IMG/VR virus record: IMGVR_UViG_3300030117_007605
Coordinates: 2,677 to 66,676 of that record
Length of the DNA: 64,000 nt
Source: a virus
Direction: 5' to 3' (one strand)
Below are positions 1 to 64,000 of this stretch, one piece after another; position 1 is the first letter of the stretch; the number at the start of each line of letters is the position of its first letter. Under the pieces are notes generated by a model. It was given only the letters and a program-made list of their open reading frames with translations, was not told the origin of the DNA and made no database searches. The translations under genes were made by a program, and so were the position numbers.

Positions 1-189
1 GAAGTGCAAGTAGGCGATATCGTTGAGGTTTCCGTATGGAACGGCGGGCTAATAGATAAGGGCGAAGTCCTCGAAATATTTGAGTTTAATGGGCAACAAG
101 AGTTTACCCTTAAATCTCAAGGGGTTGCACCGGGTGAAGAAGTTGTATTCGGTGAAAGGCATGTAACCCGAATCATTTCAAGAGGTTAG
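1..189 (+). CDS. small hypothetical protein, 5' end probably outside the window
   Basis: The frame is open from the first base; the first possible start inside the window is GTG at 4, which gives 61 residues. The sequence is mostly beta-strand-like and charged, with GDIVEVSVWNGG near the start and FGERHVTRI near the end, a pattern common in small SH3-like barrels. I recognise no named family. It is followed after two bases by an ATG opening a 15-codon frame (192-239), which itself overlaps the next gene, so these tiny genes look translationally coupled. Confidence 0.5.
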   Translation, partial: EVQVGDIVEVSVWNGGLIDKGEVLEIFEFNGQQEFTLKSQGVAPGEEVVFGERHVTRIISRG

Positions 190-235
190 AGATGAGTAGA
201 GTAAAGAGTAAAGATATCCGAGGGTTAAAAAGAAT

Positions 236-412
236 ATGATTAAACGTACCGGAATCATTAAGGTTTCCCAGGAAGGAACGGCGCAAGAAATAGTTATGAG
301 ATTCTCAGGGGTTAGACTAGGTAAGGTAGAAAGTAGAGAGATTCCACTACGTTATAAACCTACCCATTATGTCAATATTTACAAAGGCTTAAACACTATA
401 ATAAATAAATGA
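236..412 (+). CDS. small basic hypothetical protein (58 aa)
   Basis: The ATG at 236 overlaps the stop of the 15-codon frame 192-239 (ATGA), an arrangement typical of coupled phage genes. The 58-residue product is rich in Arg and Lys (MIKRTGIIKVSQEG at the start, ESREIPLRYKPTHYVNIYKG in the second half) and has no membrane segment. No family is recognised. The overlap and the protein-like composition support a real gene; its small size keeps confidence moderate. Confidence 0.45.
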   Translation: MIKRTGIIKVSQEGTAQEIVMRFSGVRLGKVESREIPLRYKPTHYVNIYKGLNTIINK

Positions 413-635
413 AATGATTATATACACTTAGCTCTATATTCCCCTATAACGCAATAAAGTCGGTAAGTTAGGGTGAGCATAGGGTAAGTTATTAAAAGCC
501 TGTTAAATCAATAGGTTAGGGCTTTGGCTAGGTTGTTGGTAAGTAGGTGTAATCATAGGGATATATAGGACATCTACAATCCTTATAGATTATATAGGGT
601 TAGGTTAGAGTTTATCCCTACTAGGAGTACAGAAT
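413..635 (+). other. non-coding TAGG/TTAGG-rich spacer
   Basis: No convincing reading frame is present. The top strand is unusually rich in TAGG, TTAGG and TTAGGG words. One possible hairpin pairs AAAGCC near 498 with GGCTTT near 530. I looked for a tRNA cloverleaf and saw none. It may hold regulatory signals for the small membrane protein gene that follows. Confidence 0.4.
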
Positions 636-818
636 ATGTTAGAAGCTATTGTTTTTATTGGGTTATTTATGGCTATCATGGCGCTGATAGATGGTGCTTT
701 CAATGGCTTTGCATTTGTTAGTACCCTAGCAATCGGGTGCTTTACCTTTATTTTCAATGCGTTAGGGTTCATCTTAGGACTAGGTGTGCTTATCTATGCG
801 TTATCATTGATGATTTAG
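636..818 (+). CDS. small two-helix membrane protein
   Basis: A 60-residue protein starts at ATG 636, with a good AGGAG ribosome site at 621-625. Two hydrophobic stretches (about residues 3-17 and 26-58) carry few charges, so it should sit in the inner membrane as a hairpin or a pair of helices. Small proteins of this kind in phages are sometimes holins or superinfection-exclusion factors, but nothing here picks one role. It stands alone between two non-coding stretches. Confidence 0.6.
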   Translation: MLEAIVFIGLFMAIMALIDGAFNGFAFVSTLAIGCFTFIFNALGFILGLGVLIYALSLMI

Positions 819-930
819 GGATCCTTTAGCAACCTAACTACAATGCGTATAATAGCGTTTTCATTAAGTTTTCTCTAGAGTGAGATAAAAAAATGATTTC
901 GCTAACTTACGCAGGTTGTTAAGTTTGCTA

Positions 931-942
931 AGGGGTACCCCT
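931..942. repeat. perfect 12-base palindrome
   Basis: AGGGGTACCCCT is its own reverse complement and stands out as GC-rich in an AT-rich non-coding region. It could be an operator for a dimeric protein. Confidence 0.4.
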
Positions 943-1070
943 ACCCCCCCGTATCCTATAGGGATTTGTCGGAATATACTTAACTTAATGATATTAGTGT
1001 GTTACAATGGCGCTTAGGTACACAAACAACACGCCGGTATTTTTTGGAGATTTGGATTTTATTAGGGGAA

Positions 1071-1092
1071 CTTAGGTAAGACTTAGGCAAGT
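1071..1092 (+). repeat. two tandem 11-base CTTAGG units
   Basis: CTTAGGTAAGA is followed directly by CTTAGGCAAGT. Further CTTAGG words lie nearby at about 1013 and 1118. The array is too short to call an iteron origin. Confidence 0.4.
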
Positions 1093-1099
1093 ATAAGGT

Positions 1100-1112
1100 C
1101 TACTTATTATAT
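1100..1112 (+). promoter_or_regulatory. CTAnTTAT motif (putative late promoter), copy 1
   Basis: The 13-mer CTACTTATTATAT lies 20 bases before ATG 1133. The identical 13-mer occurs at 3123-3135 and, on the other strand, at 10343-10355. Between motif and start is an AGGGG Shine-Dalgarno sequence, so a transcript from here would carry a short leader. Confidence 0.45.
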
Positions 1113-1132
1113 CTAAGCTTAGGGGATTCTGA

Positions 1133-2059
1133 ATGAAACTTATAATAGAGAACTGGCGTGATTACCTTACTGAAAGCAAAGCTGAGACATTACATCTTAT
1201 TGCGCAACCTTATGAACTTACTAAAGATTATTTGACATTTGATGAGTTGCTTACTGACCTTAAGGGCGAATTCAAAATTGAAGCGGGTAGGGGTGTATTT
1301 GACTTACCTGAAGTTAAAGAAAGATTGCTGAGTAACCTTAAGTCTCGCATAAATTTCGGTCGGTTATTGCCTTTCTTTATGGGTCAACCTTATCCAAAAG
1401 AAGTTGAATTAAAAGACCGTCCTAAAACGAAAGGTGTTATTATTGGCGTCCCAGTTTTTCTCAAAAATCCGATGCCTGAAGGTGTGCCTTCCAAAACTGC
1501 AAGGTTTGCTCAGAGCAGGGGCAAAAAAGGTCATGGTGCTTTAGATATTGTTGGCAAAGAAGGTCTTCCAGTTTATGCTGCTGGTGCAGGGAAAGTTGTT
1601 AGTGTTACCCACACCTCAACTTGGATGAAAAGCGCCAAGCGTATTGCAAAATACTGGTTAGGACAGGAAGGCGAATTTGCTGATTGGTTCCGAAGCAAAG
1701 TTAATCTTAAAAACATAACCCTTGATGTTGATGGGTGGGAATATCTTCGCGGTATTTTACTTAGAGGCGGTGATCCCAAAAACAATATATTCCGCAATGC
1801 GCCTGGAAATGCCAATTATAAAGCAGGCGCTTATTTGAATATTCAACATAATAAGTTCTTTGGTGGAACCATTATAACAAAGTATATGCACCTTAATGAA
1901 ATTGTTGTTTCAAAAGGCGCTTTTGTTCAAACCGGGCAGATCATTGGCAAAAGCGGAAATACATCGGTTGTAACTTCCCGTGATCACTTGCATTATGCTG
2001 TATTTGATGAGGGTAAAAGGGTTGATCCTGAATTGTATACTGTTGGCTTAAAGCGATAG
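1133..2059 (+). CDS. M23-type peptidase with predicted capsid-targeting leader
   Basis: This 308-residue protein carries the zinc ligands of the M23 (lysostaphin/LytM) endopeptidase family: H134-x3-D138 in KGHGALDIVG and the H285-L-H287 pair, with H253 in KYMHL also in place. M23 enzymes cut peptide cross-links in peptidoglycan. Residues 1-14, MKLIIENWRDYLTE, match the leader seen on several neighbours and end in L-T-E, the kind of site used by T4-type prohead proteases. I infer packaging in the head and delivery to the host envelope, though a tail-associated lysin is also possible. An insertion of about 80 residues (160-240) splits the catalytic domain. AGGGG at 1120-1125 supports the start. 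Confidence 0.85.
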   Translation: MKLIIENWRDYLTESKAETLHLIAQPYELTKDYLTFDELLTDLKGEFKIEAGRGVFDLPEVKERLLSNLKSRINFGRLLPFFMGQPYPKEVELKDRPKTKGVIIGVPVFLKNPMPEGVPSKTARFAQSRGKKGHGALDIVGKEGLPVYAAGAGKVVSVTHTSTWMKSAKRIAKYWLGQEGEFADWFRSKVNLKNITLDVDGWEYLRGILLRGGDPKNNIFRNAPGNANYKAGAYLNIQHNKFFGGTIITKYMHLNEIVVSKGAFVQTGQIIGKSGNTSVVTSRDHLHYAVFDEGKRVDPELYTVGLKR

Positions 2060-2070
2060 ATTCATTCTAC

Positions 2071-2412
2071 TTATTCCTCTGAGGAGTCAATCAAATATTG
2101 GATTGCTGCTTCTAAGAATTCAATGTTATCTTTGAAATAACCTAACCCTACATTACAATTATTGCATAATAAACCTCGCACTTTTCCGGTTGAATGGCAA
2201 TGATCTACTTTCCATCCACCTATACCTCGTGGTTCATTTGTCCCGCATATCTTACATTTATTATTTTGGCTCTCCAACATTCTATCATAATCATCGGTAG
2301 TTATGCCATATTTGCGGGTTAGTTGTTTAGATTTAATCTCGTTCTTGTTTAAACGGTTATACAATTTGCGTCTATTCTTTCTGCGCTCTGCCCGTGCGTC
2401 GTAATTACTCAT
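2071..2412 (-). CDS. HNH / endonuclease VII-like nuclease
   Basis: The 113-residue product has the layout of recombination endonuclease VII-type HNH proteins: C53-x2-C56, the catalytic VDHCH box (D70, H71, H73), and C83-x2-C86 in LLCNNCNVGLGYF. These bind zinc and cut DNA. Free-standing copies in phages are often homing endonucleases. It is inserted against the direction of its neighbours, between two leader-tagged genes, which fits a mobile gene. Upstream on its own strand TATAAT lies six bases before the ATG and no Shine-Dalgarno sequence is seen. Confidence 0.88.
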   Translation of the reverse strand: MSNYDARAERRKNRRKLYNRLNKNEIKSKQLTRKYGITTDDYDRMLESQNNKCKICGTNEPRGIGGWKVDHCHSTGKVRGLLCNNCNVGLGYFKDNIEFLEAAIQYLIDSSEE

Positions 2413-2418
2413 GGTTCT

Positions 2419-2424
2419 ATTATA
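2419..2424 (-). promoter_or_regulatory. -10-like TATAAT six bases before an ATG
   Basis: On the minus strand TATAAT is followed by AGAACC and then the ATG of the HNH gene (2412). A start site about six bases after the box would put the mRNA end at or next to the ATG. No clear TTGACA lies upstream. Confidence 0.4.
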
Positions 2425-2502
2425 CCAAACCTAAAAATTTTCTTAATCGCGCTTCGCGCTCATTCAAAAAAAACCGCGCCCCCATTTTCTCAGATTTTAA
2501 CA

Positions 2503-2515
2503 CTATTTACTATAT
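2503..2515 (+). promoter_or_regulatory. CTAnTTAT-like motif (putative late promoter), copy 2
   Basis: CTATTTACTATAT differs from the copy before 1133 at two positions. It ends 19 bases before ATG 2535, with AGGAG in between. Confidence 0.4.
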
Positions 2516-2534
2516 CGCAATTAGGAGCATATAA

Positions 2535-3056
2535 ATGAAAGAGTTATTAAAGGAATGGAAACAGTTTATTAACGAGGGTGAGCGCGGTGATCGAATTCGC
2601 TCAATTGCAGATAAAGTTGCGCGAGCATCTGATGCAGAGCTTACTAAGATGGCTGGTGATCAACTTGTAAGCTGCAAAGATCGTTCAAATTACCTTGACA
2701 ACCCAAACAGTGGTTACCAAAAAATGGTTAATGAATATGTTAGAGCCATGATGTCGGGTGACAGCGCACTGGCTTCCGGTAAGTTGAGAATGATTGGGGA
2801 GTTTGTTAAGGAACTTTACTGTAATCCTCAGCCGGAAGTTGATGCAAAAGGCATTGCTGATGAGTTTCTTGGTTTATTAATGGGGACTGTTGCTGGTATC
2901 AAAAGCGCAGAAAGAGGTTCCTGTGTTGCGCCAACTATTCAAGGCATTGTACCTGATAAAGTTAGTGCCGCTGTAAAGATTGTAATTGAGGAAAGTATAG
3001 ATATGATTATGGCAGTTGGCAAAGGGGCTTACAAGTGCCCCATAAAGAAAAAATAA
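2535..3056 (+). CDS. leader-tagged hypothetical protein, predicted head cargo
   Basis: The 173-residue protein begins MKELLKEWKQFINE, which aligns without gaps to the leaders at 1133 and 11109 (W at 8, basic residue at 9, aromatic at 11, Glu at 14) and ends in an I-N-E cleavage-type site. The rest is largely helical and contains three well-spaced cysteines (SCKDRS, LYCNPQ, GSCVAP). No family is recognised. A Shine-Dalgarno AGGAG sits seven bases before the ATG, and a strong terminator follows, so it is probably a one-gene unit. Confidence 0.7.
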   Translation: MKELLKEWKQFINEGERGDRIRSIADKVARASDAELTKMAGDQLVSCKDRSNYLDNPNSGYQKMVNEYVRAMMSGDSALASGKLRMIGEFVKELYCNPQPEVDAKGIADEFLGLLMGTVAGIKSAERGSCVAPTIQGIVPDKVSAAVKIVIEESIDMIMAVGKGAYKCPIKKK

Positions 3057-3073
3057 GTTTTTAAACTCTATTT

Positions 3074-3108
3074 TACCCCCGTAGCAAAAACTGCGGGGGT
3101 ATTTTTTT
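3074..3108 (+). terminator. intrinsic terminator after 2535-3056
   Basis: TACCCCCG and CGGGGGTA form the core of a stem of about 11 pairs (one G-T pair) around a CAAAAA loop, followed at once by a run of seven T. This is a textbook rho-independent terminator. Confidence 0.92.
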
Positions 3109-3122
3109 GAGATTTTGTTTTA

Positions 3123-3135
3123 CTACTTATTATAT
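3123..3135 (+). promoter_or_regulatory. CTAnTTAT motif abutting a start codon, copy 3
   Basis: CTACTTATTATAT is identical to the copy before 1133, but its last two bases are the AT of the next gene's ATG (3134). No Shine-Dalgarno sequence is present, so a transcript started from this motif would be leaderless. Confidence 0.45.
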
Positions 3136-3928
3136 GCGAATTACCATAGACAAATTAAAACAAATCATAAATGAGGAAGTCAAAAACCTGAGCAAACAGC
3201 CACCTGCTGATGCTTCAAGAAAAGCTGCTGTCTCAGAAAGACAAGAACGTGGATTATTAGCTGCTATTAATGAGTATGCATCAATTGATAATCCGATCTC
3301 TGTTCAAGCCGGTCCAACAACAATTGAAAATGTGCAATCATCTTATAAAGTTGAAGGCTGCAATAAATTTGGGTGTGAAATGTATACAGATGTCGTCTTT
3401 GTTACAAATGGTGGTGAGATCAAAGTTTCATGTAAGGGAACCTCAGCCCCCTCTATTGCTGGCGGTGGACTTCTTGGTGCTAAGGCTCTGATCCCAGATA
3501 TCATTCCAAACTTCTTAGAAGCTGCTGAAAAATGGTATTTGGATAATGGTTATAAAGAAGGGGATTTAATTCCTGATTTATATGGTAAATTAAACGATTC
3601 CGATAAAAAGCTCGCTGTCGTTGGTACATTAGAAATTGGTGGACCAATTGATTATATGTATGTTGGACCAATGGATGTTGAACACACATTTGAAGATAAC
3701 CTATTAAAATTGAATGGTGATTTAATTGAAGCTTATGAATATGCTGATAACCACGATATTTATTTCAGGATTCGCAAGCGTCGTAATGACCAGCCTTTTG
3801 CCCCTGGTGAAAAAGACCGTCACGGTTATCCAATTATTTTAGGGCGTTCTCCAAGCAAGGGCGACACTGGACGAAGAGTTGTTTTTGTGAATAAAGTCCC
3901 AAAAACCAGAGATATTGTTGAATTTTAA
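3134..3928 (+). CDS. leader-tagged hypothetical protein (264 aa), predicted head cargo
   Basis: I place the start at ATG 3134 rather than at the upstream TTG (3107), because 3107 lies inside the terminator's T-run and because the product then begins MRITIDKLKQIINE, ending in an I-N-E site like the other leaders. It lacks the Trp of the main form and is a variant class. Residues after about 40 contain beta-rich segments with a close Cys pair (EGCNKFGCEMY) and an ISCKG-like Cys later. No family is recognised. The start codon has no Shine-Dalgarno sequence; the CTAnTTAT motif directly abuts it. Confidence 0.7.
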   Translation: MRITIDKLKQIINEEVKNLSKQPPADASRKAAVSERQERGLLAAINEYASIDNPISVQAGPTTIENVQSSYKVEGCNKFGCEMYTDVVFVTNGGEIKVSCKGTSAPSIAGGGLLGAKALIPDIIPNFLEAAEKWYLDNGYKEGDLIPDLYGKLNDSDKKLAVVGTLEIGGPIDYMYVGPMDVEHTFEDNLLKLNGDLIEAYEYADNHDIYFRIRKRRNDQPFAPGEKDRHGYPIILGRSPSKGDTGRRVVFVNKVPKTRDIVEF

Positions 3929-3941
3929 GGAAAAACTACAA

Positions 3942-4571
3942 ATGTCAGAATACGAACAACACCTAGCTAATATATTATCTGCTATAGAATATGAATTCCC
4001 AGACTTTAAGATCGTTGATAAACGTGAATCAAAGCTTATGCGTTTGCTATCTAAGTTATTGTTTTTTAATAAAAATTTTATGTCTCGTTATATCACTGTT
4101 ATTGGGAATACTGTTTATGTTCCTACAAAAGAGTGGGTTAAAGAAGATGCTTATAGAGCTTTATCAGTCTTTTGTCATGAATGGGTTCACATGAAAGACA
4201 ATAAGTCTTTGAAATTATTATTTAAATTGCTATATCTCTCACCCCAAATTTTTTCGTTCCTCGCCATACTCGGATTTTGGAACCCTTTATGGTTCTTATT
4301 TTTGATTTGCCTGCTGCCTGTGCCTTCACCAACCCGCTCTGAACTTGAGATGCGCGGATATGCTGTGACTATGGCTGTTAATTGGTGGTTGTTAGAGAAA
4401 AAGCCTAACTATGAATGGTATTCTAAGCAATTTACTTCTTCAGCTTATTACTGGATGGATCCTTTTAAGAAAGATGTGCTTAAAGATCTTAAAAAGGAGT
4501 TTGAGCGTATCCAAAAGCAAGAATTAAGAGATCATGAAAAACAGATTCTTGAAATTTTGATTGGTGAATAG
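3942..4571 (+). CDS. membrane-anchored HExxH metallopeptidase-like protein
   Basis: The start is placed at ATG 3942, 13 bases after the previous stop and preceded by AAGGA; an in-frame TTG at 3915 is less likely. The product is 209 residues. H79-E80-x2-H83 in FCHEWVHMKD is a zinc peptidase motif, and Glu in SELEMRGYA (residues 134-136) is a plausible third ligand. Between them lies a very hydrophobic hairpin (about residues 100-127), so the enzyme should be embedded in the inner membrane. The substrate is unknown. It has no capsid leader, unlike the genes on both sides. Confidence 0.7.
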   Translation: MSEYEQHLANILSAIEYEFPDFKIVDKRESKLMRLLSKLLFFNKNFMSRYITVIGNTVYVPTKEWVKEDAYRALSVFCHEWVHMKDNKSLKLLFKLLYLSPQIFSFLAILGFWNPLWFLFLICLLPVPSPTRSELEMRGYAVTMAVNWWLLEKKPNYEWYSKQFTSSAYYWMDPFKKDVLKDLKKEFERIQKQELRDHEKQILEILIGE

Positions 4572-4582
4572 CTATTTATATC
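4572..4582 (+). promoter_or_regulatory. CTAnTTAT motif abutting a start codon, copy 4
   Basis: CTATTTATATC runs straight into ATG 4583, with the same 11-base distance from its C to the ATG as in copies 3 and 7 and no Shine-Dalgarno sequence. Read on the other strand it contains TATAAATA, the T4 late promoter core, so an antisense promoter is the alternative reading. Confidence 0.4.
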
Positions 4583-5245
4583 ATGAAAGAAATCCTAACA
4601 GAATGGCGAAATTATTTGGTAAAAGAAGAGAAAGATGACCCTTTAAAAGAGTTGGCACTTTTTTTATCTGATGAGCTTAAAGAAAGTGGAATCGCTGCGA
4701 GTCCCTCAGTATTGCTGAAAGTTTTGAAGCTAATAGACCCAACAATTCTTAATAAAATTGAAATATTAATTTATAAACAAATACAAAGTTTAAAGTACAT
4801 TTTTAAAACCAAGCCCGTTCTTATTTTGTTAAAAAAAGCTGGATTTGCTAGAAAATTAGCTCAAGGCAGTTATAATGCCGCAGCAGGAACTTTATCAACT
4901 ATATTTTCATTGGTTTTTATTATTTTTGAAGCCGCTCAAATGTTCGGACCTGTTTTTTATCAACAGTTTATCGATCCCAGTGCTCGTTTTAATATCTCAT
5001 TAAAAAGATTAAGAGAGGCAGAAAGAGATTTAAAAGTTTTAGGTCCTGATAGGTTTAAGAAAAAGTATGCAGGTGACGAAATGGCTAAACTTGCTGCTGA
5101 TTTTATGACTGCTGGATTTCAAGTTGAAAGAATTAGAGAGTTAAGACCTGAACTTTATAAGTTAGTTTCAGAAGAGGCTGGTGGTTTTGACAGTTTAATG
5201 GCTAGTCTTCGTAGATTGATTTTTGCATCTGAAAGTTTAGATTAA
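4583..5245 (+). CDS. leader-tagged membrane-active hypothetical protein, predicted head cargo
   Basis: The 220-residue protein opens with MKEILTEWRNYLVKE, one residue longer than the neighbouring leaders but with the same Trp-Arg and Tyr-Leu pattern and a V-K-E cleavage-type end. A helical region follows, then one clear hydrophobic segment (about residues 108-128, with SLVFIIFEAAQMFGPVF), then a charged helical tail. If delivered with the DNA it could insert in the host membrane. No family is recognised. Confidence 0.65.
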   Translation: MKEILTEWRNYLVKEEKDDPLKELALFLSDELKESGIAASPSVLLKVLKLIDPTILNKIEILIYKQIQSLKYIFKTKPVLILLKKAGFARKLAQGSYNAAAGTLSTIFSLVFIIFEAAQMFGPVFYQQFIDPSARFNISLKRLREAERDLKVLGPDRFKKKYAGDEMAKLAADFMTAGFQVERIRELRPELYKLVSEEAGGFDSLMASLRRLIFASESLD

Positions 5246-5247
5246 TT

Positions 5248-5304
5248 TAAGGTTCCATAAAGAGGAATGGTATTAAAATAATTAAATACGTTCGGTGAAC
5301 CTTA
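5248..5304. repeat. 8-base inverted repeat between convergent genes
   Basis: TAAGGTTC (5248-5255) and GAACCTTA (5297-5304) are exact reverse complements about 41 bases apart, bracketing the gap between two converging genes. There is no T-run, so a terminator role is only possible. Confidence 0.35.
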
Positions 5305-5592
5305 GACTCTTGTGTCTTTAAAGGCTAATTCAGCGCGAAGTTTATCTTCCATGTATTTTTGTTTCATAGTTTGTAAGCCTTCGTCAATTTTATCGAGTGC
5401 TTTTTCAAGTTTTTCTTGGTTTTCTTCGGCTAGTTCTTTATTTTTCTTTACTACCTCAACAACATTTTTATTTAAATCATCATAACGAGATTGAAAGTTT
5501 CCTTTCATTGTATGATTGCTGATAAGTAAAGATAGTGTCCACATACCAAGTATGCCGTATTCAACTAATCCATTTAATGATCCAGCGTCCAT
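5302..5592 (-). CDS. small protein with N-terminal membrane helix and coiled coil
   Basis: The 96-residue product has a hydrophobic helix at residues 8-25 (LVEYGILGMWTLSLLIS) and then a long charged coiled coil (about 40-85, ending KQKYMEDKLRAEL). GGAGG eight bases before the ATG supports the start. This outline is shared by BhlA-type holins and by small spanin-like or membrane-tether proteins, but no conserved motif decides. It is divergent from the lipoprotein pair that follows. Confidence 0.6.
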   Translation of the reverse strand: MDAGSLNGLVEYGILGMWTLSLLISNHTMKGNFQSRYDDLNKNVVEVVKKNKELAEENQEKLEKALDKIDEGLQTMKQKYMEDKLRAELAFKDTRV

Positions 5593-5648
5593 TCATGTAT
5601 CCTCCTATAAAACGAACAAAGTAATTAGTTTTGTAGTTCATATATAAA

Positions 5649-5660
5649 CTAGTTATTTGT
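5649..5660 (+). promoter_or_regulatory. CTAnTTAT motif abutting a start codon, copy 5
   Basis: CTAGTTATTTGT lies directly before ATG 5661 (12 bases from its C) and no Shine-Dalgarno sequence is seen. It overlaps the short palindrome AACTAGTT. Confidence 0.35.
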
Positions 5661-6446
5661 ATGAGAATTATTACAAAAATCACATCAATTTTACTTATTT
5701 TTGTTTTTTTGGCGACCACACCAGCGATTGTATTAGGATCGCAGGGACAATTACTTCAAGCTGAACCAAGTAAAGTTGCTATGCAAGCGATTGGACTTGC
5801 CAAACATTACTATGCCCAAGGCAGATTTGAAAAAGCTGCTGAATTATTTATGGAAGCATACAAATTAGACTCTCGTGTTGAGTTTATGTTTAATGCTGCT
5901 AGAGCATATCAAAGAGCCATTGAACTATCGAAAGCAAAAGATTTATTTAATCGTTGTGTTAAAACAAAAGGAGCTTCAGCCGTTGTAAAACAAAAAGCTT
6001 CAATTTATCTTCGTGAAATCCAGAATATGGAAAGAGCTTTATCTAAAGCAAAAAATGAGGGTAAAAAGAAAGCAGTTAAAGTTGTGGTAAAACCGAAGCC
6101 CAAGCCAAAAAAGAAAGTTGTTCTTAAAAAGTCTACTTGGAAACAGACTAGTGGTGCCATCTCTTTAGCTGGTGCTGCTTTAGCAGGTGTTGCTGGCGGT
6201 TGGCTTTTGATTACTTCTTATGAGTTGTCTAAAAATGCTGATGATAAGGCTGCTGATCTAGATATTGGCTTTGATGAGTATCAGCAGGATAAAGATAAAG
6301 CTGAAATGTATAATGTTCTTGGCTGGTCTTTATCAGGTATCGCTATCGCTGGCGCTGTGTTTGGTTTTTGGGGTTTATCCTCTGATAATTCGAAGGTCAG
6401 TCTCGCACCTACTGGAAATGGTGCTACCCTTATGGTGAGATTCTAA
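5661..6446 (+). CDS. secreted TPR protein of deltaproteobacterial type
   Basis: The 261-residue protein has a signal peptide (about 1-26), a tetratricopeptide region (about 45-115; YAQGRFEKAAELFMEAYKLD followed by a second helix pair), a Lys/Pro-rich linker (about 133-160), and two hydrophobic helices (about 165-188 and 222-240). The tail ends in a beta-like APTGNGATLMVRF segment. The same architecture and ending are common in cell-envelope proteins of Myxococcota and relatives. TPR domains bind partner proteins. The gene overlaps nothing but is only one base from the next lipoprotein gene, so the two form a unit. It looks acquired from a host. Confidence 0.75.
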   Translation: MRIITKITSILLIFVFLATTPAIVLGSQGQLLQAEPSKVAMQAIGLAKHYYAQGRFEKAAELFMEAYKLDSRVEFMFNAARAYQRAIELSKAKDLFNRCVKTKGASAVVKQKASIYLREIQNMERALSKAKNEGKKKAVKVVVKPKPKPKKKVVLKKSTWKQTSGAISLAGAALAGVAGGWLLITSYELSKNADDKAADLDIGFDEYQQDKDKAEMYNVLGWSLSGIAIAGAVFGFWGLSSDNSKVSLAPTGNGATLMVRF

Positions 6447-6447
6447 T

Positions 6448-7065
6448 ATGAGAAAATTTATTATTTTATTTTTTATCCTGTTCGCAGGTTGTGTAGATCG
6501 TCCTTACGACGAGGCTTACTTTGTTGGTGAAGGCGAAGATGTGTTTGAACCCGACGAGGATATCATTGAGCCTGAAGAAGACATCGAAGAAGATGTTGTC
6601 GAGGATACATACGAGCCTGAAGAGGATGTCGTAGAAGATGTTATTGAACCAGAAGAAGATATTGAACGGGACACTGCTTGGGAGTTTGATGCTATAGAAG
6701 AAGATGTTGTTTTAGTTGACGCCGATGATGAGGATACTTGGGTTGATACTTTTGTTCCAGAGGACACTTGGCAACCAGAGGATACATACGTTCCACAAGA
6801 TACTTGGCAACCTCCGCAGGATACTTGGACGCCGCCACAAGACACCTATGTTCCACCCAAGGACACATATCAACCTCCGCAAGACACCAACAAGCCAGAG
6901 GATACAAAACCACCATTAGGACCGGGAGAGTGTCCAAAGGATTGTAAAACTTGGTTTGATGGTTGCAACACCTGTCAGTGTAATGATGGTAAGATCGGCG
7001 GCTGCACTAAGATGGGCTGTCCAACCAAGAAAGAACCATACTGCAAAAAGCTACACGGCACTTAA
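6448..7065 (+). CDS. acidic-linker lipoprotein with pacifastin-like Cys-rich end
   Basis: The signal peptide ends in the lipobox FAGC, so the 205-residue protein should be a lipoprotein. A long linker of Glu/Asp-Val-Pro repeats (about 28-90) passes into repeats of the DTWQPPQDTW kind (about 95-150). The last 45 residues contain C162-x10-C173-N-T-C176-Q-C178-x2-G-x4-C186-T-x3-C191, the pacifastin (LCMII) protease-inhibitor pattern, plus C166 and C199. I infer a surface-displayed knot that may inhibit a serine protease. Such lipoproteins are typical of deltaproteobacteria. The stop overlaps the stop of the converging transporter gene by four bases. Confidence 0.75.
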   Translation: MRKFIILFFILFAGCVDRPYDEAYFVGEGEDVFEPDEDIIEPEEDIEEDVVEDTYEPEEDVVEDVIEPEEDIERDTAWEFDAIEEDVVLVDADDEDTWVDTFVPEDTWQPEDTYVPQDTWQPPQDTWTPPQDTYVPPKDTYQPPQDTNKPEDTKPPLGPGECPKDCKTWFDGCNTCQCNDGKIGGCTKMGCPTKKEPYCKKLHGT

Positions 7066-7505
7066 AACTTGCCAACAAATCTAGCAATCTGTTGCACAAA
7101 CGGTAGAAGAGTAATTGCCATTAAGGTGTTCACGCCAGTGTGAATAAGCGCAATCTGCCTTGTGGCACCTGTGGGCATACCGTCTGACACAAAGAAACCA
7201 GCAAGCCAGATAGTTCCAGTTGTTCCAATGTTGGCTCCAAGCACCGCTGCAATAGCAGAAGGCATGGGAAGCACACCTGTGGATACAAGAGCCACAATGG
7301 TGGTTGTGCTTAGAGAACTGGATTGCCAGAGAATGGTGCAGACAATGCCACCAACGAAAGCCCACAAGGGGTTGGAGACAAACGATTGTAGATACTCTGG
7401 ATTGCCGAGACTTTTGACACCGCCAGCAAAAGTCTTCAAGCCAAGATAAAAAATAACTAAACCGACGATGATTTTGAAATAAGGATTATTAATAAGTGTT
7501 TCCAT
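7062..7505 (-). CDS. half-size Na/phosphate cotransporter (PF02690-type)
   Basis: The 147 residues form four or five membrane helices. The family signature is clear: W60-QSSS-LSTT (Gln61 to Ser64) and G90-ANIGTT, followed by QIALIHTGVN, which matches the A-H-x2-F-N helix of the family. NptA-type carriers move phosphate with sodium and normally hold two inverted repeats with two QSSS motifs; here only one repeat is present, so a working carrier would need a dimer. The start ATG has a motif-like ATACTTAT upstream and no clear Shine-Dalgarno sequence. The likely role is extra phosphate uptake during infection. Confidence 0.85.
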   Translation of the reverse strand: METLINNPYFKIIVGLVIFYLGLKTFAGGVKSLGNPEYLQSFVSNPLWAFVGGIVCTILWQSSSLSTTTIVALVSTGVLPMPSAIAAVLGANIGTTGTIWLAGFFVSDGMPTGATRQIALIHTGVNTLMAITLLPFVQQIARFVGKF

Positions 7506-7546
7506 AATGACATAAGTATGTCTGCCAAAACCAATAGAATGTTACA

Positions 7547-9619
7547 TTATTGCAACACGATTGTCTTACCCTTTGCTGATAGCGATTTAATAATAGGTGA
7601 TAATTTATTTTTGCTTGACTGCATAAAAACTTCGACTTGCAAAAATCTACCCTTTACGCCTTTAAGTTTATAAGGAAACTTGTTAGGTGGGAAAGGACCA
7701 ACCTTTTTTGACCACGGTGCAGTATCCATTAGTTTTAAACTATCGGCTACTCTATAGCGGAGATCAATAAAAGAATCTTCTGGTAAAATAAAGTCAACAT
7801 CAATCTGTTCCCACTCGGTGGTGGATTTAGTCTCTGCGACAGTGCCACTCCAACCTCCATAGCCGAATGTATGCTGGAAGTCGCCCTTGGGTGCTGTGTA
7901 GTTATGCAGAGTGTAGCCTGTCATATCTGAATAGGTATAAGGACCAGACCCAACAGGGTATTCACCTACGACAGAATTAGTTTTTGGGTTGACCTTCGTG
8001 GCTGTTGCTTTTTGTTGGTTCACAGCCCAAACATAACCATCGTAATCGACTGCAATGCCCACAGGGTATCTACCGCTGCCTAATGAGATGTGCTGCATCA
8101 CAGTAAGAGTAATAACATTTATTTTTGCAACTGAGGATGTTGTATCAAGAGCAACATAAACATGTCCGTCGTTAGAGGTTGCGATACCACGACTTCTCTG
8201 ATTGTGTTTAACAATAGACCATTGTTTTGTTATAGGGTCATAGCGAGAAGATGAAGTCGTTGTGTCTGCCACCCAAATGCGACCAAACATATCTACATTA
8301 ATACCGTAAGGTGAACCACCACCCTTTCCTACATTCTGAACGGACTTTGTTTTAGGGTCAACTCGTAGAAGAGCAGAGCAGCCACGACCAGCGATCCAAA
8401 TAATGCCTTTTTGGTCGATAACAAGCCCGTAAGGGTTGCAGCCAATGTTTATTTGGTCTACTGACTGTCCAGCATTTGGTTCAAGTCTGCGGAGTCGTTT
8501 ACTATTCCAGAAGCCTATCCAAGCATGGTTGTCTTTATCTACACCAGCAGCACGAGCCACAGTTTTACCATCTGGGTTTACAATAAACTGAATACACTCG
8601 TCATTAGAAACAACGCTCTTGCCAGAGGAGGTATCAATAGAACCATTTCCGTTCTTATCTACACAATCTTTTTTATTTACTCTTATCTTCGCAACTGAAC
8701 CATCACCTCGACAACCTACCCAACAGTCACCATTGAGGTCCACAGAAGTGCGAGAAGGGTTAGAACAAACCTTATAACGACCTTCCTCTTTCCCAGTTTT
8801 AGTGTCTAGTTTTGAGACAGTACTTTCGGAGGAGTTTGCAATCCAGATGTGGTTAAGATTACTAGAAGTTTTGCCGATATCTAACTCTATGTAACCATTA
8901 GCATTTATTTTAAGACCCTTTTTGTTACCGACATCAAAAGGCACACCAAAGTCCGGTCCTATTTTTTGTTTGACACAAGAAAGATCGCAAGTCCCACAAG
9001 AAGAGAGGACACCCTCATCGATGAGTCCATTACAGTTATTATCTTTACTATCGCAGAATTCAGGCTCAGGTAGTTTTTCACCAGTACACATTCCCCAATA
9101 ACCGGATTTACAGATTTGCACGCCAGCTTGGCAAATGCCTTTGCCTATCCACTGTGGTTGACCTGAATAGCAGTTTGCTGCATTTGACTTACAAGGACAG
9201 CCTTCCCAGTTTTGTTTTGAGCAGTCGGGGCAGATGGAGGCAAAGTTTGGGTTGTTATCGTCGCAGTCTCCACCTTTGATACAGCCGAGCCCATAACCAT
9301 CACCATCATTGTCGATGCAGGTTTTCACAGGGGTAGTGTCGGGTTTAACCGTATCGGGTGCAGGGACAGTATCGGTTGTATCGATACCGGTATCGGATGT
9401 TGTATCAGGAGTTATATCAGGTTTAGACGCGGTGTCCTCTACAAGAGTCGTTGTGTCTGGTAGGGGAACAGTATCTTCAACAATGTCTTTTAGGTCGGGT
9501 ATAACATCTGAATTTGGGGTACCAAGCCCAGCATCAACAAGTGTGATTGCCTTATAGGTCGGCGCTTTGGAGCAGCCACCAAGGATTAGTAAAATAAATA
9601 ATAGTTTTCGCATAGTCAT
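7547..9619 (-). CDS. large lipoprotein: Asp/Thr linker, MopE-like motifs, beta-propeller
   Basis: The 690-residue protein has a lipobox (ILGGC) and then a linker of repeated PDT/TDT units (about 25-95). Next come two MopE-type Cys/Asp motifs: DNDGDGYGLGC with GGDCDDNNP, and CDSKDNNCNGLIDEG. Then follows a six- or seven-bladed propeller of the Vgb/NHL kind (about 240-560), with recurring WIA, WVA and GYVWAV strands. A jelly-roll-like end of about 120 residues closes the chain. It should be displayed on the outer membrane. The combination is a hallmark of Myxococcota/Bradymonadota surface proteins. Possible roles are superinfection exclusion or surface remodelling; neither is shown. ATG 9613 is an alternative start. 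Confidence 0.8.
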   Translation of the reverse strand: MTMRKLLFILLILGGCSKAPTYKAITLVDAGLGTPNSDVIPDLKDIVEDTVPLPDTTTLVEDTASKPDITPDTTSDTGIDTTDTVPAPDTVKPDTTPVKTCIDNDGDGYGLGCIKGGDCDDNNPNFASICPDCSKQNWEGCPCKSNAANCYSGQPQWIGKGICQAGVQICKSGYWGMCTGEKLPEPEFCDSKDNNCNGLIDEGVLSSCGTCDLSCVKQKIGPDFGVPFDVGNKKGLKINANGYIELDIGKTSSNLNHIWIANSSESTVSKLDTKTGKEEGRYKVCSNPSRTSVDLNGDCWVGCRGDGSVAKIRVNKKDCVDKNGNGSIDTSSGKSVVSNDECIQFIVNPDGKTVARAAGVDKDNHAWIGFWNSKRLRRLEPNAGQSVDQINIGCNPYGLVIDQKGIIWIAGRGCSALLRVDPKTKSVQNVGKGGGSPYGINVDMFGRIWVADTTTSSSRYDPITKQWSIVKHNQRSRGIATSNDGHVYVALDTTSSVAKINVITLTVMQHISLGSGRYPVGIAVDYDGYVWAVNQQKATATKVNPKTNSVVGEYPVGSGPYTYSDMTGYTLHNYTAPKGDFQHTFGYGGWSGTVAETKSTTEWEQIDVDFILPEDSFIDLRYRVADSLKLMDTAPWSKKVGPFPPNKFPYKLKGVKGRFLQVEVFMQSSKNKLSPIIKSLSAKGKTIVLQ

Positions 9620-9625
9620 ACCTCT

Positions 9626-9631
9626 AGTATA
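9626..9631 (-). promoter_or_regulatory. -10-like TATACT six bases before an ATG
   Basis: On the minus strand TATACT is followed by AGAGGT and ATG 9619. AGAGG can also act as a Shine-Dalgarno sequence for ATG 9613, and a second TATAAT lies further upstream at about 9636-9641, so this site is ambiguous. Confidence 0.3.
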
Positions 9632-9643
9632 ACCATTATAACA

Positions 9644-9997
9644 CTATTTCCAGAAAATTTGAATACCAACAAGCGTAAATGCTAATAGCGAGCTTACAAT
9701 ATTTTTTGGAGTAAGTGCTGATTCATTCATAAGGAACCAAGTTAAGAGTGGGAAACAGATATAGGACAGTCCAAAACTTAGTAGTCTTGATGCCCAGACA
9801 GTACCGAGTGCTTCATAGGACCATTTTGATCCCCACCAGAAAGTAAGTGATACTGGGAAAGACCAAATCAGAGCAGTTATAACTGGTTTATCTTTCCACC
9901 AATCCCAGACAAACTGAGAGTTGTTAAGAAACCAAGCAAATATCTGACCCAAGATAAGCATTAAAGAACCAACAAGGATAAGTGTTGTTTTTGACAT
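9644..9997 (-). CDS. four-helix integral membrane protein
   Basis: The 117-residue product has four hydrophobic helices (about 4-25, 38-55, 65-85 and 97-115), Trp-rich loops (FVWDWWKDKP, FWWGSKWS) and almost no soluble part. The size and helix count resemble SMR/DUF486-type small membrane proteins, but no signature residue fixes a family. The ATG overlaps the stop of the upstream basic-protein gene (TAATG on the minus strand), so the two are coupled. Confidence 0.6.
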   Translation of the reverse strand: MSKTTLILVGSLMLILGQIFAWFLNNSQFVWDWWKDKPVITALIWSFPVSLTFWWGSKWSYEALGTVWASRLLSFGLSYICFPLLTWFLMNESALTPKNIVSSLLAFTLVGIQIFWK

Positions 9998-10344
9998 TAT
10001 TTTTTCTTATTTAATCGCTTTGTTTTTTCTTTTGAAGCTTCTTTTCTCTTTGTAGCATAATCAAATGCTTTTTTCAAGCGTTTTTTCGTATCTGGATTTT
10101 TAGCATTTTGGTAGGCAGCACGGACTCTTTGATGAATCAGATTAATAATCTGAGATTGTCTTTTGTGTGCCTTATCTTTAAAACTTTTTTTAGCTAAGGT
10201 TTTTTTAATATCTGTGACAGTTTTAAATTTCACAGACACAGTGTCTTTAGGATTTTCATCTGTGTATAAACGCCTGCCAGACCCTTTTGGTTTTTTACCA
10301 GTTCCTACTTTGGGGTCTTTTCTTTCCACAATAATACGAATCAT
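9997..10344 (-). CDS. small, strongly basic conserved phage protein
   Basis: This 115-residue protein opens MIRIIVERKDPKVGTG and continues KKPKGSGRRLYTDENPKDTV. I have an impression of this motif from proteins of uncultured marine phages, possibly a DUF6321-like family, but cannot confirm it. The whole chain is Lys/Arg-rich, especially the tail KEASKEKTKRLNKKK, which suggests nucleic-acid binding, perhaps condensing DNA in the head. The start codon abuts a CTAnTTAT motif on the minus strand and has no Shine-Dalgarno sequence. Confidence 0.65.
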   Translation of the reverse strand: MIRIIVERKDPKVGTGKKPKGSGRRLYTDENPKDTVSVKFKTVTDIKKTLAKKSFKDKAHKRQSQIINLIHQRVRAAYQNAKNPDTKKRLKKAFDYATKRKEASKEKTKRLNKKK

Positions 10345-10355
10345 ATAATAAGTAG
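10343..10355 (-). promoter_or_regulatory. CTAnTTAT motif abutting a start codon, copy 7 (minus strand)
   Basis: Read on the minus strand this is CTACTTATTATAT, identical over 13 bases to the copies before 1133 and at 3123. As at 3123 the motif's last AT is part of the ATG (10344-10342). Identity of motif and of geometry on the opposite strand argues that orientation toward the gene matters. Confidence 0.45.
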
Positions 10356-10356
10356 T

Positions 10357-10596
10357 TCAAGAATTTGCTCTTTCATCCCAACAGGTAGGGCATACTAAAG
10401 CTTTTGTTTCCCCTTCTGCGACAACCATCCATTTCATTGCCATTTCCCGACTCTTCTTATTAAAATCTTTATTACATAAAGAACAATTGTCAGGTAAGAA
10501 GATATTACTTATTTTATTTTGTAGTTCTTTCTCAGCTTGTTTCTCATCTTTTAATGTTTTCTTTCTTTTAATCTTTCTTTTCAAGTTATTACTCAT
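10357..10596 (-). CDS. small zinc-finger-like protein
   Basis: The 79-residue product has a basic N-terminal half (LKRKIKRKKTLKDEKQAEKE) and then two Cys pairs, C-x2-C in NCSLCNK and C-x2-C in VCPTCWDE, about 32 residues apart, so it probably folds around one zinc ion. It may bind nucleic acid. It lies 12 bases upstream of the basic-protein gene on the same strand; the shared direction suggests a unit, although that gene has its own upstream motif. Confidence 0.6.
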   Translation of the reverse strand: MSNNLKRKIKRKKTLKDEKQAEKELQNKISNIFLPDNCSLCNKDFNKKSREMAMKWMVVAEGETKALVCPTCWDERANS

Positions 10597-10631
10597 AAAT
10601 TAATCGTAACATAATTTATAGTCAGTGTTAA

Positions 10632-10644
10632 CTATTTATTTTTA
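10632..10644 (+). promoter_or_regulatory. CTAnTTAT motif with separate Shine-Dalgarno, copy 8
   Basis: CTATTTATTTTTA lies 28 bases (from its C) before ATG 10660, with GAGG in between. The preceding AA gives AACTATTTATTTT, repeated exactly at 13546-13558. Confidence 0.4.
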
Positions 10645-10659
10645 GTTGAGGAATTAATA

Positions 10660-11112
10660 ATGAAATTAAGAGTAGTCATCAAAGAGGCAGTTGCACCAGA
10701 GGAAATAAGTGCTAGAAAACAGACTGCGATTCAAAATATAAACAATGAGTTGCGTGGCATAGACTTAGACACACTTGATTTACAGCAGTTGCAGGCTATT
10801 CTATCCTCAATTCAAGTTGCTAAAGGTGATCAGCCAGCAGAAAACCTTGCTTCCCTTGAAGAAAAAAAGAAAAAAGACGCAGTTTCAAAAAAAATCAGTA
10901 CATTAAGAGACGAAGGCAAACCACAAAACCAAGCAGTTGCTATTGCTCTTGATATGGAAAGGCGTGGTAAACTGAAAGAAGAAGAGGGTGATTGGTTTGA
11001 CCGTCTAATCAAATGGCTAACTGGAACAAAGGCAGGCAATACAGTTTTGGATACAGCGAATAGACGTCGCGGTGAAAATCAAGTTTCTTCGGCATATAAA
11101 GGAAAAAAATGA
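10660..11112 (+). CDS. small phage protein with QAVAIAL motif
   Basis: The 150-residue protein begins MKLRVVIKEAVAPEE, in which V-I-K-E could be another prohead-protease site, although the Trp of the typical leader is missing. Residues about 73-105 read KISTLRDEGKPQNQAVAIAL followed by DMERRGKL, a short helix pair found in many phage proteins and sometimes annotated in the DUF6496 group. A charged tail follows. Function is unknown. GAGG eight bases before the ATG supports the start, and its stop overlaps the kinase-like gene (ATGA), so the two should be made together. Confidence 0.65.
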   Translation: MKLRVVIKEAVAPEEISARKQTAIQNINNELRGIDLDTLDLQQLQAILSSIQVAKGDQPAENLASLEEKKKKDAVSKKISTLRDEGKPQNQAVAIALDMERRGKLKEEEGDWFDRLIKWLTGTKAGNTVLDTANRRRGENQVSSAYKGKK

Positions 11113-12053
11113 AATTATTACTTGAAAATTGGCGCAAATTTGTCAATGAGCAGGTCGATGCGACTGTTCCAGCCAAACCAGGCGCTAAAAAAGCCTTTCA
11201 CGATGCTGAAACAACTAAATTGGGTCAGAAAAAAGAAGATGCCCCACAAAAATTAGAGCCTATTGAACTTAATACGGCGATCCAAAAAGAAAATGCAAAG
11301 CAAATTTTTCTATATTACTTGGATGAAAAGAATGTCAGAGATATTTTTCAACTAGGATCTCTACCAAAAGATGGGCAGTTTAATAAAATGTTTGAAGAAC
11401 CTGCTAAGGTTAAGAGATTTATTGATCACATGGTTGCAGCAAATGACATTTTAGGTAAAAATAAGATTATAAAGTTTTTAGGAGCAGGTTCATTTGGCTT
11501 TGTAGTGTTGTTGGACAACAATCACGCTCTTAAAATTTACAGTGGATCGTTTGATCCGCTTGGAACTGACGATGTGATTGATCCAGATGCTAAAACTGAT
11601 AGAGAAAGATACCAAAAATCTCAAGAAAAAGCATTTGGTGGTAAAGGTGATATTGCAGACTTGCACATTTATGATGAAGGTGAGCTAAAATTACCTACTG
11701 ATCGCACTTGGTATTACGCTGAAATGCCTGAATTAATAAAACTTAGCTCACATATGCGCTTCGTACATAAAGACAAGGATATGGCGAAGGTTACAACCGA
11801 CTTAGACACGGAAATTGCTAAACTAAAATACATAGCAAAGGATGATGTTAACAATAAAACTGAAAGTAACATCGATGATGTTATAAAAGACCACGATATA
11901 ATCATTATGGACAAGGTATTTGCAGCAAATCTTTTAAATCAGCTAAGAAACATGTTAAAAACAAAGTCTTTTGAGCAAATTGAAGACGTTAGAGGGGCTA
12001 ATATTGGAATTATGCGAGGCAAAGAGCAAATTCCAGTGATTTTTGATTACTAA
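11109..12053 (+). CDS. leader-tagged protein kinase-like protein, predicted head cargo
   Basis: The 314-residue protein starts MKLLLENWRKFVNE, the clearest example of the leader, ending in V-N-E. After a charged linker comes a protein-kinase-type core: glycine loop GAGSFG (125-130), ATP-binding Lys142 in HALKIY, a hinge-like YYAEMPEL (202-209), a catalytic loop D293-V-R-G-A-N298 with the canonical Asp-to-Asn spacing, and the metal-binding Asp313 in VIFDY. The chain ends one residue later, so the activation loop and lower C-lobe are absent. I infer a compact kinase or pseudo-kinase delivered to the host. AAGGA precedes the ATG; the next gene overlaps by one base. Confidence 0.8.
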   Translation: MKLLLENWRKFVNEQVDATVPAKPGAKKAFHDAETTKLGQKKEDAPQKLEPIELNTAIQKENAKQIFLYYLDEKNVRDIFQLGSLPKDGQFNKMFEEPAKVKRFIDHMVAANDILGKNKIIKFLGAGSFGFVVLLDNNHALKIYSGSFDPLGTDDVIDPDAKTDRERYQKSQEKAFGGKGDIADLHIYDEGELKLPTDRTWYYAEMPELIKLSSHMRFVHKDKDMAKVTTDLDTEIAKLKYIAKDDVNNKTESNIDDVIKDHDIIIMDKVFAANLLNQLRNMLKTKSFEQIEDVRGANIGIMRGKEQIPVIFDY

Positions 12054-12286
12054 TGAAGAAAATATTAGCATTTTTAACAATTTTAATGATTTCGGTGCCA
12101 GTTTTTGGAAAATCTAGGGCAAAATTCTATGATTTTAGCGATCAACTCATTGATGGCACGATAAAAAAGCCTTCCACGATTTATATGGAGTCTAGGACTC
12201 GTGCAAAGTTTGCAAAATTGCTTAAATTAAAGAAATCTTTCATTCCAAGACTGCTTATGACTGGTAGAGAGTCACTTTTAAAGTAA
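12053..12286 (+). CDS. small exported protein
   Basis: The ATG shares a base with the stop of the kinase-like gene (TAATG). The 77-residue product has a typical signal peptide (about 1-19, ending SVPVFG) and a short basic mature part, YDFSDQLIDGTIKKPSTIYM followed by RTRAKFAKLLKLKKSF. Such short periplasmic proteins are reminiscent of envelope proteins of deltaproteobacteria, but I cannot name a family. Coupling to the kinase-like gene may be accidental. Confidence 0.6.
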   Translation: MKKILAFLTILMISVPVFGKSRAKFYDFSDQLIDGTIKKPSTIYMESRTRAKFAKLLKLKKSFIPRLLMTGRESLLK

Positions 12287-12293
12287 TATATTG

Positions 12294-12590
12294 TTAGTGG
12301 ACTGTCAAACTGACATATTTTGATAAATGATCTTCAATTTCAGCACTATTATCGATTCTATCCTTTACCTCTTGCATTATTTCTAAGCATTCGGCTGAAT
12401 TTAAGTCGTCATAATAAAAATCTAACACATCTGATAATAAATCAATCGTTGCAATTACATTATTTGTGTAAATGATTAGTGCATCAAAGATAGATTCATC
12501 TAAATATTGATTTTCGATTAACAACATTTTTGCTCTGTTGCGACATGACATCGCAATTTGCAAAATTTTCAGAACATCTTCAAGTTTCAT
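12294..12590 (-). CDS. small acidic helical protein
   Basis: I choose ATG 12590 over the upstream TTG (12626) because the latter lies inside the neighbouring gene's end. The 98-residue product begins MKLEDVLKILQIAMSCRNRA and is helical and acidic throughout, without membrane segments. No family is recognised. TATAAT lies seven bases before the ATG, within the inverted repeat GTAG-N6-CTAC, and there is no Shine-Dalgarno sequence. Confidence 0.5.
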   Translation of the reverse strand: MKLEDVLKILQIAMSCRNRAKMLLIENQYLDESIFDALIIYTNNVIATIDLLSDVLDFYYDDLNSAECLEIMQEVKDRIDNSAEIEDHLSKYVSLTVH

Positions 12591-12597
12591 AATGTAG

Positions 12598-12603
12598 ATT
12601 ATA
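12598..12603 (-). promoter_or_regulatory. -10-like TATAAT seven bases before an ATG
   Basis: Minus strand TATAAT-CTACATT-ATG (12590). The box sits inside GTAG-N6-CTAC, a possible operator. No Shine-Dalgarno sequence is present. Confidence 0.35.
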
Positions 12604-12813
12604 CTACTTTTTTGAAACTTTTTCAAATAATTCTAAAAATTGTTTGTTAGTTTTAATTTTTTTTGTTGTTTTAGAATTAAATTTGTAGGCTTGCTCAAAA
12701 TTCTGAAAGAAACGCATTCTATTGACCGTATTGTCTTTTTTTATGAAAGCACTACTACTTGTAGCCGCTAAAATTATCATACAAAAAGAAATAAGTATTA
12801 AAAAGTTTTTCAA
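12604..12813 (-). CDS. small exported protein with TTG start
   Basis: The start is TTG at 12813, justified by a strong GGAGGG seven bases upstream on the minus strand. The 69-residue product has a signal peptide (about 1-22; LILISFCMIILAATSSSAF) and a basic mature part of about 45 residues rich in Lys and Phe. No family is recognised. It diverges from the secreted protease gene, with only 27 bases between the two starts, so control may be shared. Confidence 0.55.
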   Translation of the reverse strand: MKNFLILISFCMIILAATSSSAFIKKDNTVNRMRFFQNFEQAYKFNSKTTKKIKTNKQFLELFEKVSKK

Positions 12814-12829
12814 AACTTAACCCTCCCAG

Positions 12830-12840
12830 GTAGTTATTTT
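12830..12840 (+). promoter_or_regulatory. degenerate TAGTTATTTT motif abutting a start codon, copy 9
   Basis: GTAGTTATTTT runs into ATG 12841 and resembles CTAGTTATTTGT before 5661; the first base is G rather than C. AGGTAG just upstream might also serve ribosome binding, so this copy is weaker. Confidence 0.25.
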
Positions 12841-13542
12841 ATGAAGAAAATTATTTTTATTCTAATTTTTCTATCCTTAACTAGTAGTTCAACCACCACA
12901 ATGTTGGAAAACCCTGTCTTTTTTCGTGGGACATTTTTAAAAATAGAAAAAAGTATAAAAATAAGAGTATGTAGCCCAAAAAATCACAATTTTTGTATAA
13001 TAAAAGAGTTCGATTCGACGGCATCGTCGTTTTTAGTAAAACATAGGAACGATAAATCTTATATTATGACATCTGCTCATGTGTGTGTGACAGATTTTGG
13101 TAAATTAAAATATTTGCCGGGATTTAAAGTATCTGAAGAATTCTATGGATTGACAGACGATATGAAAAGGCATGCTTATCATATAGAAACTGTAGATCAA
13201 TCAGCCGATCTATGCCTTGTTTCGACCAAAAGGTTCAAGGGGATGCCATTTAGAATAGCAAAGAACAATCCAAACAGAGGCGAAAAGATTTTTAATATCG
13301 CTGTACCTTTAGGGTTCTTTGAAGAAAAATTAATACCATTATTTGAAGGTTATTATATAGGACACATCCATGATCGAACTGTAGTGACGTTGCCTGCAAC
13401 TGGGGGTTCTTCTGGTTCGCCAGTTTTAAATCAGAGCGGAGCCGTACTTGGAGTAGTGAGTTCTGTGATGAAAAATTTTCACCATGTTGTTGTGTTGTCA
13501 ACTTTAGAACAAATAAAAAATATGATTAAAACTATAAAATAA
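12841..13542 (+). CDS. secreted trypsin-like serine protease
   Basis: The 233-residue protein has a signal peptide (about 1-18) and the catalytic triad of the chymotrypsin/HtrA fold: H80 in MTSAHVC, D123 in SADLCLV and S191 in GGSSGSPVLN. There is no PDZ domain. It should act in the periplasm or outside the cell. Paired Cys (44/52 and 82/125) fit disulphides. In a phage it may process surface proteins or defend the infected cell; the target is unknown. The nearby pacifastin-like lipoprotein (6448-7065) belongs to a family that inhibits enzymes of this fold. Confidence 0.85.
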   Translation: MKKIIFILIFLSLTSSSTTTMLENPVFFRGTFLKIEKSIKIRVCSPKNHNFCIIKEFDSTASSFLVKHRNDKSYIMTSAHVCVTDFGKLKYLPGFKVSEEFYGLTDDMKRHAYHIETVDQSADLCLVSTKRFKGMPFRIAKNNPNRGEKIFNIAVPLGFFEEKLIPLFEGYYIGHIHDRTVVTLPATGGSSGSPVLNQSGAVLGVVSSVMKNFHHVVVLSTLEQIKNMIKTIK

Positions 13543-13547
13543 TAAAC

Positions 13548-13558
13548 TATTTATTTTG
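13548..13558 (+). promoter_or_regulatory. CTAnTTAT motif, copy 10
   Basis: CTATTTATTTT lies 22 bases (from its C) before ATG 13570 and follows the protease stop by three bases. With the preceding AA it repeats the AACTATTTATTTT of 10630-10642. Confidence 0.4.
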
Positions 13559-13569
13559 GTTGTGTTATT

Positions 13570-14010
13570 ATGAACTCTGTGAAAGAAATCAAACATATAG
13601 ATGATAATCCGAATCAATCTTCAATGGCTGTCTTAATTGACCCTAAAGATAGAGTTTTAATATTAAGAAGACCAGATAATTTGAACCCTGAAAATTACCC
13701 TGGCATGTGGTGTATCCCTGGAGGGAAATCCCTTGTTGGTGAGAAGCCATTGAACAATGTAATTCGTGAAGTTTTGGAAGAAACTGGTATTGAACTTAAA
13801 CCGCATTCCACAAACTATTTATTAAATAAACAAGAAGGGGACAAAAACTATTTCTTTTTTATGTCTCGTGTGGATCAAGAGCCCAAAATAATGAATGTGC
13901 TAGATGAACACGAAGAATTTAAATGGATTAGAGCCGATGAGATTGGAAAATATAATATGATAAAAGATACCCATAGCATCATCAAACAAGCCCTGCGGAA
14001 AGGATTATAA
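13570..14010 (+). CDS. Nudix hydrolase
   Basis: The 146-residue protein has a perfect Nudix box: G52-x5-E58-x7-R66-E67-V-L-E70-E71-T-G73-I74. The general ADP-ribose/nucleotide-type fold is clear, with WCIPGGK before the box. Nudix enzymes split nucleoside diphosphates linked to another group using Mg; the substrate cannot be told. Its stop overlaps the ATG of the next gene, a nucleotidyltransferase polyprotein, so the two are coupled and may act on related nucleotides. Confidence 0.9.
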   Translation: MNSVKEIKHIDDNPNQSSMAVLIDPKDRVLILRRPDNLNPENYPGMWCIPGGKSLVGEKPLNNVIREVLEETGIELKPHSTNYLLNKQEGDKNYFFFMSRVDQEPKIMNVLDEHEEFKWIRADEIGKYNMIKDTHSIIKQALRKGL

Positions 14011-17000
14011 TGAAACTAACCATCGCAAAAGACGAACTACAATTTGGTCACAAAGAAACCCTCAATAAAGATTTCTGGCAGGATGAGAAGCTCAATCCTG
14101 AAGTTCGTGCTGCGATAATTGCGATAATTAAGAACTTTTTGGATTCAACCAGTTTAGATCTTTCTGTTGATGATTTTGATGAAATTGAGTTTACTGGAAG
14201 TTTGGCGAATTATAATTATGGCAAATTTAGTGATATTGATATCCACTTGTTATTAGACTTTTCTAAAATTAGTGATGATCCTGAGTTTCTAAAAGAATAC
14301 CTAACAACTAAAGCAATTATGTGGAATAACCAGCACAATGTTACTCTTTTTGGGCATGAAGCGGAATTATATATCACAGATGCAGGTTCAGACCACCATT
14401 CGACTGGTGTCTATAGCGTTAAAAATAATGAATGGGTTGTTAAACCAGTTCGTGATACTAAATTATCCGCAGAATTAAATCTTAATAAAGTTAAAGATAA
14501 GGCTGATAAGATCTCTAAGGAGATCGATATGCTCGCTACAATAGAGGGGGACGCACCTCTAGACAAAATTAAAAATTTAAAAAACAAAATTAAAAAAATG
14601 CGTCAGGCAGGCTTAGAAAGTGGTGGAGAGTTCTCAATTGAAAACTTGGCTTTTAAGCTGCTCAGAAGACGTGGAGAGCTAAGCCTTTTAAGAACCCTCA
14701 TGGCACAAGCCGCAGACGCAGAACTCTCGTTAGATGAAGACGTAGAGTGGTGGAAGAGGAATCGTGAAGACGACAACAGAAAATATCGTGAACTTATGGG
14801 GCATGTTAAGGGTAAGGGAGTTTTCAAAAGAAAATACGCTGCTAAGAACATTGGATACCCAAAGTCGAGTAATCGAGTTAAAATAAGTAAATCAGGAAGC
14901 CCTTATACAGTAGACCCACCGAGCAAGCTTCCAATGAGTGGACCGCCCGGTGTTGGGGCTCTTGAAGAAGAGACTGAATTAAATGAAGCAACAGTACCAC
15001 CTAAATTTATTAAAGCATTCAAAGAGATCTCAAAAGCTACAATGAAATTTCAAGTGTTGAAGGTTGTTGAAGGTTCTCTTGGTCCATTCAAAGGGACGGC
15101 TTTTAAACCTGGGAAAAACTACGATGGATTCATCGTAGGGGATAATATTACTTTCCCAAACACAGAAGCGATGACTGGAGCTAAACAAGTAAGAACAAAA
15201 GATGAATTTCTAGAAGATCTTAAAGATACTCCCGGCGAGTTCTGTCAAATTATTAAATGTGATACATCAACAATCACAGCGGGTGGAAAGAGTCTGACCT
15301 TTAATGAGTTCATAGCTGGGCTTGATTCTGTTAAGCCTGCTGCACCTATTCAGCCAAAGAAGAAGCCTCCAGTAGCCACTGCAAGGGATAAAGGGGTCAA
15401 ACAAGTTTTAGGTTCTGGTCCAGTTCCAGATAATGTCATCGGTAGAATATTAGAAAATGTCATATTATCTAGAGAGGCTGGTGATGTAGTTAAAATTTAT
15501 TTTAGAGACATTTACGAAAATATTGCGGGAAAGAAAGATCCATGCCTTAAGAAACACTCTTATACTGCTAAATTAGATGCTGCTAATAATGTATATGACG
15601 TGGCTTTTGATGGCAAAAGCTGGGATGAAATAACTCACCCTGAAAATAAGTTTGCTGATCCCGCCGGATGTCGCTTTTTTAACAATTATAATAATAAGCT
15701 TAAAGTTTTGCCAATGTATAATTGGTTGCTTGGTCAGCTAAAACAGGGCACAATATACAAAATTGAGCTTCTTTCAAAGGCTAGAGATAATGTGACATAT
15801 GTTGGTAATGAATATGTACCACCTGTTAAGCCATATGTGCCTCAAAAAGATTTTGTTGGTCCATTTTTCAGAAAAATTAATCAGATTAAAGATAAGACAA
15901 ATATGCTTATCTCTCTACACCCTAAAGAGACCTTATTTGCGGTTACTGATCTGGGTAGAATTGTTTCGGATCGAACTATAAATTACGTTTATTACACACC
16001 CAGAGAAAAACCATATATGGCTCTTCTTAAAAAAGATAATACGACGGCTCTTGATAGAGAAGTCCCAGGGAAAGAAAGGCTTTTAAAATTTTTGAAAAAG
16101 CAAGCTGGTAGTTTAGATATTGGTCCAATTCAAGGTGCCGCACTAGGCAGGCTAATTCCTGCGATTGTTAATAAAGTCGCGGGTGGCAAAAGAATCAGAA
16201 GCTTTAAGCGTGATGAATATCTTAAAGACCTCCAAGCAGCCACAAATGGAAAATTTTGCGAATCATTTGATTGCAAAAAATCAAAAATAAAATTTAAGAA
16301 AGGGCAAGCGGCGATTTCAATAGAAAATTGGCTCAGCGGAACTAAGGGTAAAACAGAAGCTGAGATTTACGCTATGTTTATTAAAAAGCTTAACAAAGAT
16401 TATCCGAAAAAATCTTATGAAAAAGATCAGATAAGGTTATCAATAGATGACAAAACAACCGGACTGGTGACTCTTGAAGGTGGTATCATTGCTAGAGATG
16501 GTTTGGTCCGTGCAATTAGGGCTGCAAATAGAATTGAGAAAGCAGCTTTAAAAATAGAGTCTGGGGCTGAGCAACCGACTGAAACAAGGAGATCCTGGGC
16601 AACATTATTACAAAGTAAGTATGGAAATAAATGTTATGAACTAAATGTAGATCCAGCAGATGAAAAAGCTCACATCGGCGCTGGGAACGTAATGAAAAAA
16701 GAATATTTGAACAATTTAAAGAAGGCTGCTAGTCTTGAAGGTGTAAGGGTCCCAAAAATCAGTCAGGATTTTACTGTGAGAATTATATGTGATGGTGATC
16801 GCAATGAAACAAAACAAATAACATTCAAACCATCACAATTAAATGGTGATATTTTCAATACTGGTTATGCCATAAAAGTTAATGACAAATCAAATAACTG
16901 GCTTGAAAAAAATGGTGGTCGAATCGGCTTTGCAAAAGTGCCAAATGTGAAAAACGGTTGGTTTATGCAAGACGAAATTGAAAAACGTTGGAAAGGTTTT

Positions 17001-17594
17001 GGAGCAGCAGAAGGTGCTAGCACTGAAATTAAGCCCGGTGTTATAACGGGCGAACAAGATTTACTCTCAGAGCCAGACATAGATAAATATTTTTTCTTCA
17101 GTCAAACCAGAGATGTGAATAAGAAAACATTCAATGACCAAACTACACCTCAATTAAGAGATCAATTAGTCATACTTGCCAAACTTGCCCAAGCTGAATT
17201 TGGAAAAGACGCTAAAATAGAGATAACGGAAGCATACAAAAAACCTAAGTCTGAGACTCATGTTGCCGGATCTCTACATTATCAGAAAAAAGCAGTAGAT
17301 TTTGTCATTAAAGGTCAAACATGGGAAACTACCGCAGCTTTTACTTTAGCTCAAATGGCTAATGGTAAATTATCACCGGGTGGTTTTGGTCTTTATTTTA
17401 AAAAAGGCGAAAAAGAGTTGTCAGACAAACCACACTATGATGTGCGTGGTAGGGATTCTACTTGGAAGTGGGTTGATGGAAAAAAACAAAAACAGTTTTC
17501 CAAATATTCTAGAAGATCTAAAAAAGAAATTGTAAACAAGAACTTGTTTAAACTCCCTGATGCCTTCTTGAATAAAGTAAAAGGGTACATGTGA
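14010..17594 (+). CDS. 1194-aa multidomain protein: Pol-beta-type nucleotidyltransferase, duplicated Cys domain, M15-like peptidase
   Basis: Residues 55-125 carry a Pol-beta superfamily nucleotidyltransferase signature: G63-S64 then D75-I-D77 in GKFSDIDIHLLLDF, with E119 or D124 as candidate third acid. A charged helical stretch follows, ending with ETELNEA (324-326 L-N-E), a possible prohead-protease site. Two related units occupy about 394-440 and 732-780; each has a KDEFLEDL/RDEYLKDL helix followed by FC-x4-C. The last 110 residues look like an M15-type D-Ala-D-Ala peptidase: SLHYQKKAVDF (H1090, D1097) and PHYDVRG (H1142). I infer a virion protein whose parts may be separated by proteolysis; a peptidoglycan-cutting end suits entry. 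Confidence 0.75.
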   Translation: MKLTIAKDELQFGHKETLNKDFWQDEKLNPEVRAAIIAIIKNFLDSTSLDLSVDDFDEIEFTGSLANYNYGKFSDIDIHLLLDFSKISDDPEFLKEYLTTKAIMWNNQHNVTLFGHEAELYITDAGSDHHSTGVYSVKNNEWVVKPVRDTKLSAELNLNKVKDKADKISKEIDMLATIEGDAPLDKIKNLKNKIKKMRQAGLESGGEFSIENLAFKLLRRRGELSLLRTLMAQAADAELSLDEDVEWWKRNREDDNRKYRELMGHVKGKGVFKRKYAAKNIGYPKSSNRVKISKSGSPYTVDPPSKLPMSGPPGVGALEEETELNEATVPPKFIKAFKEISKATMKFQVLKVVEGSLGPFKGTAFKPGKNYDGFIVGDNITFPNTEAMTGAKQVRTKDEFLEDLKDTPGEFCQIIKCDTSTITAGGKSLTFNEFIAGLDSVKPAAPIQPKKKPPVATARDKGVKQVLGSGPVPDNVIGRILENVILSREAGDVVKIYFRDIYENIAGKKDPCLKKHSYTAKLDAANNVYDVAFDGKSWDEITHPENKFADPAGCRFFNNYNNKLKVLPMYNWLLGQLKQGTIYKIELLSKARDNVTYVGNEYVPPVKPYVPQKDFVGPFFRKINQIKDKTNMLISLHPKETLFAVTDLGRIVSDRTINYVYYTPREKPYMALLKKDNTTALDREVPGKERLLKFLKKQAGSLDIGPIQGAALGRLIPAIVNKVAGGKRIRSFKRDEYLKDLQAATNGKFCESFDCKKSKIKFKKGQAAISIENWLSGTKGKTEAEIYAMFIKKLNKDYPKKSYEKDQIRLSIDDKTTGLVTLEGGIIARDGLVRAIRAANRIEKAALKIESGAEQPTETRRSWATLLQSKYGNKCYELNVDPADEKAHIGAGNVMKKEYLNNLKKAASLEGVRVPKISQDFTVRIICDGDRNETKQITFKPSQLNGDIFNTGYAIKVNDKSNNWLEKNGGRIGFAKVPNVKNGWFMQDEIEKRWKGFGAAEGASTEIKPGVITGEQDLLSEPDIDKYFFFSQTRDVNKKTFNDQTTPQLRDQLVILAKLAQAEFGKDAKIEITEAYKKPKSETHVAGSLHYQKKAVDFVIKGQTWETTAAFTLAQMANGKLSPGGFGLYFKKGEKELSDKPHYDVRGRDSTWKWVDGKKQKQFSKYSRRSKKEIVNKNLFKLPDAFLNKVKGYM

Positions 17595-17613
17595 TGGCAA
17601 TAGGTTAAACAAC

Positions 17614-17624
17614 CTATTTAATAA
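17614..17624 (+). promoter_or_regulatory. CTAnTTA-like motif before the 1298-aa gene
   Basis: CTATTTAATAA lies 24 bases (from its C) before ATG 17638, with GAGG at 17628-17631. It is one mismatch from the CTAnTTAT core. Confidence 0.3.
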
Positions 17625-17637
17625 AAGAGGAAAATGA

Positions 17638-20600
17638 ATGCACAAAATCAAGAATCTATCAGACAAAAGAATCAAACCTGACTTATTAAACAATTTTTTA
17701 AATTTCATTAATGATGAGTTGGAAATTGATACTCCTTATTCTGTTTACTTTATTAAAGATAAAATTAATGCTGCCGAAGCACTGGGTAAAACAGCCATGT
17801 ATAACCCAGCTACTAAGTCTGTATATATTTATGTCACCAACAGACATCCAAAAGATATTTTAAGATCAATCGCTCATGAGCTTGTACATCATAAGCAACA
17901 CTGTGATGGTGAATTAGAGAACATGTCACTTGAAGATGCTGAGATTGATGCCAATGCTGGTGGTTATTTACTAAGGAAATTTGAAGACCAACTTAAAGGA
18001 AATAAATTACAAGAAGCTACAAAGAAATGTCCAGCAGGTTTCACACTGCGTGCTTTGGGAAAAGTTGGAGACACTTCATCTGAATTTTGTTTACCTACCA
18101 AATTAAGCTGGAAAGACAATTTAGATAAATGGTCGATAGATGATATTTTAACAGCAAGGACTGCATTGTGGGAAGATGATTTTAGTGATGCTAAGAATAG
18201 AAAGAAACAATATAAAATAGACAACCCCAACCCAGTTAAAAAACAATTTTCATCTGCTGCTGATAGAATGTCCTCTACGGATGTGAAAAGCGCCATTAGA
18301 AAGGTCGGCTCTGGCAGTGCAAAACCTGCCATATTAAGATTGATTACTGATCCTCTTTTAATTTATAAAACAATCAATATGTTTTCTTCTTTACGAACTG
18401 CACCCCGACCACCAGAAGATTACATTAAAAAATTTGGTGACAATGTTAATAAGGCTTTCATGGCGGCAAAAGAACCAAAACCTGGTGATAAAGATTATCA
18501 GAAAAAAATGAAGCTGTACAAAGAATATGAAAAAATCATGAAAGTTCACAGTGCATATAAAGAATATTTTATGAAAGATTACTTTCCAGGCAAAAAGAAA
18601 GTAAATGAACAGGAAGATATTGTAAAGCTTGTTACTGACAATCCATTATTAAAAGGAGTCTCAGCCGCTTCTGAGCCAACAAAAGAAGCAGATAGAGGCG
18701 CATTCGCAAGCTATACACCAGAACAACTTAAAGCTGCTCAAGCAGTTTACCGTGCCTCTGGCATCGGTGGTGGAATTCTATTAGACCCAAAAACAAGAAA
18801 AAAAGTTGGAGTTGAAGAACCTAAGACAAAATCATATAAGCTTACCCGTAAAAAAACTGAAAAAGAAATTGAACGCGAAATTGAGATCGCCAAAATAGTA
18901 TCCAGACCTGGCGCAATACAAAATCCAGCAGCTACTAAGTCTGTTGATTTGCCACCAGAATTAATTAAAAAGTTCTCAGATTACTACTCCAAAAGTCCTA
19001 AGCAGGATGCAAAGAGTTTAGATACGAAAGCCAGAGAAATTTACTCTGTATCACCATTCACCTACAAATCGGATGTTGCGAACAAAGAAGAACAAGAAGA
19101 AAGAGATCAAGTTTTAAACTTAATAATGTTAGCAAGTTTAGTTCCGCTTCCGTATGTGGCTGTTCTTGACGCATTTTTAGCCCTATATCATGTTACCAAA
19201 TATCTTGAAAAGGGTCGAAACTTTACCGATTTGCCAGGTGACATTGTTGATGACACTGACCTGCAAATGGCTTTGTTACAAACATTCATAACCGCCGTTG
19301 GTACGAAAGGCATTTTTGATGCAAGGGCGGTGGCAAGTGGTTCCGAATTATTCGGAACTAAGGCAAAACTTGACACCTTAATTGATAAAATTAAAAAAGG
19401 TGCAATGGAGAAGGATGCAATAAATAATTTTGTAACAACTGCAAACAGATTGCTTAACGGATTATCAAAGTTCGGCAAGAAAGTAAAAATTGGCAGTGCT
19501 GAAGCTGCAAAAACCAAAGGTGGGTTTTCCGACGTAATCAATAAAAGAGTTATTGATCCCGCGTTAGATGCCCTTAAAAAACTTGATGATATTAGTGGAG
19601 TTACTAAAGGTGCGGGTGAAGTAGCCCGTGAGATTGACGCTGTGGCGCGTCAAAACCTGATGTTTAGAATGCAAGATATTGCAACTGAACTTTATCCTTT
19701 ATTTGTTGGTCGCTCAACAGATTTAGCAAGGGCGGCGCTTAAAGGAATTGATGTAGGTTCCATTCTAAAAGCAACCAAAGACAGCCGCCTTGGAAAAGAG
19801 TTCCGAGAACTATTGACAACAAATCTTTCAAATGTAAAAAGAACTTTAAATCAACTAGCAGAGTCTGGTGATGATTTCATAGTATATTTAAAAGAACAAA
19901 ACCCAGGGTTACATAACAAAATTTTTACAGAGTTGGGGAGGGTCACAGGCGCTGACGGCGGGTTTCGTGTTGCTTTTAAAGCGAACAAAGCATCGGTAGA
20001 TGATATCCTAGAAGCATTCATAATTTATATGAAAAGGGCTGCGGAAACAAATCCAAGACTTTCAAAGAGACTTCAAGCGCGAATTTTTAGTTCACTCACA
20101 GATGGCAAAAATGCTGCTAAACTTGGAATAGAATCCTTGACAGATCTTCTTATTGAACCAATTGCTGCTGGCGGCAAGATAAGTGCAAAAAAAGCAGAAA
20201 AAATAAATAAATTATTAAAAGAGTTGTTGGAGGGTGAAAAAGTTCTTCCAGACGGGAGAACAGTACAACTAAGTCAAGATATGATAGCTTCAACGGTAAA
20301 AGAAATCCTTGAATTGAAACTTTTTTTAAGAAATGGTAAACTTTCAAATTCGGGCATTGCTCGTATTGCTAAGAAGACTAATGAAAAAATAAAAAATATT
20401 GTTTCAGGCGATGGAACATTATCTATGGCAGAAGGTCCGATCCAAAAAGCATTTATTGAAGTACAAGATAGAGTTGTTGAACTGTTTTTAAGTTCTGCTT
20501 TGCGTAAGTTTGGAGCTTTCACAGGCGTTAAAGGTGCCGGTCTTGGGCGTCAAGTCTCAAAGCTTGCTGATAGAGTATTGAGCCCTGATGCGTTTTACAT

Positions 20601-21534
20601 GACTGGTGTTGGTAATAGAGCGTGGGTTCGATATATGATGGGGAATCGTTTTCTGAAATCTTGGGCAAAACAAAAAGGAATCGGGTACGAGATCAGTGAA
20701 AGGGTTTTGTCTGGTGTAATATTCAAATCCTTAATACCAATTATGTTTTATACCAAAGTTTATGGACCAAATTGTAAAATATCATTTCAACAATATATGG
20801 ATTTTTTCTTAAAATCATTTTTTTCAAGTATCGGGTCAAAATTTTCAAGTACTAAATATGATGTTTCAACAGCCAGGAAAGAACTTAATGCCGAGCTAGA
20901 TAAGTTCTTTGATGTATCTGAACCAAAAGTTAGTATACAAAAAATATTTGGTTTAAGCGGGTGTAAACATGTTAGAGATTTGGTCCAGACCGGTAAAGTA
21001 ACAGATAAAGAATTGTCACAAAAACTTGAAAAGATGAAAAAAGACATGAAAAGAAGGGCTCTCAAGGCTGAGCAGCAGGCAAAAATTGCAGCTAAAAAAG
21101 TTAAAGAAGAATATGAAAAAGCGGTGAAAAGTCAACTTGGTGCAGATTACGAAGAAAGAATTGAATCAATTAAAAATAAAATAAAAAATAGAAAACAGTT
21201 GACAGACGAAGACAGAAAATACATCAAAAAAGTAAAAAAACTTCAAGGGGAACAATTTAAAAAGTTGTCTAAAACCTTTGACGAAACAATAGAGAAGCTT
21301 GGCAATGCTTACAAGGCAGGCGCTAATAATGTTTTGCCCGATGCTAAAACTGTCAATGCAACGATTGAAAAAGCAAAAGATTTTATAGGCAAACCCAAAA
21401 AGAAAGACAGTCTTGAAGGCGAACTTGAAGAACAAAAATTGGATGATCTTGAAGATGAACTTGAAGAAGAAATAATGAATGAAAACTTATTAGCAGAAAG
21501 ATTAATTAAAGTTTCAATAGGATTAATTAAATGA
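17638..21534 (+). CDS. 1298-aa multidomain virion-type protein with N-terminal HExxH peptidase domain
   Basis: The first 120 residues form a small zinc peptidase domain: H80-ELV-H84 in SIAHELVHHKQH, with E102 in DAEIDANAGG as the likely third ligand. The rest is long, Lys/Glu-rich and mostly helical, with one hydrophobic region (about 497-520; LIMLASLVPLPYVAVLDAFL), many amphipathic helices and a coiled-coil end rich in Glu (about 1150-1285). KKKVNEQED (about 320-328) and EEEIMNENLLAERL near the end contain V-N-E and I-M-N-E, possible maturation sites. I infer a head-packaged or tail protein; no family name. GAGG precedes ATG 17638, and the stop overlaps the next ATG. Confidence 0.7.
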   Translation: MHKIKNLSDKRIKPDLLNNFLNFINDELEIDTPYSVYFIKDKINAAEALGKTAMYNPATKSVYIYVTNRHPKDILRSIAHELVHHKQHCDGELENMSLEDAEIDANAGGYLLRKFEDQLKGNKLQEATKKCPAGFTLRALGKVGDTSSEFCLPTKLSWKDNLDKWSIDDILTARTALWEDDFSDAKNRKKQYKIDNPNPVKKQFSSAADRMSSTDVKSAIRKVGSGSAKPAILRLITDPLLIYKTINMFSSLRTAPRPPEDYIKKFGDNVNKAFMAAKEPKPGDKDYQKKMKLYKEYEKIMKVHSAYKEYFMKDYFPGKKKVNEQEDIVKLVTDNPLLKGVSAASEPTKEADRGAFASYTPEQLKAAQAVYRASGIGGGILLDPKTRKKVGVEEPKTKSYKLTRKKTEKEIEREIEIAKIVSRPGAIQNPAATKSVDLPPELIKKFSDYYSKSPKQDAKSLDTKAREIYSVSPFTYKSDVANKEEQEERDQVLNLIMLASLVPLPYVAVLDAFLALYHVTKYLEKGRNFTDLPGDIVDDTDLQMALLQTFITAVGTKGIFDARAVASGSELFGTKAKLDTLIDKIKKGAMEKDAINNFVTTANRLLNGLSKFGKKVKIGSAEAAKTKGGFSDVINKRVIDPALDALKKLDDISGVTKGAGEVAREIDAVARQNLMFRMQDIATELYPLFVGRSTDLARAALKGIDVGSILKATKDSRLGKEFRELLTTNLSNVKRTLNQLAESGDDFIVYLKEQNPGLHNKIFTELGRVTGADGGFRVAFKANKASVDDILEAFIIYMKRAAETNPRLSKRLQARIFSSLTDGKNAAKLGIESLTDLLIEPIAAGGKISAKKAEKINKLLKELLEGEKVLPDGRTVQLSQDMIASTVKEILELKLFLRNGKLSNSGIARIAKKTNEKIKNIVSGDGTLSMAEGPIQKAFIEVQDRVVELFLSSALRKFGAFTGVKGAGLGRQVSKLADRVLSPDAFYMTGVGNRAWVRYMMGNRFLKSWAKQKGIGYEISERVLSGVIFKSLIPIMFYTKVYGPNCKISFQQYMDFFLKSFFSSIGSKFSSTKYDVSTARKELNAELDKFFDVSEPKVSIQKIFGLSGCKHVRDLVQTGKVTDKELSQKLEKMKKDMKRRALKAEQQAKIAAKKVKEEYEKAVKSQLGADYEERIESIKNKIKNRKQLTDEDRKYIKKVKKLQGEQFKKLSKTFDETIEKLGNAYKAGANNVLPDAKTVNATIEKAKDFIGKPKKKDSLEGELEEQKLDDLEDELEEEIMNENLLAERLIKVSIGLIK

Positions 21535-22682
21535 GTGCAGCAGCTAAATATGGTTCAGATAATGTGTCTTTGTGGACACCATCAGCCACTGGAAGCAACC
21601 CTTTAAATTCTGATATTGTTGCTTGGATTGATGCGGAAGATACTAGTGAGATGACAACTTTTACCGATTCCGGTCACTCCTATGTTGATGTCATAAAAGA
21701 TAAAATTAATGATATTAGTTTTGGTGCTCCCGCGAATTACCAACGTCCAAGATTTTCTAATGGTACAGACTCGTTGTTGATTAATAATAGAAATACTTTA
21801 CATTTCTGGGAAGCCAGCTTACAAAGCACGCCAGACACAGCATTGACTGCGACTTTAGATGCGTTCGATGGACACTTAGCAGAAATTAATGATCCAAGAT
21901 ATGCGTTTATGGTTTATAAACCAATAGATTATTATGGTGATGCCAATTTTCTTTATCATTATGGTGATAGTTTGACTGGTAAAGCTTATGGATTAGCCAT
22001 GTGGGTCACCGGCTCAGGGACTCTTACAAATACTAGTCATTACTATTACATGGCATCTTACGGCGGCGGCAAGAGATATTACCCAGATGAGTCTGACACA
22101 AATAGCAAATATTACAACAAGGGCGGTGTGCCCAATCTTGTTTATCACCAACACTCTGGCACTGGCGGATATCTAAGTAACGATGGTAATCAGACTGCCG
22201 CCAGTTATTCTGGTCTGACTTTAACTACAAATAACTTTAATCGGGATATGCAATTTTGGATTGGTGAAGAAATTGGCGGCGGTGGTCGCGGCATAGAGTT
22301 CCTCTTGGCTGAAATGATTATGATCACTGGTAGCTCGTTATCCGACGCAGACCGTCAAAGGGTCGAGGGATATTTAGCACATAAGTGGGGACTAACTGGA
22401 GATTTAGCCGGTGATCATCCTTATAAAAGTGCTGCACCAACAAACGGAATCTCCGTTGGTCCTACAGTGTATTTTGGTGATGATGATAAAGGCAGAATAA
22501 AAAACATAGATCCAGGTGGTTCACATAATGGACCTGTTTCTAATAGATTTAAAGCAATTAATTGTAACTATGGAAAAATTGGTGTTGATCAAGTCCCTTT
22601 CACACTACAACAACCTGGAGTTTTTTCTTTGAAAAGAAGAACAACTGCTTATCAAGTAACTCGTGGAGAGTCAAATGAATAA
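21531..22682 (+). CDS. LamG/concanavalin-like virion protein
   Basis: The 383-residue protein is beta-rich with many Gly, Ser and Tyr. Its diagnostic part is LAEMIMITGSSLSDADRQRV followed by EGYLAHKWGLTG and DHPYKSAAP (about 258-310). This ending is common to LamG-like jelly-roll domains of marine phages and planctomycetes that bind sugars. A fibre or head-decoration role is likely but unproved. Start and stop overlap both neighbours (ATGA at each end), placing it in the polyprotein operon. Confidence 0.7.
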   Translation: MSAAAKYGSDNVSLWTPSATGSNPLNSDIVAWIDAEDTSEMTTFTDSGHSYVDVIKDKINDISFGAPANYQRPRFSNGTDSLLINNRNTLHFWEASLQSTPDTALTATLDAFDGHLAEINDPRYAFMVYKPIDYYGDANFLYHYGDSLTGKAYGLAMWVTGSGTLTNTSHYYYMASYGGGKRYYPDESDTNSKYYNKGGVPNLVYHQHSGTGGYLSNDGNQTAASYSGLTLTTNNFNRDMQFWIGEEIGGGGRGIEFLLAEMIMITGSSLSDADRQRVEGYLAHKWGLTGDLAGDHPYKSAAPTNGISVGPTVYFGDDDKGRIKNIDPGGSHNGPVSNRFKAINCNYGKIGVDQVPFTLQQPGVFSLKRRTTAYQVTRGESNE

Positions 22683-25600
22683 AATTTTAAAAGAAGGCGG
22701 TAACATCTTCAAAAATATTGATGGTTATGCTGAAACAGTTCGTATTAAAAGAGAAGATGTAGATCCAACACTTGAGTGGCTTGAAGATATTTTAGGTGTG
22801 GACCTTGTTAACTTTAAATTGGGCACCACCGGCAGAAAAGAAACTTCCGGCGATTTGGATGTGGCGATTGATCAAGAAAAAGTCAATAAAGATGATTTAA
22901 TTAAAAAATTAATGAAATGGTTAAATGAAACCCATCCAGAACTTGAACTTGCTAATGCAGATACAAAAGAATTAAAGAAAAAAGTCAGACAGTGGATCGC
23001 TAAGTCAGGTACGTCTGTTCATTTCAAAACACCAATTCGTGGTGATGAATCCAACGGTTTTGTTCAAACAGACTTGATGTTTGGCGATCCCGATTTCATG
23101 CTTTGGGCTGTTAAAGGTGAATCAGGTCCAAGCGAATATCGTGGTGGAGATAGACAGAATTTATTAAATGCCATTGCAACGCAGCGTGGATACGCTTGGA
23201 GCGCCTTTTTCGGTTTAAAGGATAGAGAGACAGGTGAAAGGACATATGACCCTCAGACGGTCGTAGACCGCGTTCTAGGGGCAGGTCACAAGCCAGAAGA
23301 TTTTGATAGCATTTATACTCTATTTGATATTCTTGCTGATAAAGAAAAATACCCTGACGACGTTTACGAGGCAATCCGTGAAAAAGCAGGTTTTGATTTT
23401 CCTCATCGGGATGAAAGTTTAGAGGAAGCAAAGAAGATTGAACCGCGCATTCAACACGCTGAAGATTTAATTTTCTTTGAGGGTGCTGCGGGTGCTTTGA
23501 GAGCATTGCGTGCTCTTCAGAAGATGAACGATCCAGAGGGTCGTCCTGAGACATCCGTCAAATGGGATGGTTCCCCGGCTGTTATTTTTGGTCGCGATGT
23601 GGATGGAAACTTTATTTTTACTGATAAAAGTGGTTTTGGTGTAAAATCTTATAAAGGGAAGGTTGGTTCTGAAGAAGAAATGGAACAAATGTACCGTTCC
23701 CGTGCTGCTCGTGCTGCTAAAAAGATGGGTATGACACCAGATGAAGTTTTTGAAAAGAGATATTCCAAGATTTCACCTTTAATGCAAAAAGCATTTAGAC
23801 TTGCAGAAAAATCAGTTGATCCTGACCATAGAGGTTATTTCTTTGGTGAAGTTCTATACTTTGACAAACCAGAGATTGAAGATGATAAGTTTGTCTTCAA
23901 ACCAAATATGGTAAAGTATAAGGTTAATAAAGACTCAGAAATGGGTAAAAAGATTGAAAAATCAGATGTAGGCATTGTGCTGCACTTGAAGAAAGATGTT
24001 GAAACTCTTGAAAATCAGCCACTAAATTTTGACGGTATGTCACCAGATCCAGACATTTTGTTTTTTGGTAAAACCTTTGTTGAGAAGCCCGTCGCCGTTA
24101 ATGATGGCGAGATTGAAGCAATTATTAATTTAGTTGAACAAAATATGTCAAAATTAGATGAGTTTTTTAATGCTGGGCGTCTAAAGAAGCTCGGCATTTC
24201 AGATTTACCAAACTTATTCTATGGATACTTAAACAGCAAAGTTGACACAGGCTTAGAAAACTTGGGTGAAGACTTTAATGATTGGCTTGTCAGCAAAGGC
24301 AGTGTCTCAGATAGCAAAAAACTAAACGTAAAAAATTACATTTCTGAAAATCTTCAAACATACACTTTAATTTGGGATGTTGTCACCAGAATAATGCAGA
24401 TTAAAGACGGCATTATTGGAAGCATTGACACTCAAGGAGGCTTGCCATTTAGTCAATCCCTCGGTGGTGAAGAAGTTGGTGAAGGTTATGTTCTATCTGA
24501 TGATGGTAAATTAATCAAATTGGTTGATAGATCTAAATTCACAAAAGCAAATCGTTCTGCGGTAAGAGAACAGGGCGAACTTGATCCTGATTATGAAGAT
24601 GATTTAAGCGATCAGATCGATGATATTGAGGACGCAGAGACCCATGTATTTATTCCCGGTGGCTTTAAACCACCACACAAAGGGCACTTATCTTTACTTC
24701 TTCAAGCCGTCAAAGAATATCCAGATGCTATTGTCCATATTACAAGCGGACCAACAAAAAGAACCGCTGGTGATTTAGAAGTAAGTGCTGAACAAGCAAA
24801 GCAAGTTTGGGAAAAATATATTAAAGCTTATGGAATTAATAATAAAGTAGAACTTGACTATTTTGATCGTTTCAAGACGAATAGAAAGAAGAAAGACGGT
24901 TCAGTCATAACATCTTCAAGCCCTTTCTTAAGAATTGGTCTCAGGATGGAAAACGAAATAACACCAACCTCAAAGATTGTCGCTGTTTCATCTGAAGATG
25001 AACATATAAATTTTGTAAAAAATGCAGTAGATTATCTAAATGATAATAAAGGTAAAGATTTTGAGTTTGAGCCATTAAAGGCTGGTAAGGTTGAAGTTGA
25101 ACCCGGCGTTAAATTTTCTGCCACTCAAATGAGAAAGGCGATTAGCGAAGGCGACTTTGATACATTTAAGGCTTTTATGCCAGAAAAACTTTCTGATGAT
25201 GAAGCAAAAGAAGTATTTGAAATGCTTGGGGGCGTTATGGGTGAAGCATCTGCAATGGGTGCTGGCGATGTCAGCGGTGGATTTGTCCCCCCTTTTTCTT
25301 CGGATGAAAATCAAAACGAACAAACTATTTATAAGGAACAATTACGTCAAACAATAAAACGTCTTGTCAATAAAGAGAGAAACAATATGCTAAATGAAGA
25401 AAAACAATTAAGAGAACTTATCAGACAAATCATTAAGGAAAATGATACACCAACCAAGTCAACTGGGTTGAATAAATTAATTCAAGCATTAAAGATTATT
25501 CTTCCAACTGTTGAATCTGGTTATAAATCACTAACCACTGATAAAGAACAGAGAGACTCTTTCAAACAACACTACCTTAAGGCTATTATTGATACACTCT

Positions 25601-26148
25601 CTCCTCAAGATGCGATTAGAGCCGCATCTGGTGGTGAGTCCACCGGCATGCTTGGTGGTTCTGCTCTTGAAGAACAAGATGATATTGAAGTCAACGTCAC
25701 AGAAAATCCCGCTGATCTAAGTGATAAAATTGAAGATGTCGAAGATGAATTGGACACTCAAATTAATAAAGACGCTGGAGTTACACTTAAAGATATTGAA
25801 GGTAAAAAAACAGATATCCCACTACCACAAATTCCTGGTTTAGACGAAACTGGTAGAGATGAATCCGTTGATGTGTATAAGAAAACTGTAGATGCTGTAA
25901 CTAGAAACTATAGAACACTTCACAATGAAGAAGATAGGAAAGAATTTAAAGAATTTTTAGTAACTAATCTTTTATTATATTTTGATAAATTTGAAAATGA
26001 TATTTCAGCAGAGTTAACACCTGTTACAACACCTGAGTATGAAAAACAAACAGCAGAGAAAGCTCAGTTTGCTGCTAAAGGTGAAGAAACAGTAAATGAA
26101 AGAATTGAAAAAGCAGTTAGAGAGACATTAAAGAATAGTTTATTCTAA
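22675..26148 (+). CDS. 1157-aa polyprotein with three nucleotidyl-transfer-type domains
   Basis: I start at ATG 22675 (GGAGAG four bases upstream); an in-frame GTG lies at 22663. Domain 1 (about 45-140) is a Pol-beta-type nucleotidyltransferase: GTTGRKETSGDLDVAID with D60 and D62, and D133 in VQTDLMF. Domain 2 (about 255-475) has K296-W-D-G299 in VKWDGSPAVIFG, E392 in YFFGEVLYF and DVGIVLHLKK (431-440), in the order of ligase motifs I, III and IV. Domain 3 (about 655-835) has H668-K-G-H671 in GGFKPPHKGHLSLL and SATQMRKAI (815-823), as in cytidylyl/adenylyltransferases. MLNEE (905-909) is a likely processing site. I recall domain 2 as a phage family labelled DUF6267, unconfirmed. Confidence 0.8.
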   Translation: MNKILKEGGNIFKNIDGYAETVRIKREDVDPTLEWLEDILGVDLVNFKLGTTGRKETSGDLDVAIDQEKVNKDDLIKKLMKWLNETHPELELANADTKELKKKVRQWIAKSGTSVHFKTPIRGDESNGFVQTDLMFGDPDFMLWAVKGESGPSEYRGGDRQNLLNAIATQRGYAWSAFFGLKDRETGERTYDPQTVVDRVLGAGHKPEDFDSIYTLFDILADKEKYPDDVYEAIREKAGFDFPHRDESLEEAKKIEPRIQHAEDLIFFEGAAGALRALRALQKMNDPEGRPETSVKWDGSPAVIFGRDVDGNFIFTDKSGFGVKSYKGKVGSEEEMEQMYRSRAARAAKKMGMTPDEVFEKRYSKISPLMQKAFRLAEKSVDPDHRGYFFGEVLYFDKPEIEDDKFVFKPNMVKYKVNKDSEMGKKIEKSDVGIVLHLKKDVETLENQPLNFDGMSPDPDILFFGKTFVEKPVAVNDGEIEAIINLVEQNMSKLDEFFNAGRLKKLGISDLPNLFYGYLNSKVDTGLENLGEDFNDWLVSKGSVSDSKKLNVKNYISENLQTYTLIWDVVTRIMQIKDGIIGSIDTQGGLPFSQSLGGEEVGEGYVLSDDGKLIKLVDRSKFTKANRSAVREQGELDPDYEDDLSDQIDDIEDAETHVFIPGGFKPPHKGHLSLLLQAVKEYPDAIVHITSGPTKRTAGDLEVSAEQAKQVWEKYIKAYGINNKVELDYFDRFKTNRKKKDGSVITSSSPFLRIGLRMENEITPTSKIVAVSSEDEHINFVKNAVDYLNDNKGKDFEFEPLKAGKVEVEPGVKFSATQMRKAISEGDFDTFKAFMPEKLSDDEAKEVFEMLGGVMGEASAMGAGDVSGGFVPPFSSDENQNEQTIYKEQLRQTIKRLVNKERNNMLNEEKQLRELIRQIIKENDTPTKSTGLNKLIQALKIILPTVESGYKSLTTDKEQRDSFKQHYLKAIIDTLSPQDAIRAASGGESTGMLGGSALEEQDDIEVNVTENPADLSDKIEDVEDELDTQINKDAGVTLKDIEGKKTDIPLPQIPGLDETGRDESVDVYKKTVDAVTRNYRTLHNEEDRKEFKEFLVTNLLLYFDKFENDISAELTPVTTPEYEKQTAEKAQFAAKGEETVNERIEKAVRETLKNSLF

Positions 26149-26516
26149 TGAAGAAAGATCTTAAAAAGAATTATTCAATAAAAAAGAAACTCATAATAGA
26201 AAAGAAAATAGATGAAGACTTTGAGATGAGATTAAACAATCTTACTCTAGAAGATATTATAGCTCTTAAGTTGGAGTTGTCAAGTAAAAACTTTAAAGGT
26301 AAATTTTATGGACTTCAGTTGTATAAATATATTCAAGACATTGCTAGAGATGCAGTTGTAAAGTTTGCTATCGCTGCTACAAATTCTAAAATTAAAGCTT
26401 CTTATATTTTAGGGATATCGTACAAACAGCTTAAATATATTCAGAAAGGTTATGACTATGAAGCCTACTTTGACACTACCCACTTAACAGATAAGCCTTA
26501 TGATGATACAATCTGA
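26148..26516 (+). CDS. conserved small phage protein, possible DNA binder
   Basis: The ATG shares a base with the preceding stop. The 122-residue protein has a Lys-rich start and then NLTLEDIIALKLELSSKNF, followed by a helix pair ending AATNSKIKASYILGISYKQL, which reads like a helix-turn-helix. Similar LTLEDLIALKLEL proteins recur in T4-like marine phages, to my recollection without assigned function. Confidence 0.6.
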   Translation: MKKDLKKNYSIKKKLIIEKKIDEDFEMRLNNLTLEDIIALKLELSSKNFKGKFYGLQLYKYIQDIARDAVVKFAIAATNSKIKASYILGISYKQLKYIQKGYDYEAYFDTTHLTDKPYDDTI

Positions 26517-26518
26517 TT

Positions 26519-26830
26519 ATGAAGATTTCAGATCTAGTAGTAGGTGAATTCTATGTTATTAAACCAACTACTAAGAAACAAGTAGTAGTAAAAGAAGGTA
26601 GACTAACCCTAGGTGGTTTCTCTCCAGTTTACAAAGAAAATTTATATTATAAACAATCTCTTTTCATCTATGCTGGTCAGATTACAGAAAGAATAATAAA
26701 AAAGGTTGACAGTAAGAGAGAAGAGGTTTATACTTATAAACCACATATTATGATTTGTATTAAAACAGGTGAAAAGTTCAAAGTAGCTGGTTATTACATT
26801 CAAACATATTTTATTAAGCCAAAGAAATAG
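26519..26830 (+). CDS. small beta-rich hypothetical protein
   Basis: Starting two bases after the previous stop, this 103-residue protein begins MKISDLVVGEFYVIKP and alternates short beta strands with Lys-rich turns, much like an SH3-like barrel. No family is recognised. The tight spacing suggests an operon with both neighbours. Confidence 0.5.
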   Translation: MKISDLVVGEFYVIKPTTKKQVVVKEGRLTLGGFSPVYKENLYYKQSLFIYAGQITERIIKKVDSKREEVYTYKPHIMICIKTGEKFKVAGYYIQTYFIKPKK

Positions 26831-26838
26831 GAGGTACT

Positions 26839-27066
26839 ATGGAGGCAAATCCATTATTCGGACGACCATGGAAAACAGTTGGTCGTTTTGACACTTTTGA
26901 GGGTGCTGATAAGAAGAGAAAACAGCTTTCCTCAGAAAAAAATTTACAAGTTAAAGTTAAGAAACAATTAAAAGGTTTTGTGGTAAAAACCAGATTGATT
27001 GAAGAAGATAAACCAAAGCGTCTGAGCCGGAAGAAGCAACGTAAGGAGATGATGAATGATCGCTGA
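26839..27066 (+). CDS. small basic hypothetical protein
   Basis: The 75-residue protein is preceded by an ideal GGAGG six bases before the ATG. It contains WKTVGRFDTFEGADKKRKQL and a Lys/Arg-rich end (KRLSRKKQRKEMM). The beta-helix-beta outline resembles small nucleic-acid-associated phage proteins; no family is assigned. It overlaps the synthetase gene that follows by 11 bases. Confidence 0.55.
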   Translation: MEANPLFGRPWKTVGRFDTFEGADKKRKQLSSEKNLQVKVKKQLKGFVVKTRLIEEDKPKRLSRKKQRKEMMNDR

Positions 27067-28066
27067 TGTCGTTGTTGGTCTTCAGTATGGTGATGAAGGC
27101 AAAGGAAAAGTTACTCACCATCTATGTAAGACAGGAGGTTATACACATGTCTTACGCTACAATGGTGGCTGCAATGCTGGTCATACTATTTTTCATGAAG
27201 GTCAGAAATTTGTTACACATCACATTCCAGCAGGGGTTTTCTTTGGAATTAAAAGCATCATTGGTAATGGTTGTGTTCTTGACCCTGCACAATTTTTCCG
27301 AGAATTAGAGGAACTTAAATCAGGTGGAATCAATACTGAGGGGCTTATTTATGTCGCGAACAATTGTCATGTGATCACAGATGAACACAAAGAAGAAGAC
27401 GGTAAAGACAAAAAGATTGGCACAACCAAACGAGGCAATGGTCCCGCATACAGAGATAAATACGCTAGAACAGGTATCATGGCAAAGGATATTCCAGAGC
27501 TTAAACCATACTTGATTGATCTACACGATGAGTTCTGGAATCAGCCTGACGTTAAAATCCTCTGTGAAGGCGCACAAGGCTTCGGATTGGATATTGACTG
27601 GGGAGACTACCCTTTCGTCACTTCAAGCCATTGTCTGACATCCTCGGTGCTTTTAAACGCCATTCCTCATTATGCTATCCGTGATGTATGGGGAGTTGCC
27701 AAAGCTTACGAGACTTATGTTGGCACAAAGCAATTCCAACCACCACATAATAAAGTTTTTGCTCATATCCAAGAGGCAGGGCAGGAATTTGGTGCTACTA
27801 CTGGAAGAGTTAGACAGTGTAACTGGATTAGCCTTCCGTTTCTCAAGAAATCAGTTCAACTGAATGGTGTAAATCGTGTTGTGATCAATAAGATGGATAT
27901 TATGCGACAGGTTGGAAACTGGAGTCTTAGAAACAATGATGGTAAATCAGACTTCTTTGAGTATTTTTCAACAGAAGAAGAATTTACTAACAGAATTGAA
28001 GAATTCTTGGCTGGGACTGGGAAGGATATGGATATTTTCTTTTCAGACAGTCCACACAAAATTTAG
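27056..28066 (+). CDS. purA: short adenylosuccinate synthetase (PurA/PurZ family)
   Basis: The phosphate loop GLQYGDEGKGKVT (D13 is the catalytic Asp of PurA) and RYNGGCNAGHTI, KIGTTKRGNGPAYRDK and TSSHCLTSS are adenylosuccinate synthetase signatures. The enzyme joins IMP and aspartate using GTP. At 336 residues it is about 90 shorter than bacterial PurA and in the range of archaeal and phage forms, including PurZ, which makes 2-aminoadenine nucleotides. PurZ typically replaces the catalytic Asp with Ser or Thr; Asp is kept here, which favours PurA or an Asp-containing variant. No DatZ or MazZ-like gene is seen in the window. AAGGAG precedes the start. Confidence 0.85.
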   Translation: MIADVVVGLQYGDEGKGKVTHHLCKTGGYTHVLRYNGGCNAGHTIFHEGQKFVTHHIPAGVFFGIKSIIGNGCVLDPAQFFRELEELKSGGINTEGLIYVANNCHVITDEHKEEDGKDKKIGTTKRGNGPAYRDKYARTGIMAKDIPELKPYLIDLHDEFWNQPDVKILCEGAQGFGLDIDWGDYPFVTSSHCLTSSVLLNAIPHYAIRDVWGVAKAYETYVGTKQFQPPHNKVFAHIQEAGQEFGATTGRVRQCNWISLPFLKKSVQLNGVNRVVINKMDIMRQVGNWSLRNNDGKSDFFEYFSTEEEFTNRIEEFLAGTGKDMDIFFSDSPHKI

Positions 28067-28076
28067 GGAGAATAAA

Positions 28077-28301
28077 ATGAACAATAAATTTTTTAAATTT
28101 CATTTTAAAAATGATAAAACTAAGCGAGGCACAAGTTGTCACAAAAATTTTGATAATTTTACAGATGCAATGAACTTTGCTTATGATTATCTAGATAAGC
28201 TTAATGACAAGCCTAAAAAAGAGGTTGGTCAGTATAGAATAATTGGTGTATACGAAATTTTATACACACATGATATTCCAGTTCCTAGTGAACTAAACTA
28301 A
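28077..28301 (+). CDS. small hypothetical protein (74 aa)
   Basis: ATG 28077 is chosen because AGGGAG lies seven bases upstream and the frame's earlier part overlaps purA. The product is basic at the start (NNKFFKFHFKNDKTKRGTSC) and continues with a helix, AMNFAYDYLDKL, and a strand-rich end. No family is recognised. Confidence 0.55.
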   Translation: MNNKFFKFHFKNDKTKRGTSCHKNFDNFTDAMNFAYDYLDKLNDKPKKEVGQYRIIGVYEILYTHDIPVPSELN

Positions 28302-28318
28302 TTAAAAAAGGAAACAAG

Positions 28319-28984
28319 ATGACAAGATATTATTGGTGCGACGATAAGACCAAAGAGAAAATCGAAGAAGAAGATGCTCATGATGAAGGTGTAACACCAA
28401 TCATTCTAATGGGTGGTGACGGCGGCGGACCACAAATACCAGACTCTGTAGATGTGATGGATAATGTAATCATGTTTTATGGAGAAGTTAGTGAAAAAAA
28501 TGCGAAACTTTTAAATAAAGCACTCAGAACAGTTGATAAAGATTTGCAAGTATTTAAAGTTAAATATGATTCAGATCCACCACCAATTAAATTACATATC
28601 AGTTCATATGGTGGTTCTGTTTTTGCAGGATTCTCAACAGTCGATGTGATTTTAAACTGTAAAACTCCGGTCCATACTTATATTGATGGTTCTGCTGCTT
28701 CGGCAGCGACCTTAATCAGTGTTGTAGGAGATAAAAGATTTATTTACGAGCATTCACACATGCTCATTCATCAACTTTCCTCCGGTATGTGGGGTAAATT
28801 TGAAGACTTTAAAGACGAGATGGAAAACCTTGACATGATTATGTCTATGATCAAAAAGCTCTACAAGGAAAGAACTAATTTGTCTACACGACAGATTACA
28901 GAAATCCTCAAAAGAGATAAATGGTTCAATGCAGAAAAATGTCTTGAGATCGGACTCGTTGACGAGATCGTGGAAAATGGCTAA
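28319..28984 (+). CDS. clpP: ClpP-like serine protease (S14)
   Basis: The 221-residue protein follows the ClpP fold: ISSYGGSVFAGFSTVDVI (oxyanion Gly pair), S128 in GSAASAATLI, H151 in HMLIHQLSSG and D200 in LKRDKWFN, which match the Ser-His-Asp triad of ClpP. An acidic extension of about 45 residues with a Gly-rich stretch precedes the fold. Phages use ClpP folds as head-maturation proteases or with host ClpX. Its neighbours are metabolic rather than capsid genes, so the role is open. AAGGA is nine bases before the ATG. Confidence 0.88.
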   Translation: MTRYYWCDDKTKEKIEEEDAHDEGVTPIILMGGDGGGPQIPDSVDVMDNVIMFYGEVSEKNAKLLNKALRTVDKDLQVFKVKYDSDPPPIKLHISSYGGSVFAGFSTVDVILNCKTPVHTYIDGSAASAATLISVVGDKRFIYEHSHMLIHQLSSGMWGKFEDFKDEMENLDMIMSMIKKLYKERTNLSTRQITEILKRDKWFNAEKCLEIGLVDEIVENG

Positions 28985-30293
28985 GAAAACTTATATTTTA
29001 GATACAAATGTTTACCTTTCAGACCCAACGGCTTTTAAAAACTTTGGAAGAAATGATGTTGTTATTCCATTAAAAGTTTTAGAAGAGATTGATAAACATA
29101 AAAAGAGGCAAGATGGTGTGGGGGCTAATGCTCGCCACACCATTCGTCTTTTAGATGAATACCGTGGTAAGGGATCGGTACAGAAAGGGGTTCGGATCGA
29201 AAAAGGTAAAGGTCTTTTAAGAGCAAGAGTTTCAGATGTATCATCCCTCCCGCCAGAGTCTAACAGACGAGACCCAGACAATATTATTTTAGCTTGTGCT
29301 CTCAATGAGAAGGCAGAGGGTAAAAGAGTTGTTGTTGTATCCCGAGATATTAACCTCAGAGTCCGCTGTGACGCCCTTGGAATCCCTTGTGAGGGCTATG
29401 ACATAAATCAAGTCGTTAATGACCGTAGCGAGCTTTACACGGGCTTTGAGAGGCACTTGGTAGATGACCAAACAATTGATCATTTCTACTCCGGTGAGAA
29501 AATTTTTATTGAAAAAGAAGAAAAGTTATTATTACCCAACCAATTTGTTATGCTGATCTCTAATTCTAATGAAAAGAAAACTGCACTAGCAAGATTCTTA
29601 GCATACAACAAACCGCTTATTAAAGCAGGAATCCACAAACATGGAGTCTGGGACATTACCGCAAGAAATAAAGAACAATCATTTGCAATTGATTTGTTAC
29701 TTGATCCAAACGTGCCAATCGTATCCCTCATTGGTGCCGCTGGTTGCGGTAAAACTTTACTGGCTGTGGCTGCTGGACTGGAACAAGTTTTAGATGAAGG
29801 TTCATTAGAACCAATTTATAATAAACTTGTAGTATCAAGACCAGTGATGCCAATGGGCAGAGATATTGGTTTTCTGCCGGGTACATTAGAGGAAAAAATG
29901 GCTCCTTGGCTTGCTCCGGTACAAGATAACTTACAATTTCTTATGGGAAATGATAAAGTAGCACTAGAAATGTATTCGGAAAGAGGAATTATTGAAATTG
30001 AGGCTTTAACTTATATTCGCGGTCGTTCTATCGCGAAAGCGTTCATTATTATTGATGAGGCACAGAACTTATCAACACATGAATTAAAGACTATCATTAC
30101 TCGTGTTGGGGAAGGCACAAAAATTGTTTTAACCGGGGACATTGAACAGATTGATACAGTCTATTTGGATGCTACAAGTAATGGGTTGTCCTACGCCGTT
30201 GAAAAATTTAAAAATCATGGTTTAGCAGGTCATATTTCATTACAAAAAGGTGAAAGATCTAAGGTAGCAACATTAGCAGCAAAGGTTTTATAA
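28977..30293 (+). CDS. phoH: PIN domain-PhoH ATPase fusion
   Basis: I use ATG 28977, which overlaps the clpP stop, rather than the in-frame ATG 28929. The product is 438 residues. The N-terminal PIN ribonuclease domain shows its acidic residues (D9 in ILDTN, D101 in RRDPDN, D124 in SRDINLR). The PhoH domain has Walker A GAAGCGKT (253-260), FLPGTLEEKMAPW, and Walker B AFIIIDEAQN. PIN-PhoH proteins (PhoH2 type) couple RNA unwinding to cleavage. PhoH proteins are widespread in marine phages. It is translationally linked to both neighbours. Confidence 0.92.
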   Translation: MAKKTYILDTNVYLSDPTAFKNFGRNDVVIPLKVLEEIDKHKKRQDGVGANARHTIRLLDEYRGKGSVQKGVRIEKGKGLLRARVSDVSSLPPESNRRDPDNIILACALNEKAEGKRVVVVSRDINLRVRCDALGIPCEGYDINQVVNDRSELYTGFERHLVDDQTIDHFYSGEKIFIEKEEKLLLPNQFVMLISNSNEKKTALARFLAYNKPLIKAGIHKHGVWDITARNKEQSFAIDLLLDPNVPIVSLIGAAGCGKTLLAVAAGLEQVLDEGSLEPIYNKLVVSRPVMPMGRDIGFLPGTLEEKMAPWLAPVQDNLQFLMGNDKVALEMYSERGIIEIEALTYIRGRSIAKAFIIIDEAQNLSTHELKTIITRVGEGTKIVLTGDIEQIDTVYLDATSNGLSYAVEKFKNHGLAGHISLQKGERSKVATLAAKVL

Positions 30294-30541
30294 TGAATTT
30301 AAAAGAATATATGATTGATTATGTTGGAAATAAATATGATCCAGATACTGATGAGGTAACCGTTGAGATGGTTATAGAGACTCTAGCAGAAGAGTTTCCT
30401 GAGTTTCTACTTATGGTGGCAGAGGAAAATTACATTAGAGGGTATGAACAAGCTCTTGATGATGTAAACAGCGTTAAACAAAAATATGGACAGCAAACAA
30501 CAGTACATAAAAAGAAAAGTAAAAAAAGCAAAAATAAATAA
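30293..30541 (+). CDS. small acidic conserved phage protein
   Basis: The ATG shares a base with the phoH stop. The 82-residue product is acidic (YDPDTDEVTVEMVIETLAEE) with a helix EENYIRGYEQALDDV and a Lys-rich end. I have an impression of this small protein next to phoH-like genes in T4-like phages but know no function. Confidence 0.6.
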   Translation: MNLKEYMIDYVGNKYDPDTDEVTVEMVIETLAEEFPEFLLMVAEENYIRGYEQALDDVNSVKQKYGQQTTVHKKKSKKSKNK

Positions 30542-31133
30542 TGGGTTTGTTGTTGATGGGGTTCAAATACAAATTACCGAACCACCTGTTATCGACATTG
30601 AAAAATTTTTAAAAAATAATTTTGCTAAGCTTCCTGATGATCTAATCAATTCTGTTAACAAAATTATTATTGGTGATTTTTACATAAGCCCCGGTTCTTC
30701 GGGCAAGGCTATTAATGATGTTATTTATTTGAGGAATAAAACAAGTGAGGAGGACCTTTTCTCAGACCTTGTTCATGAGTTGGCTCACACTTATATTGGA
30801 AAAAATTACAATAAAATTTTTGGTGATGGGAAATTAAAAAAAGAATTTATTTCTAAAAGAAATAAGTTATACCACCGGATGAGATCAAGCGGGATAGACC
30901 TGATGCCTCATCAATATTTTGAGAATCCAAATTTTGATACAAGTTTTGATGATTATCTTGGCAAAACAATTGGCTATGAACTTTTAAGTCAGTTGATTTC
31001 AGGGATATTCCCAACCTGTTATAGTGCTAGTTCCTTAGAAGAGTATTATTCAGTGGGTTTGGATCTACTATTTACTAATAGAGGTAGGATGCTTGAAAGG
31101 TGCCCTGCGTTAAAACAGAAGGTATCAATATGA
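30486..31133 (+). CDS. HExxH metallopeptidase-like protein
   Basis: The frame overlaps the previous gene by 56 bases; ATG 30486 is the only good start before the conserved part, though it lacks a Shine-Dalgarno sequence. H97-ELA-H101 in SDLVHELAHTYIG is a zinc peptidase motif. A Glu in SSLEEYYSVGLDLLF (about 185-199) could be the third ligand. The 215-residue chain has no signal peptide. Substrate and family are unknown. It is the third HExxH protein in the window. Confidence 0.65.
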   Translation: MDSKQQYIKRKVKKAKINNGFVVDGVQIQITEPPVIDIEKFLKNNFAKLPDDLINSVNKIIIGDFYISPGSSGKAINDVIYLRNKTSEEDLFSDLVHELAHTYIGKNYNKIFGDGKLKKEFISKRNKLYHRMRSSGIDLMPHQYFENPNFDTSFDDYLGKTIGYELLSQLISGIFPTCYSASSLEEYYSVGLDLLFTNRGRMLERCPALKQKVSI

Positions 31134-31384
31134 GGAAACCAAGAATTCTTTTTGAACAGGCAATGATTGAAAAAATGCAAGACCTGCAAGAAAAAGTTAA
31201 AAGAAAAAATTTAGAAAAAGAAAAGCGCAAAGAAAACGAAAAGAAAAAAGGGTTTGAAAAACTCTTCAAGATGAGTTATAATGAAGTACGCCAAGAAGCA
31301 AAGAAAATGAAAATAACAACTTGGCGAAAAACAAAAGAGGAACTGATTGAAGAACTCATCAAAGAATACAAAAGACTACATTAG
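31130..31384 (+). CDS. coiled-coil protein with SAP-like C-terminus
   Basis: ATG 31130 overlaps the preceding stop (ATGA). The 84-residue protein is a Lys/Glu coiled coil (about 10-45) followed by MSYNEVRQEAKKMKITTWRK and TKEELIEEL, a helix-turn-helix resembling SAP-type DNA-binding motifs. It may tether a partner to DNA. The next gene, a nuclease, begins inside it. Confidence 0.55.
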   Translation: MRKPRILFEQAMIEKMQDLQEKVKRKNLEKEKRKENEKKKGFEKLFKMSYNEVRQEAKKMKITTWRKTKEELIEELIKEYKRLH

Positions 31385-32123
31385 CTATTCCCGTTATAAG
31401 ATGTGGAGCGAATGCGGCTGGCGCTACCGGTTAGTTTATAAAGATAAGATCCCATTTTATTCTAGCAACGAATTCACTGCATTTGGTACTGCAATTCACG
31501 CTACATGTGAAAATGTTTTGTTTGGGAACAAAGATTCTAAACCAGAAGATTACTTTATTGAACAGTTTGCAGAGAGTCGTAAAGAAATCGAAAAGCCCAA
31601 TGATGATTTAGCAAACGAGATGCTATCGCAAGGTAAAACAATACTCCCACAGGTCCAAGGCGCAGTGAAAGATTATTTTGGCGATTACGAAGTAATCTCT
31701 ACTGAAGAAGAATTATTAGAACCAGTTAAAGAAGACTTGGATTTTAAAGGGTACATTGATATGGTGTTAAAGACACCAGATGGTAAGTATCACATCTTAG
31801 ACTGGAAAACGTGTTCATGGGGCTGGAATGCACAAAAGAAATCAAGTAAACTTATGACTTACCAGTTAACCTTATACAAAAAATATTTTTGTGAGAAGTA
31901 TAATATTGATCCAACAAACGTTGAAACATACTTCGGGTTGTTAAAGAGAACAGCCAAAAAAAACAACGTTGAAATCTTCCGTGTAACAAGCGGTAACAAA
32001 AAAACTGAAAATGCACTTAAATCCTTGAACAATTTTATCTATAATGTTGAAAAAGGTCTTTATTTTAAGAATAGGTTGTCATGTAGATACTGTTCTTTTT
32101 ACAAGACTGAACATTGTAGGTAA
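31347..32123 (+). CDS. RecB/Cas4-type PD-(D/E)XK nuclease
   Basis: The start is TTG 31347, with GAGG six bases upstream, inside the previous gene; the conserved part begins at once with ISYSRYKMWSECGWRYRLVY. Family landmarks are FGTAIHATCENV (active-site His), FKGYIDMVL and HILDWKTCS (catalytic D and D-x-K) and the Gln in MTYQLTLY. The end LSCRYCSFYKTEHCR gives a Cys cluster as in Fe-S Cas4/AddB nucleases. The product is 258 residues. It likely trims or recombines DNA. Confidence 0.85.
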   Translation: MKNSSKNTKDYISYSRYKMWSECGWRYRLVYKDKIPFYSSNEFTAFGTAIHATCENVLFGNKDSKPEDYFIEQFAESRKEIEKPNDDLANEMLSQGKTILPQVQGAVKDYFGDYEVISTEEELLEPVKEDLDFKGYIDMVLKTPDGKYHILDWKTCSWGWNAQKKSSKLMTYQLTLYKKYFCEKYNIDPTNVETYFGLLKRTAKKNNVEIFRVTSGNKKTENALKSLNNFIYNVEKGLYFKNRLSCRYCSFYKTEHCR

Positions 32124-32128
32124 ATTTA

Positions 32129-33400
32129 ATGGAAGAAAAAAGAATAAAGATTCTCACTTTGGGGGATATGCCCTTAGCCACGTCTGGCGTCGGCAACCAA
32201 ACCAAATATATAATTGAAGCATTGCTGGCGACTGGGAAGTTTGAAGTCTTCAGTCTTGGTGGTGCAATGAAACACCCTCGGTATCAGATGCTAAAAACAG
32301 AAAAGTGGGGAGATCTTTGGACAATCTTGCCAGTGGACCAGTTTGGCACAAAAGACATGGTGCGTTCAATTATTTCGCGAGAAAAGCCAGACATTCTTTG
32401 GTTTATGACCGATCCTCGTTTTTGGGGATGGTTGTGGGAAATGGACAACGAAATCCGTCAGAATATCCCAATGGTTTATTATCATGTATGGGACAACTAT
32501 CCATATCCAAAATTCAATAAGAAATACTATGAAAGTAATGATGTGATTGTTTCAATCTCAAAACTGACAGATGATATTGTTAAAACAGTTGCACCAGATG
32601 TCGAATCACATTATATTCCTCATGCTGTGGACACAAACATATTTAAAAAGTTGGATGATGAAATTGTGGATAACCTACGAGCAGAAAACAAGGGTCCATA
32701 TGGTCAAGCCCTCACTGATCGTTTTGTAGTACTTTTTAATAGTAGGAACGCTCGCCGCAAACACAGCGGCACTTTAATATTTTGGTTTAAGGAGTTCCTT
32801 GAAAGAGTGGGGGAGGATAAAGCTGTCCTTCTGATGCACACAGAGCCAACAGATCCCAATGGTCCCGATCTACTACAAATTGTAGAAGACCTTGAACTGG
32901 ATACGGGACAGGTCCTTTTTTCAAGAGACAAATTAGATGAAAAAAAGGTTGCAACACTTTACAATATCGCTGATGTGACAGTGAATATTTCTGATGCAGA
33001 GGGGTTTGGATTATCATGCTTAGAATCACTTGCTTGTGAAACTCCAGTGGTTGGAGTCCGTACAGGTGGTTTGCAAGACCAATTAACCGATGGGAAGGAG
33101 GTCTTTGGTGTTATGATTGAACCCTCATCGTCTGAAGTTGTTGGTTCTCAATTGGTTCCTTATGTACATGAAGACAGAATTGCGAAAGAAGACTTTATCA
33201 ATGGTCTATATGATATGTATTTTGCTGCCAAATCCGGCAGAGCCAAAATTGGCAAGAAGGCAAGAAAACATGTTATGAAGAATTTTAATTTTAAAGACTT
33301 TAACGAATCTTGGATTAACTTGATGCTTGAAATCCATGAGAAATACGGCTCTTGGGAAAATAGGAAGCTTTATCAAAACTGGAGAAATGAATCATTATGA
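32129..33400 (+). CDS. GT4-type glycosyltransferase
   Basis: The 423-residue protein has the GT-B fold of family 4: N-terminal LGDMPLATSGVGNQTKYI, YIPHAVDTNIFKKL before the donor domain, and the E-x7-E motif in DAEGFGLSCLESLACETPVV. Donor and acceptor are not readable from sequence. It opens the large glycan operon and overlaps the next glycosyltransferase by four bases. Confidence 0.88.
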   Translation: MEEKRIKILTLGDMPLATSGVGNQTKYIIEALLATGKFEVFSLGGAMKHPRYQMLKTEKWGDLWTILPVDQFGTKDMVRSIISREKPDILWFMTDPRFWGWLWEMDNEIRQNIPMVYYHVWDNYPYPKFNKKYYESNDVIVSISKLTDDIVKTVAPDVESHYIPHAVDTNIFKKLDDEIVDNLRAENKGPYGQALTDRFVVLFNSRNARRKHSGTLIFWFKEFLERVGEDKAVLLMHTEPTDPNGPDLLQIVEDLELDTGQVLFSRDKLDEKKVATLYNIADVTVNISDAEGFGLSCLESLACETPVVGVRTGGLQDQLTDGKEVFGVMIEPSSSEVVGSQLVPYVHEDRIAKEDFINGLYDMYFAAKSGRAKIGKKARKHVMKNFNFKDFNESWINLMLEIHEKYGSWENRKLYQNWRNESL

Positions 33401-34680
33401 AAAAGAAAGTATTATTAGTAGGTCCAATTTTAACTCAATCTGGATATGGAGAACATGCCAGGATGGTTTATCGAGCTTTAAAGAGTCGTGAAGACATATT
33501 TGATATTTATGTTAATCCGGTAAACTGGGGTGCGACAAGCTGGATTACAGAAAGAACACCTGAACGCGAAGAAATCAATGTTTTAATTCAAAAGACTTTT
33601 CAACACCTTCAGGAAAAGCTACCATTTGATACAACCATAATGGTTACAATTCCATCAGAATGGAAACAATATCGTGCAGCCCCTGAAAATATCGGTGTTT
33701 GTGCGGGAATTGAAACTGATAGAGTTTCACCACACTGGCTGGAAGCAGCTAATCTTTTTGTCGATAAGGTCATTGTCCCCGCAGAATTTTCGAAAGAAGG
33801 CTTTGTAAACGCTGCTTGGGATGTGAAAGATCAAGCGGGGAATGATTTGAAGTTAACTCTTGCTAAACCAATTGAAGTTGTAAATTACCCAGTCGAAAAA
33901 GAGTTTTGTAATCCTTCAGATTGTTTACATGAGAAGCTAAAATTTGAACACGACTTTAATTTTCTTTGTGTTGCACAATGGGGCATTAGAAAAAACATCG
34001 ATGGGACGCTTAAATACTTTTTAGATGAATTCAAAGATGAAGAAGTAGGGCTTGTTTTGAAGTTATCTATAAAAGATAGTTCAACAATAGACTTTTATCA
34101 AACTAAGAAGAGAATCAATAATATATTAAAGGCATATCCTGATAGAAAGTGCTCTGTTCGACTCTTACATGGATATTTTTCAAAAGAAGAGTTAAGTTCT
34201 CTTTATACTCACCCTCAAATTAAAGCGATGGTTAATTTTGGGCATGGTGAAGGCTATGGATTGCCTCTTTTTGAAGCGGCATCTGTTGGTTTACCAGTGC
34301 TTACTCATGATTGGGGCGGTCAGAAAGACTTTCTATATGCTCCCAAAAAAGATAAGAAGGGTAGAGAAAAGATGAGACCGCATTTTTCTAAGGTTTCTTA
34401 TGACTTAAAACCAATACAGAAAGAAGCAGTTTGGGACAGCGTGCTACAACCAGAAAGCCAATGGGCATATCCTCACTGGGGATCTTGTCAAATTAGCATG
34501 AGACAATGTTTTGAAAACTACGGATTATATTCAGGGCAAGCGAAGAAACTAAAAACTTGGGTTCTTAAAAATTTCCATGAGGATAAAATTAATAAAGAAA
34601 TGGTTGACTTATTACACGACGAGGAAGCATTCGAAGTAGAAAATTGGTTGACGTCACTTGGCGATATTGATGAAGGATAA
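33397..34680 (+). CDS. GT4-type glycosyltransferase
   Basis: This 427-residue protein begins MKKKVLLVGPILTQSGYGEH and has the donor-site E-x7-E in GHGEGYGLPLFEAASVGLPV, so it is a retaining GT-B enzyme related to its upstream neighbour. ATGA overlap links the two genes. The pair could add consecutive sugars. Confidence 0.87.
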   Translation: MKKKVLLVGPILTQSGYGEHARMVYRALKSREDIFDIYVNPVNWGATSWITERTPEREEINVLIQKTFQHLQEKLPFDTTIMVTIPSEWKQYRAAPENIGVCAGIETDRVSPHWLEAANLFVDKVIVPAEFSKEGFVNAAWDVKDQAGNDLKLTLAKPIEVVNYPVEKEFCNPSDCLHEKLKFEHDFNFLCVAQWGIRKNIDGTLKYFLDEFKDEEVGLVLKLSIKDSSTIDFYQTKKRINNILKAYPDRKCSVRLLHGYFSKEELSSLYTHPQIKAMVNFGHGEGYGLPLFEAASVGLPVLTHDWGGQKDFLYAPKKDKKGREKMRPHFSKVSYDLKPIQKEAVWDSVLQPESQWAYPHWGSCQISMRQCFENYGLYSGQAKKLKTWVLKNFHEDKINKEMVDLLHDEEAFEVENWLTSLGDIDEG

Positions 34681-35536
34681 GACGGCAAAGATTGTTTTAA
34701 TCTCTGATTACTTTTTGAAAGACCTTCCCTACGGTGGCGGTGCCGAGTATAACGATGAGATTGTTAACAACTTGTTGTCGGACAGAGGCTATTCGGTCAT
34801 TAGAAAAAAGTCCCATCAGGCAGACGTCAAATTTTTAACAAGTTTGCCTGATGGAACAAAATTGATAGTATCAAATTTTATAAATCTATCTGAAGAAAGC
34901 AAACAATATATTGCAAAAAATCTTGATTATATAATTTATGAGCACGATCATAAATATTTAAGACTTAGGATACCATCTCTATTTTATAATTTCAAAGCAC
35001 CAGATCACGAGATAGTAAATTATAATTTTTATAAGTCTGCAAAAACTGTTCTTGCACAAACTAGTTTTCACAAAAAAATTATAGATCTGAACATTAATAC
35101 CGAGAATGTCATTAGTTTGTCGGGCAATTTATGGACTGATGAAGATTTTGAGCAATTCAAGGAGAACCTTTCGATGGCAAAGACAGAACAATGTTCTGTT
35201 TTAAATTCCCCGCTTATCAATAAAGGGACTGCCAAGGCAGTTAAACACTGTGAAGAAAATAATATTGATTATGAATTGATCGCTGACAAAAATTATTATA
35301 AATTCTTAAAAAAGATCGCTTCGAACCAAAAATTAATATTTTTGCCAACAATCCCTGAGACGTTAAGCAGAATTTGTGTTGAAGCTAAGATGATGGGATG
35401 CTCAGTTATAACGAACGGCATGGTTGGTGCGAAATATGAAGACTGGTATAAACTTAGGGGAGAAGAGTTGATCGAGCACATGAAGAAGACCCGAGATGAA
35501 ATAGTTGAATTGATTTTGGAGCAATTAAGTGGATAG
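34670..35536 (+). CDS. GT-B-like glycosyltransferase, short form
   Basis: I use ATG 34670, which overlaps the previous stop, rather than TTG 34658. The 288-residue product has SDYFLKDLPYGGGAEYNDEI at the start and FLPTIPETLSRICVEAKMMG near the end, the donor-site helix of GT4-like folds with P-E-T replacing the usual E-G-F. It is about 100 residues shorter than its neighbours and may be a reduced or accessory enzyme. Confidence 0.7.
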   Translation: MKDKTAKIVLISDYFLKDLPYGGGAEYNDEIVNNLLSDRGYSVIRKKSHQADVKFLTSLPDGTKLIVSNFINLSEESKQYIAKNLDYIIYEHDHKYLRLRIPSLFYNFKAPDHEIVNYNFYKSAKTVLAQTSFHKKIIDLNINTENVISLSGNLWTDEDFEQFKENLSMAKTEQCSVLNSPLINKGTAKAVKHCEENNIDYELIADKNYYKFLKKIASNQKLIFLPTIPETLSRICVEAKMMGCSVITNGMVGAKYEDWYKLRGEELIEHMKKTRDEIVELILEQLSG

Positions 35537-36263
35537 TCTTAAGTTTACAATAATAATTCCGTGTTTTAACAGTGAAAACTGGATTAAAGAAAGTCTATTA
35601 TCTGCCTTAAACCAGACTTACAAGAATTTAGAAGTTATCTTTGTTGATAACGAGAGCACGGATACATCCGTTGAGATCACAAAAGAAATTAAAGGACAAT
35701 ATCCAAATTTAATAACGGCTTCAGCAAAAAACATATATAAACATTCGTATCAAGAACCTGTTGAAAAGGGATTAGAAATTGCTACTGGTGATTATTTCAC
35801 AATATTAGGATCAGATGACTACTTGCATGAGGACTATGTAAAAAATATTGTTGACATTCTGTCAAAAACTGATAAAATCGCTGTTATGCAAAGCCCCTTG
35901 CACTGTGTAAAGGAAAGCGATGCTCAGGTGGTGAATAAAATAAAACATAAATATAGAAATATCGGAGAATTTAAGCGGTTACTGCTTGAAGGGTGTCCGG
36001 TCACCACGCCCACATTGGTTATCAAGAAAGAATTATATGACAATGGGGCTATAACTTGGAGGTCTGATAAGTTTTTAGGGGCTTCAGATTATGATCTTTA
36101 TTTTTCGTTAGCAGATCAGGGCATCTTCATTTACCCTTTGCCCAAATGGCTGGGATATTATTATCGCTGGAATCCAGAACAATCTACATGGGGGATGCAT
36201 CGCGAAGAAACAAACTATGATAAACTTATAAAGGATGAATGGACAGAAAAATGGCAGAATTAA
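35529..36263 (+). CDS. GT2-type glycosyltransferase
   Basis: Starting at GTG 35529 within the previous gene, the 244-residue product shows the GT-A family 2 pattern: FTIIIPCFNSENWIKESLLS, the nucleotide-binding VDNESTDTS, and the DxD-like GSDDYLHEDYV. It uses a nucleotide-sugar donor and inverts. A YYYRWNPEQSTW stretch near the end is likely at the acceptor site. Confidence 0.88.
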   Translation: MDSLKFTIIIPCFNSENWIKESLLSALNQTYKNLEVIFVDNESTDTSVEITKEIKGQYPNLITASAKNIYKHSYQEPVEKGLEIATGDYFTILGSDDYLHEDYVKNIVDILSKTDKIAVMQSPLHCVKESDAQVVNKIKHKYRNIGEFKRLLLEGCPVTTPTLVIKKELYDNGAITWRSDKFLGASDYDLYFSLADQGIFIYPLPKWLGYYYRWNPEQSTWGMHREETNYDKLIKDEWTEKWQN

Positions 36264-36889
36264 AAGAACGAATACTCGATATTTGCTTTAAACACAAACT
36301 ATCGCACATGGGATCCTACTTCTCCAGTGTAGGAATTATCGATGATATTTATTCAAAAATGACGGACGATGATATCTTTATCTTGTCACCAGGGCATTGC
36401 GCGGTCGCATTGTATGCCGTTCTAGAAAAATATAAAGGTGTTGATGCTGATAAACTTTTTGAAAAGCATGGAGGGCACCCTCACCGTGATGAACAAAACC
36501 ATATTTTTTGTTCGACGGGTAGTCTTGGAATGGGATTACTTGTTGCGATAGGTAGGGCAATGGCGAACCCTAAAAGAAAAGTATATTGTCTGATAAGTGA
36601 CGGTGAGTGCGCCGAGGGGTCTATCTGGGAAGGGCTCAAATTCATCTATGAGAATAATATTCAAAATATAGAGGTATATGCTAATATAAATGGATATGCA
36701 GCATATGATTCTGTAGATGTGGATTACCTTTGCAGGCGTTTGAAAACATTTTTACCTAAAATAAACTTAGTTTTTACCAAAGTAAACCATTTTGATTTTT
36801 TGAATGGGCTCAATGCCCATTACCACATTATGAGCAAAGAAGATTACGATCTTGCAAAAAAGGAGTTGAGGCTTGAGAAAAGAGTTTAG
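36239..36889 (+). CDS. transketolase N-terminal (TPP-binding) subunit
   Basis: The 216-residue protein matches the pyrophosphate domain of transketolases: LSPGHCAVALYAVL, CSTGSLGMGLLVAIGRAMA and the TPP/Mg motif SDGECAEGSIWEG with a later Asn in YANINGY. It is about 60 residues shorter than common split-type N subunits. It acts with the next gene's product to move two-carbon units between sugars. Position inside a nucleotide-sugar operon suggests a role in building an unusual sugar. ATG 36251 is an alternative start. Confidence 0.87.
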   Translation: MDRKMAELKERILDICFKHKLSHMGSYFSSVGIIDDIYSKMTDDDIFILSPGHCAVALYAVLEKYKGVDADKLFEKHGGHPHRDEQNHIFCSTGSLGMGLLVAIGRAMANPKRKVYCLISDGECAEGSIWEGLKFIYENNIQNIEVYANINGYAAYDSVDVDYLCRRLKTFLPKINLVFTKVNHFDFLNGLNAHYHIMSKEDYDLAKKELRLEKRV

Positions 36890-37349
36890 TAAATTTTTAT
36901 ATAAAGAAATGGGTAAAAATGAGAATATAGTTCTTTTAACTGGAGATCTTGGATATGGACTCTGGGATAAAATCAGAATGGATTATCCCGATAGGTTCTG
37001 GAATGTGGGCTCGTCAGAACAACTCCTGATCTGTGCTGCTACAGGTTTAGCAATGGAAGGCAAAATTCCGTTTGTTTATTCTATAACTCCTTTTTTACTT
37101 TATCGACCATTTGAAGCAATTAGAAATTACGTTGATCATGAAAAGATCCCAATCAAATTAATCGGAGGTGGTAGAGACCGCGATTATGGGTATTTAGGAT
37201 TTTCACACTGGGCAGAGGAAGACAAAAAGGTGATGAGTTGTTTTGATAATATTATTATGTCACATCCAGCTTCCGCAGAAGAAGCAAAAAAAGTTTTGGT
37301 AGAAAGCATTCATAACAATAAACCTTATTATATAAACTTAAAAAGATGA
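36873..37349 (+). CDS. transketolase pyrimidine-binding subunit, minimal
   Basis: The TTG start at 36873 has AAGGAG upstream and lies inside the partner gene. Residues include LLTGDLGYGLWD, FWNVGSSEQLLICAATGLAM (catalytic Glu in SSEQ) and YRPFEAIRNYVDHE, which define the pyrimidine domain. At 158 residues it lacks the third, C-terminal transketolase domain altogether. The pair is therefore a minimal two-domain transketolase. Confidence 0.87.
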   Translation: MRKEFSKFLYKEMGKNENIVLLTGDLGYGLWDKIRMDYPDRFWNVGSSEQLLICAATGLAMEGKIPFVYSITPFLLYRPFEAIRNYVDHEKIPIKLIGGGRDRDYGYLGFSHWAEEDKKVMSCFDNIIMSHPASAEEAKKVLVESIHNNKPYYINLKR

Positions 37350-38173
37350 AAAAGATATTAGTAATCGCTAAAAACAGCTTTTTAGCAAAACAAATAAATG
37401 ATTTTTTTGCCAACAGTGAATATTCTTTATATTTCACAACAAGAAAGGATTTTGATGCCACATCGCCTTCGCAGGTGAGAAGTTATTTTATAAACAAATA
37501 TTATGATGTGGTGATTAATTGTGCAATCAACGGAGGGATCCGAGGAAGAAAAGACACATTAACTGACTTTATTAATAACATCGCAATGTTTAATAATCTT
37601 TTAGACAATAAAAGTCATTATGGGAAGTTAATAAACTTTGGCTCCGGTGCAGAGTTTGACAGAAGACATGGAATTGATGAGTGCAAAGAAGACGAAGTGT
37701 TCACAAAGACCCCTGTTGATTACTATGGAATGTCAAAGAACATAATAACTAAAGAGATCTACAGCCAAAACGAAGTTTTCAACATTAGAATCTTTGGTTG
37801 TTTTGGACCTCATGAAAAGCAATCTAGATTTTTAAAATCAAATATTAATAATGTGTTGGCAAACAAAGATATTATAATTCACCAAAACAAATATATGGAT
37901 TTTATTTCTGCTGACGATCTGTGTAGGATAATAAAATACTATATTGATAACGATGCAAAATTACTTCCAAAAGATATTAATGCTGTCTATGATACCAAAT
38001 ACACCTTAAAACAATTTGCAGAAATGTTAAAATTATATATGAACAGCGAAAGTTCCATTGTGGTGAACAAAGAAGGTTTGTCAAATTCATATACTGGTTG
38101 TGGCAAGAGATTAAAACAAATGGGGATTCCCCTCAATGGACTTGAATTAGAAATAAAAAATATTTTAAAATAG
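37346..38173 (+). CDS. NAD-dependent epimerase/dehydratase-like protein
   Basis: The 275-residue protein has the extended SDR layout: VVINCAINGG, FGSGAEFDRR, the Y-x3-K pair in DYYGMSKNIITKEIY and YMDFISADDL. The N-terminal Gly-rich loop is degenerate (VIAKNSFLAKQ), so cofactor binding may be altered. GDP-fucose-synthase-like and other NDP-sugar reductases/epimerases fit best. It overlaps the transketolase subunit by ATGA. Confidence 0.78.
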   Translation: MKKILVIAKNSFLAKQINDFFANSEYSLYFTTRKDFDATSPSQVRSYFINKYYDVVINCAINGGIRGRKDTLTDFINNIAMFNNLLDNKSHYGKLINFGSGAEFDRRHGIDECKEDEVFTKTPVDYYGMSKNIITKEIYSQNEVFNIRIFGCFGPHEKQSRFLKSNINNVLANKDIIIHQNKYMDFISADDLCRIIKYYIDNDAKLLPKDINAVYDTKYTLKQFAEMLKLYMNSESSIVVNKEGLSNSYTGCGKRLKQMGIPLNGLELEIKNILK

Positions 38174-38182
38174 TGGGTGATA

Positions 38183-39523
38183 ATGCTTTTGGAAAAGAAA
38201 GAACAAATATTAAAGCTTGTAAAAGAATACATTTCAGAAAAAAACGAGCAAAAAACTTGGACCGAGGGGGAAGATTGGGTAACTTATTCTGGTCCTCATT
38301 TAGATGAAAAAGAATTTGTCGATGCTGTAGATGTGTTGATTGATGGTTGGATGATTTTTGGAAAAAACAACCGTGAATTCGAAAAACGTTTTCCTAAACA
38401 TTTGGGCAGAAGATTTGGTGTTTTAACAAACTCTGGTAGTTCCGCAAACCTATTGGCTATGTCATGCCTTAAATCAAAGAGCACATTTAATTTAAAGCCA
38501 GGAGCTAAATTTATCACCCCGGTTGTTTGTTTCCCAACAACCATCAACCCAATAATTCAAAATGGGTTTAAACCAGTTTTTGTTGATGTAACGTTGCCAA
38601 ATCTTAATTTAAATCTAGATCATGTTGAGAAAAAGTTGCAAGAAGACCCTGAAATTAAGGGCATTGTTTTTGCTCACGTCTTGGGCAACCCTCCCGACAT
38701 GGATAGGTTAATGGGGTTGGTAGAAAAGTACAATTTAATTTTCATTGAAGACGCTTGTGATGCTCTAGGTTCTACCTACGACGGAAAAAAACTTGGATCT
38801 TATGGGCACATTTCAACTTGTTCTTTTTTTCCGGCACACCATATGACGACTGGAGAGGGGGGCTTTGTTGCCACCAATGATTACAAAATTAGAAAGTCAC
38901 TATCAAGCTTTAGAGACTGGGGTCGAGCTTGCTATTGCAACGATGCCAAACCGGGTAACGTAACCGCAGGCACAGCATGTGGCAACAGATTTAAATCGTG
39001 GTTACCAAAACTACCAGAAGCAATTTATGATCATAGATATGTCTTTGACGAAATTGGCTACAATATTAAGCCTCTCGATTTACAGGGAGCGATTGGGCTA
39101 CAACAATTGAAAAAATTGCCTGAAATGGACGCCGCACGGAGAAAAAATTTCGATCGTTTGATTAAGATTTTTTCAAAATATGAAAAATACTTTTGGTTAC
39201 CCAAAGCAACAGAGAAAGCTGATCCTTGTTGGTTCGGTTTCTTATTAACGGTTAAAGATTCCGCTCCATTTTCAAAACAAAGATTTGTTCAACACATGGA
39301 AGACAACAAAATTCAAACCAGAAGCTATTTTACAGGAAACGCCTTGGCTCACCCAGCATATGAGGATTTTGCGAATGAATATAAAAACATAAGAACGGCA
39401 TTCCCAGTCGCAACCTATGTAACAAGCAACACTTTGTTTTTAGGAACTTTTATAGGAATCACAGATGAGAAGATGGATTATATTGAAAAGGTAGTAGATT
39501 CTTTTTTTGCGGAGGCAGAATGA
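38183..39523 (+). CDS. rfbH: iron-sulphur PLP-dependent NDP-4-keto-6-deoxyhexose 3-dehydrase (RfbH/AscC type)
   Basis: I use ATG 38183; a GTG lies two codons upstream. The 446-residue protein is a DegT/StrS-fold PLP enzyme in which the usual Lys is His: FFPAHHMTTGEGG, H219. That replacement marks the 3-dehydrase E1, which removes the 3-hydroxyl of CDP-4-keto-6-deoxyglucose. C192-x57-C250-x-C252 matches the E1 iron-sulphur ligands; the fourth Cys is C266, giving x13 instead of the usual x7. E1 needs a reductase (E3), not seen in this window. The product would be a 3-deoxy sugar. Confidence 0.85.
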   Translation: MLLEKKEQILKLVKEYISEKNEQKTWTEGEDWVTYSGPHLDEKEFVDAVDVLIDGWMIFGKNNREFEKRFPKHLGRRFGVLTNSGSSANLLAMSCLKSKSTFNLKPGAKFITPVVCFPTTINPIIQNGFKPVFVDVTLPNLNLNLDHVEKKLQEDPEIKGIVFAHVLGNPPDMDRLMGLVEKYNLIFIEDACDALGSTYDGKKLGSYGHISTCSFFPAHHMTTGEGGFVATNDYKIRKSLSSFRDWGRACYCNDAKPGNVTAGTACGNRFKSWLPKLPEAIYDHRYVFDEIGYNIKPLDLQGAIGLQQLKKLPEMDAARRKNFDRLIKIFSKYEKYFWLPKATEKADPCWFGFLLTVKDSAPFSKQRFVQHMEDNKIQTRSYFTGNALAHPAYEDFANEYKNIRTAFPVATYVTSNTLFLGTFIGITDEKMDYIEKVVDSFFAEAE

Positions 39524-40479
39524 AGGTTGTATACATTACTGGCTGTTTAGGCTTTATAGGCTCCTATGTGACCCGCAGATGCCTTGAAAAAGGCTGGATG
39601 GTATATGGAGTCGATAAATGCACTTACGCAGCTAGTATCGAATCCTTGAAGGAGTTTGAGAAATATAAAAACTTCACTTTTGAAAAAATTGACATTAAGG
39701 ATATGACTCACCTATATGATTGCGATTATATTATTAACCTTGCTGCGGAGTCACATGTCGGTAATAGTATCGTCGATAGTAAGAAGTTTTTGGACAGCAA
39801 TGTCGCTGGTACACAAAATTTATTGGAATTGGTTAGGCATAAGCAAGAAAATTGTAACGAGAGACCGATTTTCTTCCATTTTAGCACTGATGAAGTGTAT
39901 GGAGATATTGAGTCCGGTGCTCATATAGAGGATGATCTTCTTAAACCAAGCAACCCTTATTCGGCTGCAAAAGCAGCAGCAGATATGCTAGTAAACGCCT
40001 GGGCAAGAACTTATGGCGTCAATTATATAATACTGAGACCAACAAATAATTATGGGATTGGTCAATATCCTGAAAAGTTGATTCCTCTATCTGTTAAAAA
40101 CTTAGTTAGAAATAAAAAAATTAGACTCCACGATGGTGGGAAGCCTGTAAGAACTTGGTTACATGCCGATGATACAGCTTTGGCAGTTATAAAAATTATT
40201 GAGTCCGGTAATATTAATAAAATATATAATGTTTCAGGCGGGTTCGAAAGAGACAATCTAACGATTGTTAATAAAATATTAGAAAGCTTTTTCAAAAATA
40301 AAGTTACAGAACAAACATACGTTGATCATATTGACTTCTCATACAATAGAGAAGGTCAGGATGTCCGGTATTCTTTAAATGACGATTCTTTAAGATCTAT
40401 TGGCTGGTCCCCTCAAAGAAAATTCGATGAAGAAATAGAAAATATTGTAGAATATTATAAGAACAACTTCATTTGGTAG
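39520..40479 (+). CDS. RmlB-like NDP-glucose 4,6-dehydratase
   Basis: The 319-residue SDR begins VVYITGCLGFIGSYVTRRCL (NAD loop) and has FSTDEVYGDIESG, Y-x3-K in NPYSAAKAAAD and RPTNNYGIGQYPEKLIP, all characteristic of dTDP/CDP-glucose 4,6-dehydratases. It makes the 4-keto-6-deoxy intermediate that the previous enzyme would use. GGAGG precedes the start; it overlaps that gene by ATGA. Confidence 0.88.
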   Translation: MKVVYITGCLGFIGSYVTRRCLEKGWMVYGVDKCTYAASIESLKEFEKYKNFTFEKIDIKDMTHLYDCDYIINLAAESHVGNSIVDSKKFLDSNVAGTQNLLELVRHKQENCNERPIFFHFSTDEVYGDIESGAHIEDDLLKPSNPYSAAKAAADMLVNAWARTYGVNYIILRPTNNYGIGQYPEKLIPLSVKNLVRNKKIRLHDGGKPVRTWLHADDTALAVIKIIESGNINKIYNVSGGFERDNLTIVNKILESFFKNKVTEQTYVDHIDFSYNREGQDVRYSLNDDSLRSIGWSPQRKFDEEIENIVEYYKNNFIW

Positions 40480-40483
40480 GTAC

Positions 40484-41353
40484 ATGAGAAAACTAAAATT
40501 TGACGATGTGTTAGATGTACATAAAGATATTCCTTGCGTGGTTGCTTGCCATGGTCCTTCATTGGATGATCACAAAGAAAAAATAGAAAAATTACAAAAG
40601 CAAAAGAAAATAATAAGATTATCAACAAATAATTGGTATGATTTCTTTTCACATCCTCCAAATTACTGGATTACATCAAATACAGAATTTACTATAGAGA
40701 ACAAAATTGAAAAATTGAATCAGTACAAGGTGCCCGTTTTTTATGCATCAAGTTCCGATTTAACAAGTCAAAAATTTATCGATAAAAACCTACTATGTGA
40801 TTACCTTCCCTACGATCAAAGACATTTTAAAGGTCTTAGTTGTGTGGAAATCGTTAAATTGTTCAAGGAACACTGTGAAACCAATAAGAACTTAAATTTT
40901 AAAGGTATTGGTAATAATTCCTCCATGTGGGCACACCCAAGGTATCTTGATGGTGCAGGATTTTCGGGGATACTTAGGCATGGGTGGACGGCTTACGGTA
41001 AATGTTGTCAAAAAATTGTTCATGGGACTCCAACTTTGCAAGAGTTTTTACAAAAAATAAGCGGCACTGAACAACATTGCAGCACTGCTGATACTGTAGC
41101 TATAGAATTGTTGTCTTTTGCGATTGTCATGGGATGTAACCCAATCTACATTGCTGGGATGGATCTTGATTATACAAAAGGATATAGTGGGGGTAAAAGA
41201 GCACCCTTAAACAATGATTGGCAACGGTTACAAAAAAATCTGATTAATGATCTAGAAATAATCAAGGACTCCGCTCAAAAGCGTGGAATAAAAATTATAA
41301 ATTTAAACAACGATAATTGGTATAAAACCTTTGAAAGTGGAGAACTACCATGA
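40484..41353 (+). CDS. DUF115/Maf-like putative nonulosonate transferase
   Basis: The 289-residue protein has CVVACHGPSLDDHKEKIEKL followed by IIRLSTNNW, and FAIVMGCNPIYIAGMDLDYT. This Rossmann-type pattern is shared by DUF115/Maf proteins and GT42-like sialyltransferases; Maf proteins attach nonulosonic acids to flagellin. The following genes make and activate such an acid, which supports a transfer role. The link rests on motif resemblance and context. Confidence 0.65.
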   Translation: MRKLKFDDVLDVHKDIPCVVACHGPSLDDHKEKIEKLQKQKKIIRLSTNNWYDFFSHPPNYWITSNTEFTIENKIEKLNQYKVPVFYASSSDLTSQKFIDKNLLCDYLPYDQRHFKGLSCVEIVKLFKEHCETNKNLNFKGIGNNSSMWAHPRYLDGAGFSGILRHGWTAYGKCCQKIVHGTPTLQEFLQKISGTEQHCSTADTVAIELLSFAIVMGCNPIYIAGMDLDYTKGYSGGKRAPLNNDWQRLQKNLINDLEIIKDSAQKRGIKIINLNNDNWYKTFESGELP

Positions 41354-42021
41354 GTAAGGTATGGTATGTAATTCCAGCTAGAAGAAACTCAAAGGGATTA
41401 AAGTTCAAAAACAGAAAACTGCTGGAGTACACGCTAAGTACTATCCCTTCGGTTCTTAAAAAACAGGTTATAGTAACAACAGACGACGAAAAAATATTGG
41501 ATGAGTGTTTGCAGCAAGATATTAGTTGTATAAACAGGAAGACTCATCTTGCAGCAGACACCACCGACATAAAATCTGTAATGAGGGATGTTGTAGAGAC
41601 AAAATCAATTTCTGAGGAAGACATTATTGTGATGCTTTATTTGACGTACCCTGAAAGAAGCTGGCGTCATATCCATGATACTTTAAATTTTTTTGTAAGA
41701 AACAACTCTAGTTCTTTGCTTTGTGCTAAAGAGGTTAAAAGTCATCCATATCTGTGTGTTTATGAAGAAAGTGGACAACAGATAGTTGAACACAATTTAT
41801 ATAGAAGACAAGACTACCCAAAGTGCCTAGAGATCAGCCATTATGTCTGTATTTTTTTTGTGAGCGAGATTAAAAAATTAAACAAAAATATGTATAATGA
41901 GGATACGACATATTACAGAATAGACCAAGTAATAGACGTTGATCACAAAAAGGATTTTGACTCCTTTATAGAAAGAAAAAAACATGACAAAAATAATAGC
42001 AGAAATTGGGATCAACCATAA
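41350..42021 (+). CDS. neuA: acylneuraminate cytidylyltransferase-like protein
   Basis: The 223-residue protein has VWYVIPARRNSKGLKFKN, the nucleotide loop of CMP-sialic-acid synthetases, then VIVTTDDEKILDE and the metal-site ending IDVDHKKDFDSF. It would activate a nonulosonic acid as its CMP form. It overlaps neuB by 38 bases, an unusually long overlap that forces co-translation. Confidence 0.85.
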   Translation: MSKVWYVIPARRNSKGLKFKNRKLLEYTLSTIPSVLKKQVIVTTDDEKILDECLQQDISCINRKTHLAADTTDIKSVMRDVVETKSISEEDIIVMLYLTYPERSWRHIHDTLNFFVRNNSSSLLCAKEVKSHPYLCVYEESGQQIVEHNLYRRQDYPKCLEISHYVCIFFVSEIKKLNKNMYNEDTTYYRIDQVIDVDHKKDFDSFIERKKHDKNNSRNWDQP

Positions 42022-42799
42022 TGGTTCCATAGAAACCACTAAGAGACTAATTGATGTCGCAGCCGTTGCAGGTTGTGATTATGTTAAGTTCCAAAAAAGA
42101 ACACCGGACCTTTGTGTCCCAGAACATCAGAAAAACAAGATCCGTGAGACTCCTTGGGGGTCTATTCCTTACATAGAATACAAAAAGAAGATAGAATTCG
42201 AAAAAGAGGAATATGACGAGATTTCTGCATATTGCAAAGATAAAGACATCGAATGGTTTGCATCCGTCTGGGACCTGCCATCAGTTGATTTTATGGCACA
42301 GTATACAACGATTGGCAAGATTCCATCTGCACTAATAAACGATAATGAATTATTGAGCTACGCTCGTAAAAATTTCAAAACATTGTTGATTTCAACGGGG
42401 ATGTCAACTGAAGAAGAAGTGGTTGAGGCAGTTCGCGTTGGCAATCCTGATGTGATTTTTCATACAAATTCGTCATATCCATCTAACATTGATGAACTCA
42501 ATTTAAACTATATTAGTCATTTAAAAGAATTATACCCAGACAAACAAATTGGTTATAGTGGTCACGAATTCGGTTTGATTACAACATTCGCAACAATCCC
42601 AATGGGAGCAGAATGGATTGAAAGACACATTACGCTGGACAGAACAATGTGGGGCTCGGATCAAATGGCGTCCGTAGAACCTCATGGGCTTATTAAATTA
42701 GTTAAAGGTATTCGCGATATAGAAAAGTCTTTGGGCTCCAAGGGACCACGAAGACTGCTTAAATCAGAACTTAAGAAAAGAGACTCATTAAGGAAGTGA
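41984..42799 (+). CDS. neuB: NeuB-type nonulosonate synthase without SAF domain
   Basis: The 271-residue protein has IIAEIGINHNGSIETTKRLI, DYVKFQKRTPDL, STGMSTEEEV, GYSGHEFG and AEWIERHITLDRTMWGSDQMAS, the hallmarks of N-acetylneuraminate/legionaminate synthases, which condense phosphoenolpyruvate with an aminosugar. The C-terminal antifreeze-like (SAF) domain of about 60-70 residues is absent. The family includes short forms, but in NeuB the SAF domain helps close the partner's active site. Confidence 0.9.
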   Translation: MTKIIAEIGINHNGSIETTKRLIDVAAVAGCDYVKFQKRTPDLCVPEHQKNKIRETPWGSIPYIEYKKKIEFEKEEYDEISAYCKDKDIEWFASVWDLPSVDFMAQYTTIGKIPSALINDNELLSYARKNFKTLLISTGMSTEEEVVEAVRVGNPDVIFHTNSSYPSNIDELNLNYISHLKELYPDKQIGYSGHEFGLITTFATIPMGAEWIERHITLDRTMWGSDQMASVEPHGLIKLVKGIRDIEKSLGSKGPRRLLKSELKKRDSLRK

Positions 42800-42800
42800 T

Positions 42801-43103
42801 ATGAAAATCTATGTTGATATTGATGAAACAATTTGTCAATCTCCAGAAAGCAGAGATTACAACGAAGCTGTCCCAATCATTAAAAATATTGCAAAAATTA
42901 ATGAATTGTTTGATTCCGGTCATGAAATCGTTTATTGGACGGCTAGAGGGACAGGTTCAGGCATAGACTGGAGACTAGTTACTGAAAAACAATTCGAAGA
43001 TTGGGGTGTCAAATACCACGATTTAAAGTTTGGCAAGCCCATATACGATCTTTTTATCGATGATAAAAATGTAAGCGCAAGGATGTTTTTTAAACATGAA
43101 TAA
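42801..43103 (+). CDS. small HAD-type phosphatase
   Basis: The 100-residue protein has the HAD motifs DIDETI (residues 6-11), YWTARG and GKPIYDLFIDDKN. It lacks a cap domain. Phosphatases of this kind remove the phosphate from nonulosonate-9-phosphate or related sugar phosphates; the position right after neuB supports that. Confidence 0.85.
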   Translation: MKIYVDIDETICQSPESRDYNEAVPIIKNIAKINELFDSGHEIVYWTARGTGSGIDWRLVTEKQFEDWGVKYHDLKFGKPIYDLFIDDKNVSARMFFKHE

Positions 43104-45114
43104 AAAGTATAAAATAAGCTCTGCACAATTCAATTATCAATATGGCGATCAGATTCACTTTCCATATAGTATCGCATCAATACTTGCTTATGCACTAGAA
43201 GATGAAGACATAAAAAAAAGTTTTTCGCTTGAAAAAACTTTTGTATTCCGTGATAAGATCGATGAGTATGTTGAGAGATGCGCAGATAGTGATATTCTTT
43301 TATGTTCTTGCTATGTTTGGAACTGGAACATAACCACTTACTTGGCAAAAAGAGTCAAAGAAATCAATCCTAAGTGTTTAGTAATCTTTGGTGGTCCTCA
43401 AGTCCCTGGTTTAAAACGAACTACGTCACACGCAAGTTCCGATACGTTTTTTGAAGAACACGGTTACGTTGACATTGTAGTCCATGGTGAAGGAGAACTG
43501 ACATTAAAAGACCTTCTACTTGAATTTATAGGCAATAAAAATTATAAAAACATAAAAGGCATCCAAACAAAAGACTTCACATCCCCTCCTCAAGAGAGGA
43601 TAAAGGATCTTGAGATGCTTCCCTCCCCATACTTAACAGAGTTGGTCTGGCACCTATCTGAGCCGCAGGAAGGGGTAAAATACATTGCCTCTTGGGAAAC
43701 AAATCGCGGGTGTCCATTCAAATGTACCTTTTGTGATTGGGGAAGCGCAACCAACGCTAGTGTTAGAAAAAATTCTGTAGATAGATTATATAAAGAAATA
43801 GAATGGTTTTCAGATAATAAAATACCATATGTGGATTGTTGTGACGCCAATTTTGGTATTTACAAAAATAGAGATCACGGCTTGGCGAAAAAGTTAAAAG
43901 AGGAGAAACTTAGAACGGGCTATCCAGAAAAGATTAGACCGGCGTGGGTGAAAGCATCCTCTGAAAGAATTATACCAATCGCAAAAGAGCTACAGTCTGC
44001 TGATCTTTTACGCGCTGTGACATTAGCGGTCCAATCTCTAGACACAAATGTATTAAAGATTATTGAAAGAAAAAATATTAAATTTGATAAATTTTCGGAT
44101 TTAGCAAAAAAATTTAGAGACAACGATATAACCACATACACTGAATTTATCCTGGGGCTACCCGGTGAAACCGTAGAGTCGTTTAAAAACAACATGGAGG
44201 AAATTGCTTCTCTCTTCCCCAGACCAGCCGTTTACATCTATAATTGTGGTGTTTTCCCAAACGCCCCAATGAATGCTAATGAATATAAAGAAAAATATGA
44301 TATAAAAATGATTAAATCTCCAATTTTTTTGGCGCATTCTTCGATTCATGATCGTGGTATGGTTGAATATGAAGATATTGTAGTTGGTGCAAGCAGTTTT
44401 ACAAAAGAGGACTTAATCCAAAAGTATCTTTATGGGTGGATGATACAAAGTTTTCATAGCCTAGGCATTTTTGAGTTTATATCTAAATTTTATAACAAAA
44501 AATACGGTCTGGAATATGTTAATTTTTACTCAAGCTTTTTAGATTATTGTAAGCAGGACGAAACAGGCTTGTTCAGTGAAGAATATAAAAAAATTACGGA
44601 ATACATTGAAAATGGATACAATGGTGGAGGATGGAATCATCACGATCCCGACCTGGGAGATATATATTTCCCCTTTGAAGAGGCAACTTGGCTCCGTTTT
44701 ACAAAAAACAAGGAGACCCTGTTTAACGAAACCTCAAAGTTCTTAAACTTTGTAGAAAAGCAAAATGATTTTAACACTGAAAGCCAAATATTGACTGAGT
44801 TAATAAACTTTCAGTTGTTCATTCTAACAATGCAGGATGACGAAAGACAAGTAAAATCAGAAAAATTTAAATATGATTGGAAGAATTACTACTCCAATGA
44901 GGAAGAAACCCAATTAAAAAATTATAATAAGAAATATTTTTATAAGAATCAAGTAATTGAAGAAGACAAAATTTTAAAAGGTTACAAAATCGTTTGGTAC
45001 GGTAGAGGATCTAAAAAATATAAAATAGACCCGGTTGATTTGTCTGAGAAGACTACTATGATAGATAAACAAGAAAAAATTGAGTTAATTTCTGTCGGCG
45101 CAGGAGGCGTTTAA
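43096..45114 (+). CDS. B12-binding radical SAM enzyme
   Basis: The 672-residue protein has an N-terminal B12-type Rossmann domain (about 1-150; IFGGPQVPG, VHGEGELTLKDLL) and the radical SAM cluster motif C-x3-C-x2-C in NRGCPFKCTFCDWG (about 208-221), with FILGLPGETVESF later. Such enzymes methylate or rearrange unreactive carbons. Inside a sugar operon it may methylate or epimerise a sugar. A long C-terminal region (about 430-672) is unassigned. Confidence 0.88.
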   Translation: MNKKYKISSAQFNYQYGDQIHFPYSIASILAYALEDEDIKKSFSLEKTFVFRDKIDEYVERCADSDILLCSCYVWNWNITTYLAKRVKEINPKCLVIFGGPQVPGLKRTTSHASSDTFFEEHGYVDIVVHGEGELTLKDLLLEFIGNKNYKNIKGIQTKDFTSPPQERIKDLEMLPSPYLTELVWHLSEPQEGVKYIASWETNRGCPFKCTFCDWGSATNASVRKNSVDRLYKEIEWFSDNKIPYVDCCDANFGIYKNRDHGLAKKLKEEKLRTGYPEKIRPAWVKASSERIIPIAKELQSADLLRAVTLAVQSLDTNVLKIIERKNIKFDKFSDLAKKFRDNDITTYTEFILGLPGETVESFKNNMEEIASLFPRPAVYIYNCGVFPNAPMNANEYKEKYDIKMIKSPIFLAHSSIHDRGMVEYEDIVVGASSFTKEDLIQKYLYGWMIQSFHSLGIFEFISKFYNKKYGLEYVNFYSSFLDYCKQDETGLFSEEYKKITEYIENGYNGGGWNHHDPDLGDIYFPFEEATWLRFTKNKETLFNETSKFLNFVEKQNDFNTESQILTELINFQLFILTMQDDERQVKSEKFKYDWKNYYSNEEETQLKNYNKKYFYKNQVIEEDKILKGYKIVWYGRGSKKYKIDPVDLSEKTTMIDKQEKIELISVGAGGV

Positions 45115-46035
45115 GTGAAAATTTACATTAAGAAACAAAGAAACTATGGTGCATGGCACTGGATTTATAATGGTTATCAGGCAGCTTGGGAAAAAAAGGG
45201 TTATGAAGTTGTAAGATATGACAATTTAGACGAAATAGATACTTCGGAAGATTATGATCTAATGGTTTATGATATTGAGATCCATGACAACAATCATTTG
45301 CAAGTATTGAAATCTGCCAACCGTGCCTATATGTTTGTAAGCCCCAATCAATTTACCCTTCCATGGGGAGGACACCCAAATTGGTTAACCCCTCTTAGCG
45401 ATGAAGTCATTAAAAAAGTAAATTCAATGGACAATGTTCATCTTTGGGCGTTTATACATGCGGATAGGTATGCTGATAGTTATTTTTACAAGTGGAAGAA
45501 AATTAACAGAGTTTCAACAGCATTTGATGATTTGAATTATTTAAAAGAAGATTTATATGATGAGAAATACAACTACGATATTTGTTTCGTCGGAAGTTGG
45601 GCAAACAATGGATTGAACGAGAAGAAGAAAATCATGATAGACCATTTTTTAAAATTTAAAAAAATGGATATTAGATGTGGAATTTTTGTACATCAAGGAA
45701 TCAACAATCTATCAATTGAGACCGAAGCTAAGATATTATATAATACAAAAATACCAATTAATTTACATGATAATTATCAAAGAATCCTTGGGCTGGAGCA
45801 CAATGAAAGAACTTATAAAAGTTTGGGGGTCAATGGATTTATTGTGAGTGACGAGACTAAAATAATGAAAGAAGATTTTGGTCACGTTCCAATGGCAAAA
45901 ACATCCGATGATATGGTCAAGCTAATTGAAAAATATCTCAATGAGGACTTGTCAGAAATAAAAGAACAGAACAGAAGTATGATTCTTGGGAACCACACCT
46001 ACAAGAATAGGGTAGAACAGCTTTTAAAACTTTAA
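45115..46035 (+). CDS. CgeB-like glycosyltransferase
   Basis: GTG start directly after the previous stop, with GGAGG nine bases upstream. The 306-residue protein ends in a GT-B donor domain: YDICFVGSWANNG, INLHDNYQRILGLEHNERTY and KSLGVNGFIVSDE, as in the CgeB/Glyco_trans_1_2 group. Substrates are unknown. Confidence 0.75.
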   Translation: MKIYIKKQRNYGAWHWIYNGYQAAWEKKGYEVVRYDNLDEIDTSEDYDLMVYDIEIHDNNHLQVLKSANRAYMFVSPNQFTLPWGGHPNWLTPLSDEVIKKVNSMDNVHLWAFIHADRYADSYFYKWKKINRVSTAFDDLNYLKEDLYDEKYNYDICFVGSWANNGLNEKKKIMIDHFLKFKKMDIRCGIFVHQGINNLSIETEAKILYNTKIPINLHDNYQRILGLEHNERTYKSLGVNGFIVSDETKIMKEDFGHVPMAKTSDDMVKLIEKYLNEDLSEIKEQNRSMILGNHTYKNRVEQLLKL

Positions 46036-46045
46036 TTGAAACACT

Positions 46046-47389
46046 ATGTATAAATTTAAATTAACACCGCAGAAGACGGTTAGGAAGGAAACAGAACATG
46101 TAAAAATATGCACTGATATCCCTTCTCCACAAACTATAGAGATAATAAAAGAAGGCTTCAAAAATGAACCGACGTCAATGAACAATCAGCTTCCAATCGT
46201 TTGGGATCGTGCCATAGACTATCAAGTGTTTGACAAATCTGGTAATTGTTGGATTGACTTTACATCAACAATTTTTGTTGCAAACGTAGGACATTCAAAT
46301 CCAGAAGTTTGTGAGGCGATTAAGAAAACAGTAGATAGCCAACTTCTAAATTCTTATTATTATCCAACAAAAATTAGACAAGAGTTCGTAAGAGAGTTAC
46401 TTAAACAATGTTCCCCAAATTTAAACAAGGCTTTTTTGTTGACAACTGGATCAGAATCGACAGAGGCAGCAATAAAAATTTCAAAAAAGTATGGTAGGAA
46501 GAAGGGCAAGAAATATATAATTTCATACAATCAGTCTTTCCATGGAAAAACTATGGGTGCCCAAATGTTAGGTGGAAAGCCGCTTTCAAAAGAGTGGATA
46601 GACTTTCAACATCCCCATATTATAAATGTAAAATTCCCATACCCCTGGGAAAAAATTACTTTTGAAGACACCCTGGAAGAATTGAGAGAACTCAATATCC
46701 CGCTAGAGGAGATTTGTGCCTTTATTACTGAGTCATATCTAGGATGGTGCTCCTGCTTACTGCCAAAAAAGTATGTTCAGGATATGCGAGCATGGTGTGA
46801 TCAAAATGAGGCACTTTTAGTATTTGATGAGGTCCAATCAGGGTTCGGAAGAACCGGCAAATTTTTTGCTTTTGAACATTACGACGTAGAGGCAGATATT
46901 ATTTGTTGTGGAAAAGGAATATCATCTAGTTTACCCCTCTCTGCCGTTCTTACATCCGATAAAATTATTGAGCCAGAACAAAGTTATAATAGTACCCACG
47001 GGTCGAACCCGGTGTGCTGTGCTGCATCATTAGCATCTTTAAAATATATCATTAATAACAACCTTGTCGATGAAGCAGCTAGAAAAGGTCGAATAATTGA
47101 AAAAATGTTATTGGCATGGAAACAGGAACGTCCAGACTTGATTGAGAGGATTGTATGTTCTGGGATGGCAGCAAGTATATTTATAACTTCTAAATCAAAA
47201 AATAATACAGTATTTTTGGACAAGGTTATAGAAGAAGCAATGCGGAGAGGTTTACTATGTATTCGATCTCCAATTGGAACAATAAAGTTGGGTCCTCCAT
47301 TAACAATTCCAGATTCGGCTCTTGTCGAGGGTCTTGAAATACTGAAGAACTCCGTATATGAATGTGAAAAAAAAGAAGGAATACGATAG
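46046..47389 (+). CDS. class III PLP aminotransferase
   Basis: The 447-residue protein has LLTTGSESTEAAIKISKKYG, YNQSFHGKTMGAQML, LLVFDEVQSGFGRTGKFFAFE and the PLP lysine in CCGKGISSSLPLSAV. Class III enzymes move amino groups to omega positions or to sugars and semialdehydes. A final step adding an amino group to the glycan or to an acid side chain is plausible. Confidence 0.87.
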   Translation: MYKFKLTPQKTVRKETEHVKICTDIPSPQTIEIIKEGFKNEPTSMNNQLPIVWDRAIDYQVFDKSGNCWIDFTSTIFVANVGHSNPEVCEAIKKTVDSQLLNSYYYPTKIRQEFVRELLKQCSPNLNKAFLLTTGSESTEAAIKISKKYGRKKGKKYIISYNQSFHGKTMGAQMLGGKPLSKEWIDFQHPHIINVKFPYPWEKITFEDTLEELRELNIPLEEICAFITESYLGWCSCLLPKKYVQDMRAWCDQNEALLVFDEVQSGFGRTGKFFAFEHYDVEADIICCGKGISSSLPLSAVLTSDKIIEPEQSYNSTHGSNPVCCAASLASLKYIINNNLVDEAARKGRIIEKMLLAWKQERPDLIERIVCSGMAASIFITSKSKNNTVFLDKVIEEAMRRGLLCIRSPIGTIKLGPPLTIPDSALVEGLEILKNSVYECEKKEGIR

Positions 47390-47428
47390 GCTGTTAGGCT
47401 TAAGAAACAATCGGAAGTGTGTTAATAT

Positions 47429-47434
47429 TATAAT
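47429..47434 (+). promoter_or_regulatory. -10-like TATAAT six bases before an ATG
   Basis: TATAAT-CAAGGG-ATG (47441). AAGGG may act as a short Shine-Dalgarno sequence, or transcription may start at the ATG. It sits in the only gap of about 50 bases within the late part of the glycan operon, a sensible place for an internal promoter. Confidence 0.4.
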
Positions 47435-47440
47435 CAAGGG

Positions 47441-47932
47441 ATGAAGTTTAAAGAAGTTAAGGTACATAGACCTAGTATTTTTAGGGATTACAGAGGCGAT
47501 TATTGGACCCTGTGGCGAGCAGGGCACGATGAAGGATCAAGCTTAGACTTTAATCACGACAAGGTTTCAACCTCTAGAAAAAATGTTTTAAGAGGCATTC
47601 ATGGAGATTCAAAGGCTCACAAGCTATTGACCTGCTTATCAGGCGAGGTGTATTGCGTAGTAGTCGATAACAGACAAGACTCACCAACTTATTTAGAGTG
47701 GGATTGGATAATACTGGATGATAAAAGCAGAGACCGCATTCTATTACCCCCAGGTTTTGGTAATGGATATTTGATTCTTAGTGATAGCGCGGTTATGCAT
47801 TATAAATGGGCATATGATGGTGAATACCCCGATGTCGATCAACAATTTTCTTTAAAATGGAATGATCCTAGGCTTAACATTAATTGGGCTATTAACAACC
47901 CTATCTTATCTAAGAGAGACGGTGCAACATGA
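47441..47932 (+). CDS. RmlC-like 3,5-epimerase
   Basis: The 163-residue cupin matches dTDP-4-keto-6-deoxyhexose epimerases: RDYRGDYWTLW, NVLRGIHGDSKAHKLLTCLS (catalytic His in GIHGD) and LPPGFGNGYLILSD. It would epimerise the 4-keto sugar made by the RmlB-like enzyme. Its stop overlaps gmd by four bases. Confidence 0.87.
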   Translation: MKFKEVKVHRPSIFRDYRGDYWTLWRAGHDEGSSLDFNHDKVSTSRKNVLRGIHGDSKAHKLLTCLSGEVYCVVVDNRQDSPTYLEWDWIILDDKSRDRILLPPGFGNGYLILSDSAVMHYKWAYDGEYPDVDQQFSLKWNDPRLNINWAINNPILSKRDGAT

Positions 47933-48924
47933 AAACAGCAATGATAAGTGGTGTAACTGGTCAAGATGGTTCTTATCTAGCGGAACTTCTTCTTCGCAAA
48001 GGGTATTTTGTAATAGGTCTTAAGAGAAGAACATCTCTGATATGTACAGACAGGGTTGATAAAATTTTAAATTCTAATAAAAATTTCAAAATGGAATACT
48101 GGGATTTAAATGATGCGTCAGCAACCTATCGATTACTTTTAAAATATAAACCTGATGAATTCTATAATTTGGCGGCACAATCCCATGTAAGAGTGTCTTT
48201 TGAAGTCCCAGAAGATACTGTTCTTGGAATTGCTAACGGAACTCTTCGCATTTTAGAGGCTATAAGAAACGTAAAACCAGATTGTCGTTTTTATCAAGCT
48301 AGTTCGTCAGAAATGTTTGGTGACAATCCAAATATACCAGAAATGGGATATACTGAAGAATCTCGCCTCATGCCTGCGTCACCATACGCCTGTGCAAAGG
48401 TTTTCGCTCATAATTTAATACGCAATTATCGTGTGTCTTATGGTCTTCATGCCTCAAGCGGTATTTTATTCAATCACGAATCCCCACGCCGTGGAGAAAC
48501 CTTTGTAACAAGAAAAATTACATTAGCGGCAGCCAATATTAGATTAGGTCATCAAGATCACGTTGAGCTAGGCAACCTTTCAGCGAAGAGGGATTGGGGT
48601 CATGCTAAAGACTATGTAAGGGCTATGTGGCTTATGCTTCAACAGGACAAACCAGATGATTATATAATTGCTACGGGAGAAACATATTCGGTTGAAGAAT
48701 TTCTAAAAGAGGTCTGGTCGATCGCAGAATTGGGGAACGTGACAGCACATTTAAAGATAAATCAAAAATATTTTAGACCCCATGAGGTCCCTTATCTACT
48801 TGGCAATGCCAGTAAGGCTAAAGAGATACTTGGATGGACTCCAAAATATAATTTAAAACTTTTAGCACAAGACATGTATTTGAGCGATTTCAATCGCACA
48901 GTTTCAGAAAAAGGATGGAAATAA
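47929..48924 (+). CDS. gmd: GDP-mannose 4,6-dehydratase
   Basis: MISGVTGQDGSYLAELLLRK at the start, YNLAAQSHVRVSFEVPEDT, SSSEMFGD, SPYACAKVFAHN and LFNHESPRRGETFVTRKIT identify Gmd (331 residues). It converts GDP-mannose to GDP-4-keto-6-deoxymannose, precursor of fucose, rhamnose and perosamine. The cupin at 49101 suits mannose phosphate supply. Confidence 0.95.
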   Translation: MKTAMISGVTGQDGSYLAELLLRKGYFVIGLKRRTSLICTDRVDKILNSNKNFKMEYWDLNDASATYRLLLKYKPDEFYNLAAQSHVRVSFEVPEDTVLGIANGTLRILEAIRNVKPDCRFYQASSSEMFGDNPNIPEMGYTEESRLMPASPYACAKVFAHNLIRNYRVSYGLHASSGILFNHESPRRGETFVTRKITLAAANIRLGHQDHVELGNLSAKRDWGHAKDYVRAMWLMLQQDKPDDYIIATGETYSVEEFLKEVWSIAELGNVTAHLKINQKYFRPHEVPYLLGNASKAKEILGWTPKYNLKLLAQDMYLSDFNRTVSEKGWK

Positions 48925-48925
48925 A

Positions 48926-49117
48926 ATGAAATTAGCAGATCAAGCATTAGGAGCAGTTATGATGGCTCTACAAAAATCATTACTAGAACAAACGGACATT
49001 GTACCAGTCTTGAAAGAATTCAACTTTGTTGTAAGTGGAGATTCACAAGATGAATTAGTAGTTACAAATCCACCAACATTTAAATTAGACGAGTTTGACG
49101 ATGCCGAAAATAGTTGA
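48926..49117 (+). CDS. small conserved T4-like phage protein
   Basis: The 63-residue product MKLADQALGAVMMALQKSLL continues TDIVPVLKEFNF and ends in an acidic tail after NPPTFKLDEFDD. I recall similar proteins close to the late sigma factor gene in T4-like marine phages, without function. It begins one base after the gmd stop. Confidence 0.65.
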   Translation: MKLADQALGAVMMALQKSLLEQTDIVPVLKEFNFVVSGDSQDELVVTNPPTFKLDEFDDAENS

Positions 49118-49463
49118 AAAGCCTTGGGGGCATGAAGAAATAATCGTACATGCTGATAAGTATGTAATGAAAAAACTTTTTATAAAGGCGGGTCAGCGTT
49201 TATCGAGGCAGTTCCATGTTAAAAAGGACGAGACAATATATGTAGCTAATGGGTTGCTTCTGTTGGATCTATCAACAGATGATCACGAAAGCAACATTAT
49301 ACGACTTGGGGAAGGAGAATCTTGGAGGATTGTTCCAAAGACAATCCATAGATTCACAGCGCCAGATGAGCAAGATGTGACACTGTTTGAGGTGTCAACT
49401 CCCGAGTTGGACGATGTAGTTCGACTTTCAGACGACTATGGACGTGTCGATGCCAAAGTATAG
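49101..49463 (+). CDS. mannose-6-phosphate isomerase-type cupin
   Basis: ATG 49101 overlaps the previous gene. The 120-residue product matches the C-terminal cupin of type II phosphomannose isomerases (ManC-like): VEKPWGHEEIIVHADKYVMK, SRQFHVKKDETIYVANG and IVPKTIHRFTAPD, with metal ligands H and E in place. It could supply mannose-6-phosphate for the Gmd branch. Confidence 0.85.
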   Translation: MPKIVEKPWGHEEIIVHADKYVMKKLFIKAGQRLSRQFHVKKDETIYVANGLLLLDLSTDDHESNIIRLGEGESWRIVPKTIHRFTAPDEQDVTLFEVSTPELDDVVRLSDDYGRVDAKV

Positions 49464-49713
49464 ATATGGATGTAGTGAATGTGAGAGAGAATGGTGGCAA
49501 TGGGGAGCTATAGCCGATAAAATGGATAGTTGTCCTCATTGCGACGTTGGGATCCCAGAAAAGCTTCCTGTCACCTTTGCCTATATGAGCAGTGCCGATA
49601 GCAAAGAAAAAACTGCCAAAGAAAATGTGGTAGATCATATTGAAGAAAATCGACAGATCCTTAAAAAGATGAGAGAGACTTCAAAAGAAAAGGATGTATT
49701 TAATGATGATTGA
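49450..49713 (+). CDS. small zinc-ribbon protein
   Basis: ATG 49450 gives 87 residues starting MPKYRYGCSECEREWWQW, with a second pair CPHC, so a FmdB-like zinc ribbon is followed by a charged helical tail. It overlaps its neighbours at both ends. Proteins of this type next to phage transcription genes may modulate RNA polymerase, but no evidence shows this. Confidence 0.65.
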   Translation: MPKYRYGCSECEREWWQWGAIADKMDSCPHCDVGIPEKLPVTFAYMSSADSKEKTAKENVVDHIEENRQILKKMRETSKEKDVFNDD

Positions 49714-49978
49714 GAGTATAGCATTAATCGGAACAATAATTTTTATAGGTTTATTTTTTGTTTCAGTATGGTTTAATTTGTTTTTAATCAGGAAATTACT
49801 CTATTTTAATGAAAACTTTGATGAAGTTAATTTATCAATTGATAGTTTTTCAAAGCATCTAGAAGATTTATATGAATTGCCAGCGTTTTATGGCGATGAT
49901 AACTTAGAAAAGCTATTGCAGCATTCAAGAGAGTTAAACAGAGATTTAGGGGAATTTAAAAACAAGTATTCACAATGA
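49703..49978 (+). CDS. single-span membrane protein
   Basis: I use ATG 49703; 49694 and 49706 are alternatives. The 91-residue product has one hydrophobic helix (about 6-28; LIGTIIFIGLFFVSVWFNLF) and a soluble helical tail with DDNLEKLLQHSRELNRDLG. It overlaps the sigma factor gene by ATGA. Function unknown. Confidence 0.6.
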   Translation: MMIESIALIGTIIFIGLFFVSVWFNLFLIRKLLYFNENFDEVNLSIDSFSKHLEDLYELPAFYGDDNLEKLLQHSRELNRDLGEFKNKYSQ

Positions 49979-50664
49979 GAAAAAGAAAGAAAAGAACAAA
50001 AAACATGTATTTTACAAAAATACATGAAGAAGCAATAATAGAATATGCGAAATCAGATGATAATGTAGTAAAGACAAAATTATATTCTTCACTAATCCAG
50101 CCAGCTTTTAGTGAACTCGTTGATAAAATTGTTTATACATATAAATTTAACAATCTGCCAAATATTGATTACTTAAAAGATGATTGTAAAGTTTGGTTGA
50201 CGACCATTTTAAATAAATACGATCCAAATAGAGGATCAAAGGCGTTTTCATATTTCAGTGTTATCACAAAAAACTGGTTCATTCACAAGGTGAAAAAGAA
50301 CTCGCAAGCGGCAAGAAGAGAAATCAATATTGATGATGCTGTCAAAACATCACAAAATCAGTTTATCATGACGAACAACCCATATGAGCGTGACCGTGAA
50401 AAACGTGAATTTTGGGAGGCTTTAATGACTTTTGTCAAACAATTAGAGAATGACAATACCGTAATAAAGAATGATAATGATCGGAAGGTGATTTCTTCTG
50501 TAGAATACATGTTAGAAAATATGGAAAAATTGGAAATCTTAAATAAAAAGGCGATTTATCTTTACTTAAGAGAGATGACTGGTATGACAACAAAACAGTT
50601 GGCTCCAACACTTAGAAAAATTAAGGTTGAGTATAAATATTTCATAAAGCAATGGAATAAATAA
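49975..50664 (+). CDS. 55: T4 gp55-type late sigma factor
   Basis: The 229-residue protein has LKDDCKVWLTTILNKYDPNR followed by GSKAFSYFSVITKNWFIHKVKK (about 68-110), the sigma-region-2-like core of gp55 proteins, which direct host RNA polymerase to late promoters with the sliding clamp. No region 4 is present, as expected for gp55. It is the likely reader of the CTAnTTAT motif noted throughout the window. Confidence 0.87.
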   Translation: MRKRKKRTKNMYFTKIHEEAIIEYAKSDDNVVKTKLYSSLIQPAFSELVDKIVYTYKFNNLPNIDYLKDDCKVWLTTILNKYDPNRGSKAFSYFSVITKNWFIHKVKKNSQAARREINIDDAVKTSQNQFIMTNNPYERDREKREFWEALMTFVKQLENDNTVIKNDNDRKVISSVEYMLENMEKLEILNKKAIYLYLREMTGMTTKQLAPTLRKIKVEYKYFIKQWNK

Positions 50665-50678
50665 TTTTAGCCACTGGT

Positions 50679-50688
50679 CTAATTATCT
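50679..50688 (+). promoter_or_regulatory. CTAnTTAT motif before tail genes, copy 12
   Basis: CTAATTATCT lies 25 bases (from its C) before ATG 50704, with AGAGG in between. It is the only recognisable start signal between the sigma gene and the baseplate genes. Confidence 0.4.
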
Positions 50689-50703
50689 AAGAGGCGGTAC
50701 CCA

Positions 50704-51015
50704 ATGGACAAAAAAAAATTAATTGAAGAAGCTCTTGATAACATTAGAACAGATAGAACTACAACAGAGAGTCTATTAATCGACCTACAGCAAGAAATTC
50801 AACAAAATCAAGTTGAAAATGTAAGGGCTGGCTTGGTCGCTGCCAAATATGTTGAAACTCTACAGAGATCAAATGAACAACTAGTAAAAGTGCTGCATCT
50901 TATCCAAAAAGCTGAACAACAAAACGGCAGTGTTGAATTGTCGGACAATGAAAAAGATAACCTTTTTGAATTAATTCAAGACAATATGAATGAAAGGGCA
51001 GTAGGAGAAGATTAG
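50704..51015 (+). CDS. small helical phage protein, possible baseplate-region factor
   Basis: The 103-residue product is an acidic coiled coil (LLIDLQQEIQQNQVENVRAG; NEQLVKVLHLIQKAEQQN). It heads the baseplate operon and its stop touches the next GTG start. Function unknown; a chaperone or structural helper is possible. Confidence 0.6.
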   Translation: MDKKKLIEEALDNIRTDRTTTESLLIDLQQEIQQNQVENVRAGLVAAKYVETLQRSNEQLVKVLHLIQKAEQQNGSVELSDNEKDNLFELIQDNMNERAVGED

Positions 51016-51563
51016 TGTTAGGTGAGTTTTCATTAAACAATAAAATAGCTGAATCAGTTGTAAGAAATGGCACCAAGGTTAGTATTCGTGGTGCCACAGC
51101 ATTATATTTGAACCAAGAGTTCATGAAAATAACTAATGTAGATGAACTCCCATTTCCGAACTTTGGAACTGTTAGAAAGGCTGAAACAATAGCAAAAGGC
51201 GATGGCAATACCTCATATATAAAATATGGCTTACCAGATGATTTGGCAAGAAAGGGCGGGTTTACTTTGCTTTATTTAGAAATCGAAGGGGTTTCTAAAC
51301 AATATGAAGACTATGTTAATAAAAAGGTCAGCCCTCAAATATTTCACTCAAGATTGGTTGTGGTGTATGTTAGAGATCAAGAATATTCAAGACTTCCCAG
51401 AAATGCGGAAGTAGTCTTTGTTGATTACGAAGACCCCACAGATATAAATACTATTTTTTTTAATGGGTTTGTAAATAACTCTGTGACTTTGAACCCTAAC
51501 ACAAGTGCGTATAAAAAGAGAAAACAAAAAGGTGCTAGAAATAATTTTGCGAGCGGAGAATAA
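51015..51563 (+). CDS. putative baseplate/tail structural protein
   Basis: The GTG start shares one base with the preceding TAG. The 182 residues are beta-rich (FPNFGTVRKAETI; LLYLEIEGVSKQYEDYV; RLVVVYVRDQEYSRLPR). No family is recognised, but position directly before baseplate genes supports a structural role. Confidence 0.55.
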   Translation: MLGEFSLNNKIAESVVRNGTKVSIRGATALYLNQEFMKITNVDELPFPNFGTVRKAETIAKGDGNTSYIKYGLPDDLARKGGFTLLYLEIEGVSKQYEDYVNKKVSPQIFHSRLVVVYVRDQEYSRLPRNAEVVFVDYEDPTDINTIFFNGFVNNSVTLNPNTSAYKKRKQKGARNNFASGE

Positions 51564-51565
51564 CA

Positions 51566-52639
51566 ATGGGTAATAAGGTTGCTAACAGAATTAATGATAA
51601 TTTAGTCCCAGAAAGAGCAGATGAGGCGAAAGCTCTATCAACTGCACCTGATCGTGCAGAAAAGAGTTTACAAAAGCCCAATTTTATTAAAAACAAGGCT
51701 CTTGGCGGTGTGATCACTCCTGGGGAGTCTGATTCTGCCCTGGCACAAGTTCAAGATGCCAGGTATGGCACTGTATTAAACGGCGGTGGTTCAGGTGGAG
51801 ACTTTGCGAGTAAAATAGTTATTGGCACCGGATTTTTAAATGATGGGAAGCAAGATAACGCCGAGATAGATTTGACGGACCCGAATTTAAGATATTCTGC
51901 CGGAATAACAATTTATCAGAGAACTGATACGGGTAAAGAAAACACTTATAATAAGGACTTAGATGAAGACATTGATTTCTTTTCTGATTTTGTTATAAAC
52001 GAAAATGACCCAAACGATGAAGAAGCACAAATAATCAAAGACCGTGAAAAACTTAAAAAAGAAAGAATACTAAGGAAAGCTACAACCCCGAATCCGCAAA
52101 CTAGTGTGTCAGTTGTTGAGGTTACCGCCGATACAGTACAAATAAAAGCAAGAAACGGTGGTATTGACATTATTGCCGGTTATGACAATAAACTACCCCG
52201 ATTCGGCGGTCAGTCCGATGTTAAAAACCTTCAATATGTAGGTGTAAATCTTATTGGTGGTGGGAATCCTGACACTGACATACTGAATGACCCACAAGAT
52301 GATAGAGGTCTACAGCCAATACCTAAAGGGGATAATTTGGCAGAAGCTCTCCAACAGATGATGAACAGGATCAACGATCAATCTAAGTTAATAAAAAGTT
52401 TAATTACAGGTCAACAACTTCTTCAAGGAGTTCTTGCTTTACACACCCACGGTGTCGCACCAGGATTTGCGTTTCCTAGTATTGAATTGGCAACAACAAC
52501 TGCAATTGTTAAGACCCCTATAGACATTGTTAATTTTTTAAAGACCTTGACCACAGCATACAACAATGCCGCCCAAAAAGTGAACATGTCCGTTGTTTCT
52601 GAGGGCTTTATCAACAGTAGATGGAATAAAACAAACTAA
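51566..52639 (+). CDS. putative baseplate hub or spike protein
   Basis: The 357-residue protein has a Gly-rich middle with YSAGITIYQRTDTGKE, VEVTADTVQIKARNGGIDII and a helical end containing LLQGVLALHTHGVAPG. The repeated ADTVQIKARNGG pattern suggests beta-helix or OB-like structure, as in spike proteins. Identification is by context; sequence identity to gp5 is not claimed. GGAG precedes the start. Confidence 0.5.
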   Translation: MGNKVANRINDNLVPERADEAKALSTAPDRAEKSLQKPNFIKNKALGGVITPGESDSALAQVQDARYGTVLNGGGSGGDFASKIVIGTGFLNDGKQDNAEIDLTDPNLRYSAGITIYQRTDTGKENTYNKDLDEDIDFFSDFVINENDPNDEEAQIIKDREKLKKERILRKATTPNPQTSVSVVEVTADTVQIKARNGGIDIIAGYDNKLPRFGGQSDVKNLQYVGVNLIGGGNPDTDILNDPQDDRGLQPIPKGDNLAEALQQMMNRINDQSKLIKSLITGQQLLQGVLALHTHGVAPGFAFPSIELATTTAIVKTPIDIVNFLKTLTTAYNNAAQKVNMSVVSEGFINSRWNKTN

Positions 52640-52640
52640 A

Positions 52641-54464
52641 ATGACATCAGAAAATAAAAAAAAGCAGCTAGCGGTAAAAGAAGAACAGAAAAAAGTTACA
52701 AAAACAGATGGAACTTATAGTTTTTCTAATTTTGCTGGGGATGTTTCTGCTTTAAGTGAATGGATCAACGTCGGCATCGGTGGTGCAACACAACTTACCA
52801 ACCTTTATAACCAGATAGATTCTGTGCTAGCTGATCTAGCTAAATTAGACTTAGATGGGAACTGTAAGGGCACGACACCATCTGTTAAGGACACTGATGG
52901 TGATTTTGGTGAGTTTGGCGAAGCCGCAAGTCGTTGTAACCCGTTTAAGAACTTACCAGCGTTCAAAGATAAAAAGAATGGGGAAGAAGTAAAAGCTTCA
53001 GAAGTTGTCGCAACAATCATAAAAATTATTGAAAAGTTGTTAGGTCCATCAAACTTCCCAGGTTGCGTTGCTGAACAATATAAAAACTTTTTGAGTGTTG
53101 TCCCAGTCCAGTATTATCTTTTAAATCTTTTAAAGATTGCAGCAGACAAATTGGAAGACCCTGTTAAACAATTAGAAGGCATCGCTGTTTGCAAAGACCA
53201 AGATGTGGCTTCCCAAATACAAAATTTAGATGATGCAATGCCTGACAATTTTATTAGAACATTGCCTAGGCTACCTTACATCCCAATTCCTGATTTAATC
53301 CAACTAGTAGTTAATTTAATTTTAGAGTTCGTTTGTTTTGGCTTGTGTGCCTCTTTAACACCATTAATCGAAAAGGTTGGCGAAGCAATGCTTGTTGAAT
53401 TTGGGGAGGAAGATAAAAAGTCTTTAGCGTTACAACCTAATCAATCTCTACAAAAGATTTCAATTGAGCCTTTTCTTAATGATGACGTTCTAGCAGAAAT
53501 AAAATCTTTTGTGGATAAAAACATTCCAGACTCCCAAAATATAACAAAAGAAAATATAAAAGAATATATTATAAAAGTCCAGGCTGATGCGAGTTTGAGT
53601 CAGGAAGAGTTTGTTTTCTTACTTTTTGGCAAAATTGACTGTAAAGTATATGATAACGTTACTAAAATTGAGGAAACACTTAGTATTTTTGATTTAGATA
53701 CAGAACAAAAGGTAACAACTTTCTTTTCTTTTGTAGGGAGCAGCATAAATCTATTTGGATTTGTAAAAGACTCAAAATCTGAAGTATGCCCACCAGACCC
53801 TTGCGAACTTAAAGACGAACAGTTGGTTGTTGCGGGTATTGCCAATTTGTGCGATCTTCTAAGTCCGCAAGCACCAATTAACATTCCTGTTGATAGTTTG
53901 CTAGATGCAGTAGGTGCCTTTGATTTTATCGCAGAAGCACTAGAAAAGACTTTTAATGCAATTGCAACTTTTAGTGGAGTTTACAACCCACAATTTGACT
54001 TTAGTGATCCAAAGTCGGGTGACAAATCTTATATTAGTGTGTACAATACCATCTTTAATAATTTTAATATACAAAAGGTTCTACCAGCTTACATCAAAAC
54101 TGTAGAAAATCCAGAGCCTCTTCTTTTAGACCAAGTAATCCCAATGGTGCTAGTCGAATACAGGCAGTTTTATTATTCGAACGTATTCGCCTTTGCCGAT
54201 GTTCGTGAAGGATTTGATATGATTAAAAAAGATTATACGCTCTTAGCATCTTCAAAAGATTTTACCGTTGATGGAATCCCTCGTCCTGGGCTTGCTAACG
54301 AATCTAAAGTAAAATTTAATGTTTATAACAAATTTTCTAAGGATGACATTCGAAAAACTATGAAGCAGATTTCACAACAGTCTCCAACCAACGCTGATGA
54401 AACTGAAGCAGATATGATTAATTTTCAACAATTAAAGCAAAAATACAACATTGGGGTTGAATAG
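52641..54464 (+). CDS. large baseplate/tail structural protein
   Basis: ATG 52641 follows the previous stop by one base. The 607-residue protein has several Cys (CKGTTP, SRCNPF, FPGCVAEQY, EFVCFGLCASL, EVCPPDPCEL), a hydrophobic helix (about 232-255) and long helical parts. No known family is recognised; location between spike-like and gp25 genes suggests a hub component. Confidence 0.6.
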   Translation: MTSENKKKQLAVKEEQKKVTKTDGTYSFSNFAGDVSALSEWINVGIGGATQLTNLYNQIDSVLADLAKLDLDGNCKGTTPSVKDTDGDFGEFGEAASRCNPFKNLPAFKDKKNGEEVKASEVVATIIKIIEKLLGPSNFPGCVAEQYKNFLSVVPVQYYLLNLLKIAADKLEDPVKQLEGIAVCKDQDVASQIQNLDDAMPDNFIRTLPRLPYIPIPDLIQLVVNLILEFVCFGLCASLTPLIEKVGEAMLVEFGEEDKKSLALQPNQSLQKISIEPFLNDDVLAEIKSFVDKNIPDSQNITKENIKEYIIKVQADASLSQEEFVFLLFGKIDCKVYDNVTKIEETLSIFDLDTEQKVTTFFSFVGSSINLFGFVKDSKSEVCPPDPCELKDEQLVVAGIANLCDLLSPQAPINIPVDSLLDAVGAFDFIAEALEKTFNAIATFSGVYNPQFDFSDPKSGDKSYISVYNTIFNNFNIQKVLPAYIKTVENPEPLLLDQVIPMVLVEYRQFYYSNVFAFADVREGFDMIKKDYTLLASSKDFTVDGIPRPGLANESKVKFNVYNKFSKDDIRKTMKQISQQSPTNADETEADMINFQQLKQKYNIGVE

Positions 54465-54473
54465 GTAAACAAA

Positions 54474-55142
54474 ATGATAGGTTTTAAACAATATCTTTTA
54501 ACTTCTTTCTCTCTTCTCATCGAAGAAAGAATAAACAGTTATCTCTTACAAGTAATAGGCGAGAATTTGCTATTGTTTGCGGAAGAGGAAAGCTTTTTTA
54601 AAGAAAATGGAATAGATCTAAGTCTAGAGGAGGGCGCTAAAAAGACATACAATTTATATGGAGTTTCAGGTTCCCCATACAAAAATTTAGTATTGTTTGA
54701 TGAAACACTAAATCTTGGGTTCAAGGATGCTCTTGAGTTTGGGCAGGATACCACTACGGCAGATTATGGTTTAAAACAGAAAAAATCTTATAAATATTAT
54801 GAATTAGCGGCAGATTATCTTAAGCAAAACAATCTTGTTGCGTTTGATAGTCCCTTTTTAACTACACTAGGGGAGTTGTTTTATCAAAGGTTGTATTTAT
54901 TCAAAAAAGAGTTAAGCCTAACAACGGACATGCTTCAGAGCGACAGTTTTTTAGGTTATCTCAACTATTGTAAAGAAGTTACAGAGTCGAATAAGACTCT
55001 TTATGAGGAAAAGTTTTCTAAAGATATTATTCTAGGAGGAACTTTCAGATCTTATGTGGAAAAAAATTTAGTACCTAAAATCGAAGAACTTAACGATATT
55101 ATAGATAAAAACCTAATTAGTGTAGTAGAAGGAGCGCAATAA
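54474..55142 (+). CDS. baseplate-region protein, possibly gp53-like position
   Basis: The 222-residue product begins MIGFKQYLLTSFSLLIEERI and is helical with aromatic-rich segments (KKSYKYYELAADYLKQNN, LGELFYQRLYLFKKEL). It directly precedes gp25. I recognise no motif; the opening loosely resembles the short leaders of the cargo genes but lacks their Trp-Arg core, so I do not count it among them. Confidence 0.5.
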   Translation: MIGFKQYLLTSFSLLIEERINSYLLQVIGENLLLFAEEESFFKENGIDLSLEEGAKKTYNLYGVSGSPYKNLVLFDETLNLGFKDALEFGQDTTTADYGLKQKKSYKYYELAADYLKQNNLVAFDSPFLTTLGELFYQRLYLFKKELSLTTDMLQSDSFLGYLNYCKEVTESNKTLYEEKFSKDIILGGTFRSYVEKNLVPKIEELNDIIDKNLISVVEGAQ

Positions 55143-55143
55143 A

Positions 55144-55524
55144 ATGCCAAAAGGGTTTTCAGCCAAACTCCCATTATCTTATAGTGAAACAGACGGACCA
55201 TATTTGCTCACAAAATCACTTGAAGAAAATGCGAGACAAAATTTGAAAAACTTAATTTTCACCATCCCTGGGGAGAGAGTGATGAATTCTGATTTTGGTG
55301 TTGGATTCAGCACCCTCCTTTTTGAAAACGCAAACAACCAAACGGTTGAAGATTTAAGAGAAAGGCTTATAAGACAGGTGGAAAAATATCTGCCATTTAT
55401 AATCATTTTAAACGTTGAGGCAGACATTGAAGAGAACACGGCATTCTTAAGAGTAGATTACAACATACCAAACATTTCAGTTAGCAGCACTTTAGAACTA
55501 GATATAAAAAATAACTTTGGGTAG
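55144..55524 (+). CDS. 25: gp25-like baseplate wedge protein
   Basis: The 126-residue protein has the GPW/gp25 pattern: ENARQNLKNLIFTIPGERVM then NSDFGVGFSTLLFE and LRERLIRQVEKYLPFIII. gp25 forms part of the baseplate wedge and joins baseplate to sheath assembly. GGAG lies 11 bases before the ATG. Confidence 0.93.
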   Translation: MPKGFSAKLPLSYSETDGPYLLTKSLEENARQNLKNLIFTIPGERVMNSDFGVGFSTLLFENANNQTVEDLRERLIRQVEKYLPFIIILNVEADIEENTAFLRVDYNIPNISVSSTLELDIKNNFG

Positions 55525-55532
55525 GAAAATAC

Positions 55533-57329
55533 ATGGCAGGCAAAAAAACAAAACCAGTTCGATATGCTAGTAGAGAATTTAATGACATAAAATCTCAGCT
55601 AGTTGAATATGCTAAAACATATTATCCTGAAACATACAAGGACTTCAACGAGGCTTCATTTGGCTCGTTAATGCTTGACACGGTTGCTTACATTGGCGAT
55701 GTGTTGTCTTTCTATGTTGATTATCAGGCGAACGAGTCATTTATTGATAGTTCAATTGAGACTGGAAACTTACTAAAATTAGCTAAACAATTTGGTTATA
55801 AAAATCCTCAAGCTTTTTCGGCAACCGGCAAGGCTGCTTTTTATGTAGAGGTTCCAGCCCAGGCTGATGGTAGTCAAAACACTGATCTGATCCCAACTTT
55901 AAAGGAAGGTACTTCTTTGTCAAGCACAACGGGGACAAGCCTCATCCTGATATCCGACGTGGATTTTCGTAAGACTGATGTTGAAGTCGTCGTTGCTAAG
56001 ACAAACACGGATGGACTACCTACAAGCTATGCCTATAAAGCTTATGGGGATGTTATTACTGGCGTTATAGAGACTGAAAATTTAACTGTCGGATCATATC
56101 AGAAATTTCTGAAAATTGAACTTGAAGCCAATAATATTACAGAAATTATATCAGTTGTGGACAGTGAAGGTAACGAATATTTTGAAGTCCCATATCTTTC
56201 ACACAATGTTACATTACAACCAGTTCGCAATCCAAACTACCAAGGTGGTGAAGATGTCCCATACATTTTAAGAGAAAAATTAGCAGCAAGAAGATTTACA
56301 GTTGATGTTGATGAGAATGGTAAAACTTCTTTACAATTTGGGTATGGCTCGGAAAATAGTATAAAAAATAATGAATATCCAGAACCCTCAACGGCTGCGG
56401 TCCAAAGATATGCAAGAAACTACTATTCTGATGATAGCTTTGACCCATCAGTTTTATTGAAAAATGATAAATTTGGCGTTGTACCACCATCTGGAGATTT
56501 AGTCGTCACTTTTAGAAAAAATGACGGTGAAACCATTAATCTTCCTGTGAATTCTGTAGATTCTATTGATGATGCAGTGATCAGTTTTCCTACGAATGCA
56601 TTTCCAGCATCGGTAAACAGACAATTCATAATCAACTCCTTAGATGTTGAAAATGAAGAACCTGTTCTTGGTCAAGTTGACAATCTATCACAGGAAGAAA
56701 TAAGAGTTCGGGCAATAAACGCTTATTCTGCACAAAATAGAGCAGTCACAAAACAAGACTATATTAGCTTAATTTATAGAATGCCATCAAAATTTGGCGC
56801 TGTTAAAAGAGCTAACATTGTTCAAGACAAAGATTCTTTTAAAAGAAATCTAAACATGTATGTTTTGGCTGAAGACACTGATGGGAATTTAACAACTGCG
56901 ACTTCAACAGTAAAAGAAAATGTCAAAACCTGGATAAGTCAGTATAAAATGATTAATGATACGGTCGATATTTTAGATGGGCAGGTGGTCAATTTTTATA
57001 TTGAATATAAAGTCCTCGGATCATTGGAGTACAATCAGTCTGAAGTGTTAGAGCGTTGCAACACGGCGGTTAAAAATCTATTTGCCTCCAAGCTTTTATT
57101 CGGAACTCCATTATACATTTCTGAGATTTTCAAAACATTAAACGATTTAGATTCGGTAGTAGATACTCAGGATGTGGAGATCAAACAGAGATTCGGAACT
57201 CAATATGGGACCTACTTTTTTGATATTGAGGGTGCGACAACACCAGACAATAGAGCAATCATTGTACCAGAAAATGTAATTATGGAATTGAAATTTCCCG
57301 ATCAAGATATTATTGGAGTAGTAGTCTAA
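55533..57329 (+). CDS. 6: gp6-like baseplate wedge protein
   Basis: The 598-residue protein opens with the gp6 signature RYASREFNDIKSQLVEYAKT, then YYPETYKDFNEASFGSLMLD and TVAYIGDVLSFYVDYQANES. A Baseplate_J-like middle and the segment QDYISLIYRMPSKFGAVKRA follow. gp6 dimers form the inner ring of the baseplate. AGGA precedes the start; the stop overlaps the next ATG. Confidence 0.92.
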   Translation: MAGKKTKPVRYASREFNDIKSQLVEYAKTYYPETYKDFNEASFGSLMLDTVAYIGDVLSFYVDYQANESFIDSSIETGNLLKLAKQFGYKNPQAFSATGKAAFYVEVPAQADGSQNTDLIPTLKEGTSLSSTTGTSLILISDVDFRKTDVEVVVAKTNTDGLPTSYAYKAYGDVITGVIETENLTVGSYQKFLKIELEANNITEIISVVDSEGNEYFEVPYLSHNVTLQPVRNPNYQGGEDVPYILREKLAARRFTVDVDENGKTSLQFGYGSENSIKNNEYPEPSTAAVQRYARNYYSDDSFDPSVLLKNDKFGVVPPSGDLVVTFRKNDGETINLPVNSVDSIDDAVISFPTNAFPASVNRQFIINSLDVENEEPVLGQVDNLSQEEIRVRAINAYSAQNRAVTKQDYISLIYRMPSKFGAVKRANIVQDKDSFKRNLNMYVLAEDTDGNLTTATSTVKENVKTWISQYKMINDTVDILDGQVVNFYIEYKVLGSLEYNQSEVLERCNTAVKNLFASKLLFGTPLYISEIFKTLNDLDSVVDTQDVEIKQRFGTQYGTYFFDIEGATTPDNRAIIVPENVIMELKFPDQDIIGVVV

Positions 57330-58822
57330 TGGCAATTAGAAGATTTAAAGCAACTAAAGACAACACAATCACGAATGCGTATAAAGACAACCTTACGACT
57401 CGTGGCACTGGTTCCAACATGGGAGAGGCTGATGTGCTTGAAGTTTTTAGTCTTTATGCTCAGGAATCAACGTCCTCCAGTGAATTATCAAGAGTATTGA
57501 TTGAATTTGATATTGACACTTTATCAGCTTCAAGAGATTCAGGCAACATTCCAGCATCAGGATCTGTAGAATTTTACTTAAGAATGTTTAATGCGGAACA
57601 TTCTTCTACAACTCCAACCAGCTTTACCTTAACTGTCGCAGCTATTTCACAATCATGGAACGAGGGAATCGGCTTAGATATGGATGATTATTCAGATCCC
57701 GGCGTTTCAAATTGGATAAGTTCCAGTAACCTCACCAAGTGGACAACCTTTCACGGCGATATAGAAGGTGGCTCTTTTCATACTGGCTCAGCGGCAGTAA
57801 CATCAAGTCAATTTTTTACAAATGGGACAGAGGATTTAGAGGTAGACGTTACAAGACATGTCGAGGAATGGCTTAATAATAAAACTGGCAGCTATGGGTT
57901 TGGAGTCTTTTTAACTTCATCTCTAGAAAATGCAGAATCATCTTATTACACAAAGAAATTTTTTGCTAGGGATAGTCAGTATTTCTTGAAGCGACCAGTG
58001 TTGGAAGCACGTTGGAGCGATGCAAGATTTGATGATTCTTCTAATTTTTACTTAAGTTCTTCCAGGGTGCCAGCAGCAGACAACCTCAATAAAATATATC
58101 TTTACAACTATGTTAGAGGTCAATTACAGGACATCCCAGGACTTGGTACTGATAATAAAATATATGTCAGCATTTATTCCGGCTCTGATTCTGCCCCAGC
58201 AGGCAGCAAAATTACTTTACCGATCGGTGGTGGAGTGGTCACCAATCTTGATAATAATGTTACTGGCAGCAAAGTTACAACAGGAATTTATTCAGCATCA
58301 TTTGCTTATACTAGTTCCGCTATTACAGAAATTTATCCAGTATGGCACAGTGCTTCAACTGAATATTTAACTGCTTCTGCAATCACAGTTAATTCGTTTG
58401 AGACCCAAACATCTTATCCGATTAATTCTTATAAGACAAGCATAACTAATTTACAAGCTGAGTACGGGGAAACAGATGTTGCCCACTTTAGAGTGTTTGT
58501 ACAAAATAAGAATTTTGAAGCGACTGTTTATACAGTTGCCTCAACGGCAGTTGAGCCAACGATAATCGAGCAAATGTTTTACAAGGTTCAGAGATATGTT
58601 GATGAAGAGGTAGTAATCAATTATGGAACAGGTTCAGGCGAAGGCGCGTACACACAACTTTCTTATGACTCTGCTGGAAACTATTTTGATTTAGATATGA
58701 GTGTGTTGGAACCAGACTTTTCATATCAAATTAGTTTTTTAATTAATGACGCGGGTAATTACTATGAGCTTAAAGACAAATTTAAGTTTAGAGTAATTGA
58801 TGAAAATGACCTACCGGGTTAA
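57329..58822 (+). CDS. DNRLRE-type tail/baseplate protein
   Basis: The 497-residue Ser/Thr-rich protein starts MAIRRFKATKDNTITNAYKD. Its first 230 residues match the DNRLRE pattern: SRVLIEFDIDTLSA, AISQSWNEGIGLDMDDYSDP, DVTRHVEEWLNNKTGSYGFG and a final RPVLEARWSD. The C-terminal half is beta-rich. DNRLRE domains stabilise extracellular proteins and may bind glycans. It follows gp6, so a peripheral baseplate or fibre attachment role is likely. Confidence 0.72.
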   Translation: MAIRRFKATKDNTITNAYKDNLTTRGTGSNMGEADVLEVFSLYAQESTSSSELSRVLIEFDIDTLSASRDSGNIPASGSVEFYLRMFNAEHSSTTPTSFTLTVAAISQSWNEGIGLDMDDYSDPGVSNWISSSNLTKWTTFHGDIEGGSFHTGSAAVTSSQFFTNGTEDLEVDVTRHVEEWLNNKTGSYGFGVFLTSSLENAESSYYTKKFFARDSQYFLKRPVLEARWSDARFDDSSNFYLSSSRVPAADNLNKIYLYNYVRGQLQDIPGLGTDNKIYVSIYSGSDSAPAGSKITLPIGGGVVTNLDNNVTGSKVTTGIYSASFAYTSSAITEIYPVWHSASTEYLTASAITVNSFETQTSYPINSYKTSITNLQAEYGETDVAHFRVFVQNKNFEATVYTVASTAVEPTIIEQMFYKVQRYVDEEVVINYGTGSGEGAYTQLSYDSAGNYFDLDMSVLEPDFSYQISFLINDAGNYYELKDKFKFRVIDENDLPG

Positions 58823-58854
58823 TGAATTTCTAATAACAAAATAATTATAAAGAT

Positions 58855-61800
58855 ATGGGTACAAAAAGTTTTTTTAATAAGCAAAAGTCACAAGAAGTAA
58901 AACTTCGCGGACAAGAAAAGTCAACAATCGATGAAGTTTCACAAAACGTTGAGTCAATTGAGTATTTGAAAGAGTATTCTGAGAGCAAATTTGATTTTGT
59001 TCCTCAACTAGATTTCCAAGATCCAGCTAATTTTGTCAAGTATGGTTCGGCTAAAGATTATTATGTTGACCTCGTTGACAGTGTAGTTCAATCTTATCCT
59101 TATGACGGCTCTTTGGCAGAAAGATTAAAATATTATAATAGTCTGGTTGCGATTCAAAAACACGAGTTTGATAAAAATTACCCTAGATCGGTTGGTTACG
59201 CTGATTTTACTGATAGTTCATATAGTAACACTATTAATGATCCGTTTGCAGTCGGTACCGTTGTTTTTGGATTGGGTGAGAGCACCACACAACATTATGT
59301 GATAACCGACAACTATTCAAACAAACTTGTTTATAACACCAGTTCTAACCAAGTTGGTAGTCTAGAGCTTGATTTTTCAACTGGCGCAACGGTTGAATTT
59401 TGGATGAAAAAAGATGCATTCCCAGTCGCCGCTCAAACACAAAATGAGGTAATTTTTTCAATTAGCAATGAAGAAAGTGATGTTTTTCAAGTTGTAACTG
59501 ATGTTACAGCATCTAGTAAAATTATTGCCTGCTTTGCAAAACAGTCTTCATCGGCTGAGTTTTTATATGAATTTAATACAAACTTAACTCGCCTTGATGA
59601 TTCAACTTGGCACCATTATGCCTTGGCGTTTTCTACAAGCTCTACTGGATATGTTGGTGAAATTTATGTTGATGGAGCATTTCAAGAGAAGAAATTTTAC
59701 ACAAATGGAAGTCCAAAACTTGTTCTTACGGGAACTTTAGATGCAACTGTTGCAGCCTCCTCTCTTCCTTTAAAATTGGGAGATGGAAAATTATCTGGCT
59801 CAATTGACGAAGTTCGCCTTTGGAAAACTACGAGAGATGCAAAACAAGTAGGTGTAAATTATTTCTTTGACGTCGGCGGCGGCGGTAATACTGATACCGC
59901 GAAAGTAAATAATGACAATCCATTGGGTCTATCATTATATTACAGATTCAATGAAGGCAATACCGGGATCACTGCGGTAGATAATATCGTTCTTGACTAT
60001 TCTGGTCGTTTAACAGATGGCGTTTGGGTTGGTTATAACACCACAGGACATACTTCGCGCCCCACCGGTAGTGCGATTATAGAATCAGGAGTTGCGACTG
60101 AAGTTGGTTCACCTATTATTTATTCTACTCACCCAACAGTTGTATCATACAAAGCAGATAAGACTGTATCAGGATCCGCATACGACGTAGAAAACCTAGG
60201 CAGCATGTACAACATGTTACCATCGTGGATTTCCGACGAGGATGCCGCTAATGGGCTTCTAATTCGTAAGATGGTGCAGATTATGTCTAGCTACCTAGAC
60301 ACGCTTCACGCGCAGATTACGGCGATTTCACAACTACAAGATGGTTCTTATGTTAGCGGCTCAAACGCAAAGCCCAATCCATTCTCAAAAAGAAACTTAA
60401 TCTCGTATGGATTTGACATCCCAGACGTTTTTATTGATTCTGGAGTTATAGAAGAAATATATTTTAAAGATGAGAAAAGAATCTATGAAGATAAGCTTTT
60501 TAATCTAAAGAATTTAATCTTTCAAAACATTTTTAATAATTTAAATTACATTAATAAAACGAAGGGAACCGAAAAATCTTTTAGAAATCTCTTTAGATGC
60601 TTTGGTGTGGATGACGAATTAGTTCGCTTAAATATGTATGCGGACAATCAGGAATACGAAATCCGTGAGAACTACCAAACGTCTCAAGCAAAGAGAAATG
60701 TTATTGATTTCTCTGGTTATAAAGATGGTCAAAACAGAGAGGGTGTGGTATATACATTTGCCGACTCATCAAAATCAATCGCGGAGACCGGAGATTCTGG
60801 TTATATCCCGTCATCATCAAATCAAAATATTCCTTTGACTTTTGAATCGCAGTTCCAATTCCCTAAGTTTATTAATTTTGCAAATGGGCATTTAGACAGT
60901 CTTAGTAGAGCATCACTTTTTGGTGTTCACAGTGCAAGTAAAGATACTACGGTAACAACATTCGGAAATAATGATCTAAATTTTAAAGTATACGCTGACA
61001 CAAATAGTAATAACAGCACTAAATTTGTTTTAGAAACAAATATTGGTTCAGTGTCCTCTCTAGAATCTTCTTTTTATGAGAATGTATACGACAATACTGA
61101 GTGGACCTTCGCAGTTAGGACTAAGCCTAGAGAATATCCATATTCGCAAGAGGTCACATCTTCTGATGTTATTGATCTAGAGTTTTATGGCGTAAATTAT
61201 GCAGCAGGCTACAAAGTACACGAATTTAGTGCTTCGGCAGAAGTTAATTTATCTGATGAGATCGGACAGTTTTTAACTGGTTCTGATAAAAGAATGTACG
61301 TTGGTGCAGATAGAACTAATATTACTGGCTCTTTAAACAACAAATCAAATGTTAGAGCACTTTCATCAAGAGTTTGGTTTGATTATGTTGAAAACGAAGA
61401 GTTGAGAAGCCATGCTAGAGATATAACAACTTTTGGTAGGTTAAATCCATACCGCAATTCATTTATTTACGAGAATGGTGAGTCTGGTAGCTATATCCCA
61501 AGGATAAACACACTAGCCTTACACTGGAATTTTGAGAATATTACAGGCTCAGATTCAACAGGCAAGTTTTTAGTACAGGATATCACATCTGGTTCTAGCT
61601 ACGCAGTAGATCCAAGATTTGCGGGTGGAGAATACTCCAAATATGTCGGTCCAAACTATAGTGGACAAGGTGCTTTATTCTCTAATAGTTCTACAAAGGT
61701 TGTAGACTTCCTATTTTCCGACACGGCAGAACAACAATTGCCAGAAAATTTATATAGTTCTGACTTGGTAGAGATTAGAGAAGGAGATGATACCCTTTTC

Positions 61801-64000
61801 ACTAGAGAAAGCCGCCCAAGCAAATACTACTTTGCAGTTGAAACTAGTTTATATGATACAATTTCACGAGAAATGCTAGGTTTCTTTGCTTCGATTAAAG
61901 ACTTTAACAGTTTAATCGGATCACCAGAGAACTTATTCCGAACAGAATACAAGTCAATTAATAAATTAAGAGAATTGTTTTTTGAGAATATCGAAAATGA
62001 GCCCGATCTAGATAAATTTATTAATCTTTATAAGTGGTTGGATGGAGCACTCGATAGTGTTTTATCTAATTTAATCCCAGCTTCAGCACAAACTTCAGAC
62101 AAAGTTAGAAATATAGTTGAGAGCCACATTTTAGAGAGAAGTAAATACCAACACAAATATTTACAGTTCAAAGAGTTTTCACTAGAGGACAAAGTTAAAT
62201 CAGAACCACAGCAACTACCGCCAGGAGCCGGAACAGTTGAATTTATTACCATTGGTGGAGACGTACAAGACGGCGGTGGTGGTCCAGATGTTATCCCAAT
62301 GGGGAACACTACTGTTTTTAATAGAAACATTCCCTCCAGAGCAGCTTCAGTGCTGAGAAACAATAGATCAGCCGGTCTTCGTACAGATCGACCTGCATCA
62401 GAACTGGTAGTCAAAACAACAGATTTTCTAACTCCAGCCCCAGGAACATTTTTTGGTTCACCTCTGGACCAAGGGACTAAGCCATTATGGTATCTGTTGA
62501 AGGTAGATAGAGAACCTGGTGGTCTGATGACCACAGGTGATATTTCTGCGGACTTTTCAAGAGTCCAGTCTCAAGTTAATCAAACTCAAACAACTACTGG
62601 GTCTCGTCAAGAGTTTTATGCGTTTGCAGTTGATGCAAAAAGATCAATTGGCAAACACACAACGTATGCAGGTGAGAACAGAGAAAACTATTTTCCAGTA
62701 TCTTTTAAAGGATCACAGGACTCTCTAGAAGATGGTATAAAAATAGAGATTCGCACAGATGTTGAGAACAGATATGGTGATCCTTACTACCAATACGAAG
62801 GTGGAAGAGACACAACATTTAATGATGAAAAACTAACCCCTGTAACAGTTACTGATTTATCAAATCAAAAAATATTAGCAGGACAAAATTATTTACCATT
62901 TGTTATTATAAGCTCATCAGCTACACCGCAATCTGATTACCAAAAAGTTTTCACAGACTTAGGGATGAATATTGACATTAAGATGTCCCATCAAGACTTT
63001 GTAGTCGAAGGCGGCGGCTTGCAAGGAATTTTCACCGATGATCACGTCGGTGGGTGGATGTATCGTCACGACAATCTTTTTGTGACTGATGAAAACTTAA
63101 GGAAGGAAGGCTATGCGTTAGTTCCATCTGGCAGTAACACAATCTACTTGGTAAGCCCGAGATTCCGTAGTGCAAGTTCGGGTCCGGCTTATGACGAGAA
63201 TCAGCCATATGGTGCTTATTTAAAAGATGGCGCGGCACAAAGACCAGTTAACATTAAGAATTTAAGTGGCTCAAACTTTTTCAAAGATTATGAAATAATT
63301 CAGACAACTGGACGCAGGATCAACAATAGATACTACGTTAAATCAAGTGGATTTACTGGCTCAGTGAATGCTACAAGTAGTATTTCTTTTGATGAAGATG
63401 GTGTATTCTTTTATAAAGATTTTACAGTTTTAGATAGAACTAACACGGGCAGCAATGATTATATTATTGTTAATAGATTTAGTGCCCCAGGTGGACCGGA
63501 AGTGAATTCTTTCGCATTCTTAGATGTTGAGTCCGCAGAACTTTCAGTTTATAACAATTTAAATTATAGGAACCTTGTTGTTCGAATCGATAACAATGAA
63601 CTATTAACACGTCACGCCCTCACGGGCGGTTATGATTCAGTACTTCTACAACCAACAGGCGCTTACTACAAGTCTTATAGGAATGGGGTATACAAAATAT
63701 CAGCATCCTTAGAAACACCAGAACCAATCTTTGACAACTCTTATGTTGGCAATGGTATTCCTAGAACTGATGTTCAATACTCTTGGATTGCTAGTTCATG
63801 GAGAGCGAGAAAAACAGGATATCCAAACAGCACTACATTAACGAATGGATTATTAACTGCTAGTGGTAAAAACCCCGTCTATGGACAAAATGAAAGTAAT
63901 TTTGATTATAATATTTCATCAAGCGATTATTCACCAATTTATGGCTTTGAGTATTCAGATAATATCACAGGAGCTTCAGAAGGTCATATAGAATATGGAG
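58855..64000 (+). CDS. giant LamG-containing tail/baseplate protein, 3' end outside the window
   Basis: The frame opens at ATG 58855 and stays open to the last base (at least 1715 residues). Residues about 165-342 form a LamG domain (STGATVEFWMKKDAF, DSTWHHYALAFST, SGSIDEVRLWKTTRD). Around 530-590 a tail-protein block reads FNNLNYINKTKGTEKSFRNL, followed by FRCFGVDDEL. Around 1060-1100 is WLDGALDSVLSNLIPASAQT. Many further beta-rich, Ser/Gly-rich segments suggest a fibre or wedge scaffold. Only a weak AAAGA precedes the start. It probably binds host surface sugars. Confidence 0.8.
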   Translation, partial: MGTKSFFNKQKSQEVKLRGQEKSTIDEVSQNVESIEYLKEYSESKFDFVPQLDFQDPANFVKYGSAKDYYVDLVDSVVQSYPYDGSLAERLKYYNSLVAIQKHEFDKNYPRSVGYADFTDSSYSNTINDPFAVGTVVFGLGESTTQHYVITDNYSNKLVYNTSSNQVGSLELDFSTGATVEFWMKKDAFPVAAQTQNEVIFSISNEESDVFQVVTDVTASSKIIACFAKQSSSAEFLYEFNTNLTRLDDSTWHHYALAFSTSSTGYVGEIYVDGAFQEKKFYTNGSPKLVLTGTLDATVAASSLPLKLGDGKLSGSIDEVRLWKTTRDAKQVGVNYFFDVGGGGNTDTAKVNNDNPLGLSLYYRFNEGNTGITAVDNIVLDYSGRLTDGVWVGYNTTGHTSRPTGSAIIESGVATEVGSPIIYSTHPTVVSYKADKTVSGSAYDVENLGSMYNMLPSWISDEDAANGLLIRKMVQIMSSYLDTLHAQITAISQLQDGSYVSGSNAKPNPFSKRNLISYGFDIPDVFIDSGVIEEIYFKDEKRIYEDKLFNLKNLIFQNIFNNLNYINKTKGTEKSFRNLFRCFGVDDELVRLNMYADNQEYEIRENYQTSQAKRNVIDFSGYKDGQNREGVVYTFADSSKSIAETGDSGYIPSSSNQNIPLTFESQFQFPKFINFANGHLDSLSRASLFGVHSASKDTTVTTFGNNDLNFKVYADTNSNNSTKFVLETNIGSVSSLESSFYENVYDNTEWTFAVRTKPREYPYSQEVTSSDVIDLEFYGVNYAAGYKVHEFSASAEVNLSDEIGQFLTGSDKRMYVGADRTNITGSLNNKSNVRALSSRVWFDYVENEELRSHARDITTFGRLNPYRNSFIYENGESGSYIPRINTLALHWNFENITGSDSTGKFLVQDITSGSSYAVDPRFAGGEYSKYVGPNYSGQGALFSNSSTKVVDFLFSDTAEQQLPENLYSSDLVEIREGDDTLFTRESRPSKYYFAVETSLYDTISREMLGFFASIKDFNSLIGSPENLFRTEYKSINKLRELFFENIENEPDLDKFINLYKWLDGALDSVLSNLIPASAQTSDKVRNIVESHILERSKYQHKYLQFKEFSLEDKVKSEPQQLPPGAGTVEFITIGGDVQDGGGGPDVIPMGNTTVFNRNIPSRAASVLRNNRSAGLRTDRPASELVVKTTDFLTPAPGTFFGSPLDQGTKPLWYLLKVDREPGGLMTTGDISADFSRVQSQVNQTQTTTGSRQEFYAFAVDAKRSIGKHTTYAGENRENYFPVSFKGSQDSLEDGIKIEIRTDVENRYGDPYYQYEGGRDTTFNDEKLTPVTVTDLSNQKILAGQNYLPFVIISSSATPQSDYQKVFTDLGMNIDIKMSHQDFVVEGGGLQGIFTDDHVGGWMYRHDNLFVTDENLRKEGYALVPSGSNTIYLVSPRFRSASSGPAYDENQPYGAYLKDGAAQRPVNIKNLSGSNFFKDYEIIQTTGRRINNRYYVKSSGFTGSVNATSSISFDEDGVFFYKDFTVLDRTNTGSNDYIIVNRFSAPGGPEVNSFAFLDVESAELSVYNNLNYRNLVVRIDNNELLTRHALTGGYDSVLLQPTGAYYKSYRNGVYKISASLETPEPIFDNSYVGNGIPRTDVQYSWIASSWRARKTGYPNSTTLTNGLLTASGKNPVYGQNESNFDYNISSSDYSPIYGFEYSDNITGASEGHIEYG

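Follow-up and report, generated by a model that had tools for sequence, protein, structure and literature searches.

In phage T4, only a few proteins are known to be carried in the head. T4 IPII and IPIII start with MKTYQEFIAE; according to a review (PMC9026906), residues 4 and 7 of this leader are the main determinants of targeting, and residues 8 and 10 those of processing. T4 IPI–IPIII and Alt have in common with the leaders described below an N-terminal position, a pair of aromatic residues spaced three apart ahead of [LIV]-x-E, unrelated cargoes, and a gp21-type protease (PMC5694885, PMC3012670); the T4 tag is removable, whereas removal of the present leader is only inferred. IPI acts as an inhibitor of a restriction enzyme, and Alt is an ADP-ribosyltransferase that is packaged (PMC9958956, PMC5694885); anti-restriction and ADP-ribosyltransferase types also occur among the present cargoes. 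In phage P1, the N-terminal signal of DarB likewise directs an anti-restriction protein, as well as a reporter, into the head (PMC9024508), but no common sequence has been found among the Dar proteins, and there is no separate T4-type scaffold. Internal head proteins of phiKZ and SPN3US are cut by the prohead protease after x-x-E (PMC5694885); however, their propeptides are mostly far longer, share no tag, and follow the cut rule AxE or SxE. Polyvalent proteins, which are predicted to be injected with the DNA, have an overlapping repertoire of ART, GNAT, NUDIX, and peptidase domains (PMC5512222), but these domains are fused in one giant protein, whereas the present cargoes are mostly separate, each with its own tag, and the polyvalent criterion of several disparate effector domains per polypeptide is not met. 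Our literature search yielded the T4, P1, and phiKZ-type precedents and no description of the present leaders. The system reported here is known in kind and new in form, scale, and cargo.

The window, a 64,000-nucleotide stretch of viral DNA, comprises positions 2677–66676 of an 85,285-base record. The original prediction had listed five genes with leader-like N-termini, all of which were found in place (Table 1). We interpret the leader as an extended capsid-targeting sequence of the T4 type, whose cargoes would be loaded into the head, cut by the protease, and injected as early effectors; in the absence of virion proteomics, this interpretation rests on sequence comparison, and we regard it as very likely.

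Table 1. Leader-tagged genes and candidate short leaders in the window
Feature	Gene	Strand	Leader	Leader position	Remark
M23 peptidase gene	1133..2059	+	MKLIIENWRDYLTE	1133–1174	Predicted cut after Glu14
173-aa protein, family unknown	2535..3056	+	MKELLKEWKQFINE	2535–2576	
264-aa protein, family unknown	3134..3928	+	MRITIDKLKQIINE	3134–3175	Second-class leader
220-aa protein, one hydrophobic stretch	4583..5245	+	MKEILTEWRNYLVKE	4583–4627	Ends V13-K-E15
Protein with kinase-like motifs	11109..12053	+	MKLLLENWRKFVNE	11109–11150	
Candidate short leader	10660..11112	+	MKLRVVIKE/A	10660–10686	Putative cut after E; weaker evidence
Candidate short leader, nucleotidyltransferase/DUF6267 protein	22675..26148	+	MNKILKE/GGNIFK	22675–22695	Putative cut after E

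Among the five tagged genes, only that at 1133 had a Pfam match (Peptidase_M23, E = 1.1e-17), which bears out the earlier assignment of its cargo as an M23 peptidase; a Pfam search of the 2535, 3134, 4583, and 11109 products gave no family matches, and no relatives of the 2535 protein were found in viral contigs. The 11109 product had been called kinase-like, and the motifs GAGSFGFVV..ALKI and DVRGANIG..IFDY are indeed present; however, because its predicted structure was too poor (pLDDT 41) and a search for a solved relative found none, the kinase label stays at the motif level. Two further short leaders are probably present in the window, and a relative of the 10660 protein in G055, a phage syntenic with the window, starts with MKVRFVIKE. 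Between two tagged genes, on the opposite strand, lies an HNH/endonuclease VII-like gene (2071–2412, minus strand) that is kept in G055 and could aid turnover of the adjoining tagged genes. Elsewhere in the window, genes for glycosyltransferases and for sugar-nucleotide and sialic-acid-type synthesis form a long run with a radical-SAM gene (32129–48924), apparently a surface-sugar module, and the gene for a ClpP-like protease adjoins that for a PhoH-like protein whose N-terminal part is of the PIN type (28319–30293).

The distribution of the leader was examined beyond the window. IMG/VR was scanned with a degenerate DNA form of the main leader pattern, MKxLLxxWRxFLxE (class A), and the resulting counts are lower bounds. 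Among the matches listed, the leader begins an open frame in nearly all. After removal of the leader, a first set of at least 140 distinct proteins could be sorted into 67 unrelated groups, and all loci, including those fetched later, gave at least 259 proteins in 110 unrelated cargo families, encoded by uncultured T4 relatives. The leader was located 1–4 residues past the start codon in 271 of the 276 strong matches, and the remaining five were also at gene starts. When nine phage proteomes (397,203 positions) were scanned with a profile of leader residues 4–14, 33 of the 34 matches at the threshold of ≥12 bits began within residues 1–30 (11.7% expected), and the 34th reflected a mis-assigned start and is hence N-terminal as well. 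No leader matches were found in approximately 980 kb of viral DNA picked by an unrelated 14-mer. A search by an independent method with the 11109 protein recovered three orthologues (77–91% identity), in which the leader is kept, and 17 other loci, most of which align in the first 15–24 residues only and carry unrelated cargoes (protein kinases, HAD-like proteins, a NUDIX protein, and others). The similarity of the leaders is far above chance, and the proposal that the leader is limited to the N-termini of diverse proteins in this phage and its relatives was upheld by the profile scan, the number of cargo families, and the 11109 search. A looser pattern, [hydrophobic]xx[hydrophobic][LIVMF]xE ending at residues 8–20, was 2.1–4.8 times background in these proteomes versus 1.6 in control DNA; this enrichment is real, yet the control indicates that a general N-terminal effect accounts for part of it. 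Up to about 18 tagged genes occur in one genome (G056). In cultured phages, tblastn of the joined leaders, a weak test, gave no matches for the second class described below; the only ones for class A were weak and either to DNA polymerase or unannotated.

When the leaders are aligned with that of T4 at the cut site, W8, F/Y11, L/I/V12, and E14 coincide with T4 residues 4, 7, 8, and 10 at identical spacing. The T4-type capsid-targeting reading had been put forward on a looser likeness; the conserved residues turned out to be those tested by mutation in T4. In 22 proteins for which positions 12–14 had not been selected, the Glu of [LIVMF]xE fell exactly at residue 14 in 18, and a ten-residue leader in the T4 register, MKKWKQFLKE, is present on two unrelated cargoes. 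Against this, the leader is unlike that of T4 outside the key positions, and [LIV]xE is a short and common motif. The present leader further differs in having 14 residues rather than 10, with four extra in front and Trp at the first aromatic position, in the diversity of its cargoes, many of which are enzymes, and in the existence of a second, Trp-less class. The 3134 leader had been taken for a degenerate variant that had lost its Trp, but it belongs instead to this equally widespread class (class B, MKITKxQLKQIIKEE), which was found on at least 166 proteins in 136 unrelated groups and occurs together with class A in the same contigs. Only class A has aromatics at the positions of T4 residues 4 and 7, whereas class B is aliphatic there. 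Class B carriers are often tandem small proteins, and their contigs, which reach 293 kb, encode the prohead protease (L193, L210, L262, and L186). A third type, M..F[DN]L[KR]xFLxE[NK]LTxNS, was seen on four proteins of the cultured Flavobacterium phage immuto (NC_055915; L412 and L410).

The T4-type prohead protease (Peptidase_S77) was detected in 19 of the 20 tag-bearing contigs of ≥140 kb, versus one of four random control contigs of that size (P = 0.008; the control is small). The protease gene that the original prediction had suggested looking for is thus present in relatives but not in the window's own record, which contains no protease or capsid genes. In G055, which is 77% identical to the window at 11109, the protease lies approximately 9 kb past the point where the window's record ends; truncation of the record would explain the missing protease and capsid genes, although this is not proven. 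The cut rules implied by the leaders also have counterparts in relatives: in eight phages, the site of the major capsid protein aligned with E65 of T4 gp23 reads L[KRQ]E/[AST] or similar, with the presumed cut after E, and an LLTE close to the start is conserved in most of the protease sequences. The head cluster of G009 contains a leader-tagged acetyltransferase-like gene a short distance upstream of the protease. T4-type late promoters (TATAAATA) were sought upstream of tagged genes and not found, and late expression therefore remains unshown. We also considered the leader as a mimic of the major capsid protein propeptide (LLxKW..LLEG), but this was unconvincing, with a profile rank only in the top 0.1–0.2% of sites.

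Since several tagged genes stand in tandem, the shared stretch might act at the nucleic-acid level, as an element at the start of translation, or might be a cassette of gene starts that was copied recently. In unrelated cargo genes, however, the same leader residue is encoded by different codons in 48% of pairs versus 57% expected from the codon use of those genes, and the bases upstream are not conserved past a weak ribosome-binding bias. Because the codons vary nearly as expected, the leader is conserved as protein and not as DNA: selection acts on the leader peptide, and a DNA or RNA element is rejected. One cargo (77–80% identity) moreover carries five different leaders, MKKLMDRWRVFINE, MSYIRRWKNFLSE, MHQARQWYNFINE, MLREWRAFLNE, and MEHFPKWNRFINE, which have essentially only W..F[LI].E in common, and an element or cassette can hardly be entertained. 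Leaders are exchanged on other cargoes as well: a cargo 98% identical between two phages has a class A (Trp) leader in one and a class B (MKITK-type) leader in the other, a HAD-like protein begins with MKLLIENWRKYLKE in one phage and with the T4-like MNNKYKQFLNE in another, and GGN[IV]F proteins are preceded by MKLIMETWRKFVAE, MGKILLE, MNKILNE, or MNKILKE (the 22675 gene of the window), or else start as M-GGN[IV]F. The join between leader and cargo in homologues lies directly after the Glu of the predicted cut, and the expectation that the leader lies outside the cargo fold is met by its being swapped or missing in homologues; in a structural model of the SAM lyase family, it is a separate helix ending at residue 13. 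The leader is a modular N-terminal tag that swaps between unrelated and homologous cargoes and matches the functional residues of T4, and in every respect that sequence comparison can address it conforms to an extended capsid-targeting sequence of the T4 type; carriage of foreign cargo is represented by natural swaps between homologous cargoes, without an experiment. The same observations bear on the possibility that the leader is never removed and serves as a helix that localizes proteins to another site in the infected cell, such as the membrane, the replication site, or a phage compartment. An amphipathic helix is predicted, and the presence of tagged proteins in virions is untested; nevertheless, this explanation is quite unlikely, given that Glu at residue 14 is kept without having been selected for and that homologues start directly after it, and it would leave both the match to T4 and the prohead protease unexplained.

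It is also conceivable that the tagged proteins are packaged and cut but act mostly in head assembly or DNA condensation rather than on the host, as T4 core proteins are likewise targeted and cut, and as class B leaders also occur on small proteins beside the prohead protease. The nature of the cargoes makes this very unlikely. In the commonest group (L111 and 18 relatives), Pfam S-AdoMet lyase scored above the cut-off in three of the five members tested and DUF3293 in the other two, and the model of the SAM lyase cargo most resembled T3 SAM lyase, at a modest E-value of 1.5e-3; SAM lyase is an enzyme first discovered in phage T3, which uses it to counter restriction (PMC7877911). A giant structural protein of the Flavobacterium podophage elemo (L519, 2041–12228) also contains the SAM lyase/DUF3293 domain. 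Further cargo families are ART-PolyVal, GNAT (acetyltransferase), NUDIX, C39, M23, RNase_T, and AAA_33, and a protein kinase match fell just under the Pfam cut-off. Judged by these domain matches, the cargo includes proteins of the counter-defence type. In addition, four of the five tagged genes of the window lack an orthologue in G055, compared with 19 of the 68 other genes (P = 0.03), a pattern that one would expect of arms-race genes and that runs contrary to a role in head assembly.

No more than one domain family is matched by most tagged proteins, and a few cargo domains are also found within larger proteins. Such domains occur inside proteins of 635–1655 aa (L112, L018, and L110), some related cases having [LIV]xE at the join. 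Where a cargo lies inside a longer protein or behind another N-terminus, [LIVMF]xE was present within six residues upstream in 16 of 31 junctions versus 16% of random positions. Several of these junctions are related to each other and some are near the N-terminus, and the data only hint at precursor proteins that are cut inside the head.

For the head-loading tag that we favour, we propose the following mechanism. The 14 residues of the leader would fold as an amphipathic helix, and its aromatic side, with W8 and F/Y11, would dock the protein in the scaffolding core of the prohead. A gp21-like prohead protease would then cut after [LIV]-x-E14, and the mature protein would remain in the head with the DNA and be injected at infection. 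Once in the host, the cargoes may act early as effectors that counter its defences and aid its takeover. It is inferred, rather than shown, that the leader binds the core and is actually cleaved and that the tagged proteins are present in virions and injected; what each cargo does is likewise inferred.

We lean towards the view that large aquatic T4-like phages possess a general protein-delivery system with two interchangeable leader classes, recognizable by sequence, and approximately 10–20 different, fast-replaced effector enzymes per phage, some of which would be made as precursors with several domains and cut at [LIV]xE sites inside them. The leaders are new candidate head-loading tags, and the tag explains why many short unknown genes in these genomes have one common start. 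If the tag means the same here as in T4, any protein behind such a leader would be predictable as injected. This would provide a list of hundreds of phage effectors that act ahead of phage gene expression, including SAM lyases, ADP-ribosyltransferases, kinases, acetyltransferases, and many of unknown function, and, if the delivery system is real, the injected arsenal of these phages would be readable directly from metagenomes.

Follow-up and report, generated by a model that had tools for sequence, protein, structure and literature searches.

Can a virus deliver a ready-made kinase into its host together with its DNA, and how little of the kinase fold would such an enzyme need? The question is raised by an open reading frame (ORF) at positions 11109..12053 (plus strand, 314 aa) of a 64,000-nucleotide stretch of viral DNA, hereafter the window, which corresponds to bases 2677-66676 of an 85,285-base IMG/VR virus record that is possibly a fragment. 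In an initial annotation, the product was described as a kinase-like protein with a capsid leader and without the lower C-lobe. Our preferred reading, held with moderate confidence, is that the ORF encodes a minimal protein-kinase-like enzyme that is packed into the head of a T4-like virus, injected with the DNA and directed at host proteins, which it phosphorylates. Coordinates are those of the window, and all features given for this ORF lie on the plus strand.

The gene and its family

ORF 11109-12053 is a real gene under purifying selection. Its ATG overlaps the stop codon of the preceding ORF, and its own stop codon overlaps the ATG of a downstream 77-aa ORF. The dN/dS ratio is approximately 0.1 (0.096 against a relative with 91% identity and 0.081 against a relative with 77% identity), and the neighbourhood and its synteny are preserved in three further records (G001-G003). 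The 77-aa ORF located directly 3' of the kinase gene (window 12053-12286) has a signal-peptide-like start; its counterparts in G001-G003 are 78-90% identical, and the one near the kinase in L103 is 49% identical. The product of window 12841-13542 resembles a secreted trypsin-like serine protease, with a signal-peptide-like start and the motifs SAHVC and GGSSGSPV; in G001-G003, L106 and L222, relatives of this protein are encoded near the kinase gene. Further downstream, a long run of genes at window 32129-49463 looks like sugar-nucleotide and glycosyltransferase enzymes, an extent unusual for a phage.

Single-protein searches with the ORF against Pfam, PHROGs, PDB sequences and isolated phages gave no match, and no relative was found in GTDB genomes searched with the family pattern. 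Two full-length relatives, one of them present in two records, were obtained by searching IMG/VR. Distant relatives were collected by a leader scan, followed by a profile search over all fetched ORFs and by further scans; when 50 records were searched broadly in six frames with a profile, most matches covered the leader only. The final alignment comprised 12 sequences (the window, L002, L003, L106, L222, L255, L165, L227, L103, L233, L224 and L225), and the eleven relatives share 20-91% identity with the window domain, most of them 20-46%. Residues K119, G127, N137, H139, G191, E205, D293, N298, G300 and D313 are invariant throughout the alignment, and G125, G130 and K142 are each retained in 11 of the 12 members. 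The gene and its family are thus supported by computation.

Each of the 12 proteins stops one residue past the D313 column, with the endings FDY, FDF, FDR, FDP, IDI or YDY. The truncation is therefore an inherited design and no artefact of a single contig, and a canonical kinase interrupted by a sequencing stop was ruled out on the same ground. Chance occurrence of the motifs was likewise ruled out: the ordered kinase motif set ending at the C-terminus, a pattern written after the family had been seen, was detected in 10 of 15,492 real ORFs, all of them family members, versus none of 20 composition-shuffled ORF sets.

Predicted fold and active site

An AlphaFold2 model of residues 56-314 built on the 12 sequences reached a pLDDT of 87.5 and a pTM of 0.78, and modelling on three close relatives only (pLDDT 41.5) gave no usable model. 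The predicted elements follow the order of kinases (beta1-3, alphaC, beta4-5, alphaD, alphaE, beta7-8). In the Foldseek search against the PDB, all 50 leading rows were kinases or the kinase-like aminoglycoside phosphotransferase APH(2''), with PknB as the best match (E 5e-5). The best VIA-align alignment was to Mps1 (Z 10.6, 144 residues, 3.5 A) and extends as far as Mps1 residue 665, which we take to be the Phe of the Mps1 DFG motif. Since the alignment ends at the DFG, Asp313 is predicted to occupy the position of the DFG Asp, and the activation segment and alpha-F to alpha-I are absent. Global TM-scores against the PDB were low (0.26-0.38), partly because half of the C-lobe is absent, and the rmsd was high over long alignments. 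The top fold matches among predicted viral proteins were uncharacterised proteins of uncultured (marine) phages and protein kinases of phages and giant viruses. A profile search against PDB sequences yielded weak matches (E 0.9-2.5), four of five being kinases. The ORF had no Pfam match to PF00069, the canonical eukaryotic-type kinase, at E up to 1, and a complete C-lobe is absent from it.

A linker (residues 15-56) and N-terminal helices (residues 57-117) precede the N-lobe at 11151..11459, and the helices were modelled with pLDDT mostly above 79 and one dip to 58. The predicted structure then contains the elements that mark the kinase-like superfamily: the N-lobe sheet with its glycine loop and alpha-C, the hinge, the catalytic loop and beta7-8. 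The glycine loop GAGSFG (residues 125-130, 11481..11498) lies between predicted beta-1 and beta-2. Lys142 in beta-3 (11532..11534) corresponds to the VAIK Lys, and Asp164 (11598..11600), a column that is D or E in all 12 sequences, is the acidic residue of predicted alpha-C; in a typical kinase this residue is Glu. The hinge Glu205-Met206 (11721..11726) follows predicted beta-5 (model residues 146-152), and a long helix (model residues 170-194) extends between the hinge and alpha-E. The loop D293-V-R-G-A-N298 (11985..12002), in a region spanned by the kinase fold alignment, has the D-x-x-x-x-N spacing of kinases and thereby supplies the equivalents of the catalytic Asp and Asn, with Arg where distant relatives show His. 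The DFG-equivalent Asp313 and the last residue, Tyr314, are encoded at 12045..12050.

The glycine loop, Lys142, D-x-R-x-A-N loop and penultimate Asp named in the initial annotation were all found in place. The kinase N-lobe and catalytic-loop arrangement, on which that annotation had staked its claim beforehand, was borne out by structure prediction and fold search, as was the missing lower C-lobe. The kinase design is confirmed by computation at the level of a predicted model, with fold, active-site conservation and truncation at the DFG Asp all supported.

Whether such a reduced domain would still transfer phosphate may be judged from the same residues. A head-packaged pseudokinase, which would bind nucleotide or a host protein and serve as a decoy or inhibitor without phosphotransfer, would fit the loss of the lower C-lobe, the activation loop, the HRD His and the DFG Gly, the Asp in alpha-C and the Ser that replaces Lys142 in the relative L225. 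However, the catalytic Asp, the Asn and the DFG Asp are invariant in all 12 members down to approximately 20% identity and the Lys is kept in 11, which argues against this explanation since a decoy would not need them. Moreover, active enzymes are known among the T7-like gp0.7 kinases (PMC12345140), in which the HRD His and the DFG Gly are likewise missing and little sequence follows the Asp. We therefore consider a pseudokinase unlikely for the family. L225:3001-3906 itself, with Ser for the beta-3 Lys and Lys for one glycine of the loop, is a possible pseudokinase and may be inactive, as perhaps may some other members.

A small-molecule kinase of the APH type, delivered with the DNA in place of a protein kinase, was also weighed. 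Distant members have a D-V-H-x-G-N loop similar to the one in aminoglycoside phosphotransferases, the Foldseek matches include APH(2'')-Ia, and the usual peptide-substrate platform is removed by the truncation. Against these points, the best fold matches are protein kinases, and the D-x-H-x-x-N loop is shared by T7-type protein kinases, whose PHROG 15752 is matched by L224 (E 3e-6, residues 63-263, both lobes). An APH-like enzyme is thus quite unlikely, and a protein-kinase-like enzyme is preferred.

The leader and head targeting

The first 14 residues of the ORF form a capsid-targeting-like leader (MKLLLENWRKFVNE, 11109..11150), after whose Glu14 a prohead protease would cut. The core W8-x-x-F11-V12-x-E14 has the same spacing as Y4-x-x-F7-I8-x-E10 of T4 IPII and IPIII, both of which start MKTYQEFIAE (read from AF158101); the T4 leader has 10 residues, and that of the window has four extra residues ahead of the core. 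In T4 IPIII, residues 4 and 7 are important in targeting, as are residues 8 and 10 in processing (PMC9026906). Among the 96 leaders whose sequence the scan pattern left free, 94 have L, I or V on the cleavage side, two positions ahead of the leader Glu.

The leader is modular. Residues 1-20 of the ORF recur ahead of unrelated proteins, and the domains that follow the leader are of the peptidase, HAD-like, NUDIX, ParB-like and kinase types. Among the IMG/VR matches listed, more than 120 stretches contain the core pattern of the leader. No leader was found among 50,697 records of isolated phages. Within the window, variant leaders begin three further plus-strand ORFs, namely, 1133..2059 (MKLIIENWRDYLTE), which has an M23 peptidase domain (Pfam E 1e-17), 2535..3056 (MKELLKEWKQFINE) and 4583..5245 (MKEILTEWRNYLVKE). 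The M23 protein is possibly a head-packaged cell-wall enzyme.

The T4-type gp21 protease and gp23 capsid protein are both present in all three kinase-family records longer than 140 kb (G059, G062 and G003, the last being the record of the 77% relative), and gp21 also occurs in other large leader-bearing records. In G014 and G010, gp21 has leader ORFs at a distance of at most two or three genes. The record of the window has no recognisable gp21 or gp23 in its 85,285 bases, so the link of the leader to these proteins rests on relatives.

The kinase could instead be expressed in the infected cell, with an N-terminal helix that serves as a tag for localisation or binding and has nothing to do with the head, and the position of most leader ORFs outside the head gene block would agree with such a role. 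However, T4's own internal-protein genes also lie outside that block, the spacing is identical to that of the T4 capsid-targeting sequence, including the residues shown to matter, and T4-type gp21 is found in large leader-bearing records. A tag unrelated to the head is quite unlikely on these grounds. The conservation and modularity of the leader, together with gp21 and gp23 in relatives, are supported by computation, and the capsid leader proposed in the initial annotation is upheld at the sequence level. The leader thus appears to be a T4-style head address tag, and the protein is probably stored in the particle and injected with the DNA.

Two further observations concern possible head proteins. 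A second type of N-terminal leader (MKITKSKLNRIIKEEL type) was found on L165:10813-11892, L227:2461-3606 and window 3107-3928, thereby replacing the first leader on two kinase relatives (the L165 and L227 ORFs). It occurs on approximately 64 ORFs, is also present in head gene blocks beside gp21, and is perhaps another head-targeting tag. In addition, window 14010-17594 encodes a 1194-aa protein whose first ~240 residues match PHROG 36119 (E 6e-45) and whose N-terminal part resembles a nucleotidyltransferase (GSLANYNYGKFSDIDIH). A similar domain carries the head leader in L020:9843-10808, so the 1194-aa protein may be another injected effector.

Kinase domains distinct from the window family follow the leader in L005, L006, L011, L024, L026 and others. 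The Pfam Pkinase model matches L005, L006 and L011, those tested, with E 3e-7 to 2e-5, just below the cut-off. Most of these Pfam-type leader kinases end at D-L-G-L-F plus a few residues, and L005 continues for approximately 50 residues; L201, L165:1040-2062 and L174 look like further leader-kinase types. In loci that had been retrieved with no criterion other than the leader pattern, kinase motifs were found in 8 of 200 leader ORFs versus 2 of 1037 other ORFs (p 1e-5), and both of the latter ORFs start with leader variants. When compared with the Pfam-type leader kinases, a three-sequence profile of the window family aligned at the glycine loop alone (P 0.012), and a larger family profile aligned over the N-lobe only (P 1e-4 to 4e-4). 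Common descent of the two groups is likely but not proven from these profiles; since the relationship runs through the N-lobe only, one or several origins are both compatible. L183:4165-5808, also leader-bearing, seems to join kinase-like and HAD-like phosphatase domains in one chain.

Comparison with known systems and proposed role

Reduced kinase domains that are delivered into a host cell are known among the bacterial minimal effector kinases OspG, NleH and SteC, which are secretion-system effectors acting on eukaryotic cells. For packaging, ORF 11109-12053 would be placed with the T4 internal proteins by its leader sequence. It shares with T4 IPI-III and Alt a short N-terminal leader of the form aromatic-x-x-aromatic-aliphatic-x-Glu, several leader proteins per genome, and T4-type head proteins in relatives. 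The T4 payloads are small basic proteins and an ADP-ribosyltransferase, whereas the payload in the window is a predicted kinase.

The T7 gp0.7 and JSS1_004 kinases resemble the ORF in the glycine loop, the Lys, a D-x-[HR]-x-x-N loop without the HRD His, a DFG-like Asp and little C-lobe beyond it. The corresponding segments of T7 gp0.7 read D195-M-H-S-G-N and I-T-D213-P; in the phage EFA-1 relative, approximately 30 residues follow the DFG-like Asp. In contrast to the window protein, T7 gp0.7 lacks a head leader, carries a fused shut-off domain and is the product of an early gene expressed in the cell. The window ORF gave no significant profile match to PHROG 15752, and profile-profile comparison of the family with this PHROG gave P 0.024. 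For JSS1_004, a kinase of the T7 type, phosphorylation and disabling of host defence proteins have been described (PMC12345140).

The initial annotation knew of nothing like a head-packaged kinase of this minimal form, and this claim did not hold. Kinase domains lacking the whole C-terminal subdomain were described by Iyer 2017 in virion-borne polyvalent proteins (PMC5512222), so the idea of an injected kinase without a C-lobe is not new, and T7 gp0.7 is likewise short after the Asp. The Kinase-PolyVal domain (PF18762) has lost the same subdomain, keeps its active site and is predicted to be virion-borne and injected. However, it forms part of a large multidomain protein, whereas the window ORF is a stand-alone protein with a T4-type leader. 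PF18762 did not match the ORF by hmmscan or six-frame search; the conserved Gln in the last N-lobe strand is absent, with E205 at the strand end, as are the HxD His and the His-Asp insert of the catalytic loop. Membership in Kinase-PolyVal was rejected on the missing match, Gln and insert. What is new is the separate family, the extreme truncation and the occurrence of a T4-style targeting leader on several kinase families.

For the preferred reading, a protein-kinase-like enzyme packed into the head, we infer a course of packaging, cleavage, injection, catalysis and substrates as follows. The N-terminal 14 residues would bind the prohead core as a capsid-targeting sequence, and a gp21-type protease would cut the leader after Glu14, thereby releasing a mature kinase-like protein that would enter the cell together with the DNA. 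The glycine loop and Lys142 would bind ATP together with Asn298 and Asp313, which would serve as metal ligands, and Asp293 would be the catalytic base. Host proteins would be phosphorylated at once, ahead of any phage gene expression. As with T7 gp0.7 and JSS1_004, the candidate targets are proteins of transcription, translation or defence.

A broader reading, which we regard as evenly balanced, is that uncultivated T4-like viruses deliver varied ready-made enzymes by means of a T4-type head tag, including several unlike families of kinases without a C-lobe, and that host phosphorylation starts at DNA entry, before transcription; the kinase of the window family ends unusually early, with a single residue beyond the DFG Asp. 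Should the leader prove a genuine packaging tag, it would provide a sequence rule for the proteins injected by a large group of uncultivated T4-like viruses, and kinases would be among these proteins. Activity in a kinase that ends at the DFG Asp and has no lower C-lobe would define the minimum fold needed for phosphotransfer. A packaged kinase would act before any phage gene is expressed, and a T7-type kinase is already known to disable host defence proteins.
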